From assembly GCA_020831805.1 (NCBI GenBank), contig JAFIFX010000015.1:1-64000 (forward strand): DNA of 64,000 nt. Direction: 5' to 3'. Every line of letters begins with the position of its first letter. The stretch's first letter is position 1. Both the position numbers and the translations under genes were made by a program. The stretch comes from Planctomycetota bacterium (GTDB taxonomy: Bacteria > Planctomycetota > Phycisphaerae > Phycisphaerales > UBA1924). Positions 1-64,000 of the stretch are shown here, one piece after another. Under the pieces are notes generated by a model that searched no databases, was not told the DNA's origin, and worked only from the letters and a program-made list of their open reading frames with translations.

Positions 1-149
1 GGGGGTGGGGTGTTGTTTTTAGTGGTGTGCGCCCCCCCACCCCCCCCCCCCCGCGGGGGGGGGGGGTTGTTGGGTGGGGGACACTGGTTGCCCTTCGGGA
101 CAACCAGTGGCACCCGGAGAGGGGGGGAAGACACGGGTTGCGCTTTGGG
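1..149. other. G/C homopolymer-rich intergenic start of window
   Basis: No gene is seen here. The first 70 bases are long runs of C and G that could fold into a strong hairpin. The remainder holds two copies of a short palindromic repeat, annotated separately. It lies downstream of the minus-strand phosphomutase, so the C/G hairpin could act as its transcription end, but no T-run follows on that strand. Confidence 0.5.
81..117. repeat. Palindromic repeat family A, copy 1
   Basis: The unit has stems CACTGGTTG and CAACCAGTG around a CCCTTCGGGA loop, followed by GCACCC. It matches copies at 131-168, 32550-32585 (reversed), 45523-45558 and 45763-45798 in layout, with compensating stem changes that keep the pairing. 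Confidence 0.8.
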
Positions 150-168
150 TCAACCCGTGGCGCCCGAA
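131..168. repeat. Palindromic repeat family A, copy 2
   Basis: Same architecture as copy 1 with stem ACGGGTTG/CAACCCGT and tail GGCGCCC. It lies just beyond the stop codon of the phosphomutase gene, so the hairpin may also shape that gene's mRNA end. Confidence 0.8.
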
Positions 169-1718
169 GGTATGTGTTGTTGGAGTTGTTGGGCGGTTTG
201 GGTGGCTTGGGGTTCGGTGGGGGCTTCGACGATGATGCGGAGGATGGGTTCGGTGTTGCTGGGGCGGATGTGGGCCCAGGTGCGGTTGGCGGGCCAGTCG
301 ATGCGGACGCCGTCCTGGGTGTCGATGGCGGCGTCGGGTTGTTGTTTGTAGTGGTTGGCGAGGCGTTCGAGGAGGGGGGCGGCGTCGGCCTTGGCGGCGA
401 GGGGGGTCTTTTGTTTGAGGATGGTGTAGCCCTGGTCGCCGGGGCCCATGGCGTTGATCATGGCGACGAGTTCGGAGGTTTTTTTGCCGGTGCGGGCCAT
501 GAGGGCGAGGGTGAGGGCCATGGCGGAGAGGGAGTCTCGGACATAGGTGACCTCGGGCCAGATGACGCCGCCGTTGCCCTCGCCGCCCATGACGACATCG
601 CGGCCCTGGGCCTTGAGTTGTTTCATGCGTTCGACGACATTGGCCTCGCCGACGGGGGTGCGGACGACCTCGGCGTTGTAGCGGGCGGCGAGGTCGTCGA
701 TCATGCGGGAGGTGGAGAGGTTGACGACGAAGACGGGCCTGCCGGTCGCCGGGGGGAGCGGGTCAAGGTCGCCTGATTTTCTGGCTTCCATGAGGGCCAT
801 GGCGCAGAGGACGGGGGTGTATTCCTCGCCAATGTAGTTGCCTTTTTCGTCGACGATGGCGAGGCGGTCGGCGTCGGGGTCCTGGGCGAAGCCGATGTCG
901 GCCTTGAGGCCGGGGACGGCGTCGCAGAGGCCGCCCGCCCCAGATAGATTCTTCTTGGTGGGTTCCGGGGTATGCGGAAAGATTCCGCTCGTCCCGCCGT
1001 GCAACTGCACCAGCTCGACCGGGCCTTTGTTGAAAAACTCAAAGTCGATGCAAGAGCCTGAGCAGTTCACCGAATCGGCAAGCACCCGCTTCAAACGACT
1101 CGCGCCCAGCATGCCGTTCCAGGATTCACCGATGAGCTTGCCGACTGCGTGCTTCACGGCCAGGCAATGTTTGGAACTCGTATCGTCATCCCACTCATGG
1201 TCACCGGTCTCCGTACTCGTTTTCCAGTCGATACGACCGTGCCGGTATCGTTCGATGAGCTCGTCCGCCATCGCTGCGGTGGGGGCACACGCGTCCGCCA
1301 CCGCACCGATCGGTGTACCCCGGGCATCACAAACCGGATCGGACTGCCAACTCAGCCCACGAACCAACGCCTTGATCCCGTTCCACTCTTGCGGGTTATG
1401 GCTCGCCGTCACAATCAGCGCGGCGTCAAACTCCATCGTGTCCAACGCCACACCAACGCTCGGTGTTGTTGCGACACCCAATGACCGAACCCGGCACCCG
1501 GTTGAAAGGAGTGACGCAACCACGACCATGCTCAGGGCTTCGCCCCCGAACCGGCCGTCGCGAGCGACGAGCACCCGCGCATCCCGGCGCGATCCGACAC
1601 GCTCTTGAAGCCAAGCGCCGAATCCCCCCGCGTACTTCATCGCGACGATGGGCGTCAAACTTTCGCCGACGATGCCGCGGAGGCCGCTTACGCCGAGGAT
1701 TAGGGGTGCGTCTGACAT
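150..1718 (-). CDS. Phosphohexomutase (phosphoglucosamine/phosphomannomutase family)
   Basis: A 522-residue alpha-D-phosphohexomutase, which would interconvert the 6- and 1-phosphates of glucosamine, mannose or glucose for cell-envelope precursors. All four family signatures are visible: the catalytic serine loop TASHNP (Ser about 106), the Mg loop DPDADRL, the sugar-recognition loop GGEGNGG and the phosphate-binding RPSNTEP near the C-terminus. The start at 1718 is chosen because GGAGG lies 7 bases upstream and family homology begins at once (LGVSGLRGIVG); the open frame extends upstream to 1928 without family sequence. The SNTEP form and the length (GlmM is usually about 450) fit a broader PMM/PGM-type enzyme, so substrate is not assigned. 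Codon use changes abruptly near 940-960: the 3' part is strongly C-ending, the 5' part mixed. Confidence 0.85.
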   Translation of the reverse strand: MSDAPLILGVSGLRGIVGESLTPIVAMKYAGGFGAWLQERVGSRRDARVLVARDGRFGGEALSMVVVASLLSTGCRVRSLGVATTPSVGVALDTMEFDAALIVTASHNPQEWNGIKALVRGLSWQSDPVCDARGTPIGAVADACAPTAAMADELIERYRHGRIDWKTSTETGDHEWDDDTSSKHCLAVKHAVGKLIGESWNGMLGASRLKRVLADSVNCSGSCIDFEFFNKGPVELVQLHGGTSGIFPHTPEPTKKNLSGAGGLCDAVPGLKADIGFAQDPDADRLAIVDEKGNYIGEEYTPVLCAMALMEARKSGDLDPLPPATGRPVFVVNLSTSRMIDDLAARYNAEVVRTPVGEANVVERMKQLKAQGRDVVMGGEGNGGVIWPEVTYVRDSLSAMALTLALMARTGKKTSELVAMINAMGPGDQGYTILKQKTPLAAKADAAPLLERLANHYKQQPDAAIDTQDGVRIDWPANRTWAHIRPSNTEPILRIIVEAPTEPQATQTAQQLQQHIPSGATG

Positions 1719-1810
1719 GGTGGTCCTCCGGTTCGGCCCGGCGGGGGCAGGTGGGGGCGGGGGGCTGGGGGTGGGATGATACCGGCTTTCGTTCGGGTGG
1801 AGGGGGGGAG

Positions 1811-1837
1811 GATGACGGGCTGGAAGGCCGTCCGACT
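1811..1837. repeat. Palindromic repeat family B, degenerate copy
   Basis: GACGGGCTGGAAGGCCGTCC is a diverged form of the palindrome that follows at 1878-1902. Two copies in tandem fill the gap between the divergent phosphomutase and the next gene. Confidence 0.55.
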
Positions 1838-1877
1838 GTTGTGGGGTTGCTCCTGTGATTTGTTTGGAGACCAAGAA

Positions 1878-1902
1878 GACCGGCTGGAAGCCGGTCCTAC
1901 CG
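1878..1902. repeat. Palindromic repeat family B
   Basis: GACCGGCTGGAAGCCGGTCC is a near-perfect palindrome followed by TACCG. Related cores are seen inside coding sequence at 11978-11997 and 57796-57818. Its right edge supplies a TANNNT box for the gene starting at 1909. Confidence 0.7.
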
Positions 1903-1903
1903 T
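1898..1903 (+). promoter_or_regulatory. TANNNT box 5 nt before start (putative leaderless promoter)
   Basis: TACCGT stands 5 bases before the ATG at 1909, with no Shine-Dalgarno between. This is the weakest member of the set of such boxes, because it overlaps the end of repeat family B. Confidence 0.25.
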
Positions 1904-1908
1904 CGGGC

Positions 1909-2211
1909 ATGTACGACTTCTTTTTCAAGCATTACGCCCTGGACTGGGCCGCGGCGGTGTTCATGTTCCTGTCGATGTGGCGGCTGGGCAAGCACCGGCG
2001 GGACGGGTTCGTGCTGGCCGCCATCGCGAGCGGGTTCTGGATCGCGTTCAATGTCAAGGTCGATTCGGCGGGGGGGATCATCGCCAACGCGGTGATACTG
2101 GCGATGGCGGTGCGGTCGTTTACGACCTTCAAGCAGGGATCGGGGATCAGCCATGAGGGATCGGGGGGGGAGAAGGAAGCGGAGATTCATGCCTCGGGCC
2201 CTGATGGCTGA
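1909..2211 (+). CDS. Small two-helix membrane protein
   Basis: A 100-residue protein not recognised as a named family. It begins with an aromatic stretch (MYDFFFKHYALDW). Two hydrophobic segments, about residues 12-25 and 33-66, are separated by a basic turn (GKHRRDG), consistent with a small inner-membrane protein. A polar tail of about 30 residues rich in G, E and S follows and may not be folded. The ATG at 1909 is preferred to 1855 because the extra 18 residues are encoded by repeat family B (they read TGWKPVL, a peptide typical of that repeat). It lies upstream of the QueD-like gene with a 38-base gap. The first helix pair vaguely recalls PnuC/SWEET-like half transporters, but this is not strong enough to assign. 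Confidence 0.55.
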   Translation: MYDFFFKHYALDWAAAVFMFLSMWRLGKHRRDGFVLAAIASGFWIAFNVKVDSAGGIIANAVILAMAVRSFTTFKQGSGISHEGSGGEKEAEIHASGPDG

Positions 2212-2238
2212 TGGCCAGTCCCCGATCCCTTCTGCCCC

Positions 2239-2244
2239 TAACAT
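2239..2244 (+). promoter_or_regulatory. TANNNT box 5 nt before start (putative leaderless promoter)
   Basis: TAACAT ends 5 bases before the ATG at 2250 and there is no purine-rich ribosome site, fitting transcription that starts at or near the start codon. Confidence 0.4.
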
Positions 2245-2249
2245 CGGCC

Positions 2250-2624
2250 ATGTACACCGTTGAGATCACCACCGAGTTTGCGGCCGCCCATGCCCTCGTC
2301 ATTGCCGGACGGCGGGAGCCGGTGCACGGGCACAACTGGCATGTGACGGCGTTGATCTCCGGGCCGAGCCTGGACGGGGACGGGCTGCTGTGCGATTTCC
2401 ACACGGTGCACGCGGTGCTGGAGGACATCGTGGCGCCGTTTCACAACAACGATCTGAACGCGACCGCGCCGTTCGACGAGCGGAATCCGACGGCGGAGCT
2501 GATCGCCCGGCATATCGCCGACGAGCTGGCGGACCGGCTGGGCGGTGCGCTGGCGGAGGCGGCGCGGGTCGAGTCGGTGCGTGTGACCGAATCGCCCGGG
2601 TGCGCGGCGATCTATCGGCCGTGA
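2250..2624 (+). CDS. 6-pyruvoyl-tetrahydropterin synthase/QueD family protein
   Basis: A 124-residue member of the PTPS/QueD family, which uses zinc to convert dihydroneopterin triphosphate to a pterin or to 6-carboxy-tetrahydropterin, the second step to queuosine. The zinc histidines are all present: His14 in EFAAAHAL, and His26 and His28 in the HGHNW motif. CDF near residue 50, the HNNDLN segment and the late glutamate in RVTES are also family-typical. The start is fixed by the immediate YTVEITTEF beta strand. A second, divergent paralogue lies at 48844-49323, and the end of a QueE gene lies at the right edge of the window, so at least one of the two QueD-like proteins probably serves queuosine. 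Which one is not decidable here. Confidence 0.85.
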   Translation: MYTVEITTEFAAAHALVIAGRREPVHGHNWHVTALISGPSLDGDGLLCDFHTVHAVLEDIVAPFHNNDLNATAPFDERNPTAELIARHIADELADRLGGALAEAARVESVRVTESPGCAAIYRP

Positions 2625-2655
2625 GGCCGCCGAGCCGAAAGAGATTGCCGGAGCC

Positions 2656-4836
2656 ATGAGCCAGACGCCCGCGAACACATCCGAGCCCTCCCATCCCCCC
2701 CAGGCCCCTCAGACCGAGGCGGAGCGGTTTTTCAACCGGGACTTGTCGTGGCTGGAGTTCAACCGGCGGGTGCTGGCGCAGGCGCTGGACGATCGGACGC
2801 CGCTGCTGGAGCGGGTGAAGTTCCTGGCGATCTTCGCGAACAACACGGACGAGTTTTTCATGAAGCGGGTGGGGCTGCTCAAGCAGCGTGAGCAGCACGG
2901 GAACCTGGGGTCGCCGGCGCGTCCGGGGGAGATGGCGCCGACGGACACGCTGACGGCGTGCCGGGAGTTCATTCTGGAGATGCAGAGGCTGCTTTCGCGG
3001 TGCTGGACGGACGAGCTGGTGCCGGCGCTGCGGGCGGAGGGGATCGCGATCATCGCGTACACGGATCTGCCGGACGCGGACCGGAGGGCGGTGGACCGGT
3101 GGTATGAGCAGCAGGTGTTCCCGGTGTTGACGCCGCTGGCGGTGGACCCGGGGCACCGGTTCCCGTTCATCTCGAACCTGTCGGAGAACCTGGGGGTGCT
3201 GCTGGAGAAGCCGGGCGATCCGGAGCTTCGGTTCGCGCGGGTGAAGATCCCGGATGTGCTGCCGCAGTACATCCGGGTCGAGTCGGTGATCTCGGGGGCG
3301 CGGGCGGCGGCGCCGACGCGCGAGAGCCCGGGGCGGTACCTGCAGCTCGACGAGATCGTGCTGAACAACGCGGACGATCTGTTCCCGGGGATGCGGATCG
3401 CGGAGATCCTGCCGTTCCGGCTGACGCGTTCGGCGGCGGTGGAGATCGAGGACGACGATGTGGAGGATCTGCTCGAGCATGTGGAGGCGGAGCTGCGGAT
3501 GCGTCGGTTCGCCAGCGCGCTGCGGATCCAGGTGGCGCCGGAGCCCTCGCAGCGGATCCTTTCGTTCCTGATGGACGAGCTGGATCTGCAGGACGAGGAT
3601 GTGTACACGCGTCCGGGCCCGCTGGCGTATGCGGACCTGTTCGAGATCGCGGAGATCGATCGGGCGGATCTGAAGGAGTCGCCGTGGCGTCCGGTGCGGC
3701 CGCCGGCACTGGCGGACCCGGACGCGGACATTTTTTCGAGGATCCGGGAGCGGGACATCCTGGTGCATCACCCGTACGAGTCGTTCTCCGACTCGGTGGA
3801 GCGGTTCGTCGCGGCGGCGGCGAAGGACCCGGATGTGCTGGCGATCAAGCAGACGCTGTACCGGACGAGCAAGGACTCGCCGTTCGTCGGGCACCTGGTG
3901 CAGGCGGCGGAGGAGGGCAAGCAGGTGGCCTGCCTGGTGGAGCTGCGGGCGCGGTTCGACGAGGAGAAGAATGTGCAGTTCGCGCGGCAGCTCGAGGCGG
4001 CCGGCGTGCATGTGGCGTACGGGGTGGTGGGGCTGAAGACGCACTGCAAGTGCTCGGTGGTGGTGCGGCGGGAACGGCTGGACGGGCAGTGGGGGATCCG
4101 GACCTACTGCCACCTGGGGACGGGCAACTACCACCCGAAGACGGCGCAGTTGTACACGGACCTGGGGCTGCTGACCTGCGATCCGGCGATCACCTCGGAC
4201 GCGAGCCGGCTGTTCAACGCGCTGACAGGGCACGCGGCGGCGCAGGACTACGAGCGGCTGATCGTGGCGCCGGCGGACATGCGGCCGCGGTTCATCGCGA
4301 TGATCGACCGGGAGATCGGGCACGCGCGGGCCGGGCGGCCGGCGCGGATCATGGCGAAGATGAACTCGCTGGAGGACCGGGAGATTACCGAGGCGTTGTA
4401 CCGGGCCTCGTCGGCGGGGGTGACCATCGATCTGATCGTGCGGGGCTTCTGCTGTCTGCGGCCGGGGGTGGCGGGGATGTCGGACAACATCACACTGCGG
4501 TCGGTGATCGGGCGGTTCCTGGAGCACTCGCGGGTGTATGCGTTCGCGAACGGGAGCGACGACCCGCGGGGGTATGAGTACTACATGGGATCGGCGGACT
4601 GGATGTACCGGAACCTGTCGGCGCGGGTGGAGGCGATCACGCCGGTGCTGGACACGGAGGCGCGGGGTCGGCTGGCGCAGCTGTTCGAGGTGAGCCTGCG
4701 GGACCGGCGGAACGCATGGCTCATCGGGCCGGACGGGCGGTCGGAGCAGTTAATGCCTCCGGAGGACGCGGACCCGGACAGCCCGGAGGCGATGGGGACC
4801 TTCGCGACGCTGATGCGGCTTGCGGGGAACGCCTGA
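2656..4836 (+). CDS. ppk1: Polyphosphate kinase 1
   Basis: A 726-residue PPK1, which reversibly polymerises the gamma phosphate of ATP into inorganic polyphosphate at the membrane. The N-terminal domain begins FFNRDLSWLEFNRRVL, the hallmark of the family. The central SNLSENLGV region precedes the two phospholipase-D-like halves. The phosphorylated histidine should be the one in LKTHCK (about residue 463), followed by the CHLGTGNYHP stretch. The C-terminal half keeps the NSLEDREITEALY and second-site residues and ends with the usual GSADWMYRNL and RVEAITPV motifs. Full length. It starts 31 bases after the QueD-like gene and its codons are strongly G-ending. No exopolyphosphatase gene is adjacent. 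A rho-independent terminator follows at 4901. Confidence 0.95.
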   Translation: MSQTPANTSEPSHPPQAPQTEAERFFNRDLSWLEFNRRVLAQALDDRTPLLERVKFLAIFANNTDEFFMKRVGLLKQREQHGNLGSPARPGEMAPTDTLTACREFILEMQRLLSRCWTDELVPALRAEGIAIIAYTDLPDADRRAVDRWYEQQVFPVLTPLAVDPGHRFPFISNLSENLGVLLEKPGDPELRFARVKIPDVLPQYIRVESVISGARAAAPTRESPGRYLQLDEIVLNNADDLFPGMRIAEILPFRLTRSAAVEIEDDDVEDLLEHVEAELRMRRFASALRIQVAPEPSQRILSFLMDELDLQDEDVYTRPGPLAYADLFEIAEIDRADLKESPWRPVRPPALADPDADIFSRIRERDILVHHPYESFSDSVERFVAAAAKDPDVLAIKQTLYRTSKDSPFVGHLVQAAEEGKQVACLVELRARFDEEKNVQFARQLEAAGVHVAYGVVGLKTHCKCSVVVRRERLDGQWGIRTYCHLGTGNYHPKTAQLYTDLGLLTCDPAITSDASRLFNALTGHAAAQDYERLIVAPADMRPRFIAMIDREIGHARAGRPARIMAKMNSLEDREITEALYRASSAGVTIDLIVRGFCCLRPGVAGMSDNITLRSVIGRFLEHSRVYAFANGSDDPRGYEYYMGSADWMYRNLSARVEAITPVLDTEARGRLAQLFEVSLRDRRNAWLIGPDGRSEQLMPPEDADPDSPEAMGTFATLMRLAGNA

Positions 4837-4900
4837 GCCCGAGCGGGGTGCCGGGGTCAGGGCCGCGGGCGGGCGAAGGGGGGGTTACGGTCCAAAAACG

Positions 4901-4930
4901 GAAAACGCCCTCCGATTGGAAGGCGTTTTC
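4901..4930 (+). terminator. Rho-independent terminator after ppk1
   Basis: GAAAACGCC and GGCGTTTTC pair across a 12-base loop, giving an A-rich 5' side and a T-run on the 3' side of the stem. It stands 64 bases beyond the ppk1 stop. Confidence 0.8.
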
Positions 4931-5275
4931 CTAGTCATTCAACACGATCGGAGGTCCCGATCGGTCCCCGGCGGGGGCAATTACCTCGCCGCCGGACCTG
5001 ACCCACCATGTACAAGATGCCACGGATTTTGGGGCGGGCCAGTGCATGTGATGGAGAATCTTGACCCGACGAAAATCCGAACTTGTCATCTGCGTTGTTG
5101 GGATAGCTAAGTACTTTCTGTTGATGAGTTTAAAAAACAGGATATAAATCTCCGGATATTCTGTTCCTGGCGGCTGTTCGCGACCTGCGCCACGCGGACG
5201 CGGTGGACGGCCCCGGCTGGGGCGTCCGGGGTTCGGCCGCTCCGTTAGGATTGAACAAAGATTGGGTCAGGACCG
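4931..5275. other. Intergenic stretch with AT-rich island
   Basis: No gene is seen in 345 bases. There is a small stem (GATCGGAGGTCCCGATC, about 4945-4962). An unusually AT-rich patch lies around 5105-5165 and contains an imperfect dyad ACAGGATAT...ATATTCTGT, with the look of an operator or a remnant. A TAGGAT box at 5246-5251 could be the promoter of the following kinase gene. Confidence 0.4.
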
Positions 5276-6274
5276 ATGAGGGGCTGTCGGGCCGCCTGGT
5301 CGGCGCACGGGGAATGTTTGATGTTCGAAGCGGCAACACAGAGGCCCGGGCTGGACGCGTTGCGTGATCAGCTTTCCGGGGCGCTGGCCGAGGCGTTGCC
5401 GGACCTGGACGAGCCGCGGCTGTCGTACCTTTGCAAGCCCAAGGCGGTGGCGGACGACGCCACGAAGCTGCTTGTGCGTGATGACCTGGGCTATCCGGTC
5501 GCGGTGGTGCTGATCTCCTCGGCGGTCGAGCCGGGGTTGGTGCGGCGTGGGATCGAGCGCGCGCAGGCGATCAGGGAGCACCTTGGCGCGGAGCTTGGCG
5601 GCGTGATTCTCACACCGTACGCGACGGGGATGGTCGGGGGGAAGACATACACGGTGCTGCCGTACTGCAAGCCGATGGGGTCCGGCCGGATCACGAAGCG
5701 TGCGCACCGGATCATGCTGCGGCCGCTGGTGCTGGAGTGGCTGGCGAGCGTGACCGAGCGGACGGCGCGGGCCGCGGACTACTGGGAGGTCGAGCGCGGT
5801 TTCCTGGGACCGCTGGAGGAGTTGGCCGGGGCGGCGTTCATGGATCCGGCGGTGCGGAGCGGGGCGGAGGAAGCGATCGGGCGTCTGCGGTCGGGGGCAT
5901 GGGAGCCGCGGTTCACCGTGATGCACGGCGATCTGTGGTGCGGCAACATCCTGTTCTCGAACAAGCGGCATCGGCGTCGGACGGATCGTTTCGCGCGGAT
6001 CGTGGTGATCGATTGGCCGGGCGGGCTGATCGATGGGTATGGGATGTACGACCTCGTGCGGCTGAGCCGGTCGATGCACATTTCTGGTCCTGTCATGCGG
6101 GCGCAGGTCGGGCGTCAGTGCCGGGCGCTGGGGTGTGAGCCGGCGGACGCCCGGAACCATCTGCTGGCGGGGCTGGCGCATCTCGGACAGCATCTCGGCC
6201 ATTTCCCGCCCGAACGGTTCGCGAAGATGGCGGCGGGGTGCCTTCGCACGATCGACGAGACGGTCGGGCGATAA
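5276..6274 (+). CDS. Aminoglycoside/choline-phosphotransferase-fold kinase
   Basis: A 332-residue protein of the APH-like small-molecule kinase fold. The Brenner-type catalytic motif reads MHGDLWCGNILF (Asp about 218, Asn about 223), and the metal-binding aspartate follows in VVIDWPGG. The N-terminal lobe is weakly conserved. Substrate cannot be told; relatives phosphorylate sugars, choline or heptose cores. Two starts are plausible: ATG 5276, with a TAGGAT box 24 bases upstream, and ATG 5321, with GGGGA upstream; 5276 is listed with low certainty. The next gene in the same direction encodes a sulfotransferase, and surface-glycan decoration would be a sensible shared theme, though that is inference from neighbourhood only. 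Confidence 0.7.
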   Translation: MRGCRAAWSAHGECLMFEAATQRPGLDALRDQLSGALAEALPDLDEPRLSYLCKPKAVADDATKLLVRDDLGYPVAVVLISSAVEPGLVRRGIERAQAIREHLGAELGGVILTPYATGMVGGKTYTVLPYCKPMGSGRITKRAHRIMLRPLVLEWLASVTERTARAADYWEVERGFLGPLEELAGAAFMDPAVRSGAEEAIGRLRSGAWEPRFTVMHGDLWCGNILFSNKRHRRRTDRFARIVVIDWPGGLIDGYGMYDLVRLSRSMHISGPVMRAQVGRQCRALGCEPADARNHLLAGLAHLGQHLGHFPPERFAKMAAGCLRTIDETVGR

Positions 6275-6427
6275 CGGGCGCGACGCTTTGTAAAAGTTGC
6301 GCAAGTATCGCGGCCAAGGCTCACCGCCAGACCCGAAAGAACGCTTGGGGCGGGGGCCAGCATCAAGTTTGTGTGAACCGCGTTCAAGCCGGTTGAATGC
6401 GCGCCGTCCGGGCCGTCCACTGTGCGC

Positions 6428-7480
6428 ATGGCCAGCACCGTGCATCCCGGCGTTCAGCATGCTCCGGCCGCGTCAACGCGGGTTCGGACGCATCCGTTCT
6501 CGGACGCGCGGGCCGAACCGGCGGGCGAGCACGCCCCGCACTTTGTCATCGCCGGGCCGCTGCGCGCCGGGACGACCATGCTGCGGCTGATCCTCAACAG
6601 CCACCCGTCGATCGGGTGCGTGGGGGAGTTTGAGGAGGCGGTCTCGCGGGCGCGGGGGGTGGCTGGTTCGGATGTGTGGCCGGATCTGGGGACCTACCGG
6701 GCGTTTCTGGCGCAGGATCGGGCGGCGCTGGCGAAGGCGCTGGTGGTGGATGCGTCGATCCCGAGCTATCCGGGGTTGGTACGGTCGCTGTGGGATCAGC
6801 TGGCGGCGCGGGAGAGCAAGCCGGTGGTGGGGTGCTGCATCCATTCGCGGTTCGATCGGGTGCGGGAGATCTGGCCGGGGACGAGGTTCATCTATCTGTC
6901 GCGGGATCCTCGGGATGTCGCGCGGTCGTGCGTGGGGATGGGGTGGGCGGGTGAGCCGACCGGTGCGGTGGGCAAGTGGCTCGAGCCGACTCGGCGCTGG
7001 CTGGCCTTGCGCGAGACGCTGGATCCGGCGGATTTCGTCGAGCTGCGGTACGAGGATCTGGTGGCGAACCCGGAGGGGGAGTTGGACCGGTGCTGCCGCC
7101 TGCTCGGGCACGGGTTTGACCCGGCGATGCTGGCGTTCCATGAGTCGTCGACCTACGAGCCGCTGGACCCGCGGCTGGCCGAGCAGTGGCGTCGGAAGAT
7201 GCCGGCGCGGACGGCGGAGATCATCGACGCCGCGTGCGTGGGGCTGATGCCCCGGTTCGGGTACGCGGCCAGCGTGCCGGATCCGCGGCCGGCGTCGGGG
7301 CTCGAGGCGGTGCGGCTGCGGGTGGCCAACCGGCTGGGGCGGCTGCGGTTTCGGCGTGAGCGGTACGGGGTGGGGCTGATGCTGGCGTGGGCGGCGGTGA
7401 AGCGGCTGCCGCTGGACAACCCGTGGCGGAAGCGGGTGAAGGGGCGGATCAACGCGGTCGACACGCGGCACCTGCGTTAG
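6428..7480 (+). CDS. Sulfotransferase domain protein
   Basis: A 350-residue PAPS-dependent sulfotransferase-like protein. The 5'-phosphosulfate loop is FVIAGPLRAGTTMLRLIL near residue 40 and the 3'-phosphate motif is YLSRDPRDVARSCV near 160, both in the expected order and spacing. A later LRYEDLVANPEGEL segment is also typical (ExLxxDP-like). It probably transfers sulfate to a carbohydrate or tyrosine acceptor; planctomycetes commonly have many such enzymes. ATG 6428 is chosen, with a GTG two codons earlier as alternative. No hydrophobic signal is evident. The stop overlaps by four bases the stop of the convergent DUF4349 gene. Confidence 0.85.
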   Translation: MASTVHPGVQHAPAASTRVRTHPFSDARAEPAGEHAPHFVIAGPLRAGTTMLRLILNSHPSIGCVGEFEEAVSRARGVAGSDVWPDLGTYRAFLAQDRAALAKALVVDASIPSYPGLVRSLWDQLAARESKPVVGCCIHSRFDRVREIWPGTRFIYLSRDPRDVARSCVGMGWAGEPTGAVGKWLEPTRRWLALRETLDPADFVELRYEDLVANPEGELDRCCRLLGHGFDPAMLAFHESSTYEPLDPRLAEQWRRKMPARTAEIIDAACVGLMPRFGYAASVPDPRPASGLEAVRLRVANRLGRLRFRRERYGVGLMLAWAAVKRLPLDNPWRKRVKGRINAVDTRHLR

Positions 7481-8574
7481 CGCGGTTGGCGTTTCCACAG
7501 TCGCCAGGCGGTGATGAGGATGAGCAGGCCGCCCACCCACCAGATCACGCGGCCGACAAGAAAGGCCAGGATGGCCTGAACCGATCCGGCCAGGGTCCAG
7601 ATGCCGTCGGACCATGCGTCGCCGAGGCCGCGCAGGAATCGGCTCCAGCCGGATTCGGTTCTCGGCGGGCTCTGGCGTCCTTCCACATCGACGCGGACGG
7701 TTGAGAGTGAGACGCGCCGGGCCATTGCGAGGCGTTGGGCCTCCATCTGTTCGATCCGCCCCCGGACCTGGCCCAGTTCGCGGCGGAGGCGGACAAGGCC
7801 TTCCAGGTCCAGTTCTTCGCGCGCCTCCATAAGTTCGAGCAACTCGGCCTCGACCCGGCGCTCGTTTCGGAGCCGGGCCTCGACATCGACCAACTGCGAA
7901 GTCAGGTCTTCCGCTTGGACGGATTCGCTGACCACATCCCCGATCCCCCTGACGGCGGCCAGCACCTCGTCCAGGCGTTCCGAACTGACGCGGAGCACAA
8001 CCCGTGCGGTGGCCGAGCCCCCTTCGCCGCGGACGACCGCCGATTCGATGTATTCGCCTTGGTCGGTGCGGATGAGGGTGCGCAGCGTGTCGGCCGCGTG
8101 GTGCACATCGGAGGATCGGAGCGTCGCGGATGCCGAGTACGCGATCTGGCGGGCATCGGCCGGCTGCTGCAGTTCTTCGGATCCGTCCGCCAGCACAACC
8201 AGCGCGGATGCCAGCGGTGGCTGGGTGCGGCTGTCGGCCGAATACGAGCTCAGGTTGTCCCGCATCCGCGGCGGCTGGTCGCTGCTACGGCCGGCGTGCG
8301 ATGCTTGAGCACGGTCCAACTCCCGGGGAACGATGCCCGCTCCTCCCGGGGTTCCGCGTTCGGGCTGGTCGCCAAGCACGCCCATGAGGACCACGCCGGC
8401 CCCGGCCGCAGCGAGCAGTGCGGCGGCCATGCGCGGCGACCGCACCCATCCAGTCCGGCCGGGCCGGGGCATCCGTCCACGCTCTGCTTCCAGTGCCTGT
8501 TCCCACAGCCGCGTGTCGTCCCCGGTCCATGTGCTCATCTCGCGCAAGCCGTGTTCGATCTGTTGTTCGTTCAC
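7477..8574 (-). CDS. DUF4349-like membrane protein, probable anti-sigma partner
   Basis: A 365-residue protein that starts at GTG 8574, overlapping the sigma-factor stop in a GTGA, so the two are translationally coupled. Order: a short cytoplasmic region (residues 1-45, including a TRLWEQALEAERGR helix), one transmembrane helix (about 50-68), and a periplasmic DUF4349-type domain with YSASATLRSSDVHHAADTLRTLI and VVLRVSSERLDEVLAAVR. Then come a long coiled coil (about 235-300, LRNERRVEAELLEL... to EQMEAQRLAMA), a conserved SLSTVRVDV strand and a C-terminal transmembrane helix. The cytoplasmic N-terminus plus the coupled ECF sigma gene suggests it anchors the sigma factor at the membrane. No classical zinc HxxxCxxC anti-sigma motif is present. 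Confidence 0.75.
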   Translation of the reverse strand: MNEQQIEHGLREMSTWTGDDTRLWEQALEAERGRMPRPGRTGWVRSPRMAAALLAAAGAGVVLMGVLGDQPERGTPGGAGIVPRELDRAQASHAGRSSDQPPRMRDNLSSYSADSRTQPPLASALVVLADGSEELQQPADARQIAYSASATLRSSDVHHAADTLRTLIRTDQGEYIESAVVRGEGGSATARVVLRVSSERLDEVLAAVRGIGDVVSESVQAEDLTSQLVDVEARLRNERRVEAELLELMEAREELDLEGLVRLRRELGQVRGRIEQMEAQRLAMARRVSLSTVRVDVEGRQSPPRTESGWSRFLRGLGDAWSDGIWTLAGSVQAILAFLVGRVIWWVGGLLILITAWRLWKRQPR

Positions 8575-9101
8575 GATCGGCCTCCGTCTTCCTCGTCCAG
8601 CGCTGTCCGCAGCCGCCCCATGGCGGTGTGCAATCTCGACTTGACCGTTCCGAGGGGTATGCCCAGGACGGCCGCCGCGTCCGCCTGCGTCATGCCCCGT
8701 GCGTAGCAGAGGACCACGGTCTCGCGGTGCTCCGGGGAGAGTCCCGCGAGCGCTTCGGCGAGCCGGACCCGGTCCGCGGGGGGGATCCCGTCTCGCCCGT
8801 TCTCTCCGGCGCGGGGCCGGTGCGCCCGTGCTTCCCGGCCGCGGGCGTCGGCGCATCGGGTGACCACGATCCGGTAGAGCCAGGTCCTGGCGGCGGCGTC
8901 GGCCCGGAACCGGCCGGCCCCGCGGATGACCCGGACCCATGCCTCCTGGACGACCTCGCGGGCGAGGGCGTCGTTGCCGCCGAGCAGGCCCCGGGCCACC
9001 CCGAGCATGCCGGCTTCGTGGCGGGCGGCCAGTTCGGCCAGGGCGGCGTCCTCTCCGGCGGCGAACGCTCTGAGCAGTTGTTCATCCGACCGTTCGACCA
9101 C
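8571..9101 (-). CDS. ECF-type RNA polymerase sigma factor
   Basis: A 176-residue ECF sigma factor. Region 2 is LLRAFAAGEDAALAELAARHEAG... with the ARTWLYRIVVTRCADARGRE core-binding/-10 recognition helix. Region 4 is LAGLSPEHRETVVLCYARGMTQADAAAVLGIPLGTVKSRLHTAMGRLR, a textbook helix-turn-helix. The start GTG 9101 is chosen over ATG 9134 because GGGAGG lies 5 bases upstream and homology starts there (VVERSDEQLL). It is coupled to the downstream membrane protein that probably restrains it. Target genes are unknown; such pairs usually autoregulate, but no repeat promoter is evident. Confidence 0.9.
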   Translation of the reverse strand: MVERSDEQLLRAFAAGEDAALAELAARHEAGMLGVARGLLGGNDALAREVVQEAWVRVIRGAGRFRADAAARTWLYRIVVTRCADARGREARAHRPRAGENGRDGIPPADRVRLAEALAGLSPEHRETVVLCYARGMTQADAAAVLGIPLGTVKSRLHTAMGRLRTALDEEDGGRS

Positions 9102-9288
9102 GGCGCCTCCCGCGGCCGTGGGGTGCGGCCGCACTGGTTAGACCGGCATCCCTGCCGGATGGTTCATTGGGTTCTTTCTTTTCTGTGCGGTCGGGCCTGC
9201 CGCCTCCTAGACTCCGCTTCCCGCTGGGCCGCGTGCCCCTGCGGCGTGTGCAACCACTTTCTCAGCCCGTTCATGCAGGAATGCCGCC

Positions 9289-10383
9289 ATGCCCAACCTC
9301 ACGATCGATGTCGCCAAGGTGCTCGAAGATGACAGCCTGTTGTCGTATCAGTCCAGGACCATCGACAAGTCGCGGCTGCACCTGCCGGGGCCGGACTTTG
9401 TGGACCGGATCCTGATCAACTCGGACCGGAACATCGGTGTGCTGAACAACTTCAGCCGGATCCTGAACACCGGGCGGCTGGCGGGGACGGGGTATACCTC
9501 GATCCTGCCGGTGGACCAGGGGATCGAGCACTCGGCGGGGGCGTCGTTCGCGCCGAACGCGGATTACTTCGACGCCGAGAAGATCGTCGAGCTGGCGATC
9601 GAGGGCGGGTGCAACGCGGTGGCGTCGACCTACGGGGTGCTGGGGATGTGCGCGCGGAAGTACGCCCACAAGATCCCGTTTTTGGTCAAGTTCAACCACA
9701 ACGAGCTGATGACCTATCCCAACCAGTTCAAGCAGATCCCATTCGGGAACATCAAGCAGTGCTGGGACATGGGGGCGGCGGCGGTGGGGGCGACGATCTA
9801 CTTCGGCTCGGACGATTCGACGAACCAGATCCAGTATGTCTCGGACATGTTCGCCGAGGCGCACCAGTACGGGATGGTGACGGTGCTGTGGTGCTACATC
9901 CGCAACAACGCGTTTAAGGTCAACGGGGTGGACTACCACTCGTCGGCCGATCTGACGGGGCAGGCCAACCACCTGGGCGCGACGATCCAGGCGGACATCG
10001 TCAAGCAGAAGCTGCCGACGAACAACGGCGGGTACAACGCGCTGAACACGGGCGATTCGTCGTACGGCAAGTTCCGCACGGAGGTATACACGGAGCTGGC
10101 CGGGTCGGACAAGGACGGCAAGGGGGGGCACCCGATCGACCTGTGCCGGTATCAGTTGGTCAACCAGTACATGGGGCGGGTGCCGCTGATCAACTCGGGC
10201 GGCGAGTCGAAGGGCTCGTCGGACCTGAAGGACGCGGTGACGACGGCGGTGATCAACAAGCGGGCGGGGGGCATGGGGCTGATCTCCGGCCGCAAGGCGT
10301 TCCAGCGGCCGATGAAGGAGGGGGCGGCGCTGCTGCAGGCGATCCAGGATGTGTATCTGGACCCGAAGGTGACGATCGCGTGA
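9289..10383 (+). CDS. fbaB: Fructose-bisphosphate aldolase, class I (DhnA/FbaB type)
   Basis: A 364-residue DeoC/LacD-fold class I aldolase, cleaving fructose-1,6-bisphosphate to glyceraldehyde-3-phosphate and dihydroxyacetone phosphate through a lysine Schiff base. Family stretches include [51 protein letters not shown] and [12 protein letters not shown], and the C-terminal [13 protein letters not shown]. The start ATG 9289 has GGAATG 8-13 bases upstream. Together with the PPi-dependent phosphofructokinase at 41874 it supplies two consecutive steps of glycolysis, although the genes are far apart. Codons are strongly biased to G and C endings, as expected for a highly expressed gene. Confidence 0.93.
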
Positions 10384-10394
10384 CCCTGTGCCCC

Positions 10395-10421
10395 GGTGGC
10401 CCGGGCGTCCCGCCCTGTGGT
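10395..10421. repeat. Palindromic repeat family C
   Basis: GTGGCCCGGGCGTCCCGCC followed by CTGTGG. It matches the copy at 33468-33490 (GGCACAGGCGTCCCGCCTGT) in its CGTCCCGCC loop and flanking complementary arms. It stands just after the aldolase stop codon. Confidence 0.6.
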
Positions 10422-10463
10422 CCAAACAGCCCTGCTTCCTTCCGCCCCGCCCCGCGGGGCTTT

Positions 10464-12167
10464 TCATGGCATCGCGTGGTCCGGCACGGTTCCGTTGACG
10501 ATGTACCGGCGAACCTCGTCCAGCGTCCAACGGTCCAGCGGTACGACCAGCATCCCGTCGTACACCCGGTCCGCCCAGAGCCCGCCGTAGGTCCGCGGCG
10601 TGTTGCCTTGCAATGGCGTGATCCGCACCATCAGCCGGTGCGGCGTGTGATCGCGCACGCTTGGTAGTATCCAGTTTGTCTCGACCTCACCCGAAAAGTG
10701 CTTGCGGTGCCCTGGCCGTGTCGTCAACTCGGATCGCCGCTCTCCGGTCGAAACCGGCCCGACGAGCCACCAACTCTGGTCGTGCCGGCTTTCTAGCAGT
10801 GCGCGACCCTGGCCCGCCGGGGTGCCCTGCCTGACAAAGTCGACCGAAACCATCCCGCCGAACAGGACTGTCTGATCCTGGGGCCGCTCCCCGACCCAAC
10901 GGAGCTTCACCAGCGGCACCCATGCCTTTCGGGTCGTGTCGTACTCGACCGTTAACTCAGCCCGCAGGTTGGTTTCCAGGATCGTCCGCAAGCCGGACGA
11001 CTGATCGACGACCATGGCCCGATTCTCGTCGATCTGAACCGGCACCGACCGCTCAATCGTCGCGACCATCGCCATCCGCTCCGGTTCTCCAGGATCTGCT
11101 TCGTTTACCATCACGGCATAGTGCAGCTTCACCGCCGCGCCTCCAGAACCGTCCGGCTCTGCAAATCCGAACGGGTGTTCGGGCTCGAAGTACACTCGCC
11201 CGCGCGCCTGCGCCGGTTCGTGTGTGTTGTCCCATAGAAACCGATCAATCCAGTGCGCTGCCAACTGCTGAGGCGTGCCCGTCGGGATCATTCCGTTGAA
11301 CCGCATACTGCTTGGAGAGAACCCCTGGTACTCGACCAAGTGCCTACCAACGCTGCCCGATAGGGTGTAACTCCCGACCACCAGCCGTCGGATCCGGAAG
11401 TTCCCCCGCACCAGTTCGTTCGGTCCGTACGCCCTGTCTGGCTCCGCTTCGATATGTGCCACACCGTGCGCCCAGCGCCGCTCCGTCTCCCGTGCCATCC
11501 CGCCGTGCAGCACCTTCGTCACCGCGTTTTTGTACGCCCGCCCTTTTGCGGTCGTCCCGTCTGTCATCACCGCTACACACTCGGTCCGTGCCAACAGGAA
11601 GAGCAACCTCCGCGACACCCAACCCAACCGCTGTTCTGGGGCGCGACCGCCCCAGTACCAGCCGTCCCCGATCTCCTTCATCACCAGCCGATCCATCCCC
11701 GACGCCCGCGGCAGCGCAGCCGATCCGCCGAACATACCGAACCCGTCCAACCCAGTGCCAGGCTCCTCCGACAACAGCGGCATCCACGCCACCAGAACCA
11801 CTCCCGGCACCGCCGCCCCCCACCCGCGTTTTTGAACCTCCGGCGCCACGCGCGCCGCATGCGACCCCGCGAACAACACCACGGCGGCCAGCACCCACCC
11901 CCACCGCCGCCGCGTCCGGCGCATCGACCGACCCGACCGATGCCCCTTCCCGCACTCCGGGCACACCACCCCCCGGTGGGGCCGGCTTCCGGCCGGCTTC
12001 TCTCCCTGCTCCGCGTCACTCGCCCCCGTCAGGTCGTACCAGCATTTGCGGCACCGCAGTGCGGCTCGGCCACGCCAGCCGGCACGATCCCAAAGGAGCG
12101 CCCACGCGAGCAAGGCCACGCCGAGCACCAGCAACACCCAAGCGAGTCCGGTCCATATCAAGCCCAT
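10464..12167 (-). CDS. Zinc-ribbon membrane protein, paralogue 1
   Basis: A 567-residue protein without an assignable function. Order: a transmembrane helix (about 3-25), a zinc ribbon CRKCWYDL...CPECG (about 40-75), a second transmembrane helix (about 93-112), then a large extracytoplasmic region of about 440 residues ending VPDHAMP. The next gene upstream encodes a paralogue with the same plan and the same WPDHAM ending. Start 12167 follows AGGAG at 6 bases. Between the two CxxC pairs this protein has a longer linker than its paralogue, and the extra residues (KPAGSRP) are encoded by a family B palindrome. Similar ribbon-plus-helix proteins occur at 44935 and 58386. Most likely a lineage-specific envelope protein. 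Confidence 0.75.
   Translation of the reverse strand: MGLIWTGLAWVLLVLGVALLAWALLWDRAGWRGRAALRCRKCWYDLTGASDAEQGEKPAGSRPHRGVVCPECGKGHRSGRSMRRTRRRWGWVLAAVVLFAGSHAARVAPEVQKRGWGAAVPGVVLVAWMPLLSEEPGTGLDGFGMFGGSAALPRASGMDRLVMKEIGDGWYWGGRAPEQRLGWVSRRLLFLLARTECVAVMTDGTTAKGRAYKNAVTKVLHGGMARETERRWAHGVAHIEAEPDRAYGPNELVRGNFRIRRLVVGSYTLSGSVGRHLVEYQGFSPSSMRFNGMIPTGTPQQLAAHWIDRFLWDNTHEPAQARGRVYFEPEHPFGFAEPDGSGGAAVKLHYAVMVNEADPGEPERMAMVATIERSVPVQIDENRAMVVDQSSGLRTILETNLRAELTVEYDTTRKAWVPLVKLRWVGERPQDQTVLFGGMVSVDFVRQGTPAGQGRALLESRHDQSWWLVGPVSTGERRSELTTRPGHRKHFSGEVETNWILPSVRDHTPHRLMVRITPLQGNTPRTYGGLWADRVYDGMLVVPLDRWTLDEVRRYIVNGTVPDHAMP
11978..11997. repeat. Family B palindrome inside coding sequence
   Basis: GGGGCCGGCTTCCGGCCGGC lies in frame within the zinc-ribbon gene and encodes part of the extra linker between the two CxxC pairs that the neighbouring paralogue lacks. 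Confidence 0.6.
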
Positions 12168-12178
12168 CGCGTCTCCTG

Positions 12179-13759
12179 TCACTCACGCATCGCGTGGTCG
12201 GGCCATACGCCGGAAATGCGCAGGCGGTTGATCTCTTCGAGGGTCCAGCCTTCGAGGGGGATCTCGATCTGACCCAAGAAGACGCGGTCGGAATCGAGGT
12301 CGGCGAAGACGGAGCGATGGCGGAGATTTTCTTCCTGTTCAAACCGGACGAAGATGCGGTCACCCGGCCTGGGCTCGGGCAGGAATGCTGATGTATCCTT
12401 GATCAGCGCGCCGGACCATGCGCTGTCTGGCCCGAGATGCTGCCCGCGTGGGATCACTCGTTGGGTGCTCGGCTCGGTGCGGAACCAGCATCCCTGCCCG
12501 CTCATCAGGATTCGCTCTTCTCCTCCCGATCGCTTGAGCAATACGCTGGTTTGCCCTCCGAAGGTGATTCGTTCTGATTGCGGCGGGCCATCCCAGATCA
12601 AGTAGATCACCGGACGCCAATCGCCGCCCTCGAAGCGGACGGGCCTTGGTTCAAGCCGGGCCTTGAGGGATGACTCCAGAAGGGTACCGACCTCCGGCTC
12701 GGTGCGTATTTCCGGCATCGCGTGCGGATTCTGGTGTATCGTCACCGGTACGGTGATGGTTGCGAACTCGTAGTTTGGATCAAACCATGGGTCGTGCGGG
12801 TTCGATGTCTCGAAGATCACGATAACCGAGCGCTCGGGCGCATGCCCACCGAACAAGTCGATCGCCAAGGGTACGACGTTGTCGTTCCAGCCGGGCCAAT
12901 GATCGTCCTTGACCGGCCGGAGCAGGTCCGAAGCAAACCAATCATGGATCTGATCGGGATGGGACAAGTTTGATATGCGATCCGGAGTCTCCGGGTAGCC
13001 GTACCAGCCGGAGACTGGCTCGTAGACTCCTGGTGTTCTGTGCAATCGAACACGGTATCGCGGGCCAATAAGAGTTCGTGTGAGCAAGTACCCATGCGGC
13101 GTGGCGTCCATCGGCCAGTCGTCCCGTGTGATGATGGTCGCCCAGGCCACGGATCGCGCCCAGCGTGCCTGACGGTCAGTGAGTCGCTCTCTTTCGTACA
13201 GTGTGGATATGGTGCGCCAGAGGACAAAGCCCTTCATCGTTGTCCTGTCGGTGATGGTCTCATGGCTAGAGAGCCGTCCGATGCGGATCAGAAGCCACCG
13301 CGTCGTCGGGCCCAAGTTCGGTGATCTTCGTATCAACTCTTCGGAGATGATGAAGTGGAAATCCGGCGCCGCGCTGGAATGACCTTGCACCCTGCTGCCG
13401 GGTGCCGCGGGCATCCATGCGACGGAAGCGACCAAGATGGGGTCGGGCACGGCCGCCACCCAGCCCCGTTGGTACGCGCCAAGCCGTGCGCCGAATATGT
13501 GCAAGCTGATCAGACAGCTGAGCAGCCCGACCACCGCCCACTTCCACCTCCGGCGGGTGCGGCGGGTTTCGCGGGCGGTGCGGTGGGGCTTGCCGCACTC
13601 GGGGCAGCGCAGCGGGGGGTTGCCGGATTCGGAGAGGTCGTACCAGCACTTGCGGCAGCGGGTGCGGCCTTTGGCGCGGTCCCAGAGCAGGGCCCACAGG
13701 AGGAGCACGCCGCCGCCGGCGGTCAGCGTCCAGGCCAGGATCGTCCAGGTGGTCGCCAT
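12179..13759 (-). CDS. Zinc-ribbon membrane protein, paralogue 2
   Basis: A 526-residue paralogue of the downstream gene: transmembrane helix (about 5-25), zinc ribbon CRKCWYDLSESGNPPLRCPECG (two CxxC pairs 18 residues apart), basic RRTRRRWK, second helix, then a large exported domain. The short SGNPPLR linker is the ancestral-looking form. The start ATG has AGGAG 6 bases upstream. The stop is 12 bases before the next start, so the two genes form an operon. Sequence similarity is strongest in the N-terminal 110 residues and in the last 40 (GWTLEEINRLRISGVWPDHAM versus RWTLDEVRRYIVNG), with the middle strongly diverged. Function unknown. Confidence 0.75.
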   Translation of the reverse strand: MATTWTILAWTLTAGGGVLLLWALLWDRAKGRTRCRKCWYDLSESGNPPLRCPECGKPHRTARETRRTRRRWKWAVVGLLSCLISLHIFGARLGAYQRGWVAAVPDPILVASVAWMPAAPGSRVQGHSSAAPDFHFIISEELIRRSPNLGPTTRWLLIRIGRLSSHETITDRTTMKGFVLWRTISTLYERERLTDRQARWARSVAWATIITRDDWPMDATPHGYLLTRTLIGPRYRVRLHRTPGVYEPVSGWYGYPETPDRISNLSHPDQIHDWFASDLLRPVKDDHWPGWNDNVVPLAIDLFGGHAPERSVIVIFETSNPHDPWFDPNYEFATITVPVTIHQNPHAMPEIRTEPEVGTLLESSLKARLEPRPVRFEGGDWRPVIYLIWDGPPQSERITFGGQTSVLLKRSGGEERILMSGQGCWFRTEPSTQRVIPRGQHLGPDSAWSGALIKDTSAFLPEPRPGDRIFVRFEQEENLRHRSVFADLDSDRVFLGQIEIPLEGWTLEEINRLRISGVWPDHAMRE

Positions 13760-14252
13760 GGGGGCTCCTTGGGGCGGCGGGCCCCTGGTGGCGTTGGGCG
13801 CGTGCCCGGCGGTCTGGGTTGTTCGAAGGACTGGCGCTCGGTGTCCTGCCCGGAGGCAGCATACAGGCGGTGGGTGTTTGCCTCAACTTGAATCCGTGGT
13901 GTGATTTTTGATTCTTCCGGGCATCCCGACCCATCCCCGGGGCGGCAAGGACGACCGAGCTTGACGACCGAAAACCGGGCAGGCGTGAAGGGGTGCGGGT
14001 TGGGACGGCGCGGGATCGGCGTGGTGGGCCGGTTTGCGAGAACCCGGCGCGACTTCGCGGCCGGGGGACCGTACATCATGGGGAAGAGCGATCCATCCCG
14101 CCCGCACGGATGCCGAGGCCGGTCCCGCTCCACATCCGAAGACATGAGAAAGGAGAGACCTGGGTCTCTCTCGCGCGCCGGGCGACCCGTGCGGCACTCC
14201 ACTCCCCCTCTGCCGCCGGGCGCCCGGTGCTCTTTTTGTCGGGCCGGTGCGG
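13760..14252. other. Intergenic region without a recognised gene
   Basis: About 490 bases. No credible coding frame or structured RNA family is recognised. It contains a hairpin GAGAGACC-TG-GGTCTCTC (about 14153-14171) and a GCCGGGCGCCCGGTGCTCTTTTT hairpin-plus-T-run (about 14215-14238) on the plus strand. The latter could terminate plus-strand transcription just before the end of the convergent epimerase gene, hinting at an unrecognised short plus-strand transcript. Confidence 0.35.
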
Positions 14253-15440
14253 TCAGCCCTCGCGGGCGTCCCAGGCGGCGAGGACCTCGGTTTCCTTCTC
14301 GGTGGCGAGCCCGCCGCGGATCTGCCGGCGCCACCCCTGCACGAACTCGTCGCCCCGTTCGGCGCGGAGCTGCTCGGAGCGGTCGCGGTAGTAGGCGAGG
14401 GTGGCGCGGTTGGTGTCGTCGAGGTCGCGGGTTTTCAGGCCGGCCCGGACGGCGCGGTCGGTGCTCCTGCGTCCGAAGCCGGCGTAGCCGGGGGCGGTGT
14501 TGGAGATCCACGCGGGCATGTCCTGCCATCCCCGGACGCCATGGGCGGAGAGGAACTCGGCGGGGATCCAGACCGGTTCGGGGTCCGCGTCGGCGACGCG
14601 TCGGGTGGATTCGATGACATCGCGCATGGTGCGGGATCCGGCGGGGTTGACGGCGTTGAAGACCCCGAAGTGGCGGCGTTCGGCGCAGTGGACGACGAAG
14701 TCGCCGAGATCGCGGACATCGACGATCTGGATGAAGTCGTCGCCGGAGCCCGGCGCGATCATGCGTCCGCCCTCCGAGGCCCTGACGGGCCAGTAGGAGT
14801 ACCGCCCGGTGGTGTCCCTGGGCCCGACGATCAGGCCGGGGCGGATGTTGGTGACCCTGCCGGGCATGCGTTGTTCGGCGGCGCGTTCGACCCGGGCCTT
14901 CATCGCGCCGAAGTGCATGCCGACCTCCCGGTGGGTCTCGATGCCCGCGGCGATCTCGTCGGTGACGGTCATCAAGGGGGCGTCCTCGTCGGCGTTCGGC
15001 TCGTTGCTGGAGGCGTAGACGGAGACGGTGGAGATCACGATGAACTGGCCCATCGCGGGGAGGAGGACATCCATCGCGTCGGTGACGGTCTTGGGGACAT
15101 AGGTGAAGGTGTCGATGACCGCGTCCCAGGTGCGTCCGTCTGCGACGGCTTTCTCGAGGCCGGAGAGGTCGGTGTAGCGGTCGCCCTCGATGTGCTCGAG
15201 GTCGGGGAAGAGGTCCGGGCCGGAGCGGCCGCGGTTGAAGAGGGTCATCTCGTGGCCGTTGGCGACGGCGCGTTCGACGATGAAGGGCCCGAGCTGGCCG
15301 GTGCCGCCGAGGATGAGGATCTTCATCTTGCGGTGCTCGCGGGGGTTTGCGGCGTTGGTCATCCCGGCGAGGACGGACGGCGTCAACGCGGCGCCGACCG
15401 CCATCCCGCTCGCACGGACCATGAAATCGCGTCGTTTCAT
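14253..15440 (-). CDS. Tat-exported NAD-dependent epimerase/dehydratase-like protein
   Basis: A 395-residue protein with a twin-arginine leader (MKRRDFMVRASGMAVGAALTPSVLAG) followed by a Rossmann fold: ILILGGTGQLGPFIVERAVANGHEMTLFNRG is the dinucleotide-binding loop, with VISTVSVYAS and the NIRPGLIVGPRD segment typical of atypical short-chain dehydrogenases/epimerases. A Tat leader fits export of a folded cofactor-bearing enzyme. The classical YxxxK pair is not clear (HFGAMKARVE replaces it), so catalysis may be altered. The start ATG overlaps the stop of the upstream carrier gene (ATGA), indicating an operon. Substrate unknown. Confidence 0.8.
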   Translation of the reverse strand: MKRRDFMVRASGMAVGAALTPSVLAGMTNAANPREHRKMKILILGGTGQLGPFIVERAVANGHEMTLFNRGRSGPDLFPDLEHIEGDRYTDLSGLEKAVADGRTWDAVIDTFTYVPKTVTDAMDVLLPAMGQFIVISTVSVYASSNEPNADEDAPLMTVTDEIAAGIETHREVGMHFGAMKARVERAAEQRMPGRVTNIRPGLIVGPRDTTGRYSYWPVRASEGGRMIAPGSGDDFIQIVDVRDLGDFVVHCAERRHFGVFNAVNPAGSRTMRDVIESTRRVADADPEPVWIPAEFLSAHGVRGWQDMPAWISNTAPGYAGFGRRSTDRAVRAGLKTRDLDDTNRATLAYYRDRSEQLRAERGDEFVQGWRRQIRGGLATEKETEVLAAWDAREG

Positions 15441-16771
15441 CCGGTGGCTCCTTCCAGGGGCGCGGCGGCCCCGGTTTGTGTGTGTTCCTGCAGTCCGGCG
15501 CGGCGTTTCTGGGCCGCCGCGAGCCACATGCACGATGCGCCCCAGACCGCGGCGAGGGGGAGGGCGAGCATGAGCATGCCCCAGAGGCCGACGACGAGGG
15601 CGGTCAGCCCGGCGCCGGCGACATCCCCGCCGCGGTAGAGGAACACATCGATGACGGGCTTGACCTTGTACTTTTCCTCGGGCGTGACGACGCTGAAGAG
15701 GGTTTCCCGGGTCGGGCGGGCGACGGCGTAGCGCGTGGCGCTGTGGACCGCGCTGAAGGCGGTGACGCCGGCGAAGAGCTGCCACGCCTCGACGCCGGGG
15801 CGGTTCTCGAGCCAGGCGAGCAGGGCGAAGCCCGCCACGGTGACCAGGGGGAGCACGAGGAGCGTGACGCCCACGCCGAAACGGCGCATCATGCGTCCGG
15901 TGATGAAGAGTTGGACGATGAGGGTCGCGCCCTGGGTCCAGGCGTCCATCTGGGCGAACATGGCCACGCGGGCCTCGAGTTCCGCGCGGGAGCCGGAGAC
16001 CAGATCCGAGCGGGTGAAGTAGAGCAGGGTCGAGCTGATGGCCATGAGCACGACATACAGGCCCGCGCCGAGCAGGTAGGGGGACCGCGCGAGCAGGCGG
16101 AGGCCGTCGGCCCACGCGCCGCCGATCGGCATGGGCGGCATCGCGCGGCCGGCGCGGTCGCGCCGGTCGATCGCCCGGACGAGCGGGAGCGTGGCGAGGA
16201 AACAACCGGCGGCGAGGGAGAGCTGCCACACGGGCCCGATGCGTTCGGCCATCTGCCACGCGAAGGAGGAGCCGGCCAGGGCGCCGAGCGTGCCGCCGAC
16301 GGCGATGACGGGGAAGACCCGCTTGCTCGGTTCGAGGCGCCAGATGTCGGCCATGAACGCCCAGAACACGCTGGTCAGGAACAGGTTCACCACACTGAGC
16401 CAGATGTAGTAGGCGTAGCCGAGCCAGAGGCGCGTGTCGTCGTCGGCGGCCCAGCGCGCCAGCAGGAACACGCCCAGGCAGACCGCCACGCCCAGATGGC
16501 CGACGCGGATGAACCGGGCGCGGTCGAGCCGGGCGACGATGCCCCCGAATCCGACCGCCACAACGAGCGAGACGACGCAGGTCATGACGAAGAGCCAGCG
16601 GAGGTCGTTCTTGGAGCGTTCGACGCCCATCGCCTCGCGCACGGGGCGCAGGAGGAAATAGCCGAACAGCACCAGGAAGAAGTAGCCGGCGCAGGCCAGC
16701 ACGGGCCGGAGTTCGCCTGGCGCGACGCGCAGGGTGCGATGCAGGAGCGATGTTCGATTCCCGTGCGTCAC
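15437..16771 (-). CDS. NTP/NDP-exchanger-like (Tlc/MFS) membrane carrier
   Basis: A 444-residue polytopic membrane protein with about 10-12 hydrophobic helices. Features recalling ATP/ADP-translocase-like proteins found in free-living bacteria are FGYFLLRPVREAMGVERSKNDLRWLF in the first helices, YYIWLSVVNLFLTSVFWAFMAD in the middle, and a conserved late stretch RYAVARPTRETLFSVVTPEEKYKVKPVIDVFLYRGGDV. In free-living organisms these relatives may not exchange nucleotides, so the substrate is left open. It is translationally coupled to the Tat epimerase gene. Start ATG 16771 lacks a strong ribosome site. Confidence 0.75.
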   Translation of the reverse strand: MTHGNRTSLLHRTLRVAPGELRPVLACAGYFFLVLFGYFLLRPVREAMGVERSKNDLRWLFVMTCVVSLVVAVGFGGIVARLDRARFIRVGHLGVAVCLGVFLLARWAADDDTRLWLGYAYYIWLSVVNLFLTSVFWAFMADIWRLEPSKRVFPVIAVGGTLGALAGSSFAWQMAERIGPVWQLSLAAGCFLATLPLVRAIDRRDRAGRAMPPMPIGGAWADGLRLLARSPYLLGAGLYVVLMAISSTLLYFTRSDLVSGSRAELEARVAMFAQMDAWTQGATLIVQLFITGRMMRRFGVGVTLLVLPLVTVAGFALLAWLENRPGVEAWQLFAGVTAFSAVHSATRYAVARPTRETLFSVVTPEEKYKVKPVIDVFLYRGGDVAGAGLTALVVGLWGMLMLALPLAAVWGASCMWLAAAQKRRAGLQEHTQTGAAAPLEGATG

Positions 16772-17071
16772 GAAGACGGCTTACATCCGCGTGTTCAGTC
16801 TTGTTGCGTTTCCTGATCAAAAAAATGCAACGCCGCGTCGGGGTCCGGGTAGACCTGTCGGCGAGTCTGGCGCGGACCCGGCGGACCCCGCGGCGCGGGT
16901 GGGTGTCGGGCTGTTCGTTCGCGTCCGGGCGTGATCCGGAGCGGCAGCTTGGGCCATCGGATGGGCGGCCGGATGGGTGGGCGGCCGGGCGTTTGCGGGA
17001 ATCCCGGCGGCGGGGCGGGGATCGGGTCCGGTGCGGCCGCTGTCGGTGGCGGGCTTCTATACTTGACCGCC
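16772..17071. other. Divergent intergenic region
   Basis: No gene is seen in 300 bases between divergently transcribed genes. It contains repeated GGCGGCCGGGCG-like words near 16965-16990. The 3' end carries the TATACT box described for the next gene. Confidence 0.4.
17058..17063 (+). promoter_or_regulatory. TATACT box 8 nt before start (putative leaderless promoter)
   Basis: A consensus-like -10 hexamer lies 8 bases before the ATG at 17072 and no Shine-Dalgarno fits in between, so the transcript would begin at or one or two bases before the start codon. Confidence 0.5.
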
Positions 17072-17335
17072 ATGACCATGCAAGTTGCGAACTACCAGAT
17101 CGGGGACCGGGTCCGTGTCGTGCAGCAGTTGCCGCGGCAGTTGGGGACGACGACGACCAGCGTCGAGGGCGTCATCCTGCGCGCGGGCCAGCAGAAGACC
17201 GGCTCATGGTTCGCCCACGCCAAGGACAAGAAGCTGTGGCTGGACCGGCTGGAGCTGCGGCTGGACGACGGCGAGCTGGTGACCGTGAACCTGGACCAGT
17301 TCTCGCGGGTCGAGAAGGTGATGACCCCGGCCTGA
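17072..17335 (+). CDS. Small conserved-looking protein of unknown function
   Basis: An 87-residue soluble protein. It opens YQIGDRVRVVQQLPRQLGTTTTSVEGVILRAGQQKTGSW, a beta-rich pattern like KOW/SH3-type folds, then KLWLDRLELRLDDGELVTVNLDQFSRVEKV. Two in-frame ATGs (17072 and 17078) are possible. It lies between a chromosomal carrier gene and the virion module; composition and the leaderless-type promoter match the chromosomal genes, so it is probably not viral. No function assigned. Confidence 0.6.
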   Translation: MTMQVANYQIGDRVRVVQQLPRQLGTTTTSVEGVILRAGQQKTGSWFAHAKDKKLWLDRLELRLDDGELVTVNLDQFSRVEKVMTPA

Positions 17336-17596
17336 GCGGTCGGGGGGGGCCGCGGGGGCGGGGTTGCGGCACACGAATTGGTGGGTGAGTGGCCGATGTC
17401 CGCGTCTGTGCGCACGATCGTGCGCGCCGGGGCGGCGGCTTTCGGGATTTTTGCAGATTTTTAGTTTCTGATCAGGGCACGACTTGCGCGTGTTGGCGGT
17501 CGCGTATGACCGCGTTTGTGCGCACGGATCTGTCCGCGCGTCCCTCCGTGTGAGGGCCGGCCGAGGTTGGCGGCCCCGGATGAGGAGGAGGGACCG
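17336..17596. other. Upstream region of the virion module with a repeated word
   Basis: No gene is seen. CCGCGTCTGTGCGCACGATC near 17400 recurs as CCGCGTTTGTGCGCACGGATC near 17511, about 110 bases apart, with AT-richer sequence (TTTTTGCAGATTTTTAGTTT) between. The pair could be regulatory sites or the scar of lost genes, such as a terminase, that normally precede a portal gene. Confidence 0.35.
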
Positions 17597-19087
17597 ATGC
17601 CCGGCCAGCCCGAACGGAAATCTGCGGACGCCGACGCCCTTTGGGGCGCACTCTCGCTCGCCATCGGCGAGCACCGACGCCGGGAACTGCCCCGGCAGGA
17701 GAAACTGTGGGCGTACTACCGCAACCCGCTCGGGCTGGTCGGCGCGTCGGGGACGGACGCGTCCACTTCGGGCGGCTGGTACCGCCAGGCGCAGGAGGCG
17801 GGCCTGCCCCGGCGGATCCGCGGGCGTGCGGGCGGGGTGACGCTGCCCGGTGCGGAGCCGGGCCGGCGCGAGGTTGTGATCGAGAACGACATCGCCTGGC
17901 GCGTGCAGACCATGGTTGATTTCATGTTCGGCCGGCCCGTCCGGTTCGAATCGCTGGCGTCGGACGCCGGGACGCGGGCCAGGGCCGAGCGGCTGATCGA
18001 GTCGGTGTGGGAGCGCTCGGGCGGCATCGCGATGATGCAGGACGCCGCGCTGCTCGGGCATATCTTCGGCCATGTCGACCTGCTGCTCCGGGTGGACGCG
18101 TCGCGGCTCGGCGGGTCGCTCGAGGACGCGGTCGGGGCGTTCACGATCGAGCCGGTGGACCCGCGCCGCGGCGTGCCGCTGGTATCGCCCGAGGACTACC
18201 GCGAGCTGGACGCGTACGCCGTGCACGCCTGCCGCCCGGTGCGGTCCCGACCACGCGGGCCGGTGGGCCGGGCGCTGGACGCGATGGGCCGGGACGGCGA
18301 GGCCGAGCGGAAGCCCGAGCACGAGGCGATCACGGAGGTCTTCGCGCCCGGTGTGCGACGGGTCTACCGCGACGGCGAGCGGGTGTCGAGCGAGCGTTCT
18401 GGCCTGCTGGCGGACACGGTGCCGGTCATCCACATCCAGAATGTCAGCCAGCCGTTCGTGTACGGCGGGGTGGGCGAGGTCGAGCCGCTGGTCGCGCTGC
18501 AGGACGAGCTGAACACCCGCCTGAGCGACCGTGCGTACCGCGTCACGCTCCAGTCCTTCCGGATGTACCTGGCCAAGGGCATCGAGTCGTTCGACGGCGC
18601 GAGCATCGGGCCGGGCACGGTGTGGAGCACGAACAACCCCGACGCGTCGATCCAGGCGTTCGGCGGCGACCTGTACAACCCGGGCGAGGAATCGCACATC
18701 CAGGAGATCCGCGAGGCGCTCGACAAGATCAGCGGCGTGCCGCCGCTGGCGGGGGGCGTGGTGCGGGCGAAGCTGGGGAACCTTTCGAGCGCGAACGCGC
18801 TGCGGGTCACGCTGATGGGCCTGATCGCCAAGACGCAGCGCAAGCGGATCTCGTACGGGCGCGGGATGGAGCGGGTCGGGTCGCTGATCCTGCGGGCGTT
18901 GCACGAATCCGGCACGCTTCGCATCGGCGCGGGCGAGCGGTCGCTGCGGACGGTCTGGCCGGGCTTCGTGTTCGAGGACGAGCGCGACCGCCTGGCGGCT
19001 GCCCGCCAGAAGCAGGAGTTGGGCGTCGACGGTGCGCATGTCCTCGCCGACCTGGGCGAGGACCGGCGCGATCCCGGCGTGGTCTGA
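17597..19087 (+). CDS. Phage portal protein (SPP1 gp6-like)
   Basis: A 496-residue portal protein. Portals form the dodecameric ring at one capsid vertex through which DNA is packed and to which the tail binds. Family features are the N-terminal KLWAYYRNP, IENDIAWRVQTMVDFMFGRPVRFE, VIHIQNVSQPFVYGGVGEVEPLVALQDELNTRLSDRAYRVTLQSF, and the C-terminal KISGVPPLAGGVVRAKLGNLSSANALRVTLMGLIAKTQRKRISYGRGM (channel and tunnel-loop region). Start 17597 follows AGGAGGAGG at 6 bases. It heads a same-strand series: portal, scaffold, capsid, connectors. No terminase gene lies upstream, which is unusual. Confidence 0.9.
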   Translation: MPGQPERKSADADALWGALSLAIGEHRRRELPRQEKLWAYYRNPLGLVGASGTDASTSGGWYRQAQEAGLPRRIRGRAGGVTLPGAEPGRREVVIENDIAWRVQTMVDFMFGRPVRFESLASDAGTRARAERLIESVWERSGGIAMMQDAALLGHIFGHVDLLLRVDASRLGGSLEDAVGAFTIEPVDPRRGVPLVSPEDYRELDAYAVHACRPVRSRPRGPVGRALDAMGRDGEAERKPEHEAITEVFAPGVRRVYRDGERVSSERSGLLADTVPVIHIQNVSQPFVYGGVGEVEPLVALQDELNTRLSDRAYRVTLQSFRMYLAKGIESFDGASIGPGTVWSTNNPDASIQAFGGDLYNPGEESHIQEIREALDKISGVPPLAGGVVRAKLGNLSSANALRVTLMGLIAKTQRKRISYGRGMERVGSLILRALHESGTLRIGAGERSLRTVWPGFVFEDERDRLAAARQKQELGVDGAHVLADLGEDRRDPGVV

Positions 19088-19117
19088 ACACACATCCACA
19101 TACGAAAGGAGACGGTC

Positions 19118-19645
19118 ATGAAAGATGAAGTCGGGGGCGGCGCATCGCCCATCGGTGGAGGCGGCGGCGGCGGGGGCGGGGGGAGCCAGCCGCCGGAGAC
19201 GGGGCCCGATCGCCCGACCGCGCCGGGCGAGGTCCAGCGGCTGCGTGCGTTGCTGGAAGACGCCGAGTCGGAGATCGCCGACCTTGAGGCCCGCGTGGCC
19301 GAGCTGGAGGGCGAACTCGGCGCGGCCCGCGAAGCGGGCGAGCGGGCGGCGCGGGACCAGGCCATCGAGCGTGAGCTGACCCGGGCCGGGGCCGTGGATC
19401 TCGAGGCGGCGGCGATGCTGCTGGCGGCCTCGCTCGGCGGCGAGCCCGGGGCCGACATCGCGGCGGGCGTGCGCGACCTGCGCGACCGCAAGCCGTTCCT
19501 GTTCGCCGGCCCGCCCAAGGGGACCAACGCCGCGATGGGCCCCGGCGTCGCGCCGGACGAGCTGGGCGAGATGGCGAGCCGCGCGCGGAACAGCGGCGAC
19601 CGGGCCGCGCTGCTGCGCTATCTGCGTCGGCGTCGCAGCACCTGA
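19118..19645 (+). CDS. Capsid scaffolding protein
   Basis: A 175-residue protein between portal and capsid genes, the canonical place of a scaffold. It has a flexible glycine-rich N-terminus (ten consecutive G), a coiled coil from about residue 40 to 90 (EVQRLRALLEDAESEIADLEARVAELEGELGAAREAG), and a basic C-terminal tail [12 protein letters not shown] of the kind that contacts the inner capsid face. AAAGGAG precedes the ATG by 8 bases. In the integrated state the minus-strand recombinase frame reads antisense through the end of this gene and stops at 19618. Confidence 0.75.
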   Translation: MKDEVGGGASPIGGGGGGGGGGSQPPETGPDRPTAPGEVQRLRALLEDAESEIADLEARVAELEGELGAAREAGERAARDQAIERELTRAGAVDLEAAAMLLAASLGGEPGADIAAGVRDLRDRKPFLFAGPPKGTNAAMGPGVAPDELGEMASRARNSGDRAALLRYLRRRRST

Positions 19646-21609
19646 GTCAGCGAGGAAGACACACACGACACCCCACACGGAGAGGAGACACCCATGGCGT
19701 TCACCGGAAAAGCCACCTTCACCGCCGGCGCGGGCCTGCCCGAGCTGGTCGAGGATGTTTCGGACATTATCGGCATCGTCAGCCCGCACGAGACCCCGCT
19801 GCTCGACCATCTCGGCGACGCCAAGCGGGCGGCGATCAGCACGGTCCACGAATGGATCGAGGATGCGCTCGTTTCCCGTCTGACGCGAGACGCACGCAGC
19901 GCTTCGAACGCATCTTCGGGAAGGAACAGCGTACCCGTTTTCGTATGCGGGTCCACCTCGATGCGATCGACGCATTCGTGCACGACTCGTCGCATCTCCA
20001 TGGTGATCGCACCCGGGCGAATCACCTTATCGAGGTCCCTAAGCTTCTCCATCGCCCATGCTCGGAGTTCGTCCTCATCCGGGGCCATGGGCGGAGTCGG
20101 AGCATTGCTGAGTTGGGCAGCCAGGGCATCACGCTTCCGCTTCAAGTCCACGAGCGAATCGCGAAGCTCATCGACGTCGGCCAAGTCTCCGTCTGCAAGC
20201 AGGTTCACCGTCGCTTTGATCCGCTTCGTGATAGCCGCCATTTCGCTCTTGATCGCTGCTTCGGGCGATGGCTGTGTGTCACGCTCTCTCGCTGCCTCCA
20301 CGAACCTCGCAATGGCAGTCTGAACCGCATCGGGGCTCCCGAGCATCACATCACGCACCTGCTGCAGCACCCAAGCGTCCAGAGCGTCAGCCTGGATGTG
20401 TGTCGCCTTGCAGACCGACTTCCCTTGGGCTCGGTACCCCGCATCCGCGTAGTAGCGAATCTCTCCAGAGGCATTCTTATGGATGCAGCCCCAATAGTTG
20501 AACCCGCAGTGCGTGCATCGAAGAAGGCCGGAAAGCAGGTAGCGCCGCGTCGGTCGAGCCAGACCCCCCTTGTCGCGTCGGGCGGTCATCTGCTCCTGGG
20601 CCTTCTGGAACAGTGAAGCATCGACGATCGGCTCATGGACGTCTTCGATGACGATCCAGCGATCTGTCGGGTTCCGTGTACTCGTCGGCATCTTCTTGGA
20701 CACCGGCGACCCGTCTGGCGCGACCTCATGGATTTTCCCAAACGTGCGACGGTTCCAAGCGAGAGCGCCTCGGTAGCAGGGGTTCTGGAGGATGGACTTG
20801 ACCGCCATCTGGTTCCAACGGGTGTTCATCGGACCAGAGATCCCGCGGTCGTTCAGGGCAATGACAATCGAGCGGAATCCGTATCCCTCAGCGCACATCT
20901 TGAAGATGTCCTTGACCACCGCGATGTGCTTCGGGTCTCCGGGCACAAGTCGGACAATGTCGGACTTCATCTTCTTGGGGAGTTTCTGCTTCGGCTCGAT
21001 GAACCGAAGGTGCCGACCGTCTGGGCCGAACTCCTGTCGTCTGCCATCAGGAAGCGTTCGGACCGTGCGCAGCACCTGGCCATTCTCCGAGACGTACTGG
21101 CGGTCATACCCGTATGGGGCACGGCCGCCCATCCCACTCTTGCGCACGGTAACCGTCGAGTACTGCCCGCGAATGCTGTCTCGCGAAAGCTTGACGCTGT
21201 ACTGGCGGGCCTGCCACGACTTCACGCCCTGAAGCAGCTCGCCCTCCTCGCCCTCGGGGATGCCTTCAGCGCAGAAGATGGCCTCGACGCCCGCCATGCT
21301 CAGGCGGTGCAGGTAGTAGCCCGTCTCATTGGTCCCGCCGCGGCTGAACCGGGACATGTCGTAGCAGAGCACCGCCTTGAACGCGGGCTTGGACTCGGCG
21401 TCGGCCAGCATCCGCTCGAACGCCGCGCGGCCGCGGGCGATCGTCCCGCTGATCGCATCGTCCACGTACTCGCCCGTCAGGCGGTACCCGTGCTCGCGGG
21501 CCCAGCGCTCGATGTAGGCCCGCTGGTCGGGGATCGATCGCTCCTGCATGTCCGTCGAGCGCCGCAGGTAGGCCACCGCGGGGGTGGCGTTCTTCGCGAT
21601 CATGTTCAT
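19618..21609 (-). CDS. Large serine recombinase, C-terminus altered by integration
   Basis: A large serine recombinase that would cut and join the element's attachment sites. The catalytic serine is in [18 protein letters not shown] (about residue 18), with the resolvase-domain [10 protein letters not shown] and [19 protein letters not shown] following. Next come the recombinase domain ([37 protein letters not shown]), the zinc ribbon [19 protein letters not shown]...SVCKATHI and a coiled coil (about 440-510). The ATG overlaps the preceding stop (ATGA). At residue 582 the frame meets the attL core. Up to there it is element sequence; the final 82 codons are host capsid/scaffold DNA read in antisense. 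In the excised circle the frame instead ends 21 codons past the core, giving a 602-residue protein. Whether the 663-residue integrated form is active is the key open question. Confidence 0.92.
19694..19866 (+). pseudogene. Major capsid protein (DUF5309/SU10 type), 5' part, split by insertion
   Basis: The first 57 codons of the capsid gene, ending [10 protein letters not shown] at the element's attachment core. GAGAGGAG precedes the start. The conserved HEWxED motif at the break is characteristic of this family. In frame joining to 30778-31786 gives 1,182 bases, exactly 394 codons with a stop, so the gene is intact apart from the insertion. As integrated, the frame continues for 152 further codons in antisense recombinase sequence to 20323, so a chimeric non-functional peptide is expected. 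Confidence 0.9.
19847..19884. other. attL attachment site
   Basis: The left junction: host capsid half-site, GC core at 19865-19866, then the element arm GCTCGTTTCCCGTCTGAC (19867-19884). That arm is the mirror of the arm at attR (16 of 18 positions). It was located by requiring that joining the flanks restores the capsid frame and that the element arms form a dyad. Confidence 0.85.
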
Positions 21610-22073
21610 GCTCCCTTCTGTGCATCGCCCGCGGCGAACAGCCCGCGCTCGATCTTGCGGAAGCGGGCCTCGCTGCCCTTGGCCGCGATCTCGCGGATCA
21701 TGGCCGCGTAGAGCGTCGCCTCAGGGGTCTTCCCGTTTGGGCTCGACCACAGGCCCTGCTCGGCCATCGCGGCGATGAGGTCCTTGGCCCGCATGGGTTC
21801 CGTCGAGGCCGCGAGCACCTGGGCGGCCGCGTCGAGGGCGCTGATCCGCTTCGGGGCGCTCGCGCGCTCCTTCGCCTTGGCAGTGCGCTTGTTCGCGGGC
21901 GCGGTGCTGGCGTCCCCCTTCGCGGCCAGCGCCCGCTTGGTCTTCGCAGCGCCCTCCGCGCGGGCAGCGCTAGCCGACATGCGCGGGGCCTTCTTGGTCG
22001 CGGCCTTCGGCGTCGCCTTCGCGGCGGGCTTGCGGGTCGTCTTCTTGGCGTTGGTCTTCTTCGTCATGGTCAT
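21606..22073 (-). CDS. HARE-HTH (HB1/ASXL-type) domain protein with basic tail
   Basis: A 155-residue protein in two parts. Residues 1-80 are a Lys/Ala-rich tail ([26 protein letters not shown]...) like those of bacterial histone-like proteins, expected to bind DNA without sequence preference. The rest is a winged-helix domain [71 protein letters not shown], the HARE-HTH pattern seen in ASXL, RpoE-delta and some restriction proteins. It may organise the element's DNA, or help or control the recombinase, whose start overlaps its stop. The second ATG (22067) has better spacing to AGGAG than the first (22073). Confidence 0.75.
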
Positions 22074-22502
22074 GCTCCTTTCGCCCGCGGGTTTCCGGCC
22101 CGGGGTCGCGACAGGAGTGGCTGCGAGCTTCGGGAAGGCAAGGCGGGTGCGCGAGAACTTTCGGGGGTTCCGATGCGGGCCAGATCGGGGCCGTGCGCCG
22201 GCGCGGGCGCGCCGGTTGGCCACGTCGGGGGCGTCGTTGGCCCGTGTCGCGTTCGGGCGCGGAGGATGGCCCGCGAACCCGCCTGCGCGGCGGTCGGCCA
22301 CAGGTCGGCACTCGGACAGCCAAAAGAAAGTCTGTCGGGGTTTGCGGCTGTTCCCGCGGGCGTAGGGCGGACCGATGCCCGCGGGAGGACCCGCTCTTGG
22401 CCGGGTAGGCTCGCGCGCACGACCCGTCCCCCGGGCCGCTTCTGCGGCACCGGGGGGGTGTGGGGGGGACGCGCGTATGTACCCCCCCCTCCCCCGCGGC
22501 GG
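22074..22502. other. Element intergenic region with long G/C hairpin
   Basis: About 430 bases without a gene. The end next to the primase-helicase stop carries a long hairpin (22450-22499): two G7 runs in the 5' arm face matching C runs in the 3' arm around GCGCGTAT. Being beside a replication gene it could be a replication origin, a terminator, or a quadruplex-forming control site. Confidence 0.4.
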
Positions 22503-24629
22503 TCACGGCACCACCTCGGTGTCGATGAGCGGCTGCTCCACGGTCGCGAACCGGACAGGGACATGCGGCCCCTCGACCCACCGATGCACCAGCTTGGGCG
22601 TGGCCCGTTCGGCGATGCGAAGCAGGTCCTTGGCCCGCGTCTTCGACAGCGTTTCGTCCGCGCCCGCCGCGAGCAGGATCTCCTCGCGGAGGCGCGGGCG
22701 CTTGCCCACGAACTGCGTCACGAACCGCTCGGGCGTCCACGGCTCGGGCTTGGGCTTCGCGGGCTCGTCCTTCCGGGCGCGTCGGTCCCGCCTCGACGTG
22801 GCCCGTTTCAGGTCGGCGGGGTCGAGGCCGTCGTCGATGGACCAGACCGGGAACGCCCAGCGCAGCACCGCGGGCTCGATCGGGGGCCACGACCGGGCGG
22901 CCGCGTCGAGCACGACGCACCCCTCCTCCTCGTGCTCGCGGAGCACCAGATGCGTGTCTACGGCCCGCGACTGCGCGCCGGCCCCAGCGCCCACGTCCGT
23001 GACGCTCTTGCCGCTCTGGTTGCCCTTGGTGCTGTGGTGGATCAGGACGAAGCTGCACCCGATCTTCATCGCGACGCGGTCGAGGCGGTTGTAGAGGTTT
23101 GCCATGGTGCCGTTGTCGTTCTCGTCCTTGCCCTCCGGCATGAAGCGGTACCAGGCGTCGAGCACGATGACCTTGAACCGCCCGTGGTCGATCGCCTCGA
23201 GCGTCGGAGCGAGCCTGAACAGGTCGGTAAGCCCGCCGCGGAGGTTCCAGACCTCGAGCGTGCCCGCGAACTCGCTCATGGGGACGCCCATCGCCTTGGA
23301 CACCTTCGGCAGCCGGTTGGCCGCGGTCTCGCCGTGCAGTTCGTTGTCCACGATCAGCACGCGGCCCTGCTCGGTCTCGTAGCGGTCGAGCCACGGCCGC
23401 CCGGTCGCGACGCAGATCGCGAGGTTGTTCACCAGCCAGGACTTGCCCGTCTTCGGCGGGGCGATGATGTTCATGGTCTCGCCCGAGCGCAGCAGGCCCT
23501 GCACCACGGGCGGGCGCAGTTCGGGGAACTCGGCCATCAGCTGCGCGACGGACTTCCACGGCGGGTTCACACGCAGCTGGGCCGCGAGGTCGGGCTCCTT
23601 CGGCGCGGCGGGCACGAGCCCGGTGAGGTCCACGTCGTCGGCCGTGCGCTCGATCGCGGCGGTGCGGGCGAGGGCGATCGTGCGGCCGATGTAGTCGCCC
23701 CGCAGCGCCTTGGCGGGGTTGTCGCCGCTGGCCCGCCGAGCGGACACGAGCAGGTCGGCAATCTCCTGGTCGGCCCATCCTCGCAGCGCCGCGATCGTCG
23801 CGAGCGAGAGATCCTGCCCGCTGCGGCTGGGGTCGTGGATGTCGCGGACCTGACCCCGGAACGCCGCGGCGAAGCGAGGGCTCTCGGCGAGGGCCGCGGC
23901 GAGCTTCTCGGCGGGGGGCGAGGCGTCCGGGCGCAACACGATGTGGTCGCAGGCCGTCGTCCGCTGCGACACGTCGAGCGTCGGCGCGGGCCCGGTGAAC
24001 GCTTCGAGGTCGTCGATGTGGTAGCGGCGGGTGGGGTCGAGCGCGAGCAGCCTGACCCGCGTGGGCGCGCCCGCGAGCTTCCGGTTCATCGTGCCCGGGA
24101 CGCGGAGCACGCGGGCGAGGTCGCCGAGATTCTCGACGCCCGTCCAGCCTCGGGACGCCGCGGAAGCGCACACGAGCCCGTGCCACCCTCGGGCCAGGGC
24201 CGCGGCCCGCTCGCGCTCGCGGATGTCGTCGAACCGCCAGAACTCGCTGAGCAGCCAGTAGGCGTGCAGCCCGTGGCCGCTGTCCACCAGCGCCGACGGC
24301 GCGTGCGGCATGGCCCGCACTAGCGCGATGGCGTCGTCGAGCGAGGGCGGGAGTGCCCTGGCCTTGTGCGCCGGCCCCGCGACATCGAGGTCGGCCCACA
24401 GGCAGCCGATCCCCGCCACGTCCATCGCGGTGCCGCGCCCGCTGGGGTCGCCCGCGACGAGTCCGAGGCCGAAGTAGATGTCCGCGTCGTCGCCGAGCGA
24501 TGCGATGTAAGCGCCCGCGCCCGCCATGGCCTCGAACCGCCGCGTGGCCCGCGAAGGCAGCGTGAAGATCGAGAGGCGGGCGTCGGGGCCGACGCCGCCG
24601 GCGAAGATCGCGTCGAGCAGATCGCTCAT
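22503..24629 (-). CDS. Primase-helicase (RepB-like primase + RepA-like AAA ATPase)
   Basis: A 708-residue fusion for autonomous replication. N-terminal half: an archaeo-eukaryotic-type primase signature, with GIGCLWADLDV (metal aspartates), SALVDSGHGLHAYWLL and LARVLRVPGTMNRK, as in plasmid and satellite RepB-like primases. C-terminal half: a RecA/RepA hexameric helicase with Walker A IIAPPKTGKSWLVNNLA (about residue 390), Walker B FKVIVLDAWYRFMP, and LIHHSTKGNQSGKSVTDVGAGAGAQSRAVD. A winged-helix-like tail follows. Start 24629 has AGGAGG 7 bases upstream and overlaps the preceding stop. Such primase-helicases are typical of plasmids, phage satellites and small temperate phages. Confidence 0.85.
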   Translation of the reverse strand: MSDLLDAIFAGGVGPDARLSIFTLPSRATRRFEAMAGAGAYIASLGDDADIYFGLGLVAGDPSGRGTAMDVAGIGCLWADLDVAGPAHKARALPPSLDDAIALVRAMPHAPSALVDSGHGLHAYWLLSEFWRFDDIRERERAAALARGWHGLVCASAASRGWTGVENLGDLARVLRVPGTMNRKLAGAPTRVRLLALDPTRRYHIDDLEAFTGPAPTLDVSQRTTACDHIVLRPDASPPAEKLAAALAESPRFAAAFRGQVRDIHDPSRSGQDLSLATIAALRGWADQEIADLLVSARRASGDNPAKALRGDYIGRTIALARTAAIERTADDVDLTGLVPAAPKEPDLAAQLRVNPPWKSVAQLMAEFPELRPPVVQGLLRSGETMNIIAPPKTGKSWLVNNLAICVATGRPWLDRYETEQGRVLIVDNELHGETAANRLPKVSKAMGVPMSEFAGTLEVWNLRGGLTDLFRLAPTLEAIDHGRFKVIVLDAWYRFMPEGKDENDNGTMANLYNRLDRVAMKIGCSFVLIHHSTKGNQSGKSVTDVGAGAGAQSRAVDTHLVLREHEEEGCVVLDAAARSWPPIEPAVLRWAFPVWSIDDGLDPADLKRATSRRDRRARKDEPAKPKPEPWTPERFVTQFVGKRPRLREEILLAAGADETLSKTRAKDLLRIAERATPKLVHRWVEGPHVPVRFATVEQPLIDTEVVP

Positions 24630-24820
24630 CGGCCCGCCTCCTTGCCGCGCTGCTCGCGCTTCCATTCGTCGAGCAGCCACGCGGCGAGGGCGTGCGACCG
24701 CGCCTCACTGTCAGCGGATGACAGTGATCGGTCATCGCCCGCCTTGCGCGGTGCTACCTCGACCCGCATGGACCATTGGCCCACCACCGAACGGACTTCC
24801 GTGTCCAACGTCGTCGCCAC
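24626..24820 (-). CDS. Small element protein upstream of the primase-helicase
   Basis: A 64-residue hydrophilic protein, unrecognised. It starts at GTG 24820 with GGAG 8 bases upstream, ends WLLDEWKREQRGKEAGR in a basic amphipathic helix, and its TGA overlaps the primase-helicase ATG. Its position suggests a helper of replication or a small regulator, but nothing in the sequence proves this. Confidence 0.55.
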   Translation of the reverse strand: MATTLDTEVRSVVGQWSMRVEVAPRKAGDDRSLSSADSEARSHALAAWLLDEWKREQRGKEAGR

Positions 24821-25050
24821 CTTGATGCTCCGGAACCGGGTGCCGAAGGCCGCACGACGCGGCCGTAGCCCGCGGCGCTGACGCGCGTGTTGGGCTAGGG
24901 GCCCGCGAACGCGCGGACCCGGCAGGGCTCAGGGATGGGTGGGTCGATGGGTCGGAGTGATCGCTCTGGTTGCTGGTACAGGGTTGTGATCAGATCGAAA
25001 ACGGCCCCGCGCCGTTCCCGGCGCGGGACCGCCCCAGACACCGACGACGG

Positions 25051-26970
25051 TCAGGCTTCGCCCTTGGCCTTCACGGCCGCCCGGAAATCGCACGTCGCCA
25101 CGCCCCAGTCGAAGTAGACCCGCCACGACGCCGCGAGGCGGTTGGGCTCGGTGCTGAGCCCGAAGTACTCGACGGTCGGCGTGTCGCGGCCGTTCAGGAA
25201 CGCGACGATCGTGCTGCACGCGGCGTGCTCGGCGAATAGGTACCACGCCTTCGCGCTGGCGTTCGCTCCGAAGCGTGCGCCGTTGCTCAAGCGGGGCTCG
25301 ATCTCCAGACGCACGAGGTTCCGCACCGCGTTCCCGGTCGGGCCGTTGGTCGCCGCGGCGATGTACTCCGACTCGAGCACTTGCTTCGCCCGCACCGCCA
25401 GCTGCGGCGGGACCAGCAGCGTGACCGGCTTGAGGTCGAGGTTCCGGTCCTCGTCGTCGGTTTGCACCATCATCGCCGTCGCTGCGGCCGCGAGCGAATC
25501 GACGCTCAGCGCCGTGTCCGCGCCCGTGATGTAGTTCCCGTTGCCCGCCGAGAAGAACGAGCCAGGGTTGGCCAGCAGCATCTTGTAGTAGTCGTCCGCC
25601 AGCGTCCGCATCGCCGACCGCCCGAGCGAACGGGCCACGCCGTCGAGGAAGCCGAGGTCGTCGTTGACGATGTCGCGGCGGTCCACGCTGAGCATCGTGC
25701 CGTAGGTGTTGGCCCGGTACGTGGTCGCGTCCTCGCTCAGCGTCCCGTGCTTGATCTCGCCGCCCGGGGCGACGGGGTCGAGGTCGCTGGTCATCGACGG
25801 CCGCACCGCCTTGTGCTCGCGGAAGTCGTTCACGCTGCGCACGCTCGCGATCGACCGCCAGGTCTGCGGGGCCTCGCCGTACCCGTCGAGCAGCACGCGG
25901 CTGATCGACTCGGTCAGCGCGACCGGCAGGCTCATCGTGCTCAGCGCCGCCCGCACGAGAGCGTCCCGCTCGCGGGGCACCTCGCGGCCCTCCATCTCGA
26001 GCGCCCAGCGGCATGCGTCGAGGGTGTGGAGCACGCCGACGCGGTCGGCGGCCTCCATCACGTACGACCCGAACGACTTCTCGGCCAGCGCCGCGAACCC
26101 GCCCTTCTTGAGCAGCGCCGCGGCCAGCACGTTCTCCGTGCTCGCCGAGACGCCCCGCACGCCCGCGCCCAGGTGGGCCACGGGCGCTTTCGGTCGCGAC
26201 GACCGGAGGATGTCCAGCATCTCGGCCCGCAGCTCGCTCAAGTCGATGTCGCCCGCGATGGCCGACGCCTTGAGTTCCGCGACCCGCTTGGCCGATCGGC
26301 CCCAGTCCGATCCCGGCGCGGCGCACGCCGCCTCGATCTCTCGCAGCCGCTCCCGCTCGCTCGCCCGGATCGCGGCCTCGTCCATGACGGCCGCGCCCGC
26401 GTCGTTGTTGTTCGCATCCATGCCCGTACTCCCGTTGATGCCGCGCCTCGCGGCCACGTCCACGCTCGTTGTGCGATCGGCCCCGATCGCCACCACCGAA
26501 ACCTCGCGCAGGCGGCCCCGCTTCACCAGCGTGATTCCACGCCCGCTCACGACCACCCGCCCGTTCACGTTCACCTTCTTGCCCGCTGCGACGCGCTCGA
26601 CCTCGAGCGCCTCAAGGCCCACCGAGGCCTGCAGCTCAAACCCCGCGCGGGCCAGCGCGACCACGTCCTTCGCGGCCTGCCCGACGCCCGTCACCGCGCC
26701 GTCAACGACCAGCGACCCGCCTTCGATGGAGACGCTGCCGTGGCCTACCACGCCGCTGAGCCGCTGATCGTGGTCGGCCAGAATCGCGATCCGCTCGCTG
26801 GCCTCGACGCCCGCGACGTCGATGACGATCGGTCCCCAGCCCCCGACCGTCATCGGTCCGCCCGAGTACGCCACGATCCGAAGCCGCGGCGGGGCGCTCG
26901 CTTCGCCCGCTCGCACATCAACGTGCGCCGCGGCGATGAGCAGGTTGCCGCTCGACGTCATCACCGTCAT
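25051..26970 (-). CDS. Prohead protease fused to major capsid protein (Mu gpT-like)
   Basis: A 639-residue two-part virion protein. Residues about 20-165 are a herpes/HK97-type prohead protease: the catalytic histidine in ILADHDQRLSG, the serine in FELQASVGLEALEV, and the closing strand LREVSVVAIGADRTTSVDVAARRG. A charged helical segment (about 180-260, EAAIRASERERLREIEAAC...) resembles the scaffold-like delta domain. The rest is a capsid protein of the Mu gpT type: QTWRSIASVRSVNDFREHKAVRPSM, TYRANTYGTMLSVDRRDIVNDDLGFLD, VTLLVPPQLAVRAKQVLES and a C-terminal RVYFDWGVATCDFRAAVKAKGEA. The fusion would make self-processing heads. Its start overlaps the sigma-like gene's stop. It is unrelated in sequence to the DUF5309 capsid gene the element has interrupted. 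Confidence 0.88.
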   Translation of the reverse strand: MTVMTSSGNLLIAAAHVDVRAGEASAPPRLRIVAYSGGPMTVGGWGPIVIDVAGVEASERIAILADHDQRLSGVVGHGSVSIEGGSLVVDGAVTGVGQAAKDVVALARAGFELQASVGLEALEVERVAAGKKVNVNGRVVVSGRGITLVKRGRLREVSVVAIGADRTTSVDVAARRGINGSTGMDANNNDAGAAVMDEAAIRASERERLREIEAACAAPGSDWGRSAKRVAELKASAIAGDIDLSELRAEMLDILRSSRPKAPVAHLGAGVRGVSASTENVLAAALLKKGGFAALAEKSFGSYVMEAADRVGVLHTLDACRWALEMEGREVPRERDALVRAALSTMSLPVALTESISRVLLDGYGEAPQTWRSIASVRSVNDFREHKAVRPSMTSDLDPVAPGGEIKHGTLSEDATTYRANTYGTMLSVDRRDIVNDDLGFLDGVARSLGRSAMRTLADDYYKMLLANPGSFFSAGNGNYITGADTALSVDSLAAAATAMMVQTDDEDRNLDLKPVTLLVPPQLAVRAKQVLESEYIAAATNGPTGNAVRNLVRLEIEPRLSNGARFGANASAKAWYLFAEHAACSTIVAFLNGRDTPTVEYFGLSTEPNRLAASWRVYFDWGVATCDFRAAVKAKGEA

Positions 26971-27548
26971 GGCGTGTCTCCTTCCCCGAACAGGTCGAAG
27001 CCCATCGCCAGGAACTTGGGACGCAGTACATTGATGCGCCCCCGCACAGCACCCTCGGAGATACCCATCTGGCGTGCGACCTCGCTGCGGTTGCCGTTAT
27101 GTTCGATCAGCAGGCGGCACATCCGCTTGCTCTGCTCGTTGTCGATGAGGTCGAGCGCCTCCTCGACGCGGGCGGCAGCGGCCTCGTGGTCTGCGGGCCA
27201 TCGCCCGTGCCAACGCCCCAGCGCAGTTTCCTGCTCCTGAGATGGCTCCTTCGGTTCCCCAGATGGCCCGTCCATGGAGTGGAGCCGGTCCAGCTTCGCC
27301 TGGTCCCGCTTGGCGTACTTGATCACGGCGAGGCTCACGACGGTGAAGATCCATGTTTCCGGCGCTGCTTTGCGTGACGGGTCGTAGGTCGGCAGGGCGC
27401 GCATCAAGTGCAGCATCGCTTGGCCGACCGCGTCGTCGTAGACGATTCGTGGCCCGCAGCACTTCTTCGCCGTCGCAATCGCCACGCGCCTGGCGTAGGC
27501 GATCCGATCCGGCGTCAGTTCGAGTCCCTTGGGCGAAGGGTCTGACAT
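26967..27548 (-). CDS. Sigma-70-like transcription factor of the element
   Basis: A 193-residue protein with sigma region 2 (YDDAVGQAMLHLMRALPTYDPSRKAAPETWIFTVVSLAVIKYAKRDQ) and region 4 (DNEQSKRMCRLLIEHNGNRSEVARQMGISEGAVRGRINVLRPKF). The linker between is charged and short. Its gene directly precedes, and by ATGA is coupled to, the protease-capsid gene, so it may redirect host RNA polymerase to the element's late genes. An alternative is a phage antitermination or late-activator protein with an HTH; the region 2 match favours sigma. Confidence 0.75.
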   Translation of the reverse strand: MSDPSPKGLELTPDRIAYARRVAIATAKKCCGPRIVYDDAVGQAMLHLMRALPTYDPSRKAAPETWIFTVVSLAVIKYAKRDQAKLDRLHSMDGPSGEPKEPSQEQETALGRWHGRWPADHEAAAARVEEALDLIDNEQSKRMCRLLIEHNGNRSEVARQMGISEGAVRGRINVLRPKFLAMGFDLFGEGDTP

Positions 27549-28067
27549 TCAGACCTCCTCGCCACGCTCGATCCGCTCGCGGATGTCATCGCACAGCGTG
27601 AAGCTGAGCAGCGCCGGCGACGCCTCGCGGGGCGGCGTGCGGTGCATCACGAAGTACTGGTCGTCAGTTGGAATGGGCCGCCCGTACTTGGCCGACTCTC
27701 GCTCGGCGGCCTCCCGCAGGGCGCGGTGGAAGTCGGCGTAGCTGCAGCCGAGCGCGTAGCACATCATCGCGTACGGCACGAATATGCAGCAGTCCTCGAA
27801 GTGCTCCGCGGCCGCGTCCACGTCTGACTCGGTCCACGCGTCGGTTTCCGAGGGGCTGACCACGCCCTGCTCGACGAGGGCGTCGAGCATGATCGGGCGG
27901 CAGTCGTAGCCGCGGGACCGCAGGTGATGGAATGCCGTCACCTTCGCCATCGGGAACATCCGCTCCCGCTCGTCCTCGGCCGCCTCGATGAAGGCGCGGT
28001 CCGCCCCTGCCAGCGGCATCAGCCGAAGGGCGACATACTCGTCCAAGCTCATTCCGATTCGCGTCAC
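27549..28067 (-). CDS. Unrecognised element protein
   Basis: A 172-residue acidic soluble protein, first gene of the element's minus-strand block. It starts at GTG 28067 with AAGGAGA 5 bases upstream; an in-frame ATG at 28106 is less likely. Visible features are MSLDEYVALRLMPLAGADRAFIEAAEDERERMFPMAKVTAFHHL and the cysteine/methionine-rich HFEDCCIFVPYAMMCYALGCSYADFHRALREA. Its stop is immediately followed by the sigma-like start. Position next to a putative operator suggests early expression. No family is recognised. Confidence 0.6.
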   Translation of the reverse strand: MTRIGMSLDEYVALRLMPLAGADRAFIEAAEDERERMFPMAKVTAFHHLRSRGYDCRPIMLDALVEQGVVSPSETDAWTESDVDAAAEHFEDCCIFVPYAMMCYALGCSYADFHRALREAAERESAKYGRPIPTDDQYFVMHRTPPREASPALLSFTLCDDIRERIERGEEV

Positions 28068-28143
28068 GGGGGTCTCCTTGCCCGGGGCCTCCCGGCGTCG
28101 TGCCATGGCCCCTCGACAGGTTGTTTCCCGCGAATGAGGCGGA

Positions 28144-28164
28144 TTCGTAGGACGATCGTACGAA
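28144..28164. promoter_or_regulatory. Dyad operator candidate
   Basis: TTCGTA and TACGAA flank a 9-base centre that itself contains CGATCG. On the minus strand it includes a TACGAT hexamer that could be the -10 of the element operon, so a bound repressor would block it. Confidence 0.4.
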
Positions 28165-28316
28165 AATCACGCGCTTCATCAACCCACGCAGCGACGCGAC
28201 AACAGGTCCAAACACCGCAACTGCTTGAGCATCAATGAGGTGCGTGTGCTACCCTTTGTGGCCCGCCCCCGTGGAGTGTCCCCGGCAATAATCCCCCAGA
28301 TCGCTGCCGGCACCCG

Positions 28317-28343
28317 TTGCAAGCGATCGCATTCCGTTAGGAT
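28317..28343 (+). promoter_or_regulatory. Promoter candidate for the restriction gene
   Basis: TTGCAA at 28317-28322 and TAGGAT at 28338-28343, 15 bases apart. The spacing is shorter than ideal, so confidence is limited. Confidence 0.3.
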
Positions 28344-28425
28344 ATGGCAGGCACACTGCCGGTCAAAGGGGCTCTGGGCGCAGAGGAGCACCGCTGCTCT
28401 TCCCTGGCCCCGCATTCAATCCCAG

Positions 28426-29532
28426 ATGTCAATCTCCCTCGACCACACCAAGGCCAAGAACATCCTCTTTGAGGCGACCGCGGCTGCACGCACTGAATCG
28501 CTGTCCTCGACTGCCACCGAGTGGAAGACGCGTGTGGCCCGTCTGGGGGAACTCTGTCCCCACGGGAAGAGCTCGACCGTGATCGCGGCACTTGGCACGG
28601 CCATCCTCGCGAAGGCCACCGATGACCGAGTGGATGTTTACTCCCTTCTTGATCGCGGCGAAGCCGAAGCGTCCTACTCAGCTAGATCACTTGCCGACAA
28701 CGTGTGGGCGCGAAACCGGGCGGAGCTTGGCATCGACATCGGTGCCAATGGCGCAAACCCTTTGAACAACACTCCATTTATTGGCAAGACGCGGATCGAC
28801 GACATCTCGGGTGTTCGAAACAAGCTGGGCTGGAAGGCATTTCTTGACTGCATGAAGGCGCTTGAGCGCATCGGAACATCATCGGAAGCCAAAGAAGCCC
28901 TTCGCGGCTTCATCGCCGCGAGAAGCAGGAGCTTGCTGACATCGATCGAAATCGAACCTGCTGAGGGCGACGGCCTTACACAGGGTGGACTCATTGCGCT
29001 AGTCGATCGCTTCGTCTCTGAAGACTCGGAAGGCGGCCGCCGCGCACAGGCAGTGGTAGCAGGCCTGCTCGACGCAGCCTATGGGCCCGACAGTGTTGTT
29101 GTCGGCGTCATCAACGATCCAGACAGACGAGCACCACTCGATGTATCGGTGAGCGATGGCACTGGTTCGCACCTGGTCGCATTTGAGGTAAAGGACAAGC
29201 CCATCTATTCGTCACACATGCGGTCGTCCATCGAGAAAACCGCTCAACAGCACTCGTGCCGAAACTTAGCGTTCGTAGCAGTTGGCAAGAATCAGACGGA
29301 TGATGGGTTCGACGATGTCATTCAGTGGGCTTCACATCATGGCGTGAAGCTCACCATCTTCACCGACTGGACCACGCTGTACTGCGCGTGCAAGTGGGTG
29401 TCGCCGGTCTCGAACGATGTCTTTGAAGGCCGGGTTTTCCGCAGCTTGCTCGCGCGTGCCGCCGAGTTGGGTGTCGCGTCGAAGGCACTCGATGTGCTTC
29501 GGAAAGCCGCAATGGGGCAAGATATCGCTTGA
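28426..29532 (+). CDS. Type II restriction endonuclease, SacI family
   Basis: A 368-residue protein resembling the SacI restriction-enzyme family: SLDHTKAKNILFEATAAARTESLSS at the start, STVIAALGTAILAKATDDRVDVYSLL, SYSARSLADNVWARNRAELGIDIGANGANPLNNTPFIGKTRID, and a late VAFEVKDKPIYSSHMRSSIEK with an ExK-type metal motif. SacI cuts GAGCTC; specificity here is only inferred. The gene lacks a Shine-Dalgarno and starts at 28426 where homology begins. It is followed after 74 bases by a methyltransferase, completing an R-M pair. Codon use and GC are clearly lower than in the element's core genes, indicating separate acquisition as cargo. Confidence 0.8.
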   Translation: MSISLDHTKAKNILFEATAAARTESLSSTATEWKTRVARLGELCPHGKSSTVIAALGTAILAKATDDRVDVYSLLDRGEAEASYSARSLADNVWARNRAELGIDIGANGANPLNNTPFIGKTRIDDISGVRNKLGWKAFLDCMKALERIGTSSEAKEALRGFIAARSRSLLTSIEIEPAEGDGLTQGGLIALVDRFVSEDSEGGRRAQAVVAGLLDAAYGPDSVVVGVINDPDRRAPLDVSVSDGTGSHLVAFEVKDKPIYSSHMRSSIEKTAQQHSCRNLAFVAVGKNQTDDGFDDVIQWASHHGVKLTIFTDWTTLYCACKWVSPVSNDVFEGRVFRSLLARAAELGVASKALDVLRKAAMGQDIA

Positions 29533-29606
29533 CTACTCGATCCCATTTAGCCTCAATCCAAAGGCCCTAGCCCCAACGCCCCAGGCACTGCGACGGAGAA
29601 TACAGC

Positions 29607-30575
29607 ATGACGAAGCAACACCTTCTTGACCTCGCGCCGAATACCCCGCCCACGGACTGGACGAAGTACGTCCAGGACTCGCCGCTCTACAAGACTGATC
29701 TTGGTATTGCCGTTGCTGCTGACTCTCTCGACGTTTTGCGATCGATGCCGGACGCGTCAGTGGACCTCGTTGTCACTTCTCCTCCGTACGCACTCCATTT
29801 CAAGAAGGAGTACGGCAACGCCGACCAAGGCGAGTACATCGAATGGCTATTGCCGTTTGCGCGTGAGATCCGGCGGGTGTTGTCGGATACCGGGAGCTTT
29901 GTCCTCAACGTGGGTGGAGCCTGGACTCCCGGAAAGCCGACCCGATCCATCTACACCTACAAGCTTCTGGTAGCACTTGTTGAGGATGTCGGGCTCGAGC
30001 TTGCCCAGGAATTCTTCTGGTACAACCCGGCGAAGATGCCTGTCCCCGCTGAATGGGTGACGGTGCGACGAATCCGCGTGAAAGATTCGGTCGAGTTTGT
30101 CTGGTGGCTGAGCAAAACTCCCAATCCGAAGGCGACCAACAAGACCGTTCTCCGTCCGTACAGCAAAGATATGATTCGCCTCAACAAGAAGGGGCTTCAG
30201 GCAACGAAACGCCCAGGTGGACACGTCATCAACGAGGGCTTCGCAAAGGTCGATCACGGTGGCTCGATTCCGCCGAATGTCATCGACGACGACACGCCGA
30301 CAGATCTCCTTAAGTTTGGCAACAACGCAGCCAATGACCCCTACACGAAGAGATGCAAAGAAGCGGGCCTCAAGATCCACCCGGCGAGGTTCCCCGCGAT
30401 CCTTCCTGAGTTCTTTATCAAGATGCTGACAGAGCCGCATGACTTGGTGGTCGATCCGTTCGCGGGTTCGAACACTACGGGTATGGTTGCCGAGAAGCTT
30501 GGCCGTCGATGGATCGCGGTTGACCAATCCGAGGAGTACCTCGAGGCGAGCAAGTTTCGTTTTGAGCTTGAGTGA
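29607..30575 (+). CDS. Site-specific DNA methyltransferase (TSPPY, beta class)
   Basis: A 322-residue amino-methyltransferase. Catalytic motif IV is [11 protein letters not shown] (about residue 57) and the AdoMet-binding motif [25 protein letters not shown] comes near the C-terminus, the beta-class order. The SPPY form favours N4-cytosine, though N6-adenine is not excluded. The target-recognition region lies between. It should protect the genome from the adjacent SacI-like nuclease. Spacing of 74 bases and the same lower GC link the two genes. No controller (C) protein gene is found in the pair. Confidence 0.88.
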
Positions 30576-30757
30576 GCGCCGTTAAGCCGCGTCCTGCACC
30601 CCCGCGGGGCCCCAGCCGGACCACCACTCGCCCGGGCCCGCGGGTCGCGGGCAGGCGGGCGTCTCCGGGCCGTCCGGGGCCGCGTCGGGGGCGGATTGCC
30701 TCGGGCGAGGTCTAGCGCGAGGAGATCCCGCTCGGCCCCCAGCCAAACGGTACCGCC

Positions 30758-30795
30758 GTCAGACGGGTAACCAGCGCGGACACCCTGCTGCCCAA
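30758..30795. other. attR attachment site
   Basis: The right junction: element arm GTCAGACGGGTAACCAGC (30758-30775), GC core (30776-30777), then host capsid DNA. The element arm is the reverse complement of the attL arm with two mismatches, so the excised circle would carry a 38-base dyad attP. Confidence 0.85.
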
Positions 30796-31786
30796 CACAG
30801 GGCAGATCAACCAGGCCACCTTCAGCCCCAGCCCGACCACCGCGACGGCGATCATCGTGCAGGACGCGTCGCGCTTCCGCCCGGGCGACCTGGTCCGCCC
30901 GGCGGCGACGGGCGAGGTCATGCTCGTCGTCGCGGTCAACACGGGCACCAATGTCCTGACCGTCACCCGCGGCTACGGCGCGACGACCGCCGCGACGCTG
31001 GCCAACGGCATGACGCTGCACATCCTGGGCAATGCCGCGCTCGAGGGCGACGACGCCCCCGAGGCCCGCTTCACCAACCGTGTGCGGCGTCAGAACTACA
31101 CCCAGATCTTCACGGCGTCGGTCGAGGTCTCCGGCTCGATGCAGGCCGCGGCGGCCTACGGCGTGGCCGACGAGGTCGACTACCAGAAGCAGGAGCGCAT
31201 GCGCGAGCTGCTGCGTGACCTGGAGAACTGCGTCATCAACGGCGTCGCGCCCGGCGCCAACCAGCAGGGATCCTCAACCGTGCGGCGGTCGATGAACGGC
31301 GTCCTGCGGTCCATCGCCACCAACGCCTTCCAGCCCGGCCAGGGACCCATCCCCGACGGCGACGGCTCCAACGATGACGGGCTGACCGAGGAGGTCCTCA
31401 ACGCCGCACTGCGCGCCGTGTGGGAGCAGTCCTCCGGCGTGGTGGACACGATCGTCGTCGGGGGCGCGCAGAAGCGCCGGATCAACGGCTTCGCCACCGG
31501 CTCGCGGTCCTACCTGCCCGACGACCAGACCTACTCGGACATGATCTCGGTGTACGAGAGCGACTTCGGCGTCTGCCGGGTGGTGCTCTCGCGGTGGGTG
31601 CCGCCGGACGCGCTGCTGCTGCTGGATTCCTCGCGCATCTCGGTGATGCCGCTGCAGGGGCGCAGCTTCCACTACAAGCCGCTGGCCGCGACGGGCGATT
31701 CGATCGCGGGCCAGGTCATCGGCGAGTACACGCTGGAGTTCAAGAACGAGAACGCCCACGGCGTGCTCCGCGGCCTGGCCGTCTGA
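30778..31786 (+). pseudogene. Major capsid protein (DUF5309/SU10 type), 3' part, split by insertion
   Basis: The remaining 336 codons of the capsid gene. After the core the frame reads DTLLPNTGQINQATF, then IIVQDASRFRPGDLVR, VLTVTRGYGATTAATLANG, FTNRVRRQNYTQIFTASVEVSGSMQAA and the family-typical C-terminus (VDTIVVGGAQKRRINGFATG..., DFGVCRVVLSRWVPPDALLLLDSSRI, GEYTLEFKNENAHGVLRGL). The protein lines the icosahedral shell in SU10-like phages. It is separated from its start by the 10.9-kb element; only an internal GTG (30857) could start a fragment. No other lesion is seen. Confidence 0.9.
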
Positions 31787-31883
31787 GCCCGACCACCGAT
31801 CCATCTCACGCGGGGCCCGGGGAGCGGGCCTCGCCCGGCGCGGTCGGGAACGCCCGCGTCCGGGTTTGAAAAGGAGGAACACC

Positions 31884-32513
31884 ATGTTCGCACTCGACCG
31901 TGACCTGCTCGTCCTCGAACCCGCCCTGCTCCGCGACGCCGCGTGGGCGGGGCAACGCACGCTGATCGTCAACGCGACGCTGATCGGGACCACGCTCACG
32001 CTCGCCGCGGGATCGTTCGCCGACGCGGGTGTCGAACCGGGCTCCGTCGCTCTGTTCGACGGCCTCGCGATCGAGTTCGTCGAGGTGCTCTCGCCCACCG
32101 AGGCGACGGTCTCGCTGCTCCGCGCCCGGCGCGACGGACCGGCGCTGCCACCGCCGCCCGGAACCAACCGGCCCCTGCGCGTCTACTCGTACGGACCCCA
32201 ACGCGAACTCGTCCACCGCGCGGTGCTGACCATGGCCGGCGTCGATCCCGACGGCGACGGCCCGCTGACCGAGGCCTCGATCACGAACCCGGGGGACCTG
32301 GTCCGTCTGGAAGCGCTCGGCACGCTCGAACTGGTCTACGCCGCCGCCGACCCGGCCGCGGGCGGGCCCGTGACGCACGCGCAGCGCGCCGACATGTACC
32401 GGCGCCGGTTCCACGAGGAACGCGGGCGCGTCTCGGTGTTCATCGATCTCGACGCCGACGGCATCGCCGAGGCCCGACGCAACCTCGCCCTGATCAACCT
32501 CACCCGCGCCTGA
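31884..32513 (+). CDS. Virion-module protein, connector-like
   Basis: A 209-residue protein after the capsid gene, with AAGGAGG 7 bases before ATG 31884. Residues 1-80 form beta-rich sequence (TLIVNATLIGTTLTLAAGSFADAGVEPGSVALFDGLAIEFVEVLSPTEATVSLLRAR). The C-terminal half, with GDLVRLEALGTLELVYAAADP and HAQRADMYRRRFHEERGRVSVFIDLDADGIAEARRNL, resembles head-tail adaptor helices (gp6/gp15-like) by position and by the alpha-helical end. Function is inferred mainly from gene order. Confidence 0.6.
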   Translation: MFALDRDLLVLEPALLRDAAWAGQRTLIVNATLIGTTLTLAAGSFADAGVEPGSVALFDGLAIEFVEVLSPTEATVSLLRARRDGPALPPPPGTNRPLRVYSYGPQRELVHRAVLTMAGVDPDGDGPLTEASITNPGDLVRLEALGTLELVYAAADPAAGGPVTHAQRADMYRRRFHEERGRVSVFIDLDADGIAEARRNLALINLTRA

Positions 32514-32518
32514 ACCCC

Positions 32519-32622
32519 GTGCCACCGACCCCGTCTGCGGGGTCGGTGCCGGGCGCCACGGGTTGTCCCGAAGGGCAACCCGTGCCCAACACCACGGCTT
32601 GCAAGTCAAGCCGTGGCACCCA
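32519..32622. repeat. Three tandem palindromes, including family A
   Basis: Three consecutive hairpins fill the gap between virion genes: GCCACCGACCCC/GGGGTCGGTGCC (32520-32549), a reversed family A copy ACGGGTTG/CAACCCGT (32550-32585), and CACGGCTTG/CAAGCCGTGGCACC (32590-32622). All share the GGCACC end. Their presence in the virion module shows it has resided in this genome long enough to acquire host-type repeats. Confidence 0.75.
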
Positions 32623-32663
32623 CCGTCACCCGCCGTCACCCACCACCAAGCCAGAGACCCCCC

Positions 32664-33065
32664 ATGATCATCCTCCGCCCCAATACCGTCTCGTTCGCCG
32701 GGACCGACTGGCCCCGCGTCGAACGCCTCGCCATCGACCGGGTCGCGGCCAAGACCGTGCGCGAGTGGTCCGAGCATGGCCCGTATCCCACGCTGGTCGA
32801 TGTGCCCGAGCACCTCGTCCGCGTGCGCATCGTCCAGGCCTTCGACCAGACCGAGATGACCTCGCCCAGGCCCGGCGATCTCGGCCAGCTCCGCGTCGAA
32901 CTGACCCGGGGCGGGGACGAGGGCCGCCGCCTGGTCCGCATCGACGCCGTGGTCGAGTCCGTCACGCACGACATCGGGCCCAAGCAGGCCCTGCGCACCA
33001 TCACGCTGACGGCCCAGTCCTCCGCCGGCTCGGCCGACCCCGTCCTGATCACCAACGCCTCGTGA
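32664..33065 (+). CDS. Virion-module protein of unknown role
   Basis: A 133-residue protein. ATG 32664 is chosen because upstream codons derive from the repeat array. The sequence (NTVSFAGTDWPRVERLAIDRVAAKTVREWSEHGPYPTLVDVPEHLVRVRIVQAFDQTEM... to QALRTITLTAQSSAGSADPVLITNAS) is beta-rich, as in tail-terminator or tail-tube proteins. The next gene follows after 22 bases. Assignment rests on position only. Confidence 0.6.
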   Translation: MIILRPNTVSFAGTDWPRVERLAIDRVAAKTVREWSEHGPYPTLVDVPEHLVRVRIVQAFDQTEMTSPRPGDLGQLRVELTRGGDEGRRLVRIDAVVESVTHDIGPKQALRTITLTAQSSAGSADPVLITNAS

Positions 33066-33087
33066 GCGAGGCCTCCGGGAGACCGTC

Positions 33088-33465
33088 ATGAGCAGTTTCA
33101 AGGGTGTCAACCTGTTCGGCTCCGGCCCGCACCGCTTCACCGTGGGGCGCGAGGGCCGGCGCGTGGTGACTTACGCCGCGCTGACCGGCGACCCGAGCGT
33201 GCCCGGCTCGTTCGCCTCGGGCGACCATGAACTCCGCGTGACTGTCACCGGGCGACTGACCGCCGCGAGCGAGGCGGCCCTGTGGTCCCAGCGGGACGCC
33301 ATCACCGCCCAGGCCGCCAGCGCCAGCGGTCCCGGCACGCTCGCCGACGGCAAGGGCCGCACCTGGACCGACATGAAACTGCTGACCTTTACCCCCGCCG
33401 GCCCGATCGACCGCGGCCGCGTGCTGAGCCTGGCCTACACCGCCGAGTTCGGCCCCACCGACTGA
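33088..33465 (+). CDS. Virion-module protein of unknown role
   Basis: A 125-residue beta-rich protein (SSFKGVNLFGSGPHRFTVGREGRRVVTYAAL..., HELRVTVTGRLTAASEAALWSQRDAITAQ, RTWTDMKLLTFTPAGPIDRGRVLSLAYTAEFGPTD). The pattern of a short oligomer-forming beta domain closing with YTAEFGP recalls small tail-tube or baseplate-like proteins, but this is not certain. It directly follows the previous gene and is followed by a family C repeat. Confidence 0.55.
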   Translation: MSSFKGVNLFGSGPHRFTVGREGRRVVTYAALTGDPSVPGSFASGDHELRVTVTGRLTAASEAALWSQRDAITAQAASASGPGTLADGKGRTWTDMKLLTFTPAGPIDRGRVLSLAYTAEFGPTD

Positions 33466-33467
33466 TG

Positions 33468-33490
33468 GTGGCACAGGCGTCCCGCCTGTG
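33468..33490. repeat. Palindromic repeat family C
   Basis: GTGGCACAGGCGTCCCGCCT with closing GTG forms a stem ACAGGCG/CGCCTGT. It starts 3 bases after the stop of the preceding virion gene. Second copy of the family at 10395-10421. Confidence 0.65.
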
Positions 33491-33528
33491 TCTTCTCCCC
33501 TTGTGCCTTCGTACCTTCAGGATCCCCC

Positions 33529-33813
33529 ATGCCCGCCGAACTCCTCACCACCCTGACCCAGTTCGGCGTCGCCGGCCTGATCGCCTGGATGTGGCTGAGC
33601 GAGCGCCGGGCCTCGGCCGAGCGGGACCGCCAGCTTACCGAGGCCCACGCCCGCATCGGGCGCGTCGCCGAGGACCGGGCCGCCCTGCTCGAGGCCCTGC
33701 GGGACTGCACCCGCGCGATGGTCGCCCTCGAATGCGCCCAGCGGGCCCTGGGCCAACTGGTCGAGCGGTGCGGATCCCGCCCGGACCGGCCCCACGGCCC
33801 GGGTGCGGCGTGA
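33529..33813 (+). CDS. Small single-helix membrane protein with coiled coil
   Basis: A 94-residue protein with one N-terminal transmembrane helix (LTQFGVAGLIAWMWL, about residues 7-22) and a charged coiled-coil tail (SERRASAERDRQLTEAHARIGRVAEDRAALLEALRDC). The layout matches small phage membrane proteins (i-spanin or holin-like). Its stop overlaps the GTG of the next gene, a lipoprotein. A transmembrane protein with coiled coil overlapping a lipoprotein is the classic arrangement of an i-spanin/o-spanin pair, but the lipoprotein here is larger than usual for a spanin. Confidence 0.6.
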   Translation: MPAELLTTLTQFGVAGLIAWMWLSERRASAERDRQLTEAHARIGRVAEDRAALLEALRDCTRAMVALECAQRALGQLVERCGSRPDRPHGPGAA

Positions 33814-34346
33814 TAGCATCCCGTGTGCGAGTTTCCTGGCTGACCATCGCGACCGGCGTGCTGCTCGCCCTGCCCGCCTGCCGCCCGGGAACGGTCGTCG
33901 TGCGCGAGCAGGTCGTCCGGGCCGAGGACGGGCTGGTCTACCCCGGCCCATTCGCCCCCAAGGCGATGCGCATCCACCCGCTCACCCACGCGGAGACCGA
34001 CGCCCAGGGCCAGGCCCGCATCATCCTCCATGTCGAGCTCAAGGACGCCTGGGGCGACACCGTCAAGGGCATCGGACGCGTCCAGGCCCAGATCTGGCGC
34101 GACGGCCAGACCGCCGAGCAGGCCACCCGCTGGGACATCGACCTCCGCGGCCTCAACGCCAACGCCGATTACTACGACCCCGCCACCCGCACCTACCGCA
34201 TCGTCCTCTCCGGGCTTCCGGGCTGGCTCTCGGGCGCGGTCCGCGCCGGTGTCGGCGACCAGGCCCGCCTGCGCGTGCTCTACCTGACCACCGATGTCCA
34301 CGGCATCCCCGTCGTCATGCGCGACGAGATCACGATCCGGCCGTGA
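33810..34346 (+). CDS. Lipoprotein at the end of the virion module
   Basis: A 178-residue lipoprotein: start GTG 33810 in a GTGA overlap, basic start, hydrophobic WLTIATGVLLALPAC with the lipobox cysteine near residue 24. The mature part is beta-rich (QARIILHVELKDAWGDTVKGIGRVQAQIWRDG, ARLRVLYLTTDVHGIPVVMRDEITIRP). It may be an outer-membrane partner of the preceding helix protein in lysis. Equally, it may be a chromosomal lipoprotein of the type that carries a relation to polysaccharide-binding folds. Confidence 0.6.
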   Translation: MIASRVRVSWLTIATGVLLALPACRPGTVVVREQVVRAEDGLVYPGPFAPKAMRIHPLTHAETDAQGQARIILHVELKDAWGDTVKGIGRVQAQIWRDGQTAEQATRWDIDLRGLNANADYYDPATRTYRIVLSGLPGWLSGAVRAGVGDQARLRVLYLTTDVHGIPVVMRDEITIRP

Positions 34347-34430
34347 TCCCATTCAACTGTCCCAGCCGCGTGTGTAAGCACGCGGACTCTCTTCGAGCAT
34401 TACCATCTGGTTCAAAAGCTTGCGTGAGCC

Positions 34431-35132
34431 ATGAAGCTCAAAAACTTCCGCGATATTCGGACAAACGCCGTCGACAACCACCAACCGTCACCCACGCGCC
34501 CCCTCAGCGTGTACGAGGCAACGAAGGGTGTGAACGAGCTCTATGTCCGCACGCTCCGAGACCTCCTGCGAAAAGACGCTGATCTGACTTCCATTGCAGA
34601 AGCACAGGTTGTAGCCAGCACGGTCCGTATTCACCTCAGGGACACAACCGAGGTCTTCGGGTCATCCGAGAGCGCTTGCGACATTTTTCTCAGCACACCC
34701 CCATCCGAGATCGCGGAGTTCTGGTCCGCGGACCCCCAAGGCATGAAGCGGATCGCCCTCCGCTGGGCTGATCTCGGATTCCGTCTATTCCTTGAGCACA
34801 ACGCGATCGACCCTTGCTTTGCCGATCGCATCCATACGGCGATCGGTGACAACCCGATCACCACCTATATTCATGCAACAAAATCCAGCCCGGACCGCAG
34901 GCATCGCGCTGAGGTCCTTGTGGAGTGGGAGCCGACCTGGGCGAAAGTCACCGTGCAAGTTCTTGACCGGGCCGGCGCCGTTCTGGCAACTCGCACGATG
35001 CACGATGGGCGGCCGCATTTGCTGGATGTACTCTGGCATGTCCCCCGCCTGACTTGGTTGAACGCAGGCACGCTTGAAATTGATCTTCACAACCTCGCGT
35101 TCCCACCTCCGAAAGAACGCGTACAGATATAA
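34431..35132 (+). CDS. Protein of unknown function
   Basis: A 233-residue soluble protein with lower-GC codon use than its neighbours. It contains a region VYEATKGVNELYVRTLRDLLRKDADL, a helical segment DPQGMKRIALRWADLGFRLFLEHNAIDPCFADRIHTAIGDNPITTYIHATKSSPDR and a C-terminal beta region. No family recognised. It lies at the right border of the virion module and is followed by a strong terminator; it could be a cargo (moron-like) gene. Confidence 0.55.
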   Translation: MKLKNFRDIRTNAVDNHQPSPTRPLSVYEATKGVNELYVRTLRDLLRKDADLTSIAEAQVVASTVRIHLRDTTEVFGSSESACDIFLSTPPSEIAEFWSADPQGMKRIALRWADLGFRLFLEHNAIDPCFADRIHTAIGDNPITTYIHATKSSPDRRHRAEVLVEWEPTWAKVTVQVLDRAGAVLATRTMHDGRPHLLDVLWHVPRLTWLNAGTLEIDLHNLAFPPPKERVQI

Positions 35133-35134
35133 AA

Positions 35135-35156
35135 GCGGCTCCCCATCGGGAGCCGC
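35135..35156. terminator. Bidirectional rho-independent terminator
   Basis: GCGGCTCCC and GGGAGCCGC form a 9-bp stem with a CATC loop, AAAA upstream and ACTT downstream. It separates the convergent unknown gene and the amidohydrolase gene. Confidence 0.75.
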
Positions 35157-35183
35157 ACTTCAAACACTATCTGGCAACGACGC

Positions 35184-36521
35184 TCAGTTGTCCCGCGTGA
35201 CGCCCAGCTGGCGGTACTTCTCGCGGTACTTGTCCCGCAGCTCCGTCTGCTTGTTGGTCAGGTCGATCGCCCGCCCGTCGATGAAGGCCCGCTCCACGAA
35301 CGAGGTGATCTCCAGCATGTGCCCGTCGGTCACCACCAGCGTGGCCCGCTTGCCCGGTTCGAGCGTGCCCAGCTCGGCGCCCAGACCGAGGATCTCCGCC
35401 GCCGACGCGGTGACGGAGCGCAGCCCCGCGTCGAGGTCCAGCCCGTACGCGATGGCCATGGCCACATTGTCGGGCAGTTGGCGCTCGCTGCCGTTGCGGG
35501 TGCCGGAGGTCATGCTCCAGCGCACGCCGGCGGCCTCCAGGCGCGCGGGCAGGGTGAACGCGTCGTCGAAGGGCGAGTCGGCCCGCTTCGGGAAACGGTG
35601 CACGCCCTCGACGATCACCGCCGCGTCGTGGGCCTTGAGCAGGTCGGCGCACATCGCCGCGTCCATCCCGCCGATGATGATCGGGCGCAGCTCACGCGAG
35701 GCCGCCCAGTTCACCGCTGCCACGATCTGGTCGTAGTCGTTGGCCCGGATGAACACGGGGTTCTGCGGCTCGGCGCCGGGCAGCACCGTCGCCAGGGCTT
35801 CCAGGCGCAGGTCCGCCGGCATGCCGGCCCGCTCGCCCGCGAGATCCCGGTACGCGATCGCCTGGTCCATCCACTCGTTCAGGCTGGCCAGGCGTTCCTC
35901 GATGCGGCTGTCGCCGGCGCCGGTGGCCCGCCCGAAGCGGTCCGGGCGCGGACGCATGGTCGGCCAGTTGATGATCAGGCCCGTGTCGCGGACGATGGCC
36001 ATGTCCTCGTTGGTCCAGCCGTCCATCGCGATCACCGAGGCCCGCCCGGAGATCAGCCCGCCGGTGGGAAACACGCCGGCGGTCAGGATCCCGGCCGTGC
36101 GTCCGACGGGGATCAGCGTCGAGTCCGGGTTGACCGCGACGAACGCCCGGACCTCGGGCGTGGCGTCGCCGACCTCGTCGAAGTCGCGCATGGCCCGGAC
36201 CGCGGCGATCTCGTCCAGCCCCAGCAGCGAGACCGACTCGATCATGCCCGGGAAGACATGCCTGCCGGTGACATCGATCACCTCGGTGTCCGGCGAGAGG
36301 TTGATCCGGGGCATGACCTCGTCGGCCTTGCCGACCAGCGTGATGCGGCCCTCGTTGAACGACACGACGCCGTTCTCGATGATCTCGCCCGCGCCGGTGT
36401 GGACGGTGCCGCCGACGAGGAAGACGGGGTTCTGCTGGGGCGGGGCGGTCCGGGTCAGGTCCTGGGCCTGTGCGCCGGCGGCCAGTGCGGCCAGGGCGAG
36501 TGTGGTCAGTGTGTTCCGCAT
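35184..36521 (-). CDS. Exported amidohydrolase-family protein lacking metal ligands
   Basis: A 445-residue secreted protein (signal MRNTLTTLALAALAAGAQAQ). It has the composite beta domain and TIM-barrel frame of amidohydrolases: VFLVGGTVHTGAGEIIENGVVSFNEGRITLVG, VIDVTGRHVFPGMIESVSLLG and the C-terminal TASAAEILGLGAELGTLEPGKRATLVVTDG. Where active members have PGxIDxHxH, this one reads PGMIESVSLLG, so both first-strand histidines are missing and hydrolase activity is doubtful. It is the second gene of an operon with the 1092-residue double protein 57 bases upstream. SD AAGGACC precedes the start. Confidence 0.8.
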   Translation of the reverse strand: MRNTLTTLALAALAAGAQAQDLTRTAPPQQNPVFLVGGTVHTGAGEIIENGVVSFNEGRITLVGKADEVMPRINLSPDTEVIDVTGRHVFPGMIESVSLLGLDEIAAVRAMRDFDEVGDATPEVRAFVAVNPDSTLIPVGRTAGILTAGVFPTGGLISGRASVIAMDGWTNEDMAIVRDTGLIINWPTMRPRPDRFGRATGAGDSRIEERLASLNEWMDQAIAYRDLAGERAGMPADLRLEALATVLPGAEPQNPVFIRANDYDQIVAAVNWAASRELRPIIIGGMDAAMCADLLKAHDAAVIVEGVHRFPKRADSPFDDAFTLPARLEAAGVRWSMTSGTRNGSERQLPDNVAMAIAYGLDLDAGLRSVTASAAEILGLGAELGTLEPGKRATLVVTDGHMLEITSFVERAFIDGRAIDLTNKQTELRDKYREKYRQLGVTRDN

Positions 36522-36578
36522 GGTTCGGTCCTTTTCGGTGCGTCCCGGGGCGCCCGCGGGCGGCCCGGGGGTGTCGGT

Positions 36579-39500
36579 TTAGTCCAGAACGCCGAGCATC
36601 TCGAGGCTGAGGATGTCGCAGCCGCAGTCGCCCGGCTGGGGGCCGTGCTCGATGTGCTGCTGGAGGGCCCGCTCGTAGGCCCGGGCGAGCAGGGCGCGCC
36701 GGGTGGGCGGCTCGTCGGACTCGGACTCGGGTTCTTCGCGGGAGTCGTTGTCGCGGTCGTTGCGGGACGGGGCGCGTCGGCCCTCGGCCATGATTTTTTC
36801 GATCAGGCGGGTGCGTTCGGCTCTGATGCGTTCACGGTGGGCCTGGTCGATCTCGGGGCTGAAGAGCTGGCGGCCGTCGACGAAGGTGCGCACGGCGCGG
36901 GTCATGGAGGAGAGGGGGTCGCCGGACCAGACGACGAGGTCGGCGTCCTTGCCCGGCTCGATGGTGCCGACGCGGTCGATGATGCCGAGCTGGATGGCGG
37001 GGTTGCGGGTGACGAAGTCCAGCGCGTCCTGGCGGGACATCTCGATGCCGGCCTCGCGGGCGTACTTGTAGGCCTTGGCGGCCTCGACATGCATGCGTCG
37101 GGCGAGTTCGTCGGAATCGGAGTTGAAGCTGGTGTTCAGGCCGACCTCGAAGTTGATCGGCCCGGCCCAGGGGATCGCGTCCTGGACCTCGACCTTGAAG
37201 GCCCACCAGTCGCTGAACAGCGAGGCGCCGACGGCGTGGTCGCGGACGATCTCGGCGACCTTGTAGGTTTCCAGGCCGTGCTGGAAGGTGCCGATGGTGA
37301 AGCCGAAGTCCTCGGCCACGCGGCAGAGCATCAGGATCTCGTCCTGGCGGTAGGAGTGGCAGTGGACGAGCCGGTCGCCGGCGAGGATCTCGGCGAGGAT
37401 CTCCAGCTCGAGGTCGCGGGGCAGGTCCGCCGGGTCGGCGGCGGCGTCGGTGCGGGGGCGCGAGGCGGGGGGCGCGGTGGCGGTCAGGAAGGCGCCGGTG
37501 CGGGAGGGCGTGGCGTCGGCGCGGAGCATGCCGCGGGCGATGCCGTACTCGCGGGCCTTGGTGAAGCGGTCGCGGAGGAGGGTCTCGACGCCGAGTCGGG
37601 TCTGGGGGTAGCGTGTGGTGTTGCGGTCGCCCCAGTTGGACTGCTTGACATTCTCGCCGAGGGCGAACTTGATGCCGGGCTTGGAATCCTCGAAGTGCAT
37701 GTCCTCGGCGCGGAGGGCGCCCCAGCGGACCTTGACGGTCTGGGACTGGCCGCCGATGGGGTTGGCCGAGCCGTGGAGGAGCATGGCGGTGGTCACGCCG
37801 CCGGCGAGCTGGCGGTACCAGTTGATGTGGCCGGGGTCGATCGAGTCGGCGATGCGGACCTCGCTGGTGACGGCCTGGCCGGACTCGTTGACGCCGAGGC
37901 GGAACAGGCCGGTGTGGGAGTGGGCGTCGATCAGGCCGGGGGTGATGTGCATGCCGGTGCAGTCGATCATGGTGGCGTCGATCTCGGGGACGCCGCCGGT
38001 GCCGATCTGGATGATCCTGCCCTCGCGGACGAGGACATAGGCGTCCTCGAGGACGCCTTGGTCGGACTGGGTCCAGACGGTGGCGTTGGTGAGCAGGTAG
38101 GTGCCCGGCTCGGGGTAGCGGTCGACGGTGTAGGCGCCGAAGGGCGCGCCGACGGGTTTCGACGGGGGCTGGCGTGGCTCCTCGGCGCGGGCGCGCCGTT
38201 CGCGGGCGGGGCGGTCCTCGGCGGGCCGGTCGGCGTCCTTGTCCTGTTCGGCGACGGGGAAGTCGTCGGAGGGCACGGGGCGCTCGGGCTGTTCGGGGGC
38301 GGGTTCGGCGCGCCGGCCGGACCATTGCAGGACCATCTGGTCCGGGGTGATGGTCGTGCCGCGGATGACGCCGTCGGGGCCGAGGATGGCGGAGACGACG
38401 GCGGAACCGTCGCCGTCCTCGGCGTCGAGGATGAACGAGATGCGATCGTTGCGGATGGACACGCGGCGCGCCTTGATCGTGTGGTCGCCGGTGTCGACGC
38501 TGACATCGTTGCCCTTGATGGTCAGGACCAGGTCTGTCGGGTTACCCTCGAGGCGCAGGGTCCACGCGCCGTCGAAGCGGGTGTCCTTGCGGTCGTTGAT
38601 CTTGTGGTGGCGGCCGTCGATCCAGACGGAGAGGATCTGGGCGCGGTTGTCGGCCCTGGTGTCGGAGCCGTGGAAGAGCGGGGCGGAGGTGATGACGAGG
38701 TTGGCGCGTTTGCCTTGCTCGATGGTGCCGAGTTCGTCAGCGAGGCCGAGGAGTTCGGCGGGGTTGGTGGTGAGCATGGCCAGGGCCTGCTCGGGGGTGA
38801 GGCCGGCGTCGACGGATTTGCGCAGGTTGGTGTGGAAGTTCTGGTTGCGAGGCAGTTTGGACGCGGTCAGGGAGACGGGCAGGCCCTTCTCGGCCAGCCA
38901 GCGCGGGTTGGCGGGGGCCTGCTCCCATTCCATGAGGGTCTCGAGGGTCACCGAGTCGGCGGCGCCGACGCTCCAGACATCGGGGGTGTTGGGCATGATG
39001 AGCGGCACGACCATGGAGCGGCCGGCCTCGGCCAGCGCGTCGAGTCGTTTGAACTCGTTGCCCGATCCGATGATGGCGACGCGGTCGTGGCCGAACTCGC
39101 GGGCGACCTTGTCGGCCAGCAGGGCCTCGAGTTCGAAGGACGAGTCGTAGAAGAAGGCGGCGTCGGGGTCGATGTGATCGAGGATGCTGGCGTCGGTGTG
39201 GTCACCGGCGCGGGCGCGGTGCTCGGCGTCGATGAAGGTCTGGCGCATCAGGGCGACGATGCCCATGTGGCTGTTGGGGTAGTCGCCGCGGGCGCGTTCG
39301 AAGCCGAGGTGCTGGGCGGCCTTGGCGCGGTAGACGGGCGGGCGTCCGAGGGCGGGGTCGGGCATGGCCTCGGCGGTGGAGACGACCGCGCCCCAGCCTC
39401 GGAAGATGCCGGCGTCGGGCGCGATGTGGGCGGCGGCGAAGCCGAGCTTGCGGAGCGACTCGGCGTCGGAGGCCGGCAGGCCGTTGCCGCCCGCGGCGTC

Positions 39501-39857
39501 GCGGTGCGGGCCGACGAGTGGGGACCAGTGCGTGCCGGGCGAGGTGGTGTTGACCTGGGGGACGGAGACGGGGACATAGGCGTCGATGAAGCCGGCGTAG
39601 ACATGCAGGCCCTCGGCGTCCCAGACACGGGCGGCGCCGGGGTCGATCGACTCGGCGACGCGGACGATGCGGCCGTTGTCGATGAGGATGTCCATGACCC
39701 TGGGCTCGGCGCCGGGGGCGGTGTGGACGGTGGCGTTGTCGATCAGGTGCAGGCCGGGGGGGGCGGGCATGGGCCCGTTGGGGCGCGGGGCGAGCGGGTC
39801 GGCGGCCAGAGCGAGCCCCGCGGCGGTCGCGAGGGCGAGCATGGGGATGCTGTTCAT
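36579..39857 (-). CDS. Exported tandem amidohydrolase (inactive unit + active unit)
   Basis: A 1092-residue secreted protein with two amidohydrolase units. Unit 1 (about 35-420) has the fold's flanks (NATVHTAPG..., LADELGTIEQGKRANLVI) but YAGFIDAYVPVSV in place of PGLIDxHxH. Next comes a segment of beta strands (about 430-510), then a charged disordered linker (PAPEQPERPVPSD... to PRQPP). Unit 2 (about 575-1010) keeps the metal motif THITPGLIDAHSHTGLF and RLVHCHSYRQDEI, and closes GTIEPGKDADLVVWSGDPLS. An acidic/basic tail ends CGCDILSLEMLGVLD. Probably a periplasmic imidazolonepropionase-like or peptidase-type amidohydrolase. SD AAGGAG precedes ATG 39857. Confidence 0.85.
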   Translation of the reverse strand: MNSIPMLALATAAGLALAADPLAPRPNGPMPAPPGLHLIDNATVHTAPGAEPRVMDILIDNGRIVRVAESIDPGAARVWDAEGLHVYAGFIDAYVPVSVPQVNTTSPGTHWSPLVGPHRDAAGGNGLPASDAESLRKLGFAAAHIAPDAGIFRGWGAVVSTAEAMPDPALGRPPVYRAKAAQHLGFERARGDYPNSHMGIVALMRQTFIDAEHRARAGDHTDASILDHIDPDAAFFYDSSFELEALLADKVAREFGHDRVAIIGSGNEFKRLDALAEAGRSMVVPLIMPNTPDVWSVGAADSVTLETLMEWEQAPANPRWLAEKGLPVSLTASKLPRNQNFHTNLRKSVDAGLTPEQALAMLTTNPAELLGLADELGTIEQGKRANLVITSAPLFHGSDTRADNRAQILSVWIDGRHHKINDRKDTRFDGAWTLRLEGNPTDLVLTIKGNDVSVDTGDHTIKARRVSIRNDRISFILDAEDGDGSAVVSAILGPDGVIRGTTITPDQMVLQWSGRRAEPAPEQPERPVPSDDFPVAEQDKDADRPAEDRPARERRARAEEPRQPPSKPVGAPFGAYTVDRYPEPGTYLLTNATVWTQSDQGVLEDAYVLVREGRIIQIGTGGVPEIDATMIDCTGMHITPGLIDAHSHTGLFRLGVNESGQAVTSEVRIADSIDPGHINWYRQLAGGVTTAMLLHGSANPIGGQSQTVKVRWGALRAEDMHFEDSKPGIKFALGENVKQSNWGDRNTTRYPQTRLGVETLLRDRFTKAREYGIARGMLRADATPSRTGAFLTATAPPASRPRTDAAADPADLPRDLELEILAEILAGDRLVHCHSYRQDEILMLCRVAEDFGFTIGTFQHGLETYKVAEIVRDHAVGASLFSDWWAFKVEVQDAIPWAGPINFEVGLNTSFNSDSDELARRMHVEAAKAYKYAREAGIEMSRQDALDFVTRNPAIQLGIIDRVGTIEPGKDADLVVWSGDPLSSMTRAVRTFVDGRQLFSPEIDQAHRERIRAERTRLIEKIMAEGRRAPSRNDRDNDSREEPESESDEPPTRRALLARAYERALQQHIEHGPQPGDCGCDILSLEMLGVLD

Positions 39858-39930
39858 GGATTCGGACTCCTTGGAACAGATGCTACCGGAAATGGGTGCG
39901 TGGCGTGGCGAGTTTCTCGGGGGTGCAAGG

Positions 39931-39958
39931 AAAAACCCCCGCCGTGGCGGGGGTTTTT
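39931..39958 (-). terminator. Rho-independent terminator
   Basis: AAAAACCCCCGCC and GGCGGGGGTTTTT form a long stem with a GT loop, 25 bases beyond the stop of the minus-strand PEP-CTERM-like gene. Confidence 0.85.
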
Positions 39959-39982
39959 GTGCGTTCAGGGTGTTTTTTGCGT

Positions 39983-40792
39983 TCAGCGACGCCGGATGGC
40001 CCGGACCCCGGCGATCGCGCCGACCATCCCGAGACCGGCGAAGACGGCCGGGGGGAGGGGGACGATGGTCAGGGTGACATTGTCGACATGCAGGCCGCCG
40101 CCGATGCTGACATGGGTGAACCAGCCGTAGCGGTTGCCGCCGGCGAGCGTGCCGATGAGGTCGGCGGGGTTGTTGCGCGTCTCGACGAAGAGGATGTCGC
40201 CCATGGCGTCGCGCAGGACCAGGTCGACGGCCAGGCTGCCGTCGCCCGCGTCGCGGAAGACATGCTGCATGGTGTACCAGCCCGATTCGGTCACCTCGAA
40301 GTTGTTGTTGTTCGCGAGGTTCATCTGCGTCGCGAAGTTCGAGTTGTTGCTGCCCCCGACCCGGAGCGCGCCGTTCATGTCCATTGCGACATGGAAGATG
40401 AAGTCTCTGAGATGATCTCCGTTGGTCCGGCTGGAGGCGACGGAGTAGTCAAAGCCGCTGCCGGCGGACCAGCTCGTGTCCAGGTAGACATCGACGCTGG
40501 CGGTGTAGCTGCCCGGCCAGCTGCTGCGGAAGCCGTCGAACCGGGTGAACCCGCCGGTGGTGCTGGCGCCGCCCTGATCGGTGAAGATGGCGTGATGGCT
40601 GCCGGATGCGGAGTTGATACCGGCGGTGCCCGAGGCGACACGGGTGACGGTGCCGTGCCAGCCGTTGCTGCTGTCGAACCAGCCGTCGGTGTTGCTTTCG
40701 AAGTTCTGGTTGAACACGACATCGGAGGCGGTCGCCGTTGACACGGTGGCGAGTGCGACCATGACGGCACAGGCCGTTGCTGCGGACTTCAT
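39983..40792 (-). CDS. Exported protein with PEP-CTERM-like anchor
   Basis: A 269-residue secreted protein: signal peptide MKSAATACAVMVALATVSTATAS, then a jelly-roll-like domain (DVVFNQNFESNTDGWFDSSNGWHGTVTRVASG... , YTASVDVYLDTSWSAGSGFDYSVASS) typical of carbohydrate-binding or choice-of-anchor domains. The end is VPLPPAVFAGLGMVGAIAGVRAIRRR: a Pro-rich signature, one helix and an arginine cluster, the tripartite layout of PEP-CTERM/exosortase substrates (VPLPPA variant). Start 40792 has GGGAG 9 bases upstream. No exosortase lies in the window. Confidence 0.85.
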   Translation of the reverse strand: MKSAATACAVMVALATVSTATASDVVFNQNFESNTDGWFDSSNGWHGTVTRVASGTAGINSASGSHHAIFTDQGGASTTGGFTRFDGFRSSWPGSYTASVDVYLDTSWSAGSGFDYSVASSRTNGDHLRDFIFHVAMDMNGALRVGGSNNSNFATQMNLANNNNFEVTESGWYTMQHVFRDAGDGSLAVDLVLRDAMGDILFVETRNNPADLIGTLAGGNRYGWFTHVSIGGGLHVDNVTLTIVPLPPAVFAGLGMVGAIAGVRAIRRR

Positions 40793-41050
40793 CTTGTTCT
40801 CTCCCTTCAGACTCGCCTGCGAGGGCCGTTGGGGCTCTCGCCGGCATTGACGGTGCAATCCCATGCCGCGCGTGCGACATGGGCGGGGAGGCGGGAAGAA
40901 GCCCCGGCCAAATATCCCCCTCGATCAGGCCACCCTAATGGAGGGGCACCTGGGGTACAAGACTGGTGTGGTCAACATGGCCAATTATGGGTTATTCCCA
41001 GCATATTCGTGATCGATGGTGCAGTCCGATAATTGATGTTTGTAAAGATA
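40793..41050. other. Intergenic region upstream of the 40-kb surface-protein gene
   Basis: No gene is seen. It contains the 5' leader of the minus-strand gene and an AT-rich patch around 40980-41045. A short GCCGGCATTGACGGTGCAATCCCATGCC stretch (about 40841-40866) could pair, but no known RNA family is recognised. Confidence 0.4.
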
Positions 41051-41077
41051 GAAAACCCCGGCCAGGCCGGGGTTTTC
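41051..41077 (-). terminator. Rho-independent terminator
   Basis: GAAAACCCCGGCC and GGCCGGGGTTTTC pair almost perfectly around one base, 38 bases beyond the stop of the 41-kb gene on the minus strand. Confidence 0.85.
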
Positions 41078-41114
41078 GTGAGACGCGTGCTTTGCAGACG
41101 GTCGATCCGGTGGC

Positions 41115-41630
41115 TCACCGCCGGCGGCGGAACACCAGGATCGAGCCGAGCAGGGCGAGCCCGGCGGCGCCCGGTGCGGGGACGACGGGGATGCTGAACA
41201 CGCCGAGCTGGGCGCCGGTGCCGAGGGTGACCGTGCCGCCGTTGGGGTTGGCCAGGACGGTCGTGCCCTCGTAGAAGGCGTAGAACGCGCCGTAGGCCCG
41301 GGTGTCGTCGGGGTGGTTGCCGACGAAGGTGAGGGCGGTGAAGGGGTCGATGCCGTTGGCGGTGAGGTTGTCGCCGGTGGCGTAGAGGACATTGGGCGCG
41401 GTGCCGTTGTACAGCTCGGTGATGGCGCCGGAGACGACCTGGTCCAGGATGCTCTCGGCGGTGACGGTGGTGCCGACGGGGGTGCTGGCGAAGCCGATGA
41501 GGGCGACATAGCGGCCGTCTTCGGTGTACCAGGACTGGCCGGACTGCTCGACCACGAGGCGGACCGGCGCGGCGTGGGCGAGGGTGCTCGCGGCGGCGAC
41601 AACGGCGGCGATGGTGGTGGTCCGGTTCAT
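41115..41630 (-). CDS. Exported protein with PEP-CTERM-like anchor
   Basis: A 171-residue protein: signal MNRTTTIAAVVAAASTLAHA, a small domain (VRLVVEQSGQSWYTEDGRYVALIGFAST..., TALTFVGNHPDDTRAYGAFYAFYEGTTVLANPNGGTVTLG), and the C-terminal sorting segment PVVPAPGAAGLALLGSILVFRRRR (Pro motif, hydrophobic helix, four arginines). AGGGAG lies 9 bases before the start at 41630. Likely cut by an exosortase-like or rhombosortase-like enzyme and fixed at the cell surface. The globular domain is unrecognised. Confidence 0.83.
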   Translation of the reverse strand: MNRTTTIAAVVAAASTLAHAAPVRLVVEQSGQSWYTEDGRYVALIGFASTPVGTTVTAESILDQVVSGAITELYNGTAPNVLYATGDNLTANGIDPFTALTFVGNHPDDTRAYGAFYAFYEGTTVLANPNGGTVTLGTGAQLGVFSIPVVPAPGAAGLALLGSILVFRRRR

Positions 41631-41873
41631 GGTGTGGGCTCCCTGTTCTGGTGGATGTCCGAGGCCGGGCGACCGGCCCGGCGCCATGAAGATCCGAAAC
41701 GCGCGGGGGGTCGGCCAGGGTCCTGGGCCGGTGTGTTTGGGCTTGGTCCGGGCTGATCGGGCTGGCGAGGGTGGGGAAGCTGCGCGGATATCGGGCCTAG
41801 GGGCGGTGGGGGGGGGTCGGATGTGGGGGTCAGAGCCGGATACCCTCCGCGTGCAACCGGAAGGAGTGTGGAC

Positions 41874-43133
41874 ATGGCGGAACTGATCCCGGGCAACGCG
41901 GTCATCGGGCAGTCGGGGGGGCCGACGGCGGTCATCAACGAGTCGCTGGTGGGGGTGGTCGAGGGGCTGCGGCTCTTCGGGCGGGCGGGGGCGTCGGGGT
42001 CGCCGATCAAGAAGGTCCTGGGGATGCACCACGGGGTGGCGGGGCTGACGCGGGGCGAGTTCCACGACCTGACGGACATGGGGCACGACCGGCTGCAGAT
42101 GATCGCCAGAACGCCGTCGGCGGCGTTGGGGTCGACCAGGGACAAGCCGGACGCGGCGTACTGCGAGCGGATCTTCGAGGCGTGCAAGAAGCACGACATC
42201 CGGTACTTTTTCTACATCGGGGGCAACGACTCGAGCGACACCTGCCGGATCGTCAACGAGCTGAGCAACCGGCAGGGGTACGAGCTGCGGTGCTTCCATG
42301 TGCCCAAGACGGTGGACAACGACCTTGTCGAGAACGACCACACGCCGGGGTTCGCGTCGGCGGCGCGGTTCGTGGCCAAGGCGTGCATGGCGGACTTTCT
42401 GGACAACATCTCGCTGCCGGGGATCAAGATCAATGTGATCATGGGGCGGCACGCGGGGTTCCTGACGGCGGCGAGCGCGCTGGCGCGGCGGGACGACCGG
42501 ATGAAGCACGAGGGCCCGACGACGGACGGGCCGCAGCTGATCTATGTGCCCGAGGTGGCGTTCGATGTGGAGCGGTTCACGGAGGATGTTGCCGCGTTGT
42601 ACGAGAGCAAGGGGCGGGTTCACATCGCGATCAGCGAGGGCGTGTGCGACGCGCAGGGCAACCCGATCGCGGGCAGGCTGATCGAGAACGCGCAGACGGA
42701 CGCGCACGGGAATGTGCAGCTGTCCGGGTCGGGGGCGCTGGGGGATGCGCTGTCGAACCATCTGAAGAAGGAGCTGACGCCCAAGGGCGGCAAGCCGCCG
42801 CGGGTGCGGGCGGACACCTTCGGGTATGTGCAGCGGTGCTTCCCGGATCAGAGCGAAGTGGACGCGCGGGAGGCGCGGGGGACGGGGCGGTACGCCGCGA
42901 AGCTGGCGGCGGAGGGGGATCTCGATGGATCGGTGACGATCAAAAGGGTGCACCCGATCGGCAGCGGGCAGCCGTATGCGGCGCGGTTCGAGAGTGTGGA
43001 CCTGGAGGCGATCGCGGCGAAGACGCGGCACATGCCGACGGAGTTCATCGACGGGCACAACAATGTGTCGCGGGTGTTTCTGGACTATTGCCGGCCGCTG
43101 GTGGGGGAGATGCCGTTGTTTGATCGGTTGTGA
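41874..43133 (+). CDS. pfp: Pyrophosphate-dependent 6-phosphofructokinase
   Basis: A 419-residue phosphofructokinase that phosphorylates fructose-6-phosphate in glycolysis, reversibly with PPi. Phosphate-donor specificity is shown by YIGGNDSSDT (an Asp-type PPi signature in place of the GGDGS of ATP enzymes) and by PKTVDND. Other motifs are AVIGQSGGPTAVINES near the N-terminus, IMGRHAGFLTAASALA, YVPEVAFDVERF and GYVQRCFPDQSEVDAREA. Start 41874 has AAGGAG 9 bases upstream. A 102-base segment covering the last 29 codons, the stop and 14 bases beyond recurs at 44615-44716. Confidence 0.93.
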   Translation: MAELIPGNAVIGQSGGPTAVINESLVGVVEGLRLFGRAGASGSPIKKVLGMHHGVAGLTRGEFHDLTDMGHDRLQMIARTPSAALGSTRDKPDAAYCERIFEACKKHDIRYFFYIGGNDSSDTCRIVNELSNRQGYELRCFHVPKTVDNDLVENDHTPGFASAARFVAKACMADFLDNISLPGIKINVIMGRHAGFLTAASALARRDDRMKHEGPTTDGPQLIYVPEVAFDVERFTEDVAALYESKGRVHIAISEGVCDAQGNPIAGRLIENAQTDAHGNVQLSGSGALGDALSNHLKKELTPKGGKPPRVRADTFGYVQRCFPDQSEVDAREARGTGRYAAKLAAEGDLDGSVTIKRVHPIGSGQPYAARFESVDLEAIAAKTRHMPTEFIDGHNNVSRVFLDYCRPLVGEMPLFDRL

Positions 43134-43147
43134 GGGGAGAGACGGAG
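43046..43147 (+). repeat. 102-bp direct repeat, upstream copy (pfp 3' end)
   Basis: The terminal 102 bases, CATCGACGGG... through the stop codon to GACGGAG, match 44615-44716 with three substitutions. This copy belongs to the intact pfp gene. Confidence 0.95.
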
Positions 43148-43197
43148 TTGGTCGGTTGGGGTGGGTGAAAGTGGTTGTGTTGGTGGGGGCCGTGTGG

Positions 43198-43203
43198 TAG
43201 CAT
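43198..43203 (+). promoter_or_regulatory. TAGCAT box 6 nt before start (putative leaderless promoter)
   Basis: TAGCAT ends 6 bases before GTG 43210, the same spacing seen at several chromosomal genes in the window; no Shine-Dalgarno intervenes. Confidence 0.45.
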
Positions 43204-43209
43204 GACCGG

Positions 43210-44031
43210 GTGAACCGGCCGCGGCCGGGGGGAGGACGCATGGCGAGCGAGGCGAGTATCCCGACCAAAGAAGAACTGCAGGGGTTGCCACGGTGGGCAC
43301 AGGCGGCGTTCGCCGCCCGTTGTGCAGACCGAGTGCGTCCGCTGTTCAGCAAGCATTGGCCGGATGCTCCAGCTTCGAATCTCGATAGACTGAATCACGC
43401 CATTGATCGCACGCTTTTGGCATCGGTGAAGTTCAGTAATGCGATCGATTACTGGGACGATGATGCTGCTGATGCATCACCGGTGGTGGCTTCTGTTGCC
43501 AGTGCCGCCGCATCGGCTGACGCAGTTCTGGATGTGACATCTCATGCTATGCATGAAACCTATATTGGAGATTCAGCAGAACCGGCTCACTCTGCGGCAC
43601 GCCATTCTCTCGAGGCCAGTGCGCGCGCGGGATATGAGGCCGATCAATTGCTCATCGCAATTCGAACTGACTTCGAGTTGCTTCGGTCGCTCTCTCAGTC
43701 CGAGAGTTGGACCGATGAATCGCCGGTGGACACGGTATTGCTCGGGCCGCTATGGCCGGTGGGGAAGCCGGAGGGGTGGCCCGATGAGCCGAAGCCGGAG
43801 CGGCCCGAGTATCTTAAGATCGAGTTGGTCACGCCAGCGGGCCTGACGGGGGAGGAATCCGACGATTTGAACCGGCGTGTGGCCGCATTTTTCGCGGAGT
43901 TGTCGGCGTTGCATATTGCAATGGGCGGGACGGGGCTTCGCTTGGTTCAGCACGACTCACAGGAAACGGCCCCCGTCGAGGACCGGCAGCCCATTGGCTC
44001 GGAGACCGGTCCAGCTGAGGTGTGCCGATGA
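43210..44031 (+). CDS. Islet protein 1, unknown; helical with small C-terminal domain
   Basis: A 273-residue soluble protein. N-terminal half: helical, opening IPTKEELQGLPRWAQAAFAARCADRVRPLFSKHWPDAP, then repeated Ala-rich helices (VVASVASAAASADAVLDVTSHAMHETY). C-terminal: YLKIELVTPAGLTGEESDDLNRRVAAFFAELSALHIAMGGTGLRLV, which resembles a small module seen at the ends of some bacterial conflict-system proteins (a beta strand, a helix pair with LxxLxxL, then GGxGL); this resemblance is from memory and unverified. Start GTG 43210 follows a TAGCAT box; ATG 43240 is the alternative. Its stop overlaps the next start (ATGA). Role unknown; a defence or toxin-type unit is a reasonable guess. Confidence 0.6.
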   Translation: MNRPRPGGGRMASEASIPTKEELQGLPRWAQAAFAARCADRVRPLFSKHWPDAPASNLDRLNHAIDRTLLASVKFSNAIDYWDDDAADASPVVASVASAAASADAVLDVTSHAMHETYIGDSAEPAHSAARHSLEASARAGYEADQLLIAIRTDFELLRSLSQSESWTDESPVDTVLLGPLWPVGKPEGWPDEPKPERPEYLKIELVTPAGLTGEESDDLNRRVAAFFAELSALHIAMGGTGLRLVQHDSQETAPVEDRQPIGSETGPAEVCR

Positions 44032-44582
44032 CACCGCCGGACGAGCACCAGGGTGAAGAGTTCAGCGAGTTTCTATTTCAGGCGAAGGATCTGCCGGACG
44101 GTACGACGCCGGATGATGCGGATGAGGCGCGGCGCAAGCGAGCCATTCAGCAGCATGCGAAGATGCTGGCTAAGAAGCACGGCTTTGAGATTGAGACAAC
44201 CACTATCACCCCCGGCGAGCCGACTGATCCAACAGAGCGCGCTGCTGAGATTGCAGCGATCGCTCATGCTGTCATGCCGGAGCGGGACGCTGCTGCACGA
44301 AACACCATCGAGCATGCCAAGGTGGAGACGCCGGATGGCGTGAAAATCACGAGGACATTCATCAATCTTGGTTTTTTGGATGACTTGGGCAAGGCGCTCA
44401 AACAGTTGGCCGACCCTGTCGGCCTCAAGTCCGCGGTGGTAAATCTGTCGAAACGCTTGATACGGGTTTCGATCCGAGTGGGGTCTCTTTTACAGACGAA
44501 GGTCGATCTTTCGGATAGGCCGGAGATCGATGGAAGTATCGAGGCGAAGGCTGAACAAGACAGCCCGGTTGATTCCGAGTGA
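44028..44582 (+). CDS. Islet protein 2, unknown
   Basis: A 184-residue soluble, charged protein coupled to the previous gene by an ATGA overlap. It has an acidic N-terminus (EHQGEEFSEFLFQAKDLPDGTTPDD), a helical stretch (EARRKRAIQQHAKMLAKKHGFEIETTTITPGEPTDPTERAAEIAAIAHAVMPERDAAA) and a C-terminal FINLGFLDDLGKALKQLADPVGLKSAVVNLSKRLIRVSIRVGSLLQTKV amphipathic region that might contact membranes. No family recognised. The tight coupling suggests that the two islet proteins form a complex or an effector/partner pair. Confidence 0.55.
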   Translation: MTPPDEHQGEEFSEFLFQAKDLPDGTTPDDADEARRKRAIQQHAKMLAKKHGFEIETTTITPGEPTDPTERAAEIAAIAHAVMPERDAAARNTIEHAKVETPDGVKITRTFINLGFLDDLGKALKQLADPVGLKSAVVNLSKRLIRVSIRVGSLLQTKVDLSDRPEIDGSIEAKAEQDSPVDSE

Positions 44583-44614
44583 GATCGCAAGTGTTACTGG
44601 GTTTTCTTGGAATC

Positions 44615-44716
44615 CATCGACGGGCACAACAATGTGTCGCGGGTGTTTCTGGATTACTGCCGGCCGCTGGTGGGGGAGATGACGTTGTTTGATCGGTTGT
44701 GAGGGGAGAGACGGAG
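44615..44716 (+). repeat. 102-bp direct repeat, downstream copy (orphan pfp 3' end)
   Basis: This copy of the pfp 3' end has no gene in front of it. It differs from the pfp copy at three positions (two in the ACTATT/ATTACT region, one in GATGCC/GATGAC). One of these changes the encoded residue from Pro to Thr. Confidence 0.95.
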
Positions 44717-44934
44717 GGACGGAGAGGCGGGGTGGGTGCGCGGGGTTGGGATCAAGAAGCCGCGCACGGAGTGAGCGGACGCGGTTGCGTGGGGGCGTGG
44801 CTCGGCGTTTTCTTTGTGGGTGCGCGCGGACGGGGTGCTCGGCGAGCGCGGGGTGGTGACAGGAGGTTTCGTTTGATTTGACGCCACCATGGTCCTCTTA
44901 CTTCGTGCGCGGCTCTTTGTGTTGATGTTCTTGG
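44717..44934. other. Intergenic with family D repeat arms
   Basis: No gene is seen. AAGCCGCGCACGGAGTGAGC at 44757-44776 and a facing TTCGTGCGCGGCT at about 44902-44914 match the arms of the long hairpin at 58318-58387, so this is a looser copy of the same element. Confidence 0.45.
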
Positions 44935-45456
44935 TCAGGCGATGAGCCGCCAGATCGCATCGACGATCGTGACGAGCGTCCATGGGCCGATCGCGATGAT
45001 GCACCAGCGACACGCTCTATACAACAGGATGCCGTGTTCATTGGGCATGTGGGCGTCGGAGCGGCAGCGGATCAGGCGGATGAGTTGCCAGGCCGCGAGG
45101 GGGAGGCACACCACGAGCGGTGGATAGGGGGCGAAGTAAATGGTGTGCCACCAGCTCCACGGTGATACGAGTCCGGTCGAGATCCGTTGGACGATCTCCC
45201 AGGCGCTCGCGATAAAAACAACCCAGTAGATGATGCAGATGAGCAGCAGGCTCCACGCGATGATCCGGGATCGGCGTTTGCTCAAAGACAGCCACCTGTC
45301 CGCGCTGTTGTCGGTGAGATGGACCGAGATCTGGCACTCCGGGCACGCCGCCGCGGTCCCGTCCCTCCGGTTGTATCCGCAGCCGGGGCAGGGGACATCG
45401 CGGGCGCGGAGGTAGAGGGTGGCGAGTTCGTCGGGTGCGGCGGGGGCGTCGGGCAT
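44935..45456 (-). CDS. Zinc-ribbon membrane protein
   Basis: A 173-residue protein: short N-terminus, zinc ribbon CPGCGYNRRDGTAAACPEC (about 22-42), then three hydrophobic segments (IIAWSLLLICIIYWVVFIASAW, PPLVVCLPLAAWQLIRLI, CIIAIGPWTLVTIVDAIW). It belongs to the loose group of ribbon-plus-helix proteins also found at 10464, 12179 and 58386. Start 45456 is preceded by TACACT at 6 bases and by no Shine-Dalgarno. Function unknown. Confidence 0.7.
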   Translation of the reverse strand: MPDAPAAPDELATLYLRARDVPCPGCGYNRRDGTAAACPECQISVHLTDNSADRWLSLSKRRSRIIAWSLLLICIIYWVVFIASAWEIVQRISTGLVSPWSWWHTIYFAPYPPLVVCLPLAAWQLIRLIRCRSDAHMPNEHGILLYRACRWCIIAIGPWTLVTIVDAIWRLIA

Positions 45457-45462
45457 GCCGGG

Positions 45463-45468
45463 AGTGTA
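45463..45468 (-). promoter_or_regulatory. TACACT box 6 nt before start (putative leaderless promoter)
   Basis: Read on the minus strand, TACACT ends 6 bases before the ATG at 45456, without a ribosome-binding site between. Confidence 0.45.
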
Positions 45469-45522
45469 AAGGAATGGGTGATGGGCTGGAAGCTCGTTCT
45501 GGCCTGGGATGTTGGGGATCGC

Positions 45523-45558
45523 GGCACGGGTTGCCCTTCGGGTCAACCCGTGGCACCC
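45523..45558. repeat. Palindromic repeat family A, copy 4
   Basis: CACGGGTTGCCCTTCGGGTC continuing AACCCGTGGCACCC; identical to the copy at 45763-45798. Confidence 0.85.
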
Positions 45559-45570
45559 GGCTCCAAAAGG

Positions 45571-45710
45571 AAGCCCCGAACGCCAGTGAGCGGGCGGGCC
45601 GGGTGTGATCGCTTTGTCGCCTTTGAACGGGGTGATCCCGCGCGAGTGAAGGGTGAAAGGGGATGTCTAAACCATGACGCGAGCGTCCCCGTCACTGGCG
45701 TTCCGGGCTT
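45571..45710. repeat. 140-bp inverted-repeat element (MITE-like), family E
   Basis: AAGCCCCGAACGCCAGTGA (45571-45589) and TCACTGGCGTTCCGGGCTT (45692-45710) are 19-base inverted arms with one mismatch around 102 bases without a gene. It is bracketed by two identical family A palindromes. Confidence 0.7.
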
Positions 45711-45762
45711 TCTCTGACTCGGTCGCGGGTGTCGGGGCGTTCTCTGGTTTGATGTCGTGCTC

Positions 45763-45798
45763 GGCACGGGTTGCCCTTCGGGTCAACCCGTGGCACCC
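45763..45798. repeat. Palindromic repeat family A, copy 5
   Basis: Identical 36-base unit to copy 4, immediately downstream of the stop of the repeat-rich lipoprotein gene. Confidence 0.85.
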
Positions 45799-45803
45799 AG
45801 AGG

Positions 45804-46802
45804 TCAGGGGTTGTTGCGTCGTTGGTTGGTGGGGCGGGCGGCGGGTTGGGTGCGTTGGCGTGCGGGGGCCGCGGCGGGGCGGGTTGGTTGAGGGGCGGGC
45901 CTGGATGCCGGTCTTGAAGCGGGCCTCGACGCGGGCTGTGCGGCGGGTCGTTGGACTGGTCTCGTTACGGGCTGTGCGGCGGGTCGTTGGGCCGGTCTGG
46001 TGGCGGGTTGTGCGGCGGGGCGTTGGGCCGGTCTGGTTGCGGGTTGTGCGGCGGGTCGTTGGGCCGGTCTGGTCGCGGGTTGTGTGGCGGGGCGGTTGGG
46101 TTGGGCGGCCGGGCGGGCTGGTTGCGATGCGGGTGCGGGGCGGGTGGCCGGGCGGGTTGAGGCCGGGGGGTTGGTGGGGCTGGCCGGACGGGTCGCCGGC
46201 TGCGGCGCGGGCTGGGCGGCTGGGGCGGGTTTTTGCGGCCGGGTGGCGGGCGTGACGGGGAGGGGTTGGGGCGTGGGTTGGGGGGCGGGGCGGACGACCA
46301 CGGGGCGCGGGGCCGCGGTCACGGGGTGGGCCGGCTGCTGGGGGACGGGGTCGCGCGTCACAGGGAGCGGGCGCGGCTCGGGGGTTGGCTCGGGCTTTGG
46401 CTTGGGGGGCGGGGGCTGGTGCTTGTGGATGACGGTGTGGTGCTTGTTGTAGTTGAACTGGTTGTAGTTGTATTGGTTGTAGCTGTAGTCGTTGTATGAG
46501 TTGTCGATGTAGGTGTTGAACTGGTTGTATGTATTGAAGCGGTTGTAGGCGGTGCTGGAAGAGAAGTAGTGTGTGTCGCGGGTGCAGTCGTAGTGGCCGT
46601 AGCCGCAGATGGGGGCGTGGACACGGATGGAGACATGGCTGCCGCTGTGGTGGTCGTGGAAGTGTTCGTGATGGTGGGCGTGGCTGGTCTGGTGGTGGCT
46701 GTGGTGGTGGGTGGCGGATCGGTAGACGGGTTTGGAGCAGGCCGCCATCGTGGTTGCGAGGCCGCAGAGGGCGAGGATGAGGGCTTGTTTCGTGGCGGGC
46801 AT
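45804..46802 (-). CDS. His-rich, repeat-rich lipoprotein
   Basis: A 332-residue lipoprotein. Signal MPATKQALILALCGLATTMAAC gives a lipobox cysteine near residue 22. Four compositional zones follow: a histidine-rich zone (about 30-60, runs such as THHHSHHQ and HHHEHFHDHH) that could bind Zn, Ni or Cu; a Tyr/Asn repeat zone (RFNTYNQFNTY, DYSYNQYNYNQFNYN); a Pro/Lys/Glu spacer (PPPPKPKPEPTPEPRPLP); and a long Pro/Ala/Arg/Gln tail with tandem 11-residue units of the type ATRPAQRPAAQ. SD AGGAG precedes 46802. No enzymatic domain is visible; a wall-spanning metal-binding or structural lipoprotein is plausible. Confidence 0.75.
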   Translation of the reverse strand: MPATKQALILALCGLATTMAACSKPVYRSATHHHSHHQTSHAHHHEHFHDHHSGSHVSIRVHAPICGYGHYDCTRDTHYFSSSTAYNRFNTYNQFNTYIDNSYNDYSYNQYNYNQFNYNKHHTVIHKHQPPPPKPKPEPTPEPRPLPVTRDPVPQQPAHPVTAAPRPVVVRPAPQPTPQPLPVTPATRPQKPAPAAQPAPQPATRPASPTNPPASTRPATRPAPASQPARPAAQPNRPATQPATRPAQRPAAQPATRPAQRPAAQPATRPAQRPAAQPVTRPVQRPAAQPASRPASRPASRPAPQPTRPAAAPARQRTQPAARPTNQRRNNP

Positions 46803-46918
46803 GATCGTCTCCTCCGCTGGGGTCATCGGGTGTGGTCTACTCGGGCACCGCGGGCGTGGGGCGGGGCTGACGGGAACTCCGGCAAAGCAGGCGAAGAAGG
46901 GGCCGGGCGTGCAGAAAA

Positions 46919-46944
46919 ACGCCCCTCCCGATCGGGAGGGGCGT
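46919..46944 (-). terminator. Rho-independent terminator of the M3 peptidase gene
   Basis: CGCCCCTCCCGA and TCGGGAGGGGCG form a perfect palindrome; on the minus strand it is followed by TTTTT. It lies 25 bases beyond the peptidase stop. Confidence 0.88.
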
Positions 46945-46969
46945 TGGGTGATGGGATTGACGGCCAGAA

Positions 46970-48712
46970 TCAGGCCGGGAGTTTGTTCAGTTCGGCCTCG
47001 ACCCGCCCGACCAGGCGGGCGACCGTGTCGGGGCCGAAGTCGAAGGGCAGTTCGGCCGCGGCGAAGAGTTCGGGCAGGGGGCGCGAACCGCCCAGGGCCA
47101 GCCCGCGCTTGTAGGCGGCCATCGCGGCGTCGACGCCCTCCTCCAGACTCTTGAGCCACAGGCCGAGCGCGCCGAGCTGGGCGATGCCGTACTCGACATA
47201 GTAAAACGGGCTGCCGAAGAGGTGCCCCTGGCGCTGCCAGATGATGGGTCGGTATTTCTCGATGCCGGTCCAGTCGACGCGGTGGCCCTGGTGGCCGAAG
47301 CGGGCCTCAAGGTCGAGCCAGGCCTTGGCGCGTTCGGCGCGGGTGTGCTCGGGGTGGGTGTAGAGCCAGTGCTGGAAGGCGTCGATCGTCGCGATCCAGG
47401 GCAGCAGGCCGACCGAGCCCTCGAGCTGGCGACGCCGGGCGCGGTTGGCCGCCTCCGTGTCCGGGTAGTACTCGTCCCAGTTGGGCATGGTGATCAGTTC
47501 CATGGCCATGCTGGCGACCTCGCAGAACTCGATCGGCGCGTGCCGGTAGTGCGCCAGCGGCTCCTCGACGCAGAACATCGAGTGGAAGGCGTGCCCGGCC
47601 TCGTGGACCATCGTCTCCACATCGCGGTGCAGGCCGGCGGCGTTCATGAAGATGAAGGCCTTGCGGCTGCGGTCGCGCATGTACTGGTAGCCGCCGGGGG
47701 CCTTGCCCTTGCGCGAGTCCAGGTCCAGCGAGGCGCCGTTCTCGGCGCCGTTGGTGTTGGTCCCGTCGCCGAGGCTGGCGAACATGCGCCCGAGTTCCGG
47801 GTCCAGGCGGTCGAACACCCGCCGGGTCTTGGCGACCAGGTCGGCCCCGCCGTCGAACGGCTGCAGGGGCGCGCGCCCGCGTGGATCCACCGCCAGGTCC
47901 CACGGGCGCAGGGTGTCGACGCCCAGGAGGCGCTGACGCTCCGCGTCGAGGCGGGCGACGAAGGGCATGACATGCCGCTCGATGCCCTCGTGGAAGGCGA
48001 AGCAGTGCTCGGGCGTGTAGTCGAACCGGTTCTTGGACTTGAAGGCGTAGCCCACATAGTTGTCAAAGCCGGCGTTGCGGGCCATGCGGTCGCGCTTGGC
48101 GATCATCTGGTCGAAGATGTCGTCGATCTTGCCAGCGTCCTGCGCCCGGCGGTCGGAGACGGCCTTCCACGCGGCCTCCCGGACCGCGCGGTCGTTGGAC
48201 TCCTGGTACTTGCCCATCTGGGGGAGCGTCTTTTCCTGGCCGTCGAACTCGACCATCATCGCGCCGTTGATCGCGTCGTACTCGGTGTCCAGCCTCGTGA
48301 TCTCGGTCGAGATCGCGACATTCTCCTCGCGGAAGATTTCCACCGCCGCGATGGTGTCCCGGTTGATCACGGTGTAGCGGTCGCCCAGGTCGAACCGTTT
48401 GGCCAGCGCGGCCTGCTTCTTGTCCAGCTCAAACTCCGCCGGGCGGATCTTGGGCAGCACCTGCTCGACGAAGTCGAGGTAGGCCTTCTTCTTCGACTCG
48501 CTGGCGGTGTCGCAGGTCATCCCGATGTAGCGCACCGCCCCAGCCTCGGACATGGCGGCCTGCAGTTCGGAGCGGTCCAGCAGCCAGGTCTCGAAGGCCT
48601 GGGGGGACTCGACCGGCCGCTCCTTCAGATCGGTGAACAGGGACTCGATGTTCGCCCAGGCGGAGGCGTCGAGGTCGGCGGGCACGAAGTCGCTCGCGGC
48701 GAGGCTGGTCAT
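46970..48712 (-). CDS. M3-family oligoendopeptidase (PepF-like)
   Basis: A 580-residue cytoplasmic zinc metallopeptidase of the M3 family, which cuts oligopeptides. The zinc motif is ETMVHEAGHAFHSMFC (HExxH near residue 370) with the third ligand in the following EFCEVASMAMELIT helix. N-terminal lobe: long helices with YLDFVEQVLPKIRPAEFELDKKQAALA. Late segments such as YYVEYGIAQLGALGLW and YKRGLALGGSRPLPELFAAAEL are also typical. ATG 48712 is preferred to GTG 48721 because GGAG lies 8 bases before it. A strong terminator follows. Full length for the family (about 570-600). Confidence 0.92.
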   Translation of the reverse strand: MTSLAASDFVPADLDASAWANIESLFTDLKERPVESPQAFETWLLDRSELQAAMSEAGAVRYIGMTCDTASESKKKAYLDFVEQVLPKIRPAEFELDKKQAALAKRFDLGDRYTVINRDTIAAVEIFREENVAISTEITRLDTEYDAINGAMMVEFDGQEKTLPQMGKYQESNDRAVREAAWKAVSDRRAQDAGKIDDIFDQMIAKRDRMARNAGFDNYVGYAFKSKNRFDYTPEHCFAFHEGIERHVMPFVARLDAERQRLLGVDTLRPWDLAVDPRGRAPLQPFDGGADLVAKTRRVFDRLDPELGRMFASLGDGTNTNGAENGASLDLDSRKGKAPGGYQYMRDRSRKAFIFMNAAGLHRDVETMVHEAGHAFHSMFCVEEPLAHYRHAPIEFCEVASMAMELITMPNWDEYYPDTEAANRARRRQLEGSVGLLPWIATIDAFQHWLYTHPEHTRAERAKAWLDLEARFGHQGHRVDWTGIEKYRPIIWQRQGHLFGSPFYYVEYGIAQLGALGLWLKSLEEGVDAAMAAYKRGLALGGSRPLPELFAAAELPFDFGPDTVARLVGRVEAELNKLPA

Positions 48713-48830
48713 GGGAAGCACTCCGGATTCAGATAGGCGTCGGATAACTGGGGTGTTTTCTGGTTTTTTGATCGTAGGCCGGGGCGGGGTTGCGGCGTCG
48801 GACCGGGGCCGGCCGGGGCGCGTCCCTTCC

Positions 48831-48836
48831 TATGAT
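48831..48836 (+). promoter_or_regulatory. TATGAT box 7 nt before start (putative leaderless promoter)
   Basis: A near-consensus -10 hexamer ends 7 bases before ATG 48844; no Shine-Dalgarno intervenes. Confidence 0.5.
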
Positions 48837-48843
48837 GCCGCCG

Positions 48844-49323
48844 ATGAGCCAGCGCATGGTGTACCGTGTTTGTAAGTCGTTCGAGGTTGAGTCGGGGCAC
48901 ATGCTCTCCAAGCACCCCGGGCGATGCCGCCTGCCCCACGGGCACTCCCGGCGCATCGACCTGGTGATCGCCTCCGGCGAGCTGGACGATCGCGACATGG
49001 TCTGCGATTTCAAGGCCCTCAAGCTGGCCGTCGAGGACGAGCTGGACCGCTACGACCACGCGCTGGCCGTCAACTCCGAGGACCCCGTCCTGGGCCAGCT
49101 CTGCGAAACCAACCGGACCCGGGTGGTCGTGTTCGAGAAGCAGGACCCCACGACGGAAGCCCTGGCCAGGCGCATCTACGACTTTGTGGCCGGGGAGATC
49201 GCCCGCGGCGCGTCCTACGAGGACGAGCACGGCAACCGGTTCGGGCTTTCCCCGAATCTCATGCTCGAGCGGGTGCGGGTGACGGAAACCAGCTCGAGCT
49301 GGGCGGAATACGGCATCGGCTGA
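48844..49323 (+). CDS. 6-pyruvoyl-tetrahydropterin synthase/QueD family protein, paralogue 2
   Basis: A 159-residue PTPS/QueD-like protein, longer than the paralogue at 2250. Zinc histidines are in FEVESGHML and LPHGHSRRIDLVI. The usual HGHNY has become HGHSR, removing a residue close to the substrate, so activity may differ. Further family marks are DRDMVCDFKALKLAVEDELDRYDHA and a late RVTETSSSWAEY. Relatives with this pattern are often annotated 6-carboxytetrahydropterin synthase-like. It stands alone between the M3 peptidase and HtrA genes. Start 48844 is fixed by a TATGAT box 7 bases upstream. Confidence 0.8.
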   Translation: MSQRMVYRVCKSFEVESGHMLSKHPGRCRLPHGHSRRIDLVIASGELDDRDMVCDFKALKLAVEDELDRYDHALAVNSEDPVLGQLCETNRTRVVVFEKQDPTTEALARRIYDFVAGEIARGASYEDEHGNRFGLSPNLMLERVRVTETSSSWAEYGIG

Positions 49324-49419
49324 GCCCCGTTCAGCCCTCGGCGGGGCGGCCCGCGGTCCGCCGGGCGTCGAACCAGCGGCGTCCGCACGGGCAACAAGAG
49401 AAAAGCCTGAGGAGGTCTC

Positions 49420-50832
49420 ATGAGCCGCAAGAAGCGTTCGAAGATGGTCCGGATCCTGCCCGCGTTGGCGATCGGGCTCTCGCTCGGCGTCCTGGCCGGT
49501 TGGGTCAAGCAGGACCCGCCCGACGCCCCCGGCCCGGAGATCGACGCGATCGAGCACGAGCGGGCCATGGTCTCGGCCCGGGAGCTTTCGGCGGCCTTCC
49601 GCCACGCCGCGGGCGTGATCGAGCCCTCCGTGGTGCACATCACCACCGAGCAGCCGACCCGGCGCGGCTTCCGGGCCCAGAGCGGCGTGGGCTCCGGCGT
49701 GATCCTCGACGAGCGCGGGTACATCCTGACCAACCACCATGTCGTCCAGGCCGGGCGCATGATCACCGTGCGTCTCTCCGACGGGCGCACCGTCCAGGCC
49801 GAGCTGATCGGCGGGTTCGAGGAAACCGACCTCGCCGTGCTCAAGATCGATGTTCCCGGCCTCAAGCCGGCCCGCTTCGGCGATTCCGAGGCGATCGGCG
49901 TCGGCGAGTGGGTGCTGGCGGTCGGCTCGCCCTTCGGCTTCGAGCAGACCGTCACCGCCGGCATCATCAGCGCCAAGGGACGCGGGCACATCGACCCGCG
50001 GGCCTCCGAGCAGCGCATGGTGCGCTTCCAGGAGTTCCTCCAGACCGACGCGGCAATCAACCCCGGCAACTCCGGCGGCCCGCTGGTCGATCTGGACGGG
50101 CGCGTTGTCGGGATCAACACCGCCATCGCCAGCCGCGACGGCAGCAGCGCCGGGCTCGGCTTCGCCATCCCCGCCGATGTCGCCGAGGTCGTGATGCAGC
50201 GGATCATCGAACGCGGACGCGTCGACCGGGGCTGGCTCGGCGTCACGATGGACCAGCTCGACCCCAATGTCGCCTTCGAGCTGGGCATCGACGGCGGGGT
50301 GCTGCTCGACTCGGTCTCGCCCGGCTCGCCCGCGGACCGGGCCGGCCTCGAGGCCGGAGACATCGTCGTCAGCCTCAACAACCGGCGCACGGAGAGCATC
50401 ACCCGCCTGGGCAACGCCATCATGCTCGCGCCGCCCGGCGAGCCCGCCCTCGTTGAGTACTACCGCGGGACGCGCCGCATGACCGCCCGCCCGGTCCTCG
50501 AGGACCGCAACACCGCCAACGCCATGGCCCTCGGCGGCGGGCGGCTGGACCGCTCCGGGCTGATCGTCGTGCCGCGCGAGATCACCATCAGCCGCCAGGG
50601 CATGCCCTCCGGCGTCATCACCGGCTACCTCATCACCGAGGTGCTCCCCGGTTCACCGGCGGACAACTCCGGCTTCCAGGCGTCGGACTTCATCGTCGAT
50701 GTCGACGGCCGCAGCTTCGACACCGTGCGTGATTTCGCCGGCTTCGTCGAGGAGCACCCGCTGGACGAGCCGCTGCGCTTCAGCGTCATCCGCGGCAACG
50801 AGCGGGGCGCGATCTACCTGCGGCGCGACTGA
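49420..50832 (+). CDS. HtrA/DegP-like serine protease with two PDZ domains
   Basis: A 470-residue membrane-tethered periplasmic protease/chaperone. N-terminal transmembrane anchor (about 10-28), trypsin-like domain with the catalytic triad in ILTNHHVV (His about 106), EETDLAVLKID (Asp about 137) and NPGNSGGPLVD (Ser about 218), then PDZ1 (GWLGVTMDQL... SPADRAGLEAGDIVVSLNN) and PDZ2 (GYLITEVLPGSPADNSGFQASDFIVDVDG). Removes misfolded envelope proteins. SD AGGAGG 5 bases before the start. The RND pump genes follow convergently. Confidence 0.93.
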   Translation: MSRKKRSKMVRILPALAIGLSLGVLAGWVKQDPPDAPGPEIDAIEHERAMVSARELSAAFRHAAGVIEPSVVHITTEQPTRRGFRAQSGVGSGVILDERGYILTNHHVVQAGRMITVRLSDGRTVQAELIGGFEETDLAVLKIDVPGLKPARFGDSEAIGVGEWVLAVGSPFGFEQTVTAGIISAKGRGHIDPRASEQRMVRFQEFLQTDAAINPGNSGGPLVDLDGRVVGINTAIASRDGSSAGLGFAIPADVAEVVMQRIIERGRVDRGWLGVTMDQLDPNVAFELGIDGGVLLDSVSPGSPADRAGLEAGDIVVSLNNRRTESITRLGNAIMLAPPGEPALVEYYRGTRRMTARPVLEDRNTANAMALGGGRLDRSGLIVVPREITISRQGMPSGVITGYLITEVLPGSPADNSGFQASDFIVDVDGRSFDTVRDFAGFVEEHPLDEPLRFSVIRGNERGAIYLRRD

Positions 50833-50880
50833 TCCGGGCCGCTGCCGGGGCCCCCGCCCGGGCCCCCGCCCGGGCGCCGG

Positions 50881-53800
50881 TCAGGCGTGCGGCCGGTCGA
50901 CATCCGCGTCGACCGGCTCGTCGAGCATCCTCAGCTCCGGGTTGGGCAGCATGGGGTTGCGCCGCGGGACATCCGTCCGCCCGGTCCACAGCACGCGCCC
51001 GGCGTGGGCGATGTCGTCGAGCACCATCAGCAGGCTCGGCAGCACCACCAGGATGATGACCGTCGCGCTGAGCAGCCCGCAGGCGATCGTGATCGCCATC
51101 GGGATCAGGAACCGCGCCTGGAAACTCTGCTCGAGCATCAGCGGCGTCAGGCCGAGCACCGTCGTCACCGTCGTCAGCACGATGGCGCGCAGCCGCGCCC
51201 GTCCGGCGGCGATCCCCGCCTCGCGCACCGACACACCGTTCCGACGCTCGTGGTTGAAGAACTCCATCAGGATCAGCGAGTCGTTGACCACCACGCCCGC
51301 CAGCGCGATGAACCCGATCAGCGACAGGAAGGTCAACGCGTAGCCCAGGATCAGGTGCCCCCAGATCATCCCGATCGTCGCGAACGGGATCGCCGCCATC
51401 ACCGCCAGCGGCTGGGTGAAGCTGCCGAACAGCCACGCGAGGATCACATAGATCAGCCCCGCGGCCAGCGCCATGCCCAGCGGCAGGGACCCGAACGACT
51501 CTTTCATGTCCTTCTGCCGCCCGCGTTCGATCAGACGCACGCCGGGCAGATCCGCCACCCGCTCGGCCAGGATCGGCGCGATCTCCGCCGCGATGCGGTC
51601 CGGGTTGCCCAGCGCCCGGTTCACATCCGCCGTGACGCTGATCGCCCGGCGCCGGTCGATGCGCCGGATGGTCGCCTCGGTCTCCCCCTCCTCGATGTCG
51701 GCCACCTCGGACAGCGGCACCGGCGTCCCGTCCGGCGTGAACACGAACTGCCGCTCCAGCGCGGCCAGCGAGCGACGCACCCGGTCCGGCGTGATCACGC
51801 GGACCTTCACATCCTCGCGATCGCCCGCGAAGGTGTACGGCTCGAGCCCGAAGACCATCGCCTGGATCTGGCGGCCAAGCGAGGCCCGCGTGAAGCCCAG
51901 CTCAGACGCGCCGTCCCGCAGCGTGAAGCGGATCTCGCGGCTGCCCGCGTCGGAGTCGTCGGCGATGCCGTACACGCCGTCGTAATCGGCGAGCACGCGC
52001 TTGATCCGCCTGACCGCCTCGTGCAGGTCCGCGCCCTCGTCGCCCACCGCGGTGAAGGTCAGCGCCGGCCCGCCCGGCCCGCCGGAGACGCCCTCCATGC
52101 GGATGCTGCGCACATCGGGGATGACGCCCAGCTCGTCCTGGATCGCCTGGATCACCTGGCTGCTGGGCCGGTCGCGGAACTCGACCGGCGTCAGCTCCAG
52201 GATGATCTGGCCCAGGTGCGACGCGTTGGACCCGAAGGTCGCCCCGTCCAGCTCGCCCACCGCCCCGGCCTGGGCGAAGATCGACGCGACCTCGGGCTGC
52301 GCCAGCGCGATCGACTCGACCCGCCCGACGACCTCGTCGGTCCGTGACAGCGCCGTCCCGATGGGCATCGTGACTGTGATGTTGATCGTCTCGGCGTCGT
52401 CCTCCTCGAAGAAGATGAACTCGAGCCGCCCGCTGGTGTACATCCCCGCCGAGACCACCAGCACGGCCAGGGCCGCCGCGATCGTGATGTACCGGTGCGT
52501 GATCGACCACTCCAGCAGCCGGGTGTAGCGAGGCATCAGCAGCGTCTGGAAGAACCACTCCCGCCCGCGGTCCATCCGCGCCTCGACCCGGCGCAGCCGC
52601 GACTCGCGCTTGCGGACCCGCGCCCGGTCCACGCCGCGCAGGCTGTCGGCCATGTGCACCGGCAGGATGTACAGGCACTCGATCAGCGAGATTCCCAGCG
52701 CGCACGCCACCACCACCGGCAGCACGCCCAGGAAATCGCCGATCTGCCCGTCGATCAACGCCAGCGGCAGGAAGGCGCAGATCGTCGTCAGCACCGTCGT
52801 GACCACCGGCCAGAGCACCTGGTCCGTGCCCCGCACCGCCGCGACCGTCGCCAGCTCGCCCCGCTCGTGGCGCGCGGCGATGTTCTCCGACACCACGATC
52901 GCGTCGTCCACCAGGATGCCGATCACGATGATCAGCCCGAACATCGTCAGCAGATTCAGCGTCACTCCCACGATGGACATCACCGCCAGCGCGCCCAGCA
53001 TCGACACGATCAGCCCCAGCGCCACCCAGAACGAGATCCGCCAGTTCAGCAGCACCACCAGCGTGGCGAAGACCAGCAATCCGCCCTGGAAGGCGTTGCG
53101 CGTCAGCAGATCCAGACGCCCCTTCACGAAGCGGGCCAGGTCCGTCGAGATGTCCAGGTCCCCCGGCGGCGGCGCGACCTGGTAGCGCTCCAGCCCCATC
53201 CGGTAGGCCGCGTACCGGTCCGACACCATCGCCGGGTCCGGCGGGCGGGCCATCCGCTCCGGCCGGGCGCCGGGGTCCGCGCCGTTCCGCTCCCACGCCT
53301 CCAGCGCCGCCCGGTGGCGCTGGTCGGCCGCCCGCTCCGTGCCCATCGAGAGCAGGGCCAGCTTGACCCGCTCGCGCCGGTTCAGCTCGATGTCCTCACC
53401 GCGCCGGCCCGCCGCGTACGCCTTGACCATGTCGGCGATCCGGATCACATCCTGCTGTCCCACGCGGAACACCGTCAGCGTCATCGCCGGCTTGCCGTTG
53501 AAGCGGACCTCCAGGTCGTCGTCGACGAACCCGTCGCTGACCGTCGCGATGTCCCCGAGCCGCAGGACCCCGCCCTGGCCCTGCGCCCGCAGCACGATGT
53601 TCCGCACCGCGTCGGCCCGCTCCTCCACCCCCATCGACCGCACCGCGACCGTCGAGGTCTGCCCGCGGACCGACCCGCCGGGCATTTCCACCATCGCCGC
53701 GGCCACCCGGTCGGAGATCTCCGACAGGCTCATCCGGTGCATGACCGCCAGCTCCGGCTCCACCTCCACCCGCAGCTCGTCCGCCCGGAAGCCCTCCGGC

Positions 53801-54312
53801 GAGATGTCCGTGATCCCCGGCAGGCTGAGCAGATCGTCGCGGCACTGGCGGATGAAGTTCTTCATCGTCCGCTCGTCCGCGTCCCCCGCGATCGAGAGCA
53901 CGATCGCCGGCAGGTTCGGCTCGATGATGTCCACGATGATGCGGTCGGACTGCTCGGGCAGGTCCTGCAGCGCGTCCATCTCGCGCTTCACTTCCGCCGC
54001 CGCCCGCTCGATCGAGACCCCGTCCTCGAACTCGACCAGCACCGCGGCCAGGCCCTCCGAGACCGTCGTCACGATCTCCTTGACCCCCGTGATGTCCGCG
54101 ACGCTGTCCTCGATCTTCCTGGCCAGCGCCGACTCGACCTCCGCCGGCGCGGCGCCGGGATACGGCGCGAGGATGCTCACGATCCGCGGCTGCACATACG
54201 GGAAGAACTCACGCCGCAGCGTCAGCCCGAACAGCACCCCTGCCCCGATGATCGTGAGCATCACCAGGTTGGCGACCACCGGCTTGCGAACTCCGAAGCG
54301 GGCGATGCTCAT
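50881..54312 (-). CDS. RND-family efflux pump, inner-membrane subunit
   Basis: A 1143-residue resistance-nodulation-division transporter, driving export by proton motive force. Twelve hydrophobic helices sit in the usual 1+5+1+5 order with two large periplasmic loops. Landmarks: FGVRKPVVANLVMLTIIGAGVLFG (TM1), LNLLTMFGLIIVIGILVDDAIVVSENI (TM4 with the proton-relay aspartates), and LSLIGFIALAGVVVNDSLILMEFFN (TM10). Long for the family because of extra loop sequence around residues 330-390 (AYAAGRRGEDIELNRRERVKLALL...). It follows the adaptor gene by 3 bases, forming an operon; an outer-membrane TolC-like partner is not in the window. Substrate unknown. Confidence 0.92.
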   Translation of the reverse strand: MSIARFGVRKPVVANLVMLTIIGAGVLFGLTLRREFFPYVQPRIVSILAPYPGAAPAEVESALARKIEDSVADITGVKEIVTTVSEGLAAVLVEFEDGVSIERAAAEVKREMDALQDLPEQSDRIIVDIIEPNLPAIVLSIAGDADERTMKNFIRQCRDDLLSLPGITDISPEGFRADELRVEVEPELAVMHRMSLSEISDRVAAAMVEMPGGSVRGQTSTVAVRSMGVEERADAVRNIVLRAQGQGGVLRLGDIATVSDGFVDDDLEVRFNGKPAMTLTVFRVGQQDVIRIADMVKAYAAGRRGEDIELNRRERVKLALLSMGTERAADQRHRAALEAWERNGADPGARPERMARPPDPAMVSDRYAAYRMGLERYQVAPPPGDLDISTDLARFVKGRLDLLTRNAFQGGLLVFATLVVLLNWRISFWVALGLIVSMLGALAVMSIVGVTLNLLTMFGLIIVIGILVDDAIVVSENIAARHERGELATVAAVRGTDQVLWPVVTTVLTTICAFLPLALIDGQIGDFLGVLPVVVACALGISLIECLYILPVHMADSLRGVDRARVRKRESRLRRVEARMDRGREWFFQTLLMPRYTRLLEWSITHRYITIAAALAVLVVSAGMYTSGRLEFIFFEEDDAETINITVTMPIGTALSRTDEVVGRVESIALAQPEVASIFAQAGAVGELDGATFGSNASHLGQIILELTPVEFRDRPSSQVIQAIQDELGVIPDVRSIRMEGVSGGPGGPALTFTAVGDEGADLHEAVRRIKRVLADYDGVYGIADDSDAGSREIRFTLRDGASELGFTRASLGRQIQAMVFGLEPYTFAGDREDVKVRVITPDRVRRSLAALERQFVFTPDGTPVPLSEVADIEEGETEATIRRIDRRRAISVTADVNRALGNPDRIAAEIAPILAERVADLPGVRLIERGRQKDMKESFGSLPLGMALAAGLIYVILAWLFGSFTQPLAVMAAIPFATIGMIWGHLILGYALTFLSLIGFIALAGVVVNDSLILMEFFNHERRNGVSVREAGIAAGRARLRAIVLTTVTTVLGLTPLMLEQSFQARFLIPMAITIACGLLSATVIILVVLPSLLMVLDDIAHAGRVLWTGRTDVPRRNPMLPNPELRMLDEPVDADVDRPHA

Positions 54313-54315
54313 GCC

Positions 54316-55752
54316 TTAGCCCCCCCCGGCCCGGTCCGCCCGGACGCCCGCCTCGTCCGAAACCAGCACCCGCGCGCCCGGCTCGAGCTGCTCGAGCGCG
54401 GTCACCGCCACCTTCGAGCCCGGGGGCGGCGCCGTCTCCGGATCCAGCACGATCCACTCCGACTCGGTCGGATCGATCTCCGGGAACCGCCCGTCGATCG
54501 CGTAGCCCGTCCGCACCGGGTGCGGCCGCACCCGCAGCTCGCCCCCCTCGTCCGGCACCAGCAGCAGGACCCGCCCCGACCGGATCGCCCGGCGCGGCAG
54601 GATCACCCGCTCGACCGTGTCCGGCGTCCGCACCCGCGCGTGCACGAACGATCCCGGCAGCATCCGGTCCGACCGCACGGGGTCCTGGCGCACCTCCACG
54701 AACACCGTGATCGTCCGGCTCGCCGGGTCCGCCTCCGGCGCCAGCCGGGTGATCGTCCCGATGTGCGTCGGACCGGCGCCGGCCGGCCCGTTCCACAGGC
54801 TCACCGCGCCGGGCTTGCCCACCACCCGGTCGATCCACCCCGCCGCCGCCGCCGGCAACCGCAGCGGCACCTCCAGCCGCGACAGGTCGACCACCTCCGC
54901 CGCCGACGCCCCCGCCGCGACGGTGTCGCCGGGTCGCGGCGTGATCGTGTGGATCACGCCGTCGATCGGGCTGGTCACCCGCGTGCGATTCAGGTTCCGT
55001 CGCGCGATCCGTTCATCCGCGCGGAGCCCGGCCAGCTCCGCCTGCAGCGTGTTCCGCCGGCTCGGGATCAGGTCGATCTGCTGGAGCAGCACCGTCAGTT
55101 CTCGCTCCGCACGACGCACCGCGGTCAACCGTGCGTCCACCTCGCCCTGGTTGGCCGCCCCCCGGTCCGCGGCCTCGCTGATCCGCTCCAGGTCCCGATA
55201 CGCCGCGGCGATCTCATCCTCGGCCAGCTCGGCCTGCATCCGCAGCCGAGATGACTCCACATCCAGCGCCTCCAGCCGCGACGACGCCGCCACCACTCCC
55301 TGCTCGGCCCGGGCCAGCGCGGCCTCATAGTCCGCCGGATCGATCGCAAACAACAGATCCCCCCGGCGCACCGTCCGGCCCGCCTCCGCCTCCTCCGGGC
55401 GCTCGATCACCAGCCCCCCCACCTCCGGCGCCACCCCGGCGCGGTTCATCGAGCGCACCGTCCCGAACCCGTCCCAGGTCCGATCGACCGCCCGCGGATC
55501 CGCCGGCACCACCCGCACCGTCAGCGGCGCCGGGGGCTCGGTCCGGACCCGGCTCTGCTCGCGCCCCATGTTCATCAGCCCGAAAATCACCCCGGCCCCC
55601 ACCAGCAACGCCGCGATCACCAGCAGCCGCGTGCCCAGGGCGAGCCCGAACCGCTGGCGCCGCCGGGACCTGGCCCCGGCTCGGGCGGGTTTCTTGGATG
55701 GCCCGGCGTCCTCGCGCTGGACATCGGACGCCGGCTCGGTCTGATCTCTCAC
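54316..55752 (-). CDS. RND efflux membrane-fusion (adaptor) protein
   Basis: A 478-residue HlyD/AcrA-type periplasmic adaptor linking the RND pump to an outer-membrane channel. Order: cytoplasmic basic N-terminus, transmembrane anchor (about 38-58), beta-barrel/lipoyl start GLVIERPEEAEAGRTVRRGDLLFAIDPADYEAALARAE, a coiled-coil hairpin (about 150-245), lipoyl return RVTSPIDGVIHTITPRPGDTVAAGASAAEVVDLS, and membrane-proximal domain. It is transcribed immediately before the RND gene. The adaptor is larger than AcrA because of the N-terminal extension. Confidence 0.9.
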   Translation of the reverse strand: MRDQTEPASDVQREDAGPSKKPARAGARSRRRQRFGLALGTRLLVIAALLVGAGVIFGLMNMGREQSRVRTEPPAPLTVRVVPADPRAVDRTWDGFGTVRSMNRAGVAPEVGGLVIERPEEAEAGRTVRRGDLLFAIDPADYEAALARAEQGVVAASSRLEALDVESSRLRMQAELAEDEIAAAYRDLERISEAADRGAANQGEVDARLTAVRRAERELTVLLQQIDLIPSRRNTLQAELAGLRADERIARRNLNRTRVTSPIDGVIHTITPRPGDTVAAGASAAEVVDLSRLEVPLRLPAAAAGWIDRVVGKPGAVSLWNGPAGAGPTHIGTITRLAPEADPASRTITVFVEVRQDPVRSDRMLPGSFVHARVRTPDTVERVILPRRAIRSGRVLLLVPDEGGELRVRPHPVRTGYAIDGRFPEIDPTESEWIVLDPETAPPPGSKVAVTALEQLEPGARVLVSDEAGVRADRAGGG

Positions 55753-55908
55753 GGATGGGGTCCTTGGCGGGGTGGGTCCTGGGCCCCCGAACGGGTCGTT
55801 TCGGGCGCCGCGAAGGGTGAGATGCTAGCGCGGTGCAACTTGTTGACAACGCCCACGCGGGGGTTTTCCCGCTATTGAACAATCGCCCATACGGCCGATG
55901 GCAGGGCC

Positions 55909-56961
55909 ATGGTCAAGTACCTCGGTTCCAAAAGGCGGCTGCTCGGCGCGATCGTGGAGGCTTGCGCCGCCGACGGCGCCCGCCGCGGGACCGCCATCGA
56001 CCTCTTCTCCGGCACCGCCCGCGTCGGCATGGCCCTTAAGGCCGCCGGATGGCGGGTCATCAGCAACGACCACACCGCCTTCGCCCATGTCCTCGCCACC
56101 GCCCATGTCCAGGCCGACCCCGAACGACTGGCCGAACGGGCGACCGCCCACATCGACGCCATCAACCGCCTCGACCCCGCACCCGGCTACATCACCCGGA
56201 CCTACTGCGAGCAGTCCCGCTTCTTCCACCCCGACAATGGCCCCCGCATCGACGCGGCCCGGGCCTACATCGCGTCTTTGGACACCGACGACGAACTCCG
56301 CGCCGTCCTGCTCGCCAGCCTGATCGAGGCCGCCGACCGCGTCGACTCGACCACCGGCGTGCAGATGGCCTACCTCAAGCAGTGGGCCCCCCGCGCCGCC
56401 CGGCCGCTCAGCCTGCGCCTGCCCGAGATGATCGCCCGCCCGGCCGCCGGCGCCTGCCGCGCCGTCCGCATGGACGCGCTCGACGCCGCGTCGGTCCTCT
56501 CGGGCGATGTCGCCTACCTCGATCCCCCCTACAACCAGCACAGCTACCTGTCCAACTACCACATCTGGGAGACGCTCGCGTCCGGCGACGAGCCCGAGGT
56601 GTTCGGCATCGCCTGCAAGCGCGTCGACTGCCGCACACGCAAGAGCCCCTTCAACTCCAAGCGCGCCATCGGCGACGCCCTCCGCGCCGTCCTCGACCGC
56701 CTCGACGCCGGCACCATCGTCCTCAGCTTCAACGACGAGGGCCACCTCACGCGGGACCAGCTCGAAGACATGCTCGCCGCCCGCGGCCCCATCGCCGTCC
56801 TCGAACGCGAGCAGGACCGCTATGTCGGCTGCAAGATCGGCATCCACAACCCCAGCGGCCGACGCGTCGGATCGGTCGGACGGCTCCGCAACACCGAGCT
56901 GATCTTCGTCGCCGGCCGGGCCGCAGCGCGCCTGCGCGACCTCGAACCCGTCGCCGCCTGA
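55909..56961 (+). CDS. D12-class DNA adenine methyltransferase
   Basis: A 350-residue N6-adenine methyltransferase of the Dam/D12 group. VKYLGSKRRLLGAIVEAC and the AdoMet motif AIDLFSGTARVGMALKAAGWRVISND lie at the N-terminus, and the catalytic motif VAYLDPPYNQHSYLSNYHIWETL near residue 205. This class methylates adenine in short sites, as solitary methyltransferases or in R-M systems. No restriction gene is adjacent, so it is probably a stand-alone methylase. The ATG lacks a clear ribosome site. Confidence 0.88.
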   Translation: MVKYLGSKRRLLGAIVEACAADGARRGTAIDLFSGTARVGMALKAAGWRVISNDHTAFAHVLATAHVQADPERLAERATAHIDAINRLDPAPGYITRTYCEQSRFFHPDNGPRIDAARAYIASLDTDDELRAVLLASLIEAADRVDSTTGVQMAYLKQWAPRAARPLSLRLPEMIARPAAGACRAVRMDALDAASVLSGDVAYLDPPYNQHSYLSNYHIWETLASGDEPEVFGIACKRVDCRTRKSPFNSKRAIGDALRAVLDRLDAGTIVLSFNDEGHLTRDQLEDMLAARGPIAVLEREQDRYVGCKIGIHNPSGRRVGSVGRLRNTELIFVAGRAAARLRDLEPVAA

Positions 56962-57049
56962 CCCCCATCCCCGACCCCCTGCCCGCGCACCGGACCGGGG
57001 CCGCCCCACGGCCGCGTATCATCCCGGCGTCCCCCACGGAGACCCCGCG

Positions 57050-58297
57050 ATGACCACCGCCGCCGCCACCCCCTTCGACCTGCGCACCGACGAAACCCTC
57101 AAAATGCTGGCCGATTCCGGCCAGTACAAGCACCTCCACGAGCTCGACTCGCCCATGGACGCCGTCGTCCGCATGGTCGGCGACGACGGCAAGGCCCGCG
57201 AGGTCCTCTGCTTCTGCTCCAACAACTACCTCGGCCTGGCCAACGACCCCCGCGTCGTCGACGCCGGCATCGAGGGCCTGAAGAAGTACGGCGCGGGCAC
57301 CGCCTCCGTCCGCTTCATCTGCGGCACCTTCACCCCGCACAACACGCTCGAGGCCACCATCGCCCGCTACATGGGCACCGAGTCCGCCTACACCTTCGTC
57401 TCCTGCTGGACCGCCACCGAGGCCCTGTTCCCCACGGTGTGCGAGCCCGGCGACCTCATCCTCTCCGACGAACTCAACCACGCCTGCATCATCGACGCCA
57501 TCCGCCTGACCCCCGTGATCAAGAAGGGCGTGCTCAAGGGCGTCTACAAGCACGCCGACCTGAACTCCCTGCGCGAGAAACTCACCGCCGCCCGCGACAA
57601 CACCGAGGTCACCGGCCAGATCTGGGTCATCACCGACGGCGTGTTCTCGATGGAGGGCGCCGTCGCCGACCTGCCCGGCATCCGCAAGCTCTGCGACGAG
57701 TTCGGCGCGATGCTCGTCGTCGACGACTCCCACGGCCACGGCGTCATGGGCCCCACCGGCCGCGGCACCCACGAGCACTTCGGCATGTGCCCGGGCGGGG
57801 CCGGCTTCCAGCCGGCCAACGGCGTCGTCGATGTCTTCACCGGCACCCTGGGCAAGGCCCTCGGCGGCGGCGCGGGCGGCTTCGTCGCCGGCTCCAAGCG
57901 CCTGACCGAACTGCTCATCCAGCGCGGCCGCCCCACCCTGTTCTCCAACGCCCTGCCCGTCACCGTCGCCTGCAGCGCGAACAAGGCCATCGAGACCCTG
58001 TTGGACGAGCCCCAGCGCGTCGAACGCCTGCGCCGCAATGTCGCCAAGGTGCGCAAGGACCTCGCCGCCGCGGGCTTCGAGGTCATGGACTCACCCACCG
58101 CCATCTGCCCGATCATCGTCGGCGATACCGCCAAGGCCATCGCGATGTCCAAGAAACTGCTGGACAAGGGCGTGTTCGTGATCGGCTTCGGCTACCCCGT
58201 GGTGCCCGAGGGCACCGCCCGCCTGCGGATCCAGATGTCCTCGGCCCACACGGACGAGCACATCGACCGGTTGGTTGAGGCGATCAAGTCTTTGTAA
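57050..58297 (+). CDS. kbl: PLP-dependent alpha-oxoamine synthase (glycine C-acetyltransferase type)
   Basis: A 415-residue PLP enzyme of the Kbl/BioF/HemA family; overall sequence best fits 2-amino-3-ketobutyrate CoA ligase, which makes or uses glycine and acetyl-CoA in threonine breakdown. Motifs: CSNNYLGLANDPRVVDAGIEGLKKYGAGTASVRFICGT, ILSDELNHACIIDAIRL, LVVDDSHGHGVMGPTGRGTHEHFG, and the PLP lysine in VFTGTLGKALGGGAGG (about residue 268). Just before the last motif the usual short turn is lengthened by about ten residues (CPGGAGFQPANG) encoded by a repeat family B palindrome. GGAGA precedes ATG 57050. No threonine dehydrogenase gene is adjacent, so the exact substrate is inferred. Confidence 0.87.
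   Translation: MTTAAATPFDLRTDETLKMLADSGQYKHLHELDSPMDAVVRMVGDDGKAREVLCFCSNNYLGLANDPRVVDAGIEGLKKYGAGTASVRFICGTFTPHNTLEATIARYMGTESAYTFVSCWTATEALFPTVCEPGDLILSDELNHACIIDAIRLTPVIKKGVLKGVYKHADLNSLREKLTAARDNTEVTGQIWVITDGVFSMEGAVADLPGIRKLCDEFGAMLVVDDSHGHGVMGPTGRGTHEHFGMCPGGAGFQPANGVVDVFTGTLGKALGGGAGGFVAGSKRLTELLIQRGRPTLFSNALPVTVACSANKAIETLLDEPQRVERLRRNVAKVRKDLAAAGFEVMDSPTAICPIIVGDTAKAIAMSKKLLDKGVFVIGFGYPVVPEGTARLRIQMSSAHTDEHIDRLVEAIKSL
57796..57818. repeat. Family B palindrome inside the kbl-type gene
   Basis: GGGCCGGCTTCCAGCCGGCC lies in frame, encoding the GAGFQPA segment of a loop where relatives lack these residues. Confidence 0.7.
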
Positions 58298-58317
58298 ACA
58301 CTGATCAGCACATCACA

Positions 58318-58387
58318 AGCCGCGCACGGAGGAAGCGGACTTGTCGCCTGCCAAGAACGAAGATGTCGGCTTCCTCCGTGCGCGGCT
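58318..58387. repeat. Long hairpin between convergent genes (family D)
   Basis: AGCCGCGCACGGAGGAAGC (58318-58336) and GCTTCCTCCGTGCGCGGCT (58369-58387) are perfect 19-base inverted arms separated by 32 bases. It overlaps the end of the zinc-ribbon gene by 2 bases and could end transcription from both sides. A looser copy is at 44757-44914. Confidence 0.8.
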
Positions 58388-58823
58388 ATGTGCCCTCCGC
58401 CCCCATCCCCTTCCCCCACGCCTCCGGAACCTTCACCCCCGGCGCGGCCGACCACGACGCCACCACCTCCCCCGCCCGGACGACATACCCGCACTCCGGG
58501 CATGTGTGCACGGCGTCGGGGTCCGTCGGCTCGAACAGGTCGTAGGTGCAGTTCGGGCACGGCACCAGCGCCGCGCCGGCGTTGATCCGCTTCTTGACCC
58601 GCCACCAGGCAGGCAGATCCCGACGCCGCATCAGCAACGCGATCAGCACGAAGACATACAACATCAGCCCGATGAGGGCCGCGGTGTGAAACCGCGTGTC
58701 CGTCGTGAACCGCTCCACGGCGAAATGCGCCGCAAACCCGGGAACGCTGGCCAGCATCACCACGGCAACATCACGGCAGACACGCCGGAAGACGGGCGGC
58801 AGACGCACGCGGCTTCGCTTCAT
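58386..58823 (-). CDS. Zinc-ribbon membrane protein
   Basis: A 145-residue protein with two hydrophobic segments (AVVMLASVPGFAAHFAVERF and AALIGLMLYVFVLIALLMRR) followed by a zinc ribbon CPNCTYDLFEPTDPDAVHTCPECGYVV. Here the ribbon is after the helices, the reverse of the other three ribbon proteins in the window. Start 58823 has a TACGAT box at 5 bases and no Shine-Dalgarno. Function unknown. Confidence 0.7.
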   Translation of the reverse strand: MKRSRVRLPPVFRRVCRDVAVVMLASVPGFAAHFAVERFTTDTRFHTAALIGLMLYVFVLIALLMRRRDLPAWWRVKKRINAGAALVPCPNCTYDLFEPTDPDAVHTCPECGYVVRAGEVVASWSAAPGVKVPEAWGKGMGAEGT

Positions 58824-58828
58824 GCCCG

Positions 58829-58834
58829 ATCGTA
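58829..58834 (-). promoter_or_regulatory. TACGAT box 5 nt before start (putative leaderless promoter)
   Basis: On the minus strand TACGAT ends 5 bases before the ATG at 58823. Confidence 0.45.
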
Positions 58835-58877
58835 GTTCGGCTTGTCACCGGCGGAGGCCGGCCCGGTCTCGCGCCGC

Positions 58878-59087
58878 TCAGTCGTTGAGGACGAAGGTGA
58901 CCTTCATGTTGACGCGGTAGGCGGAGATGTGGCCGTCCTGGACATCGAGGGTCATCTCCTGGATCCAGGCGCCGGTGACATTGTCGAGGGTTTTGCAGGT
59001 TCGCTCGATGCCCTTCTGGATGGCGTGGTCGAAGCTCTTGTCGCTCTGGGCGGTGATCTCAGTGACGCGTGCGATGCTCGAAGCCAT
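58878..59087 (-). CDS. Dodecin, flavin-storage protein
   Basis: A 69-residue dodecin: a small beta-alpha-beta-beta protein that assembles into a hollow dodecamer binding flavins. The whole sequence fits the family: VTEITAQSDKSFDHAIQKGIERTCKTLDNVTGAWIQEMTLDVQDGHISAYRVNMKVTFVL, with the flavin-stacking tryptophan at about residue 41 and glutamine two positions later (WIQE). GGAGG lies 6 bases before ATG 59087. A TAGGCT promoter box stands about 30 bases upstream. Confidence 0.93.
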   Translation of the reverse strand: MASSIARVTEITAQSDKSFDHAIQKGIERTCKTLDNVTGAWIQEMTLDVQDGHISAYRVNMKVTFVLND

Positions 59088-59184
59088 GGTTGCCTCCTTC
59101 TGGTTCTTGGTTCAGCCTAACACGCCGGGGCGATGATGCAAGGAGAAACTGGGGGGGTGGTCCGCCCGGGCCGCTGGTCCCGGA

Positions 59185-59190
59185 TAGGCT
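59185..59190 (+). promoter_or_regulatory. TAGGCT box 6 nt before start (putative leaderless promoter)
   Basis: TAGGCT ends 6 bases before ATG 59197 of the prephenate dehydrogenase gene; no Shine-Dalgarno is present. Confidence 0.45.
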
Positions 59191-59196
59191 TGGGTC

Positions 59197-59991
59197 ATGA
59201 ACGCCGCCCAGCCCTCGCCGTCGCCCGTCGGAACCATTGCGCCACCGCTGACGACGGTGGCGTTGGTGGGTCTGGGCGCGTTCGGGCGGCTGGCGGCCGA
59301 GTGCATCAAGCCGCACGCGGAGGTGCTGGTCCACGATCCGAAGACCGACGACGACACGGTGCGAGGCCTGGGCGTGCGTCCGGTGGGGCTGGAGGACGCG
59401 GCGCGGGCCGAGGCGGTGATCCTGTGCGTGCCGGTGCAGGTGATCCCGGTGGTGTGCGTGAGCCTGGCGCCCTCGCTGGCCGAGGGGGCGCTCGTGTGCG
59501 ATGTCGGCTCGGTCAAGCTGCGTCCGGTCGAGTGGATGCTCGACACCCTGCCGAAGCACGCGCAGGTGCTCGGGACGCACCCGCTGTTCGGGCCGCAGAC
59601 AGCGGCCGAGCTCGGCGGCGTGGCGGGCGAGCCGATCGCGTTGTGCCGGGCGCGGGTGGAGGACGCGACCTACGCCCGGGTCCGGGCCTTCCTGGAGCAG
59701 ACCCTCTCGCTGCGGGTGCTGGAGATCACGCCCGACGAGCACGACCAGCAGATGGCCTTCGTGCAGGGCCTGACGCACCTGATCGGCCGGGCGGCGTGCG
59801 AGGTGCAGTTGCCCGAGCTGCCCACGGCCACGCTGGCCTACAAGCGGCTGCTGCAGCTCAAGTGCAATACCGAGTGCGACGCGCCGGAGTTGTTCGAGGC
59901 GATCGAAAAGCTCAACCCCTACGCGAAGAACGCGCGGCAGGCGTTCATCAAGGCCATCGAGGAAGTGGCCGGCTCGATGGACAAGGCCTGA
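59197..59991 (+). CDS. tyrA: Prephenate dehydrogenase-like protein
   Basis: A 264-residue TyrA-type oxidoreductase of tyrosine biosynthesis. Rossmann fold: TTVALVGLGAFGRLAAECIKPHAEVLVHDP, AVILCVPVQVIPVV, VCDVGSVKLRPVEWML; substrate region LGTHPLFGPQTA and HDQQMAFVQGLTHLIGRA (helix-rich dimer domain). It is on the short side, ending without an ACT domain, and the C-terminal part (CNTECDAPELFEAIEKLNPYAKNAR) fits this family. Start codon directly follows a TAGGCT box. Arogenate versus prephenate use is not decidable. Confidence 0.87.
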   Translation: MNAAQPSPSPVGTIAPPLTTVALVGLGAFGRLAAECIKPHAEVLVHDPKTDDDTVRGLGVRPVGLEDAARAEAVILCVPVQVIPVVCVSLAPSLAEGALVCDVGSVKLRPVEWMLDTLPKHAQVLGTHPLFGPQTAAELGGVAGEPIALCRARVEDATYARVRAFLEQTLSLRVLEITPDEHDQQMAFVQGLTHLIGRAACEVQLPELPTATLAYKRLLQLKCNTECDAPELFEAIEKLNPYAKNARQAFIKAIEEVAGSMDKA

Positions 59992-60011
59992 ATCGGGCCG
60001 AGGGTGCGCGG

Positions 60012-60380
60012 TCAGCGCCGCCACTTGCGGACGGCCACGCCGTCCTTGTACGCGATGTGCAGCGCGTGGTCCTGGGTGGTCTTGCTCGATCCACCGAAGA
60101 GCAGGAACACGCGCCCGCTGCTGGCGGACTTGCGGGTCCACTGCCAGGTCAGGACCTCCTCGCCATCGTCGTTGACGGTGCGGGCGGTCGGCTCGCCGAG
60201 CATGGCGACGGTCTGCTCCGGGCTTGTGCGGTGGAGGGTCACGCCAGCCTCGGCGGCGGGCTCGACGCGGTTGCCGCTATACGCCGTCGCGCTGGACGAG
60301 GTGACCAGGCAGCCTGGCAGCGCCAGCAGGGCGACGCCGGCGAGGATGACGGTCGGAATGGTGCGTGCGCGTGGTGGCAT
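60012..60380 (-). CDS. Small lipoprotein, BamE/SmpA-like fold
   Basis: A 122-residue lipoprotein with signal ARTIPTVILAGVALLALPGC (lipobox cysteine about residue 24). The mature part reads VTLHRTSPEQTVAMLGEPTARTVNDDGEEVLTWQWTRKSASSGRVFLLFGGSSKTTQDHALHIAYKDGVAVRKW, the MLGxP...W motif order of SmpA/OmlA (BamE)-type small outer-membrane lipoproteins. CGGAG precedes 60380. Role in outer-membrane assembly is inferred from the fold only. Confidence 0.7.
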   Translation of the reverse strand: MPPRARTIPTVILAGVALLALPGCLVTSSSATAYSGNRVEPAAEAGVTLHRTSPEQTVAMLGEPTARTVNDDGEEVLTWQWTRKSASSGRVFLLFGGSSKTTQDHALHIAYKDGVAVRKWRR

Positions 60381-60603
60381 GGATCGGCTCCGTGGTGGTC
60401 TGTCGGGGAACCGCGGCGTGCGTGCGGCGGCTGACGGGTTCCTGGGAATCCTTCGCGCATTGTTCTCCGTATGGGCGTGGCATCTGGCAAAATTTGCAGC
60501 CGACGGTTGGATGGCGGGGGCCGTTCGGGTATGTTCGATGCATTCCTCACTTTTCGCGGCCATACGCGGTTGCTTGTTTCCACATTCATCTCTGGAGATA
60601 CTC

Positions 60604-62076
60604 ATGCCGTTTCGTCACACCGTCGTGCTTGGTCTCTCGTTGATTCTCGGCTCAGGGGCCGCGTTCGGGCAGTCGGCCTCCGACGCGTTCACCTACCAGG
60701 GATCGCTGACCCAGAGCGGCGCGGCCTACACCGGGCCCGCGACGATCGCACTGGCGTTCTTCACCCAGCAGACCGGCGGCAGCCCGGTCGGCTCGCACGC
60801 GGCGGCGGCGGAGGTGACCAACGGCGTGTTCACGATCGACATCCCCCTGGATGCGGTGGGCCCGGCCCAGGCGTTTGACGATCTCTGGGTTGAGATCACC
60901 GTGACGACCGACGCCGGCGGCACGGCCACGCTGTCGCCACGCCAGGCGGTGCGGTCCGCCCCGGTCGCCGGCTACGCCCGCTCGACGCGGGGTGTGTCGG
61001 TGGACGGGCAGGGACGCGTGGGGCTGGGGACGGACGCGCCCACGCACGCCGTCCATGCATCGGGCGACGGGCACCTGGCGTTGCTGGCCGAGTCGTCCAG
61101 CACAATCGGGACCTGGCTCAATATTCGGAACACGAGTGAAGGCGGTCGTTTCTGGCGTTTGATCTCGAGCGGTCAGGACAACGGCGAGGGCGCGGGGAAT
61201 CTGCTGATCGGTCATGGTTCGGAAGCCAGCTCGCAGGATCCTGTCATGACTTTGTTGTCGAATGGAAGGGTGGGCATCGGGACAGAGAGCCCGCAGCACC
61301 AGCTGGATGTCCTGGGTGTTGTGGGTGCGAACGAGTACCGGCTTACGGGCACCGGTTGGAGCACGCTGACATCATCGGGTCTCCAGTCAGGTTTTTTCCC
61401 GGCGGATGGGATCATTGTCAGACCGGGGGGACAAGCTGGTCTGCGGACTGCGAGTTCGAGCGTTTCGTTCACCGTTCGAGGTCAGTTTCCCGAAGAGTTT
61501 CTTCTCAGGGTCGAACCGTCGGACGGCTCTCCGAGATTCATCGTTGACCCGAACGGCAGGTCGAGCTTCAACGGGTTCCCGCACCCGACCACATCGCTTC
61601 TCGTCATCAACGCCTCGAACCGCGAAAACGCATTCTGGGTGACCAACCCGAGCGGCGGGACGCTGTTCCGCGTATCTTCCTCCGGCACGCTCACCGCCGG
61701 CGGGGCCAAGCTGTTCGACATCGACCACCCGATGGACCCCGGCATGCGCCTGCGCCACGCCGTGGTCGAGTCGCCGGAGTACGGCACGCAGTACCGCGGG
61801 CGGGCCGTCATCGGCGACGACGGCCGGGCCGAGGTCGAGCTGCCGCGCTACTTCCAGGCGCTCAACACCGATGCGCAGTACCAGCTCACCTGCGTGGGCG
61901 GGTTCGCGCCGGTGTACATCGAGTCGGAGGTCTCGGACAACCGCTTCGTGATCGCCGGCGGCACGCCCGGGCTGCGGGTCGACTGGGTCGTCACCGCCGT
62001 GCGGAACGACCCGTGGGTCCACGAGAACCCGCTGGAGGTCGAGGGGCCGGACCACAACCGCCGGGCGGAGCGGTGA
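60604..62076 (+). CDS. Secreted surface protein with GxxGIGT tail-fibre-like repeats
   Basis: A 490-residue exported protein (signal MPFRHTVVLGLSLILGSGAAFGQ). Residues 25-125 form a beta domain (DAFTYQGSLTQSGAAYTGPATIALAFFTQQTGGSPVG). Then GRVGLGTDAPTHAVHASG and GRVGIGTESPQHQLDVLG repeats occur, as in phage tail fibres and large bacterial surface proteins. The C-terminal module (KLFDIDHPMDPGMRLRHAVVESPEYGTQYRGRAV... LPRYFQALNTDAQYQLTCVGGFAPVYIESEVSDNRFVIAGGTPGLRVDWVVTAVRND) is a recurring endpiece of secreted proteins with such repeats. TCTGGAG precedes the ATG. Codon use is mixed in the middle (61080-61600), suggesting a mosaic origin. Confidence 0.8.
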   Translation: MPFRHTVVLGLSLILGSGAAFGQSASDAFTYQGSLTQSGAAYTGPATIALAFFTQQTGGSPVGSHAAAAEVTNGVFTIDIPLDAVGPAQAFDDLWVEITVTTDAGGTATLSPRQAVRSAPVAGYARSTRGVSVDGQGRVGLGTDAPTHAVHASGDGHLALLAESSSTIGTWLNIRNTSEGGRFWRLISSGQDNGEGAGNLLIGHGSEASSQDPVMTLLSNGRVGIGTESPQHQLDVLGVVGANEYRLTGTGWSTLTSSGLQSGFFPADGIIVRPGGQAGLRTASSSVSFTVRGQFPEEFLLRVEPSDGSPRFIVDPNGRSSFNGFPHPTTSLLVINASNRENAFWVTNPSGGTLFRVSSSGTLTAGGAKLFDIDHPMDPGMRLRHAVVESPEYGTQYRGRAVIGDDGRAEVELPRYFQALNTDAQYQLTCVGGFAPVYIESEVSDNRFVIAGGTPGLRVDWVVTAVRNDPWVHENPLEVEGPDHNRRAER

Positions 62077-62082
62077 GCCCGC

Positions 62083-62541
62083 TTAGGCGTCGCCGAGCAT
62101 CCGCTCGGTGTCGGCCAGGTCGGTCTCCATCACCTCGATCTCGTCCGCGTCGATCAGGCCCGCGGCGACCAGCCGGGCGCGGGACAGGGTGATCTTCGCC
62201 TCGGTGATCCGCCCCGCCGCGGCGTAGGCCCGGGCCTGGACCTCGAAGAAGCACGCGTGGTCGAAGGGGGTCAGGGCCCGGTCCGAGCAGAGCGAGCGGC
62301 AGCGCTCGGCGTGGTGCAGGGCCGGCTCGGCCCGGCCCAGGGCCGCGTAGACCCTGGCGCACTGCCAGTGCGAGCGGAAATGGTGCTGGGCCGTGCCGGA
62401 CCGGAGCCAGAAGTAGGCCGAGGCGTGGGCGGCGTGGACCATCTCGTCGTCCTGCTCGGGCGTGCGGCGGGGGGTGTCGAGCAGCGCCCAGGTCCGGTTG
62501 AACAGGTCGGCGGCCAGCTTGCGGTCGGATGCGGCGGTCAT
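62083..62541 (-). CDS. Small TPR-like helical protein
   Basis: A 152-residue all-helical soluble protein. The pattern DLFNRTWALLD, EMVHAAHASAYFWLRSG, HWQCARVYAALGRAEPALHHAERCRSLC, HACFFEVQARAYAAAGRITEAKITLSRA matches tetratricopeptide-like repeats. A partner-binding role is likely but no function is known. It is divergent from the CCA enzyme gene with 44 bases between the starts, and its ATG follows a TATGCT box by 6 bases. Confidence 0.7.
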   Translation of the reverse strand: MTAASDRKLAADLFNRTWALLDTPRRTPEQDDEMVHAAHASAYFWLRSGTAQHHFRSHWQCARVYAALGRAEPALHHAERCRSLCSDRALTPFDHACFFEVQARAYAAAGRITEAKITLSRARLVAAGLIDADEIEVMETDLADTERMLGDA

Positions 62542-62547
62542 GCGGCC

Positions 62548-62553
62548 AGCATA
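62548..62553 (-). promoter_or_regulatory. TATGCT box 6 nt before start (putative leaderless promoter)
   Basis: On the minus strand TATGCT ends 6 bases before the ATG at 62541. The divergent partner box is at 62574-62579. Confidence 0.5.
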
Positions 62554-62573
62554 CGCCCGCGGCGCGGGGGCGA

Positions 62574-62579
62574 TACGCT
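62574..62579 (+). promoter_or_regulatory. TACGCT box 6 nt before start (putative leaderless promoter)
   Basis: TACGCT ends 6 bases before ATG 62586, without a Shine-Dalgarno between. Confidence 0.5.
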
Positions 62580-62585
62580 GTGCCC

Positions 62586-63824
62586 ATGGACACGCCCGCC
62601 GAGCACGCCAGCGCCCGCGACGCCGCCGTGGCGATCGTGCGCCGGCTGCGCGAGCACGGCTTCACGGCCTACCTCGCCGGCGGGTGTGTGCGCGACGAGC
62701 TGCTCGGCCAGACGCCCAAGGACTTCGATGTGGCCACCGACGCCCACCCGGACGACATCCGCGGGCTGTTCCGGCGGACGGCCGAGGTCGGGGCGGCCTT
62801 CGGCGTGATGCTCGTCCGCGAGTTCGGCCCGACCATCGAGGTGGCGACTTTCCGCGCCGACGGGCCGTACACGGACAAGAGGCGGCCTGATTCGGTGGCG
62901 TTCTCCGACGCCGAGCACGACGCCCAGCGACGGGACTTCACCGTCAACGCCCTGTTCATCGATCCGCTGGCCGAGGGCGACGAACGGATCATCGACTTCG
63001 TCGGCGGGCGGCGCGACCTGACCGGCAAGACCCTCCGCGCGGTGGGGGACCCCGACCGGCGGCTGGGCGAGGACCACCTGCGGGCCCTGCGCGGCGTGCG
63101 CTTCGCCGCGCGGTACGGGCTGGCCATCGAGCCGGGCACGGCCGAGGCCATCCGGCGCCACGCGGCCAGCCTGCAGGGCGTCTCGCGCGAGCGGATCGGC
63201 GAGGAGATGCGCCGGATGCTCACCCACGACAGCCGCGGGCGGGCGGCGCGGCTGCTCCATGAACTCGGGCTGGCCGGCGCGGTCTTCGGCGAGGAGCGGG
63301 ACTACGACCCCGCGCCGGTGGACGGGCTGGGCCCGGACGCGTCGTACGCCGCGGCGCTGGCCGCGCTGCTGATCGGGCGCGGGGCGTGGGTGATCGACCG
63401 GCCCGACCCGGAGGTGGTCCCGAAGGTGCGCCGGGCGCTGCTGCTGTCCAACGACGAGCGCGACGGCCTGCGCAACAGCCTCCACGCGCTCGCGGCGTTG
63501 CGCCGATCGTGGGACGGGCTGGGCGAGGCCGGGCGCAAGCGCCTGGCGTCGGACCCCGGTTTCGCCGACGCGATGGCGGTGCTGACCGTCCTCGACCGGC
63601 CGCGGGCGGCGGCGGCCCGGGCCGAGGTCGACCGCCTGCGCGCCCGCCACGGCGGGCTCCGCCCCGAGCCGTACCTCGACGGCGATCAGCTCATCGCCAT
63701 GGGCCTGACGCCCGGCCCGCGGTTCGCGTCGATCCTCGAACAGGTCTACGACGCGCAGCTCGAGGGCCGCGTGGCCAGCGCGGGCGAGGCGCGGGAACTG
63801 GCCGAACGCCTCGGGGCCGGTTGA
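62586..63824 (+). CDS. CCA tRNA nucleotidyltransferase / poly(A) polymerase family
   Basis: A 412-residue class II nucleotidyltransferase. Head: TAYLAGGCVRDELLGQTPKDFDVATDAHPDDIRGLF, with GG and DFDV providing the metal-binding carboxylates. Neck: VEVATFRADGPYTDKRRPDSVAFSDAEHDAQRRDFTVNALFIDPL, with RRDFTVNAL the conserved nucleotide-binding motif. Body: LRAVGDPDRRLGEDHLRALRGVRFAARYGLAIEPGT, and helices with RIGEEMRRMLTH. Length and motifs fit CCA-adding and poly(A) polymerase branches alike; the planctomycete context does not resolve which. The start follows a TACGCT box by 6 bases; codons before 62586 show no homology. Confidence 0.88.
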   Translation: MDTPAEHASARDAAVAIVRRLREHGFTAYLAGGCVRDELLGQTPKDFDVATDAHPDDIRGLFRRTAEVGAAFGVMLVREFGPTIEVATFRADGPYTDKRRPDSVAFSDAEHDAQRRDFTVNALFIDPLAEGDERIIDFVGGRRDLTGKTLRAVGDPDRRLGEDHLRALRGVRFAARYGLAIEPGTAEAIRRHAASLQGVSRERIGEEMRRMLTHDSRGRAARLLHELGLAGAVFGEERDYDPAPVDGLGPDASYAAALAALLIGRGAWVIDRPDPEVVPKVRRALLLSNDERDGLRNSLHALAALRRSWDGLGEAGRKRLASDPGFADAMAVLTVLDRPRAAAARAEVDRLRARHGGLRPEPYLDGDQLIAMGLTPGPRFASILEQVYDAQLEGRVASAGEARELAERLGAG

Positions 63825-63831
63825 GCCCGGC

Positions 63832-64000
63832 TCAGGTCCCCTTCGTGTCGCCGAAGAGCCGGATATGCAGCCGGTCGCCGTAGCGCCAGCCCCGGCTGCG
63901 GCAGGCCTCGACCACCCACGCGACCGACGCCGGGTCCGGCACCGTCACGCCCTCGGGCATCAGCACGATGTCCTCGGGCCTCCAGCCGCGGACGCGGGCG
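63832..64000 (-). CDS. queE: 7-carboxy-7-deazaguanine synthase (QueE), C-terminal part
   Basis: Partial: the last 55 codons of a gene that runs off the right edge of the window on the minus strand. They read VRGWRPEDIVLMPEGVTVPDPASVAWVVEACRSRG, then WRYGDRLHIRLFGDTKGT. LMPEG, the helical stretch with CRxRGWRYGDRLHI and the final LFGDTKGT are typical of QueE C-termini, the radical-SAM enzyme that makes the 7-deazaguanine ring for queuosine. The stop is convergent with the CCA enzyme stop, 7 bases away. It supports a queuosine role for one of the QueD-like proteins in the window. Confidence 0.75.
   Translation of the reverse strand, partial: ARVRGWRPEDIVLMPEGVTVPDPASVAWVVEACRSRGWRYGDRLHIRLFGDTKGT

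Follow-up and report, generated by a model that had tools for sequence, protein, structure and literature searches.

The window analysed here is a 64,000-nucleotide stretch of the planctomycete contig JAFIFX010000015.1, from a genome of the order Phycisphaerales, and it contains a gene for an SU10-type major capsid protein (MCP; SU10_MCP, PF17236) that is interrupted by an integrated element of 10,917 bp (19862..30778, no strand assigned). The N-terminal part of the MCP, codons 1–56, lies at 19694..19861 on the forward strand, ends in STVHEWIE and is recognized by the SU10_MCP profile with E=4e-9, and the C-terminal part, which resumes with D-TLLPNTGQ, lies at 30779..31786 on the same strand (E=1.6e-76). 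Joining the two flanks yields an unbroken MCP frame of 391 residues. The element carries a shared GGA core at each end, which corresponds to the aspartate codon of the HEWIE-D segment (GAT at 19862 and GAC at 30779). The same MCP codon is occupied by eight further complete elements of 10.5–11.6 kb; upon removal of the element the MCP is a full-length frame of 387–392 residues in seven of these eight, and is broken in the remaining one (L054).

The recombinase gene of the element lies on the reverse strand at its left end and is followed, moving inwards, by a set of genes on that strand. Overlapping the recombinase start is a gene for a HARE-HTH protein (21606..22067, PF05066), a candidate directionality factor or regulator. 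Beyond it are an AAA_25 or primase-helicase-like protein (22503..24629, PF13481) that is kept across elements, and capB (25051..26970), the element's own protease-MCP fusion, which combines Phage_capsid_4 and Mu gpT domains, corresponds to the PHROG annotation "major head and protease" and is present in all complete elements examined. Conserved beside capB are a sigma70-region-2-like protein (26967..27548, PF04542) and a 185-residue protein (27549..28106), to which no function is assigned and for which searches of Pfam and PHROG gave no match. On the forward strand the element carries as cargo a SacI-type restriction endonuclease (28225..29532, PF09566, E=1.2e-47) and its partner, an N6/N4 DNA methylase (29607..30575, PF01555). 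No terminase, portal or tail gene was recognized among the element genes scanned. Outside the element, a 3.9 kb segment (10384–14252) has no confident gene call and no Rfam or tRNA match.

The recombinase open reading frame (19618–21609, reverse strand) has 663 codons and encodes a large serine recombinase (LSR) with the Resolvase, Recombinase and Zn_ribbon_recom domains of Pfam, whose predicted fold matches the SprA, phiC31 and A118 complexes. Its codons 1–582 (19864..21609), which encode all three Pfam domains, are wholly internal to the element, and codon 583 spans the attachment core. From there the frame continues into the host (19618..19863, reverse strand), where the core codon 583, the residues up to 663 and the stop are read antisense to the MCP and scaffold genes; the integrated form thus acquires 81 further residues. 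When the element ends are joined, the same frame instead runs to a TAG at 30714–30712, yielding a protein of 604 residues that ends in SALVTRLTAVPFGWGPSGISSR. Its native tail, residues 583–604 and the stop, lies detached at 30712..30778 on the reverse strand, with the codons for F594 at 30745–30747 and for W596 at 30739–30741. Integration accordingly cuts 22 residues off the C-terminus of the recombinase and moves them about 11 kb to the other end of the element; once the ends are joined, the target gene is whole again and the recombinase regains its full 604 residues. A preliminary description of this DNA had placed attP inside the recombinase gene and proposed that the C-terminus is swapped on integration; both points hold. 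It also placed the core correctly, as MCP homology fixes it at the Asp codon, and named the right stop and terminal sequence for the joined form, but gave its length as 602 rather than 604 residues. The same MCP homology ruled out a core at cgagga (30719) and with it a form of 585 residues.

The two attP half-sites are found at 19862..19884, within the recombinase frame (GATGCGCTCGTTTCCCGTCTGAC, with the arm CCCGTCTGAC), and at 30758..30780 at the far end together with the core (GTCAGACGGGTAACCAGCGCGGA, with the arm GTCAGACGGG at 30758–30767); no strand is assigned to either. In the reconstructed attP the inverted arms GTCAGACGGG and CCCGTCTGAC surround the GGA core, and one of them lies inside the recombinase frame. 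The site thus displays the short core, the flanking inverted attP arms and the attB unlike attP that are expected of an LSR. A generic repeat search for att sites was uninformative, and neither IMG/VR (exact pattern) nor the family's 163 genomes yielded a contig in attP form for the exact SU10 or TerL subgroup.

Recombinases about 69% identical to that of the window, from the same GTDB family, end their element-internal part at the same codon with VRR(D/E)TSAS at the core, enter the MCP at the same codon and continue on its antisense strand; none of these close relatives, therefore, has its natural stop ahead of the core. Elements related by their backbone, which comprises the 185-residue protein, the sigma-like protein, the protease-MCP, AAA_25, the recombinase and often HARE-HTH, are inserted in other targets. 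The targets include two sites in the SU10 MCP, two sites in the terminase TerL, a ParB-methylase, a tail-tube gene and another MCP, which is entered in its last codons; one of the TerL sites is the Walker-B aspartate (VVLD/DPQTDES). In all six classes of sense-oriented targets (L009, L008, L005, L018, L125 and L127) the recombinase is in frame with the rest of the target, as in L009, where a 1044-residue frame combines the LSR with a GpA nuclease domain. Such sense targets yield annotated giant fusions of an LSR with a terminase nuclease domain or with a methylase. Across the elements the integrated tails comprise 5–136 residues of unrelated host sequence, read in sense or antisense, and recombinases that are 99% identical carry integrated tails of 5 and 18 residues.

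To characterize the detached tail we used 20 element junctions, representing 14 clusters at 90% identity and seven kinds of target site, drawn from contigs on which the far junction is present; 19 of them were reconstructed and one is physically assembled. Junctions were positioned by homology of the target gene, blind to the tail, with 1–3 codons of freedom in L125, L127 and L018. In every one of the 20, the recombinase frame reads through the joined ends and adds a short tail that has a phenylalanine at position 12 and a tryptophan at position 14, and 18 also have an arginine at position 6; the arrangement is general. The tails share a median pairwise identity of 49% and the consensus [ST]R[LV]xxxxFxWxxG. 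Among the first 18 junctions, FxW..G appeared in 8 of 90 other frames and in 53 of 36,000 shuffles; taken with the close relatives that enter the same codon and the motif in all 20 junctions, these counts exclude a chance origin. Third codon positions are the most variable in tail codons 9–19 (SU10 group, p=0.0004; sense groups, p=0.011; all, p=0.0008), and no such excess is seen in codons 1–8, which form the att arm. This codon-position pattern shows protein-level constraint on the part of the tail that follows the att arm. As the tail in antisense insertions cannot belong to the target protein, the recombinase is the common denominator. The synonymous-site value also drops at the 3' end of the recombinase gene to 0.08–0.11, versus 0.24 gene-wide, though this drop is not unique within the gene. 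In an AlphaFold model of the physically assembled tail, built on an alignment of 16 sequences with the tail in a single row, a β-strand is predicted at residues 164–170 of the fragment with a pLDDT of about 55–67; this low-confidence strand could add to the C-terminal hairpin. Sequence searches of solved structures with the tail gave matches that stop short of it, and relatives from phage databases (about 23–25% identical) have no contiguous tail, the one checked (MT837325) having a different C-terminus.

Two intact junctions are physically present in assemblies. One is a tandem on contig C41 of genome G174, where the frame passes from ISRVKSG directly into SSHLTRLRSIKFTWGSGQIVSHA and a stop. 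The other is seen in genome G027, in which L197 and its integrated relative L196 are identical up to AATAGCGGGGGC and then diverge: L196 continues into a tRNA-Met gene (GFEPATSGL and a stop), whereas L197 continues into the attP arm and a tail containing RVRFEWGLGG, with no tRNA. More distant LSRs that enter tRNA genes show comparable arrangements. A capB element in a tRNA-Pro gene (L184), with a recombinase 37% identical and a 13-bp core, has the joined tail VVLAFAWGPGGLVDIG followed by a stop; the tail of L198 retains the F only, and those of L186 and L190 are alike, with the pattern IDLxx..L.Y. As the tails of these distant LSRs differ while the split persists, the split extends beyond the LSRs that have the FxW motif. 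Many distant planctomycete serine recombinases likewise end in tRNA-derived peptides (GAGFEPATSGL and similar), their frame crossing the attachment site (L034, L037, L042, L043, L157, L158, L160–L162, L170 and L171).

Comparisons between elements provide evidence for their mobility. The recombinases of L050 and L178 are 99% identical, whereas their host MCPs, from different GTDB families, are only 59% identical, indicating a recent transfer between bacterial families by mobile elements. The same contrast implies that the tail has been kept through recent integration cycles. Another case is L060/L123 (contig C9 of genome G162), in which the capB, AAA_25 and HARE proteins are 89–94% identical to those encoded by 21606–26970 of the window, and the recombinase is only 56% identical and has a different end; by this comparison the integrase/target module has been exchanged. 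In L063 (contig C197 of genome G087) the recombinase passes from the core into unrelated sequence (PQPSTVNHSPPP and onwards), possibly reflecting a secondary insertion site.

Of 38 loci, 27 have the small HARE-HTH gene no more than 1 kb from the recombinase; in two it lies farther off than that, and nine lack it nearby. Because of these last two groups, we rejected the HARE-HTH protein as a universal directionality factor.

Conservation of the tail as a protein makes it unlikely that the 604- and 663-residue forms are equivalent, and since only excision reunites the tail with the recombinase, selection would have to act in the excised phase. The element has a split recombinase gene whose tail is under selection and is lost in the provirus; the tail is probably needed in the episomal phase. 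The simplest function for the tail would be in attP x attB integration during that phase, with the host-tailed provirus enzyme, which lacks the native tail, being a latent or excision-phase variant. Completed integration would then disarm the very enzyme that performed it, and excision would need help, such as that of the HARE-HTH protein or of a full-length enzyme made by another copy. The provirus tails vary in length without a visible pattern, and a positive role for them is thus unlikely. More tentatively, such a serine integrase may set its own direction or activity, the full-length enzyme integrating and its amputation locking the element until a factor or another copy frees it, a design that might extend across a wide LSR clade including those that insert in tRNA genes.

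Other readings of the swap need to be weighed against this proposal. The tail could be a true part of the enzyme and its exchange could have no regulatory meaning, the in-gene attP merely keeping enzyme and site together while both forms act equally with an ordinary directionality factor. That the provirus tails are unconserved, that the junction lies downstream of the core folded domains and that a small HARE-HTH gene is so often close by all agree with this, but a tail that is conserved as protein despite occurring only in the excised form should matter when lost, and we consider this account rather unlikely. The preliminary description had gone in the opposite direction, proposing that the long integrated tail constitutes an excisionase form that dispenses with a separate directionality factor. 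Two C-terminal forms do exist, and by analogy the mycobacteriophages with attP in the repressor gene have no evident directionality factor (PMC9262239). However, integrated tails as disparate in length and host origin as those described above, differing even between near-identical recombinases, leave no room for a conserved excisionase function, and a candidate factor gene usually adjoins the recombinase; this proposal is not supported and strikes us as very improbable.

A stability or degradation tag that is lost on integration, as in integration-dependent repressor systems, would fit the geometry of an in-gene attP with C-terminal removal (PMC9262239). The conserved part of the tail is nevertheless internal (TR....FxW), and its last residues vary (SSR, ETC, NAE, VYT, AGA) with no ssrA-like consensus, so a tag function seems highly improbable. 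The prospect that the region is instead conserved as DNA, for instance as an accessory binding site beside attR or attL with an incidental open frame, is slimmer still: tail codons 1–8 are indeed conserved as DNA, but the third-position signature of codons 9–19 and the fixed codons of F and W, which hold whatever the att DNA and in either target orientation, speak against it.

In its design the split recombinase gene most resembles those of the archaeal "suicidal" tyrosine integrases of SSV1, pTN3 and pT26-2, in which attP lies in the integrase gene, the gene is split and the intact enzyme exists only when the element is excised; such self-disrupting recombinases are exclusively archaeal according to a review (PMC8371274). 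Integration likewise disrupts the integrase gene in all 20 junctions studied here, but the enzyme is a bacterial LSR that keeps its catalytic domain intact and loses only a 22-residue C-terminal strand, whereas in the archaeal tyrosine integrases the catalytic part is separated. With a selected C-terminal strand that is lost at integration and regained at excision, these enzymes would represent a serine-recombinase counterpart of the archaeal integrases. Mycobacteriophages such as BPs offer a second parallel, as their tyrosine integrase cuts the repressor gene at attP and removes an ssrA-like C-terminal tag (PMC9262239). Both systems have attP in a gene, remove a C-terminal tail and thereby switch the state of a protein, but here the recombinase itself is cut rather than a repressor. 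SSV integrases and repressor-attP phages had thus been aptly chosen as comparisons in the preliminary description (PMC8371274, PMC9262239). The SprA (of SPbeta), phiC31 and A118 integrases share the domains, the short core and the inverted attP arms, and are the nearest solved structures by sequence and fold. A C-terminal swap was not found described for these three in the literature searched, and the A118 integrase has been judged to require a phage-encoded factor for attL x attR recombination (PMC3556126). In the open literature searched, with incomplete coverage, we found no description of a serine recombinase of the self-splitting kind. As in the capsid-encoding satellites known as cf-PICIs, the elements are compact (10–11.6 kb) and have their own capsid gene with no recognized terminase, portal or tail genes; unlike cf-PICIs, they have a distinct gene content and are found inside genes of phages or head clusters instead of at neutral sites, and any dependence on a helper phage is putative.

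The target MCP of the window belongs to a head-gene cluster (17597–19645 and 30779–34346) comprising a portal, a scaffold, the MCP and five small genes. Of the family's 163 genomes, 147 have this MCP, nearly always in single copy and with its flanking synteny kept, in line with a vertically kept cluster; with conserved neighbours, the cluster also occurs in other families and is nearly universal across the order. Of the terminase families, Terminase_6N and Terminase_3 (PF03237 and PF04466) scored above the cut-off in none of 12 genomes. The cluster is probably domesticated or gene-transfer-agent-like rather than an ordinary prophage, and could represent an undescribed agent of this type in Phycisphaerales; a search of the literature on planctomycete gene-transfer agents found no relevant paper.

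Serine integrases are tools of genome engineering, and their directionality is under active study. When an LSR gene is collected from an integrated genome, its native C-terminus may have been replaced by one of host origin. One large mining study of LSRs drew its coding sequences from integrated genomes (PMC10083194), and chimaeric C-termini would thus pass unnoticed in it. A split-on-integration design that had been described as exclusively archaeal (PMC8371274) is now seen in bacterial serine integrases. The elements that bear it also point to a little-known biology, that of putative capsid-bearing satellites whose insertion inactivates genes for capsids, terminases or tails, both in phages and in a conserved head cluster of the chromosome.
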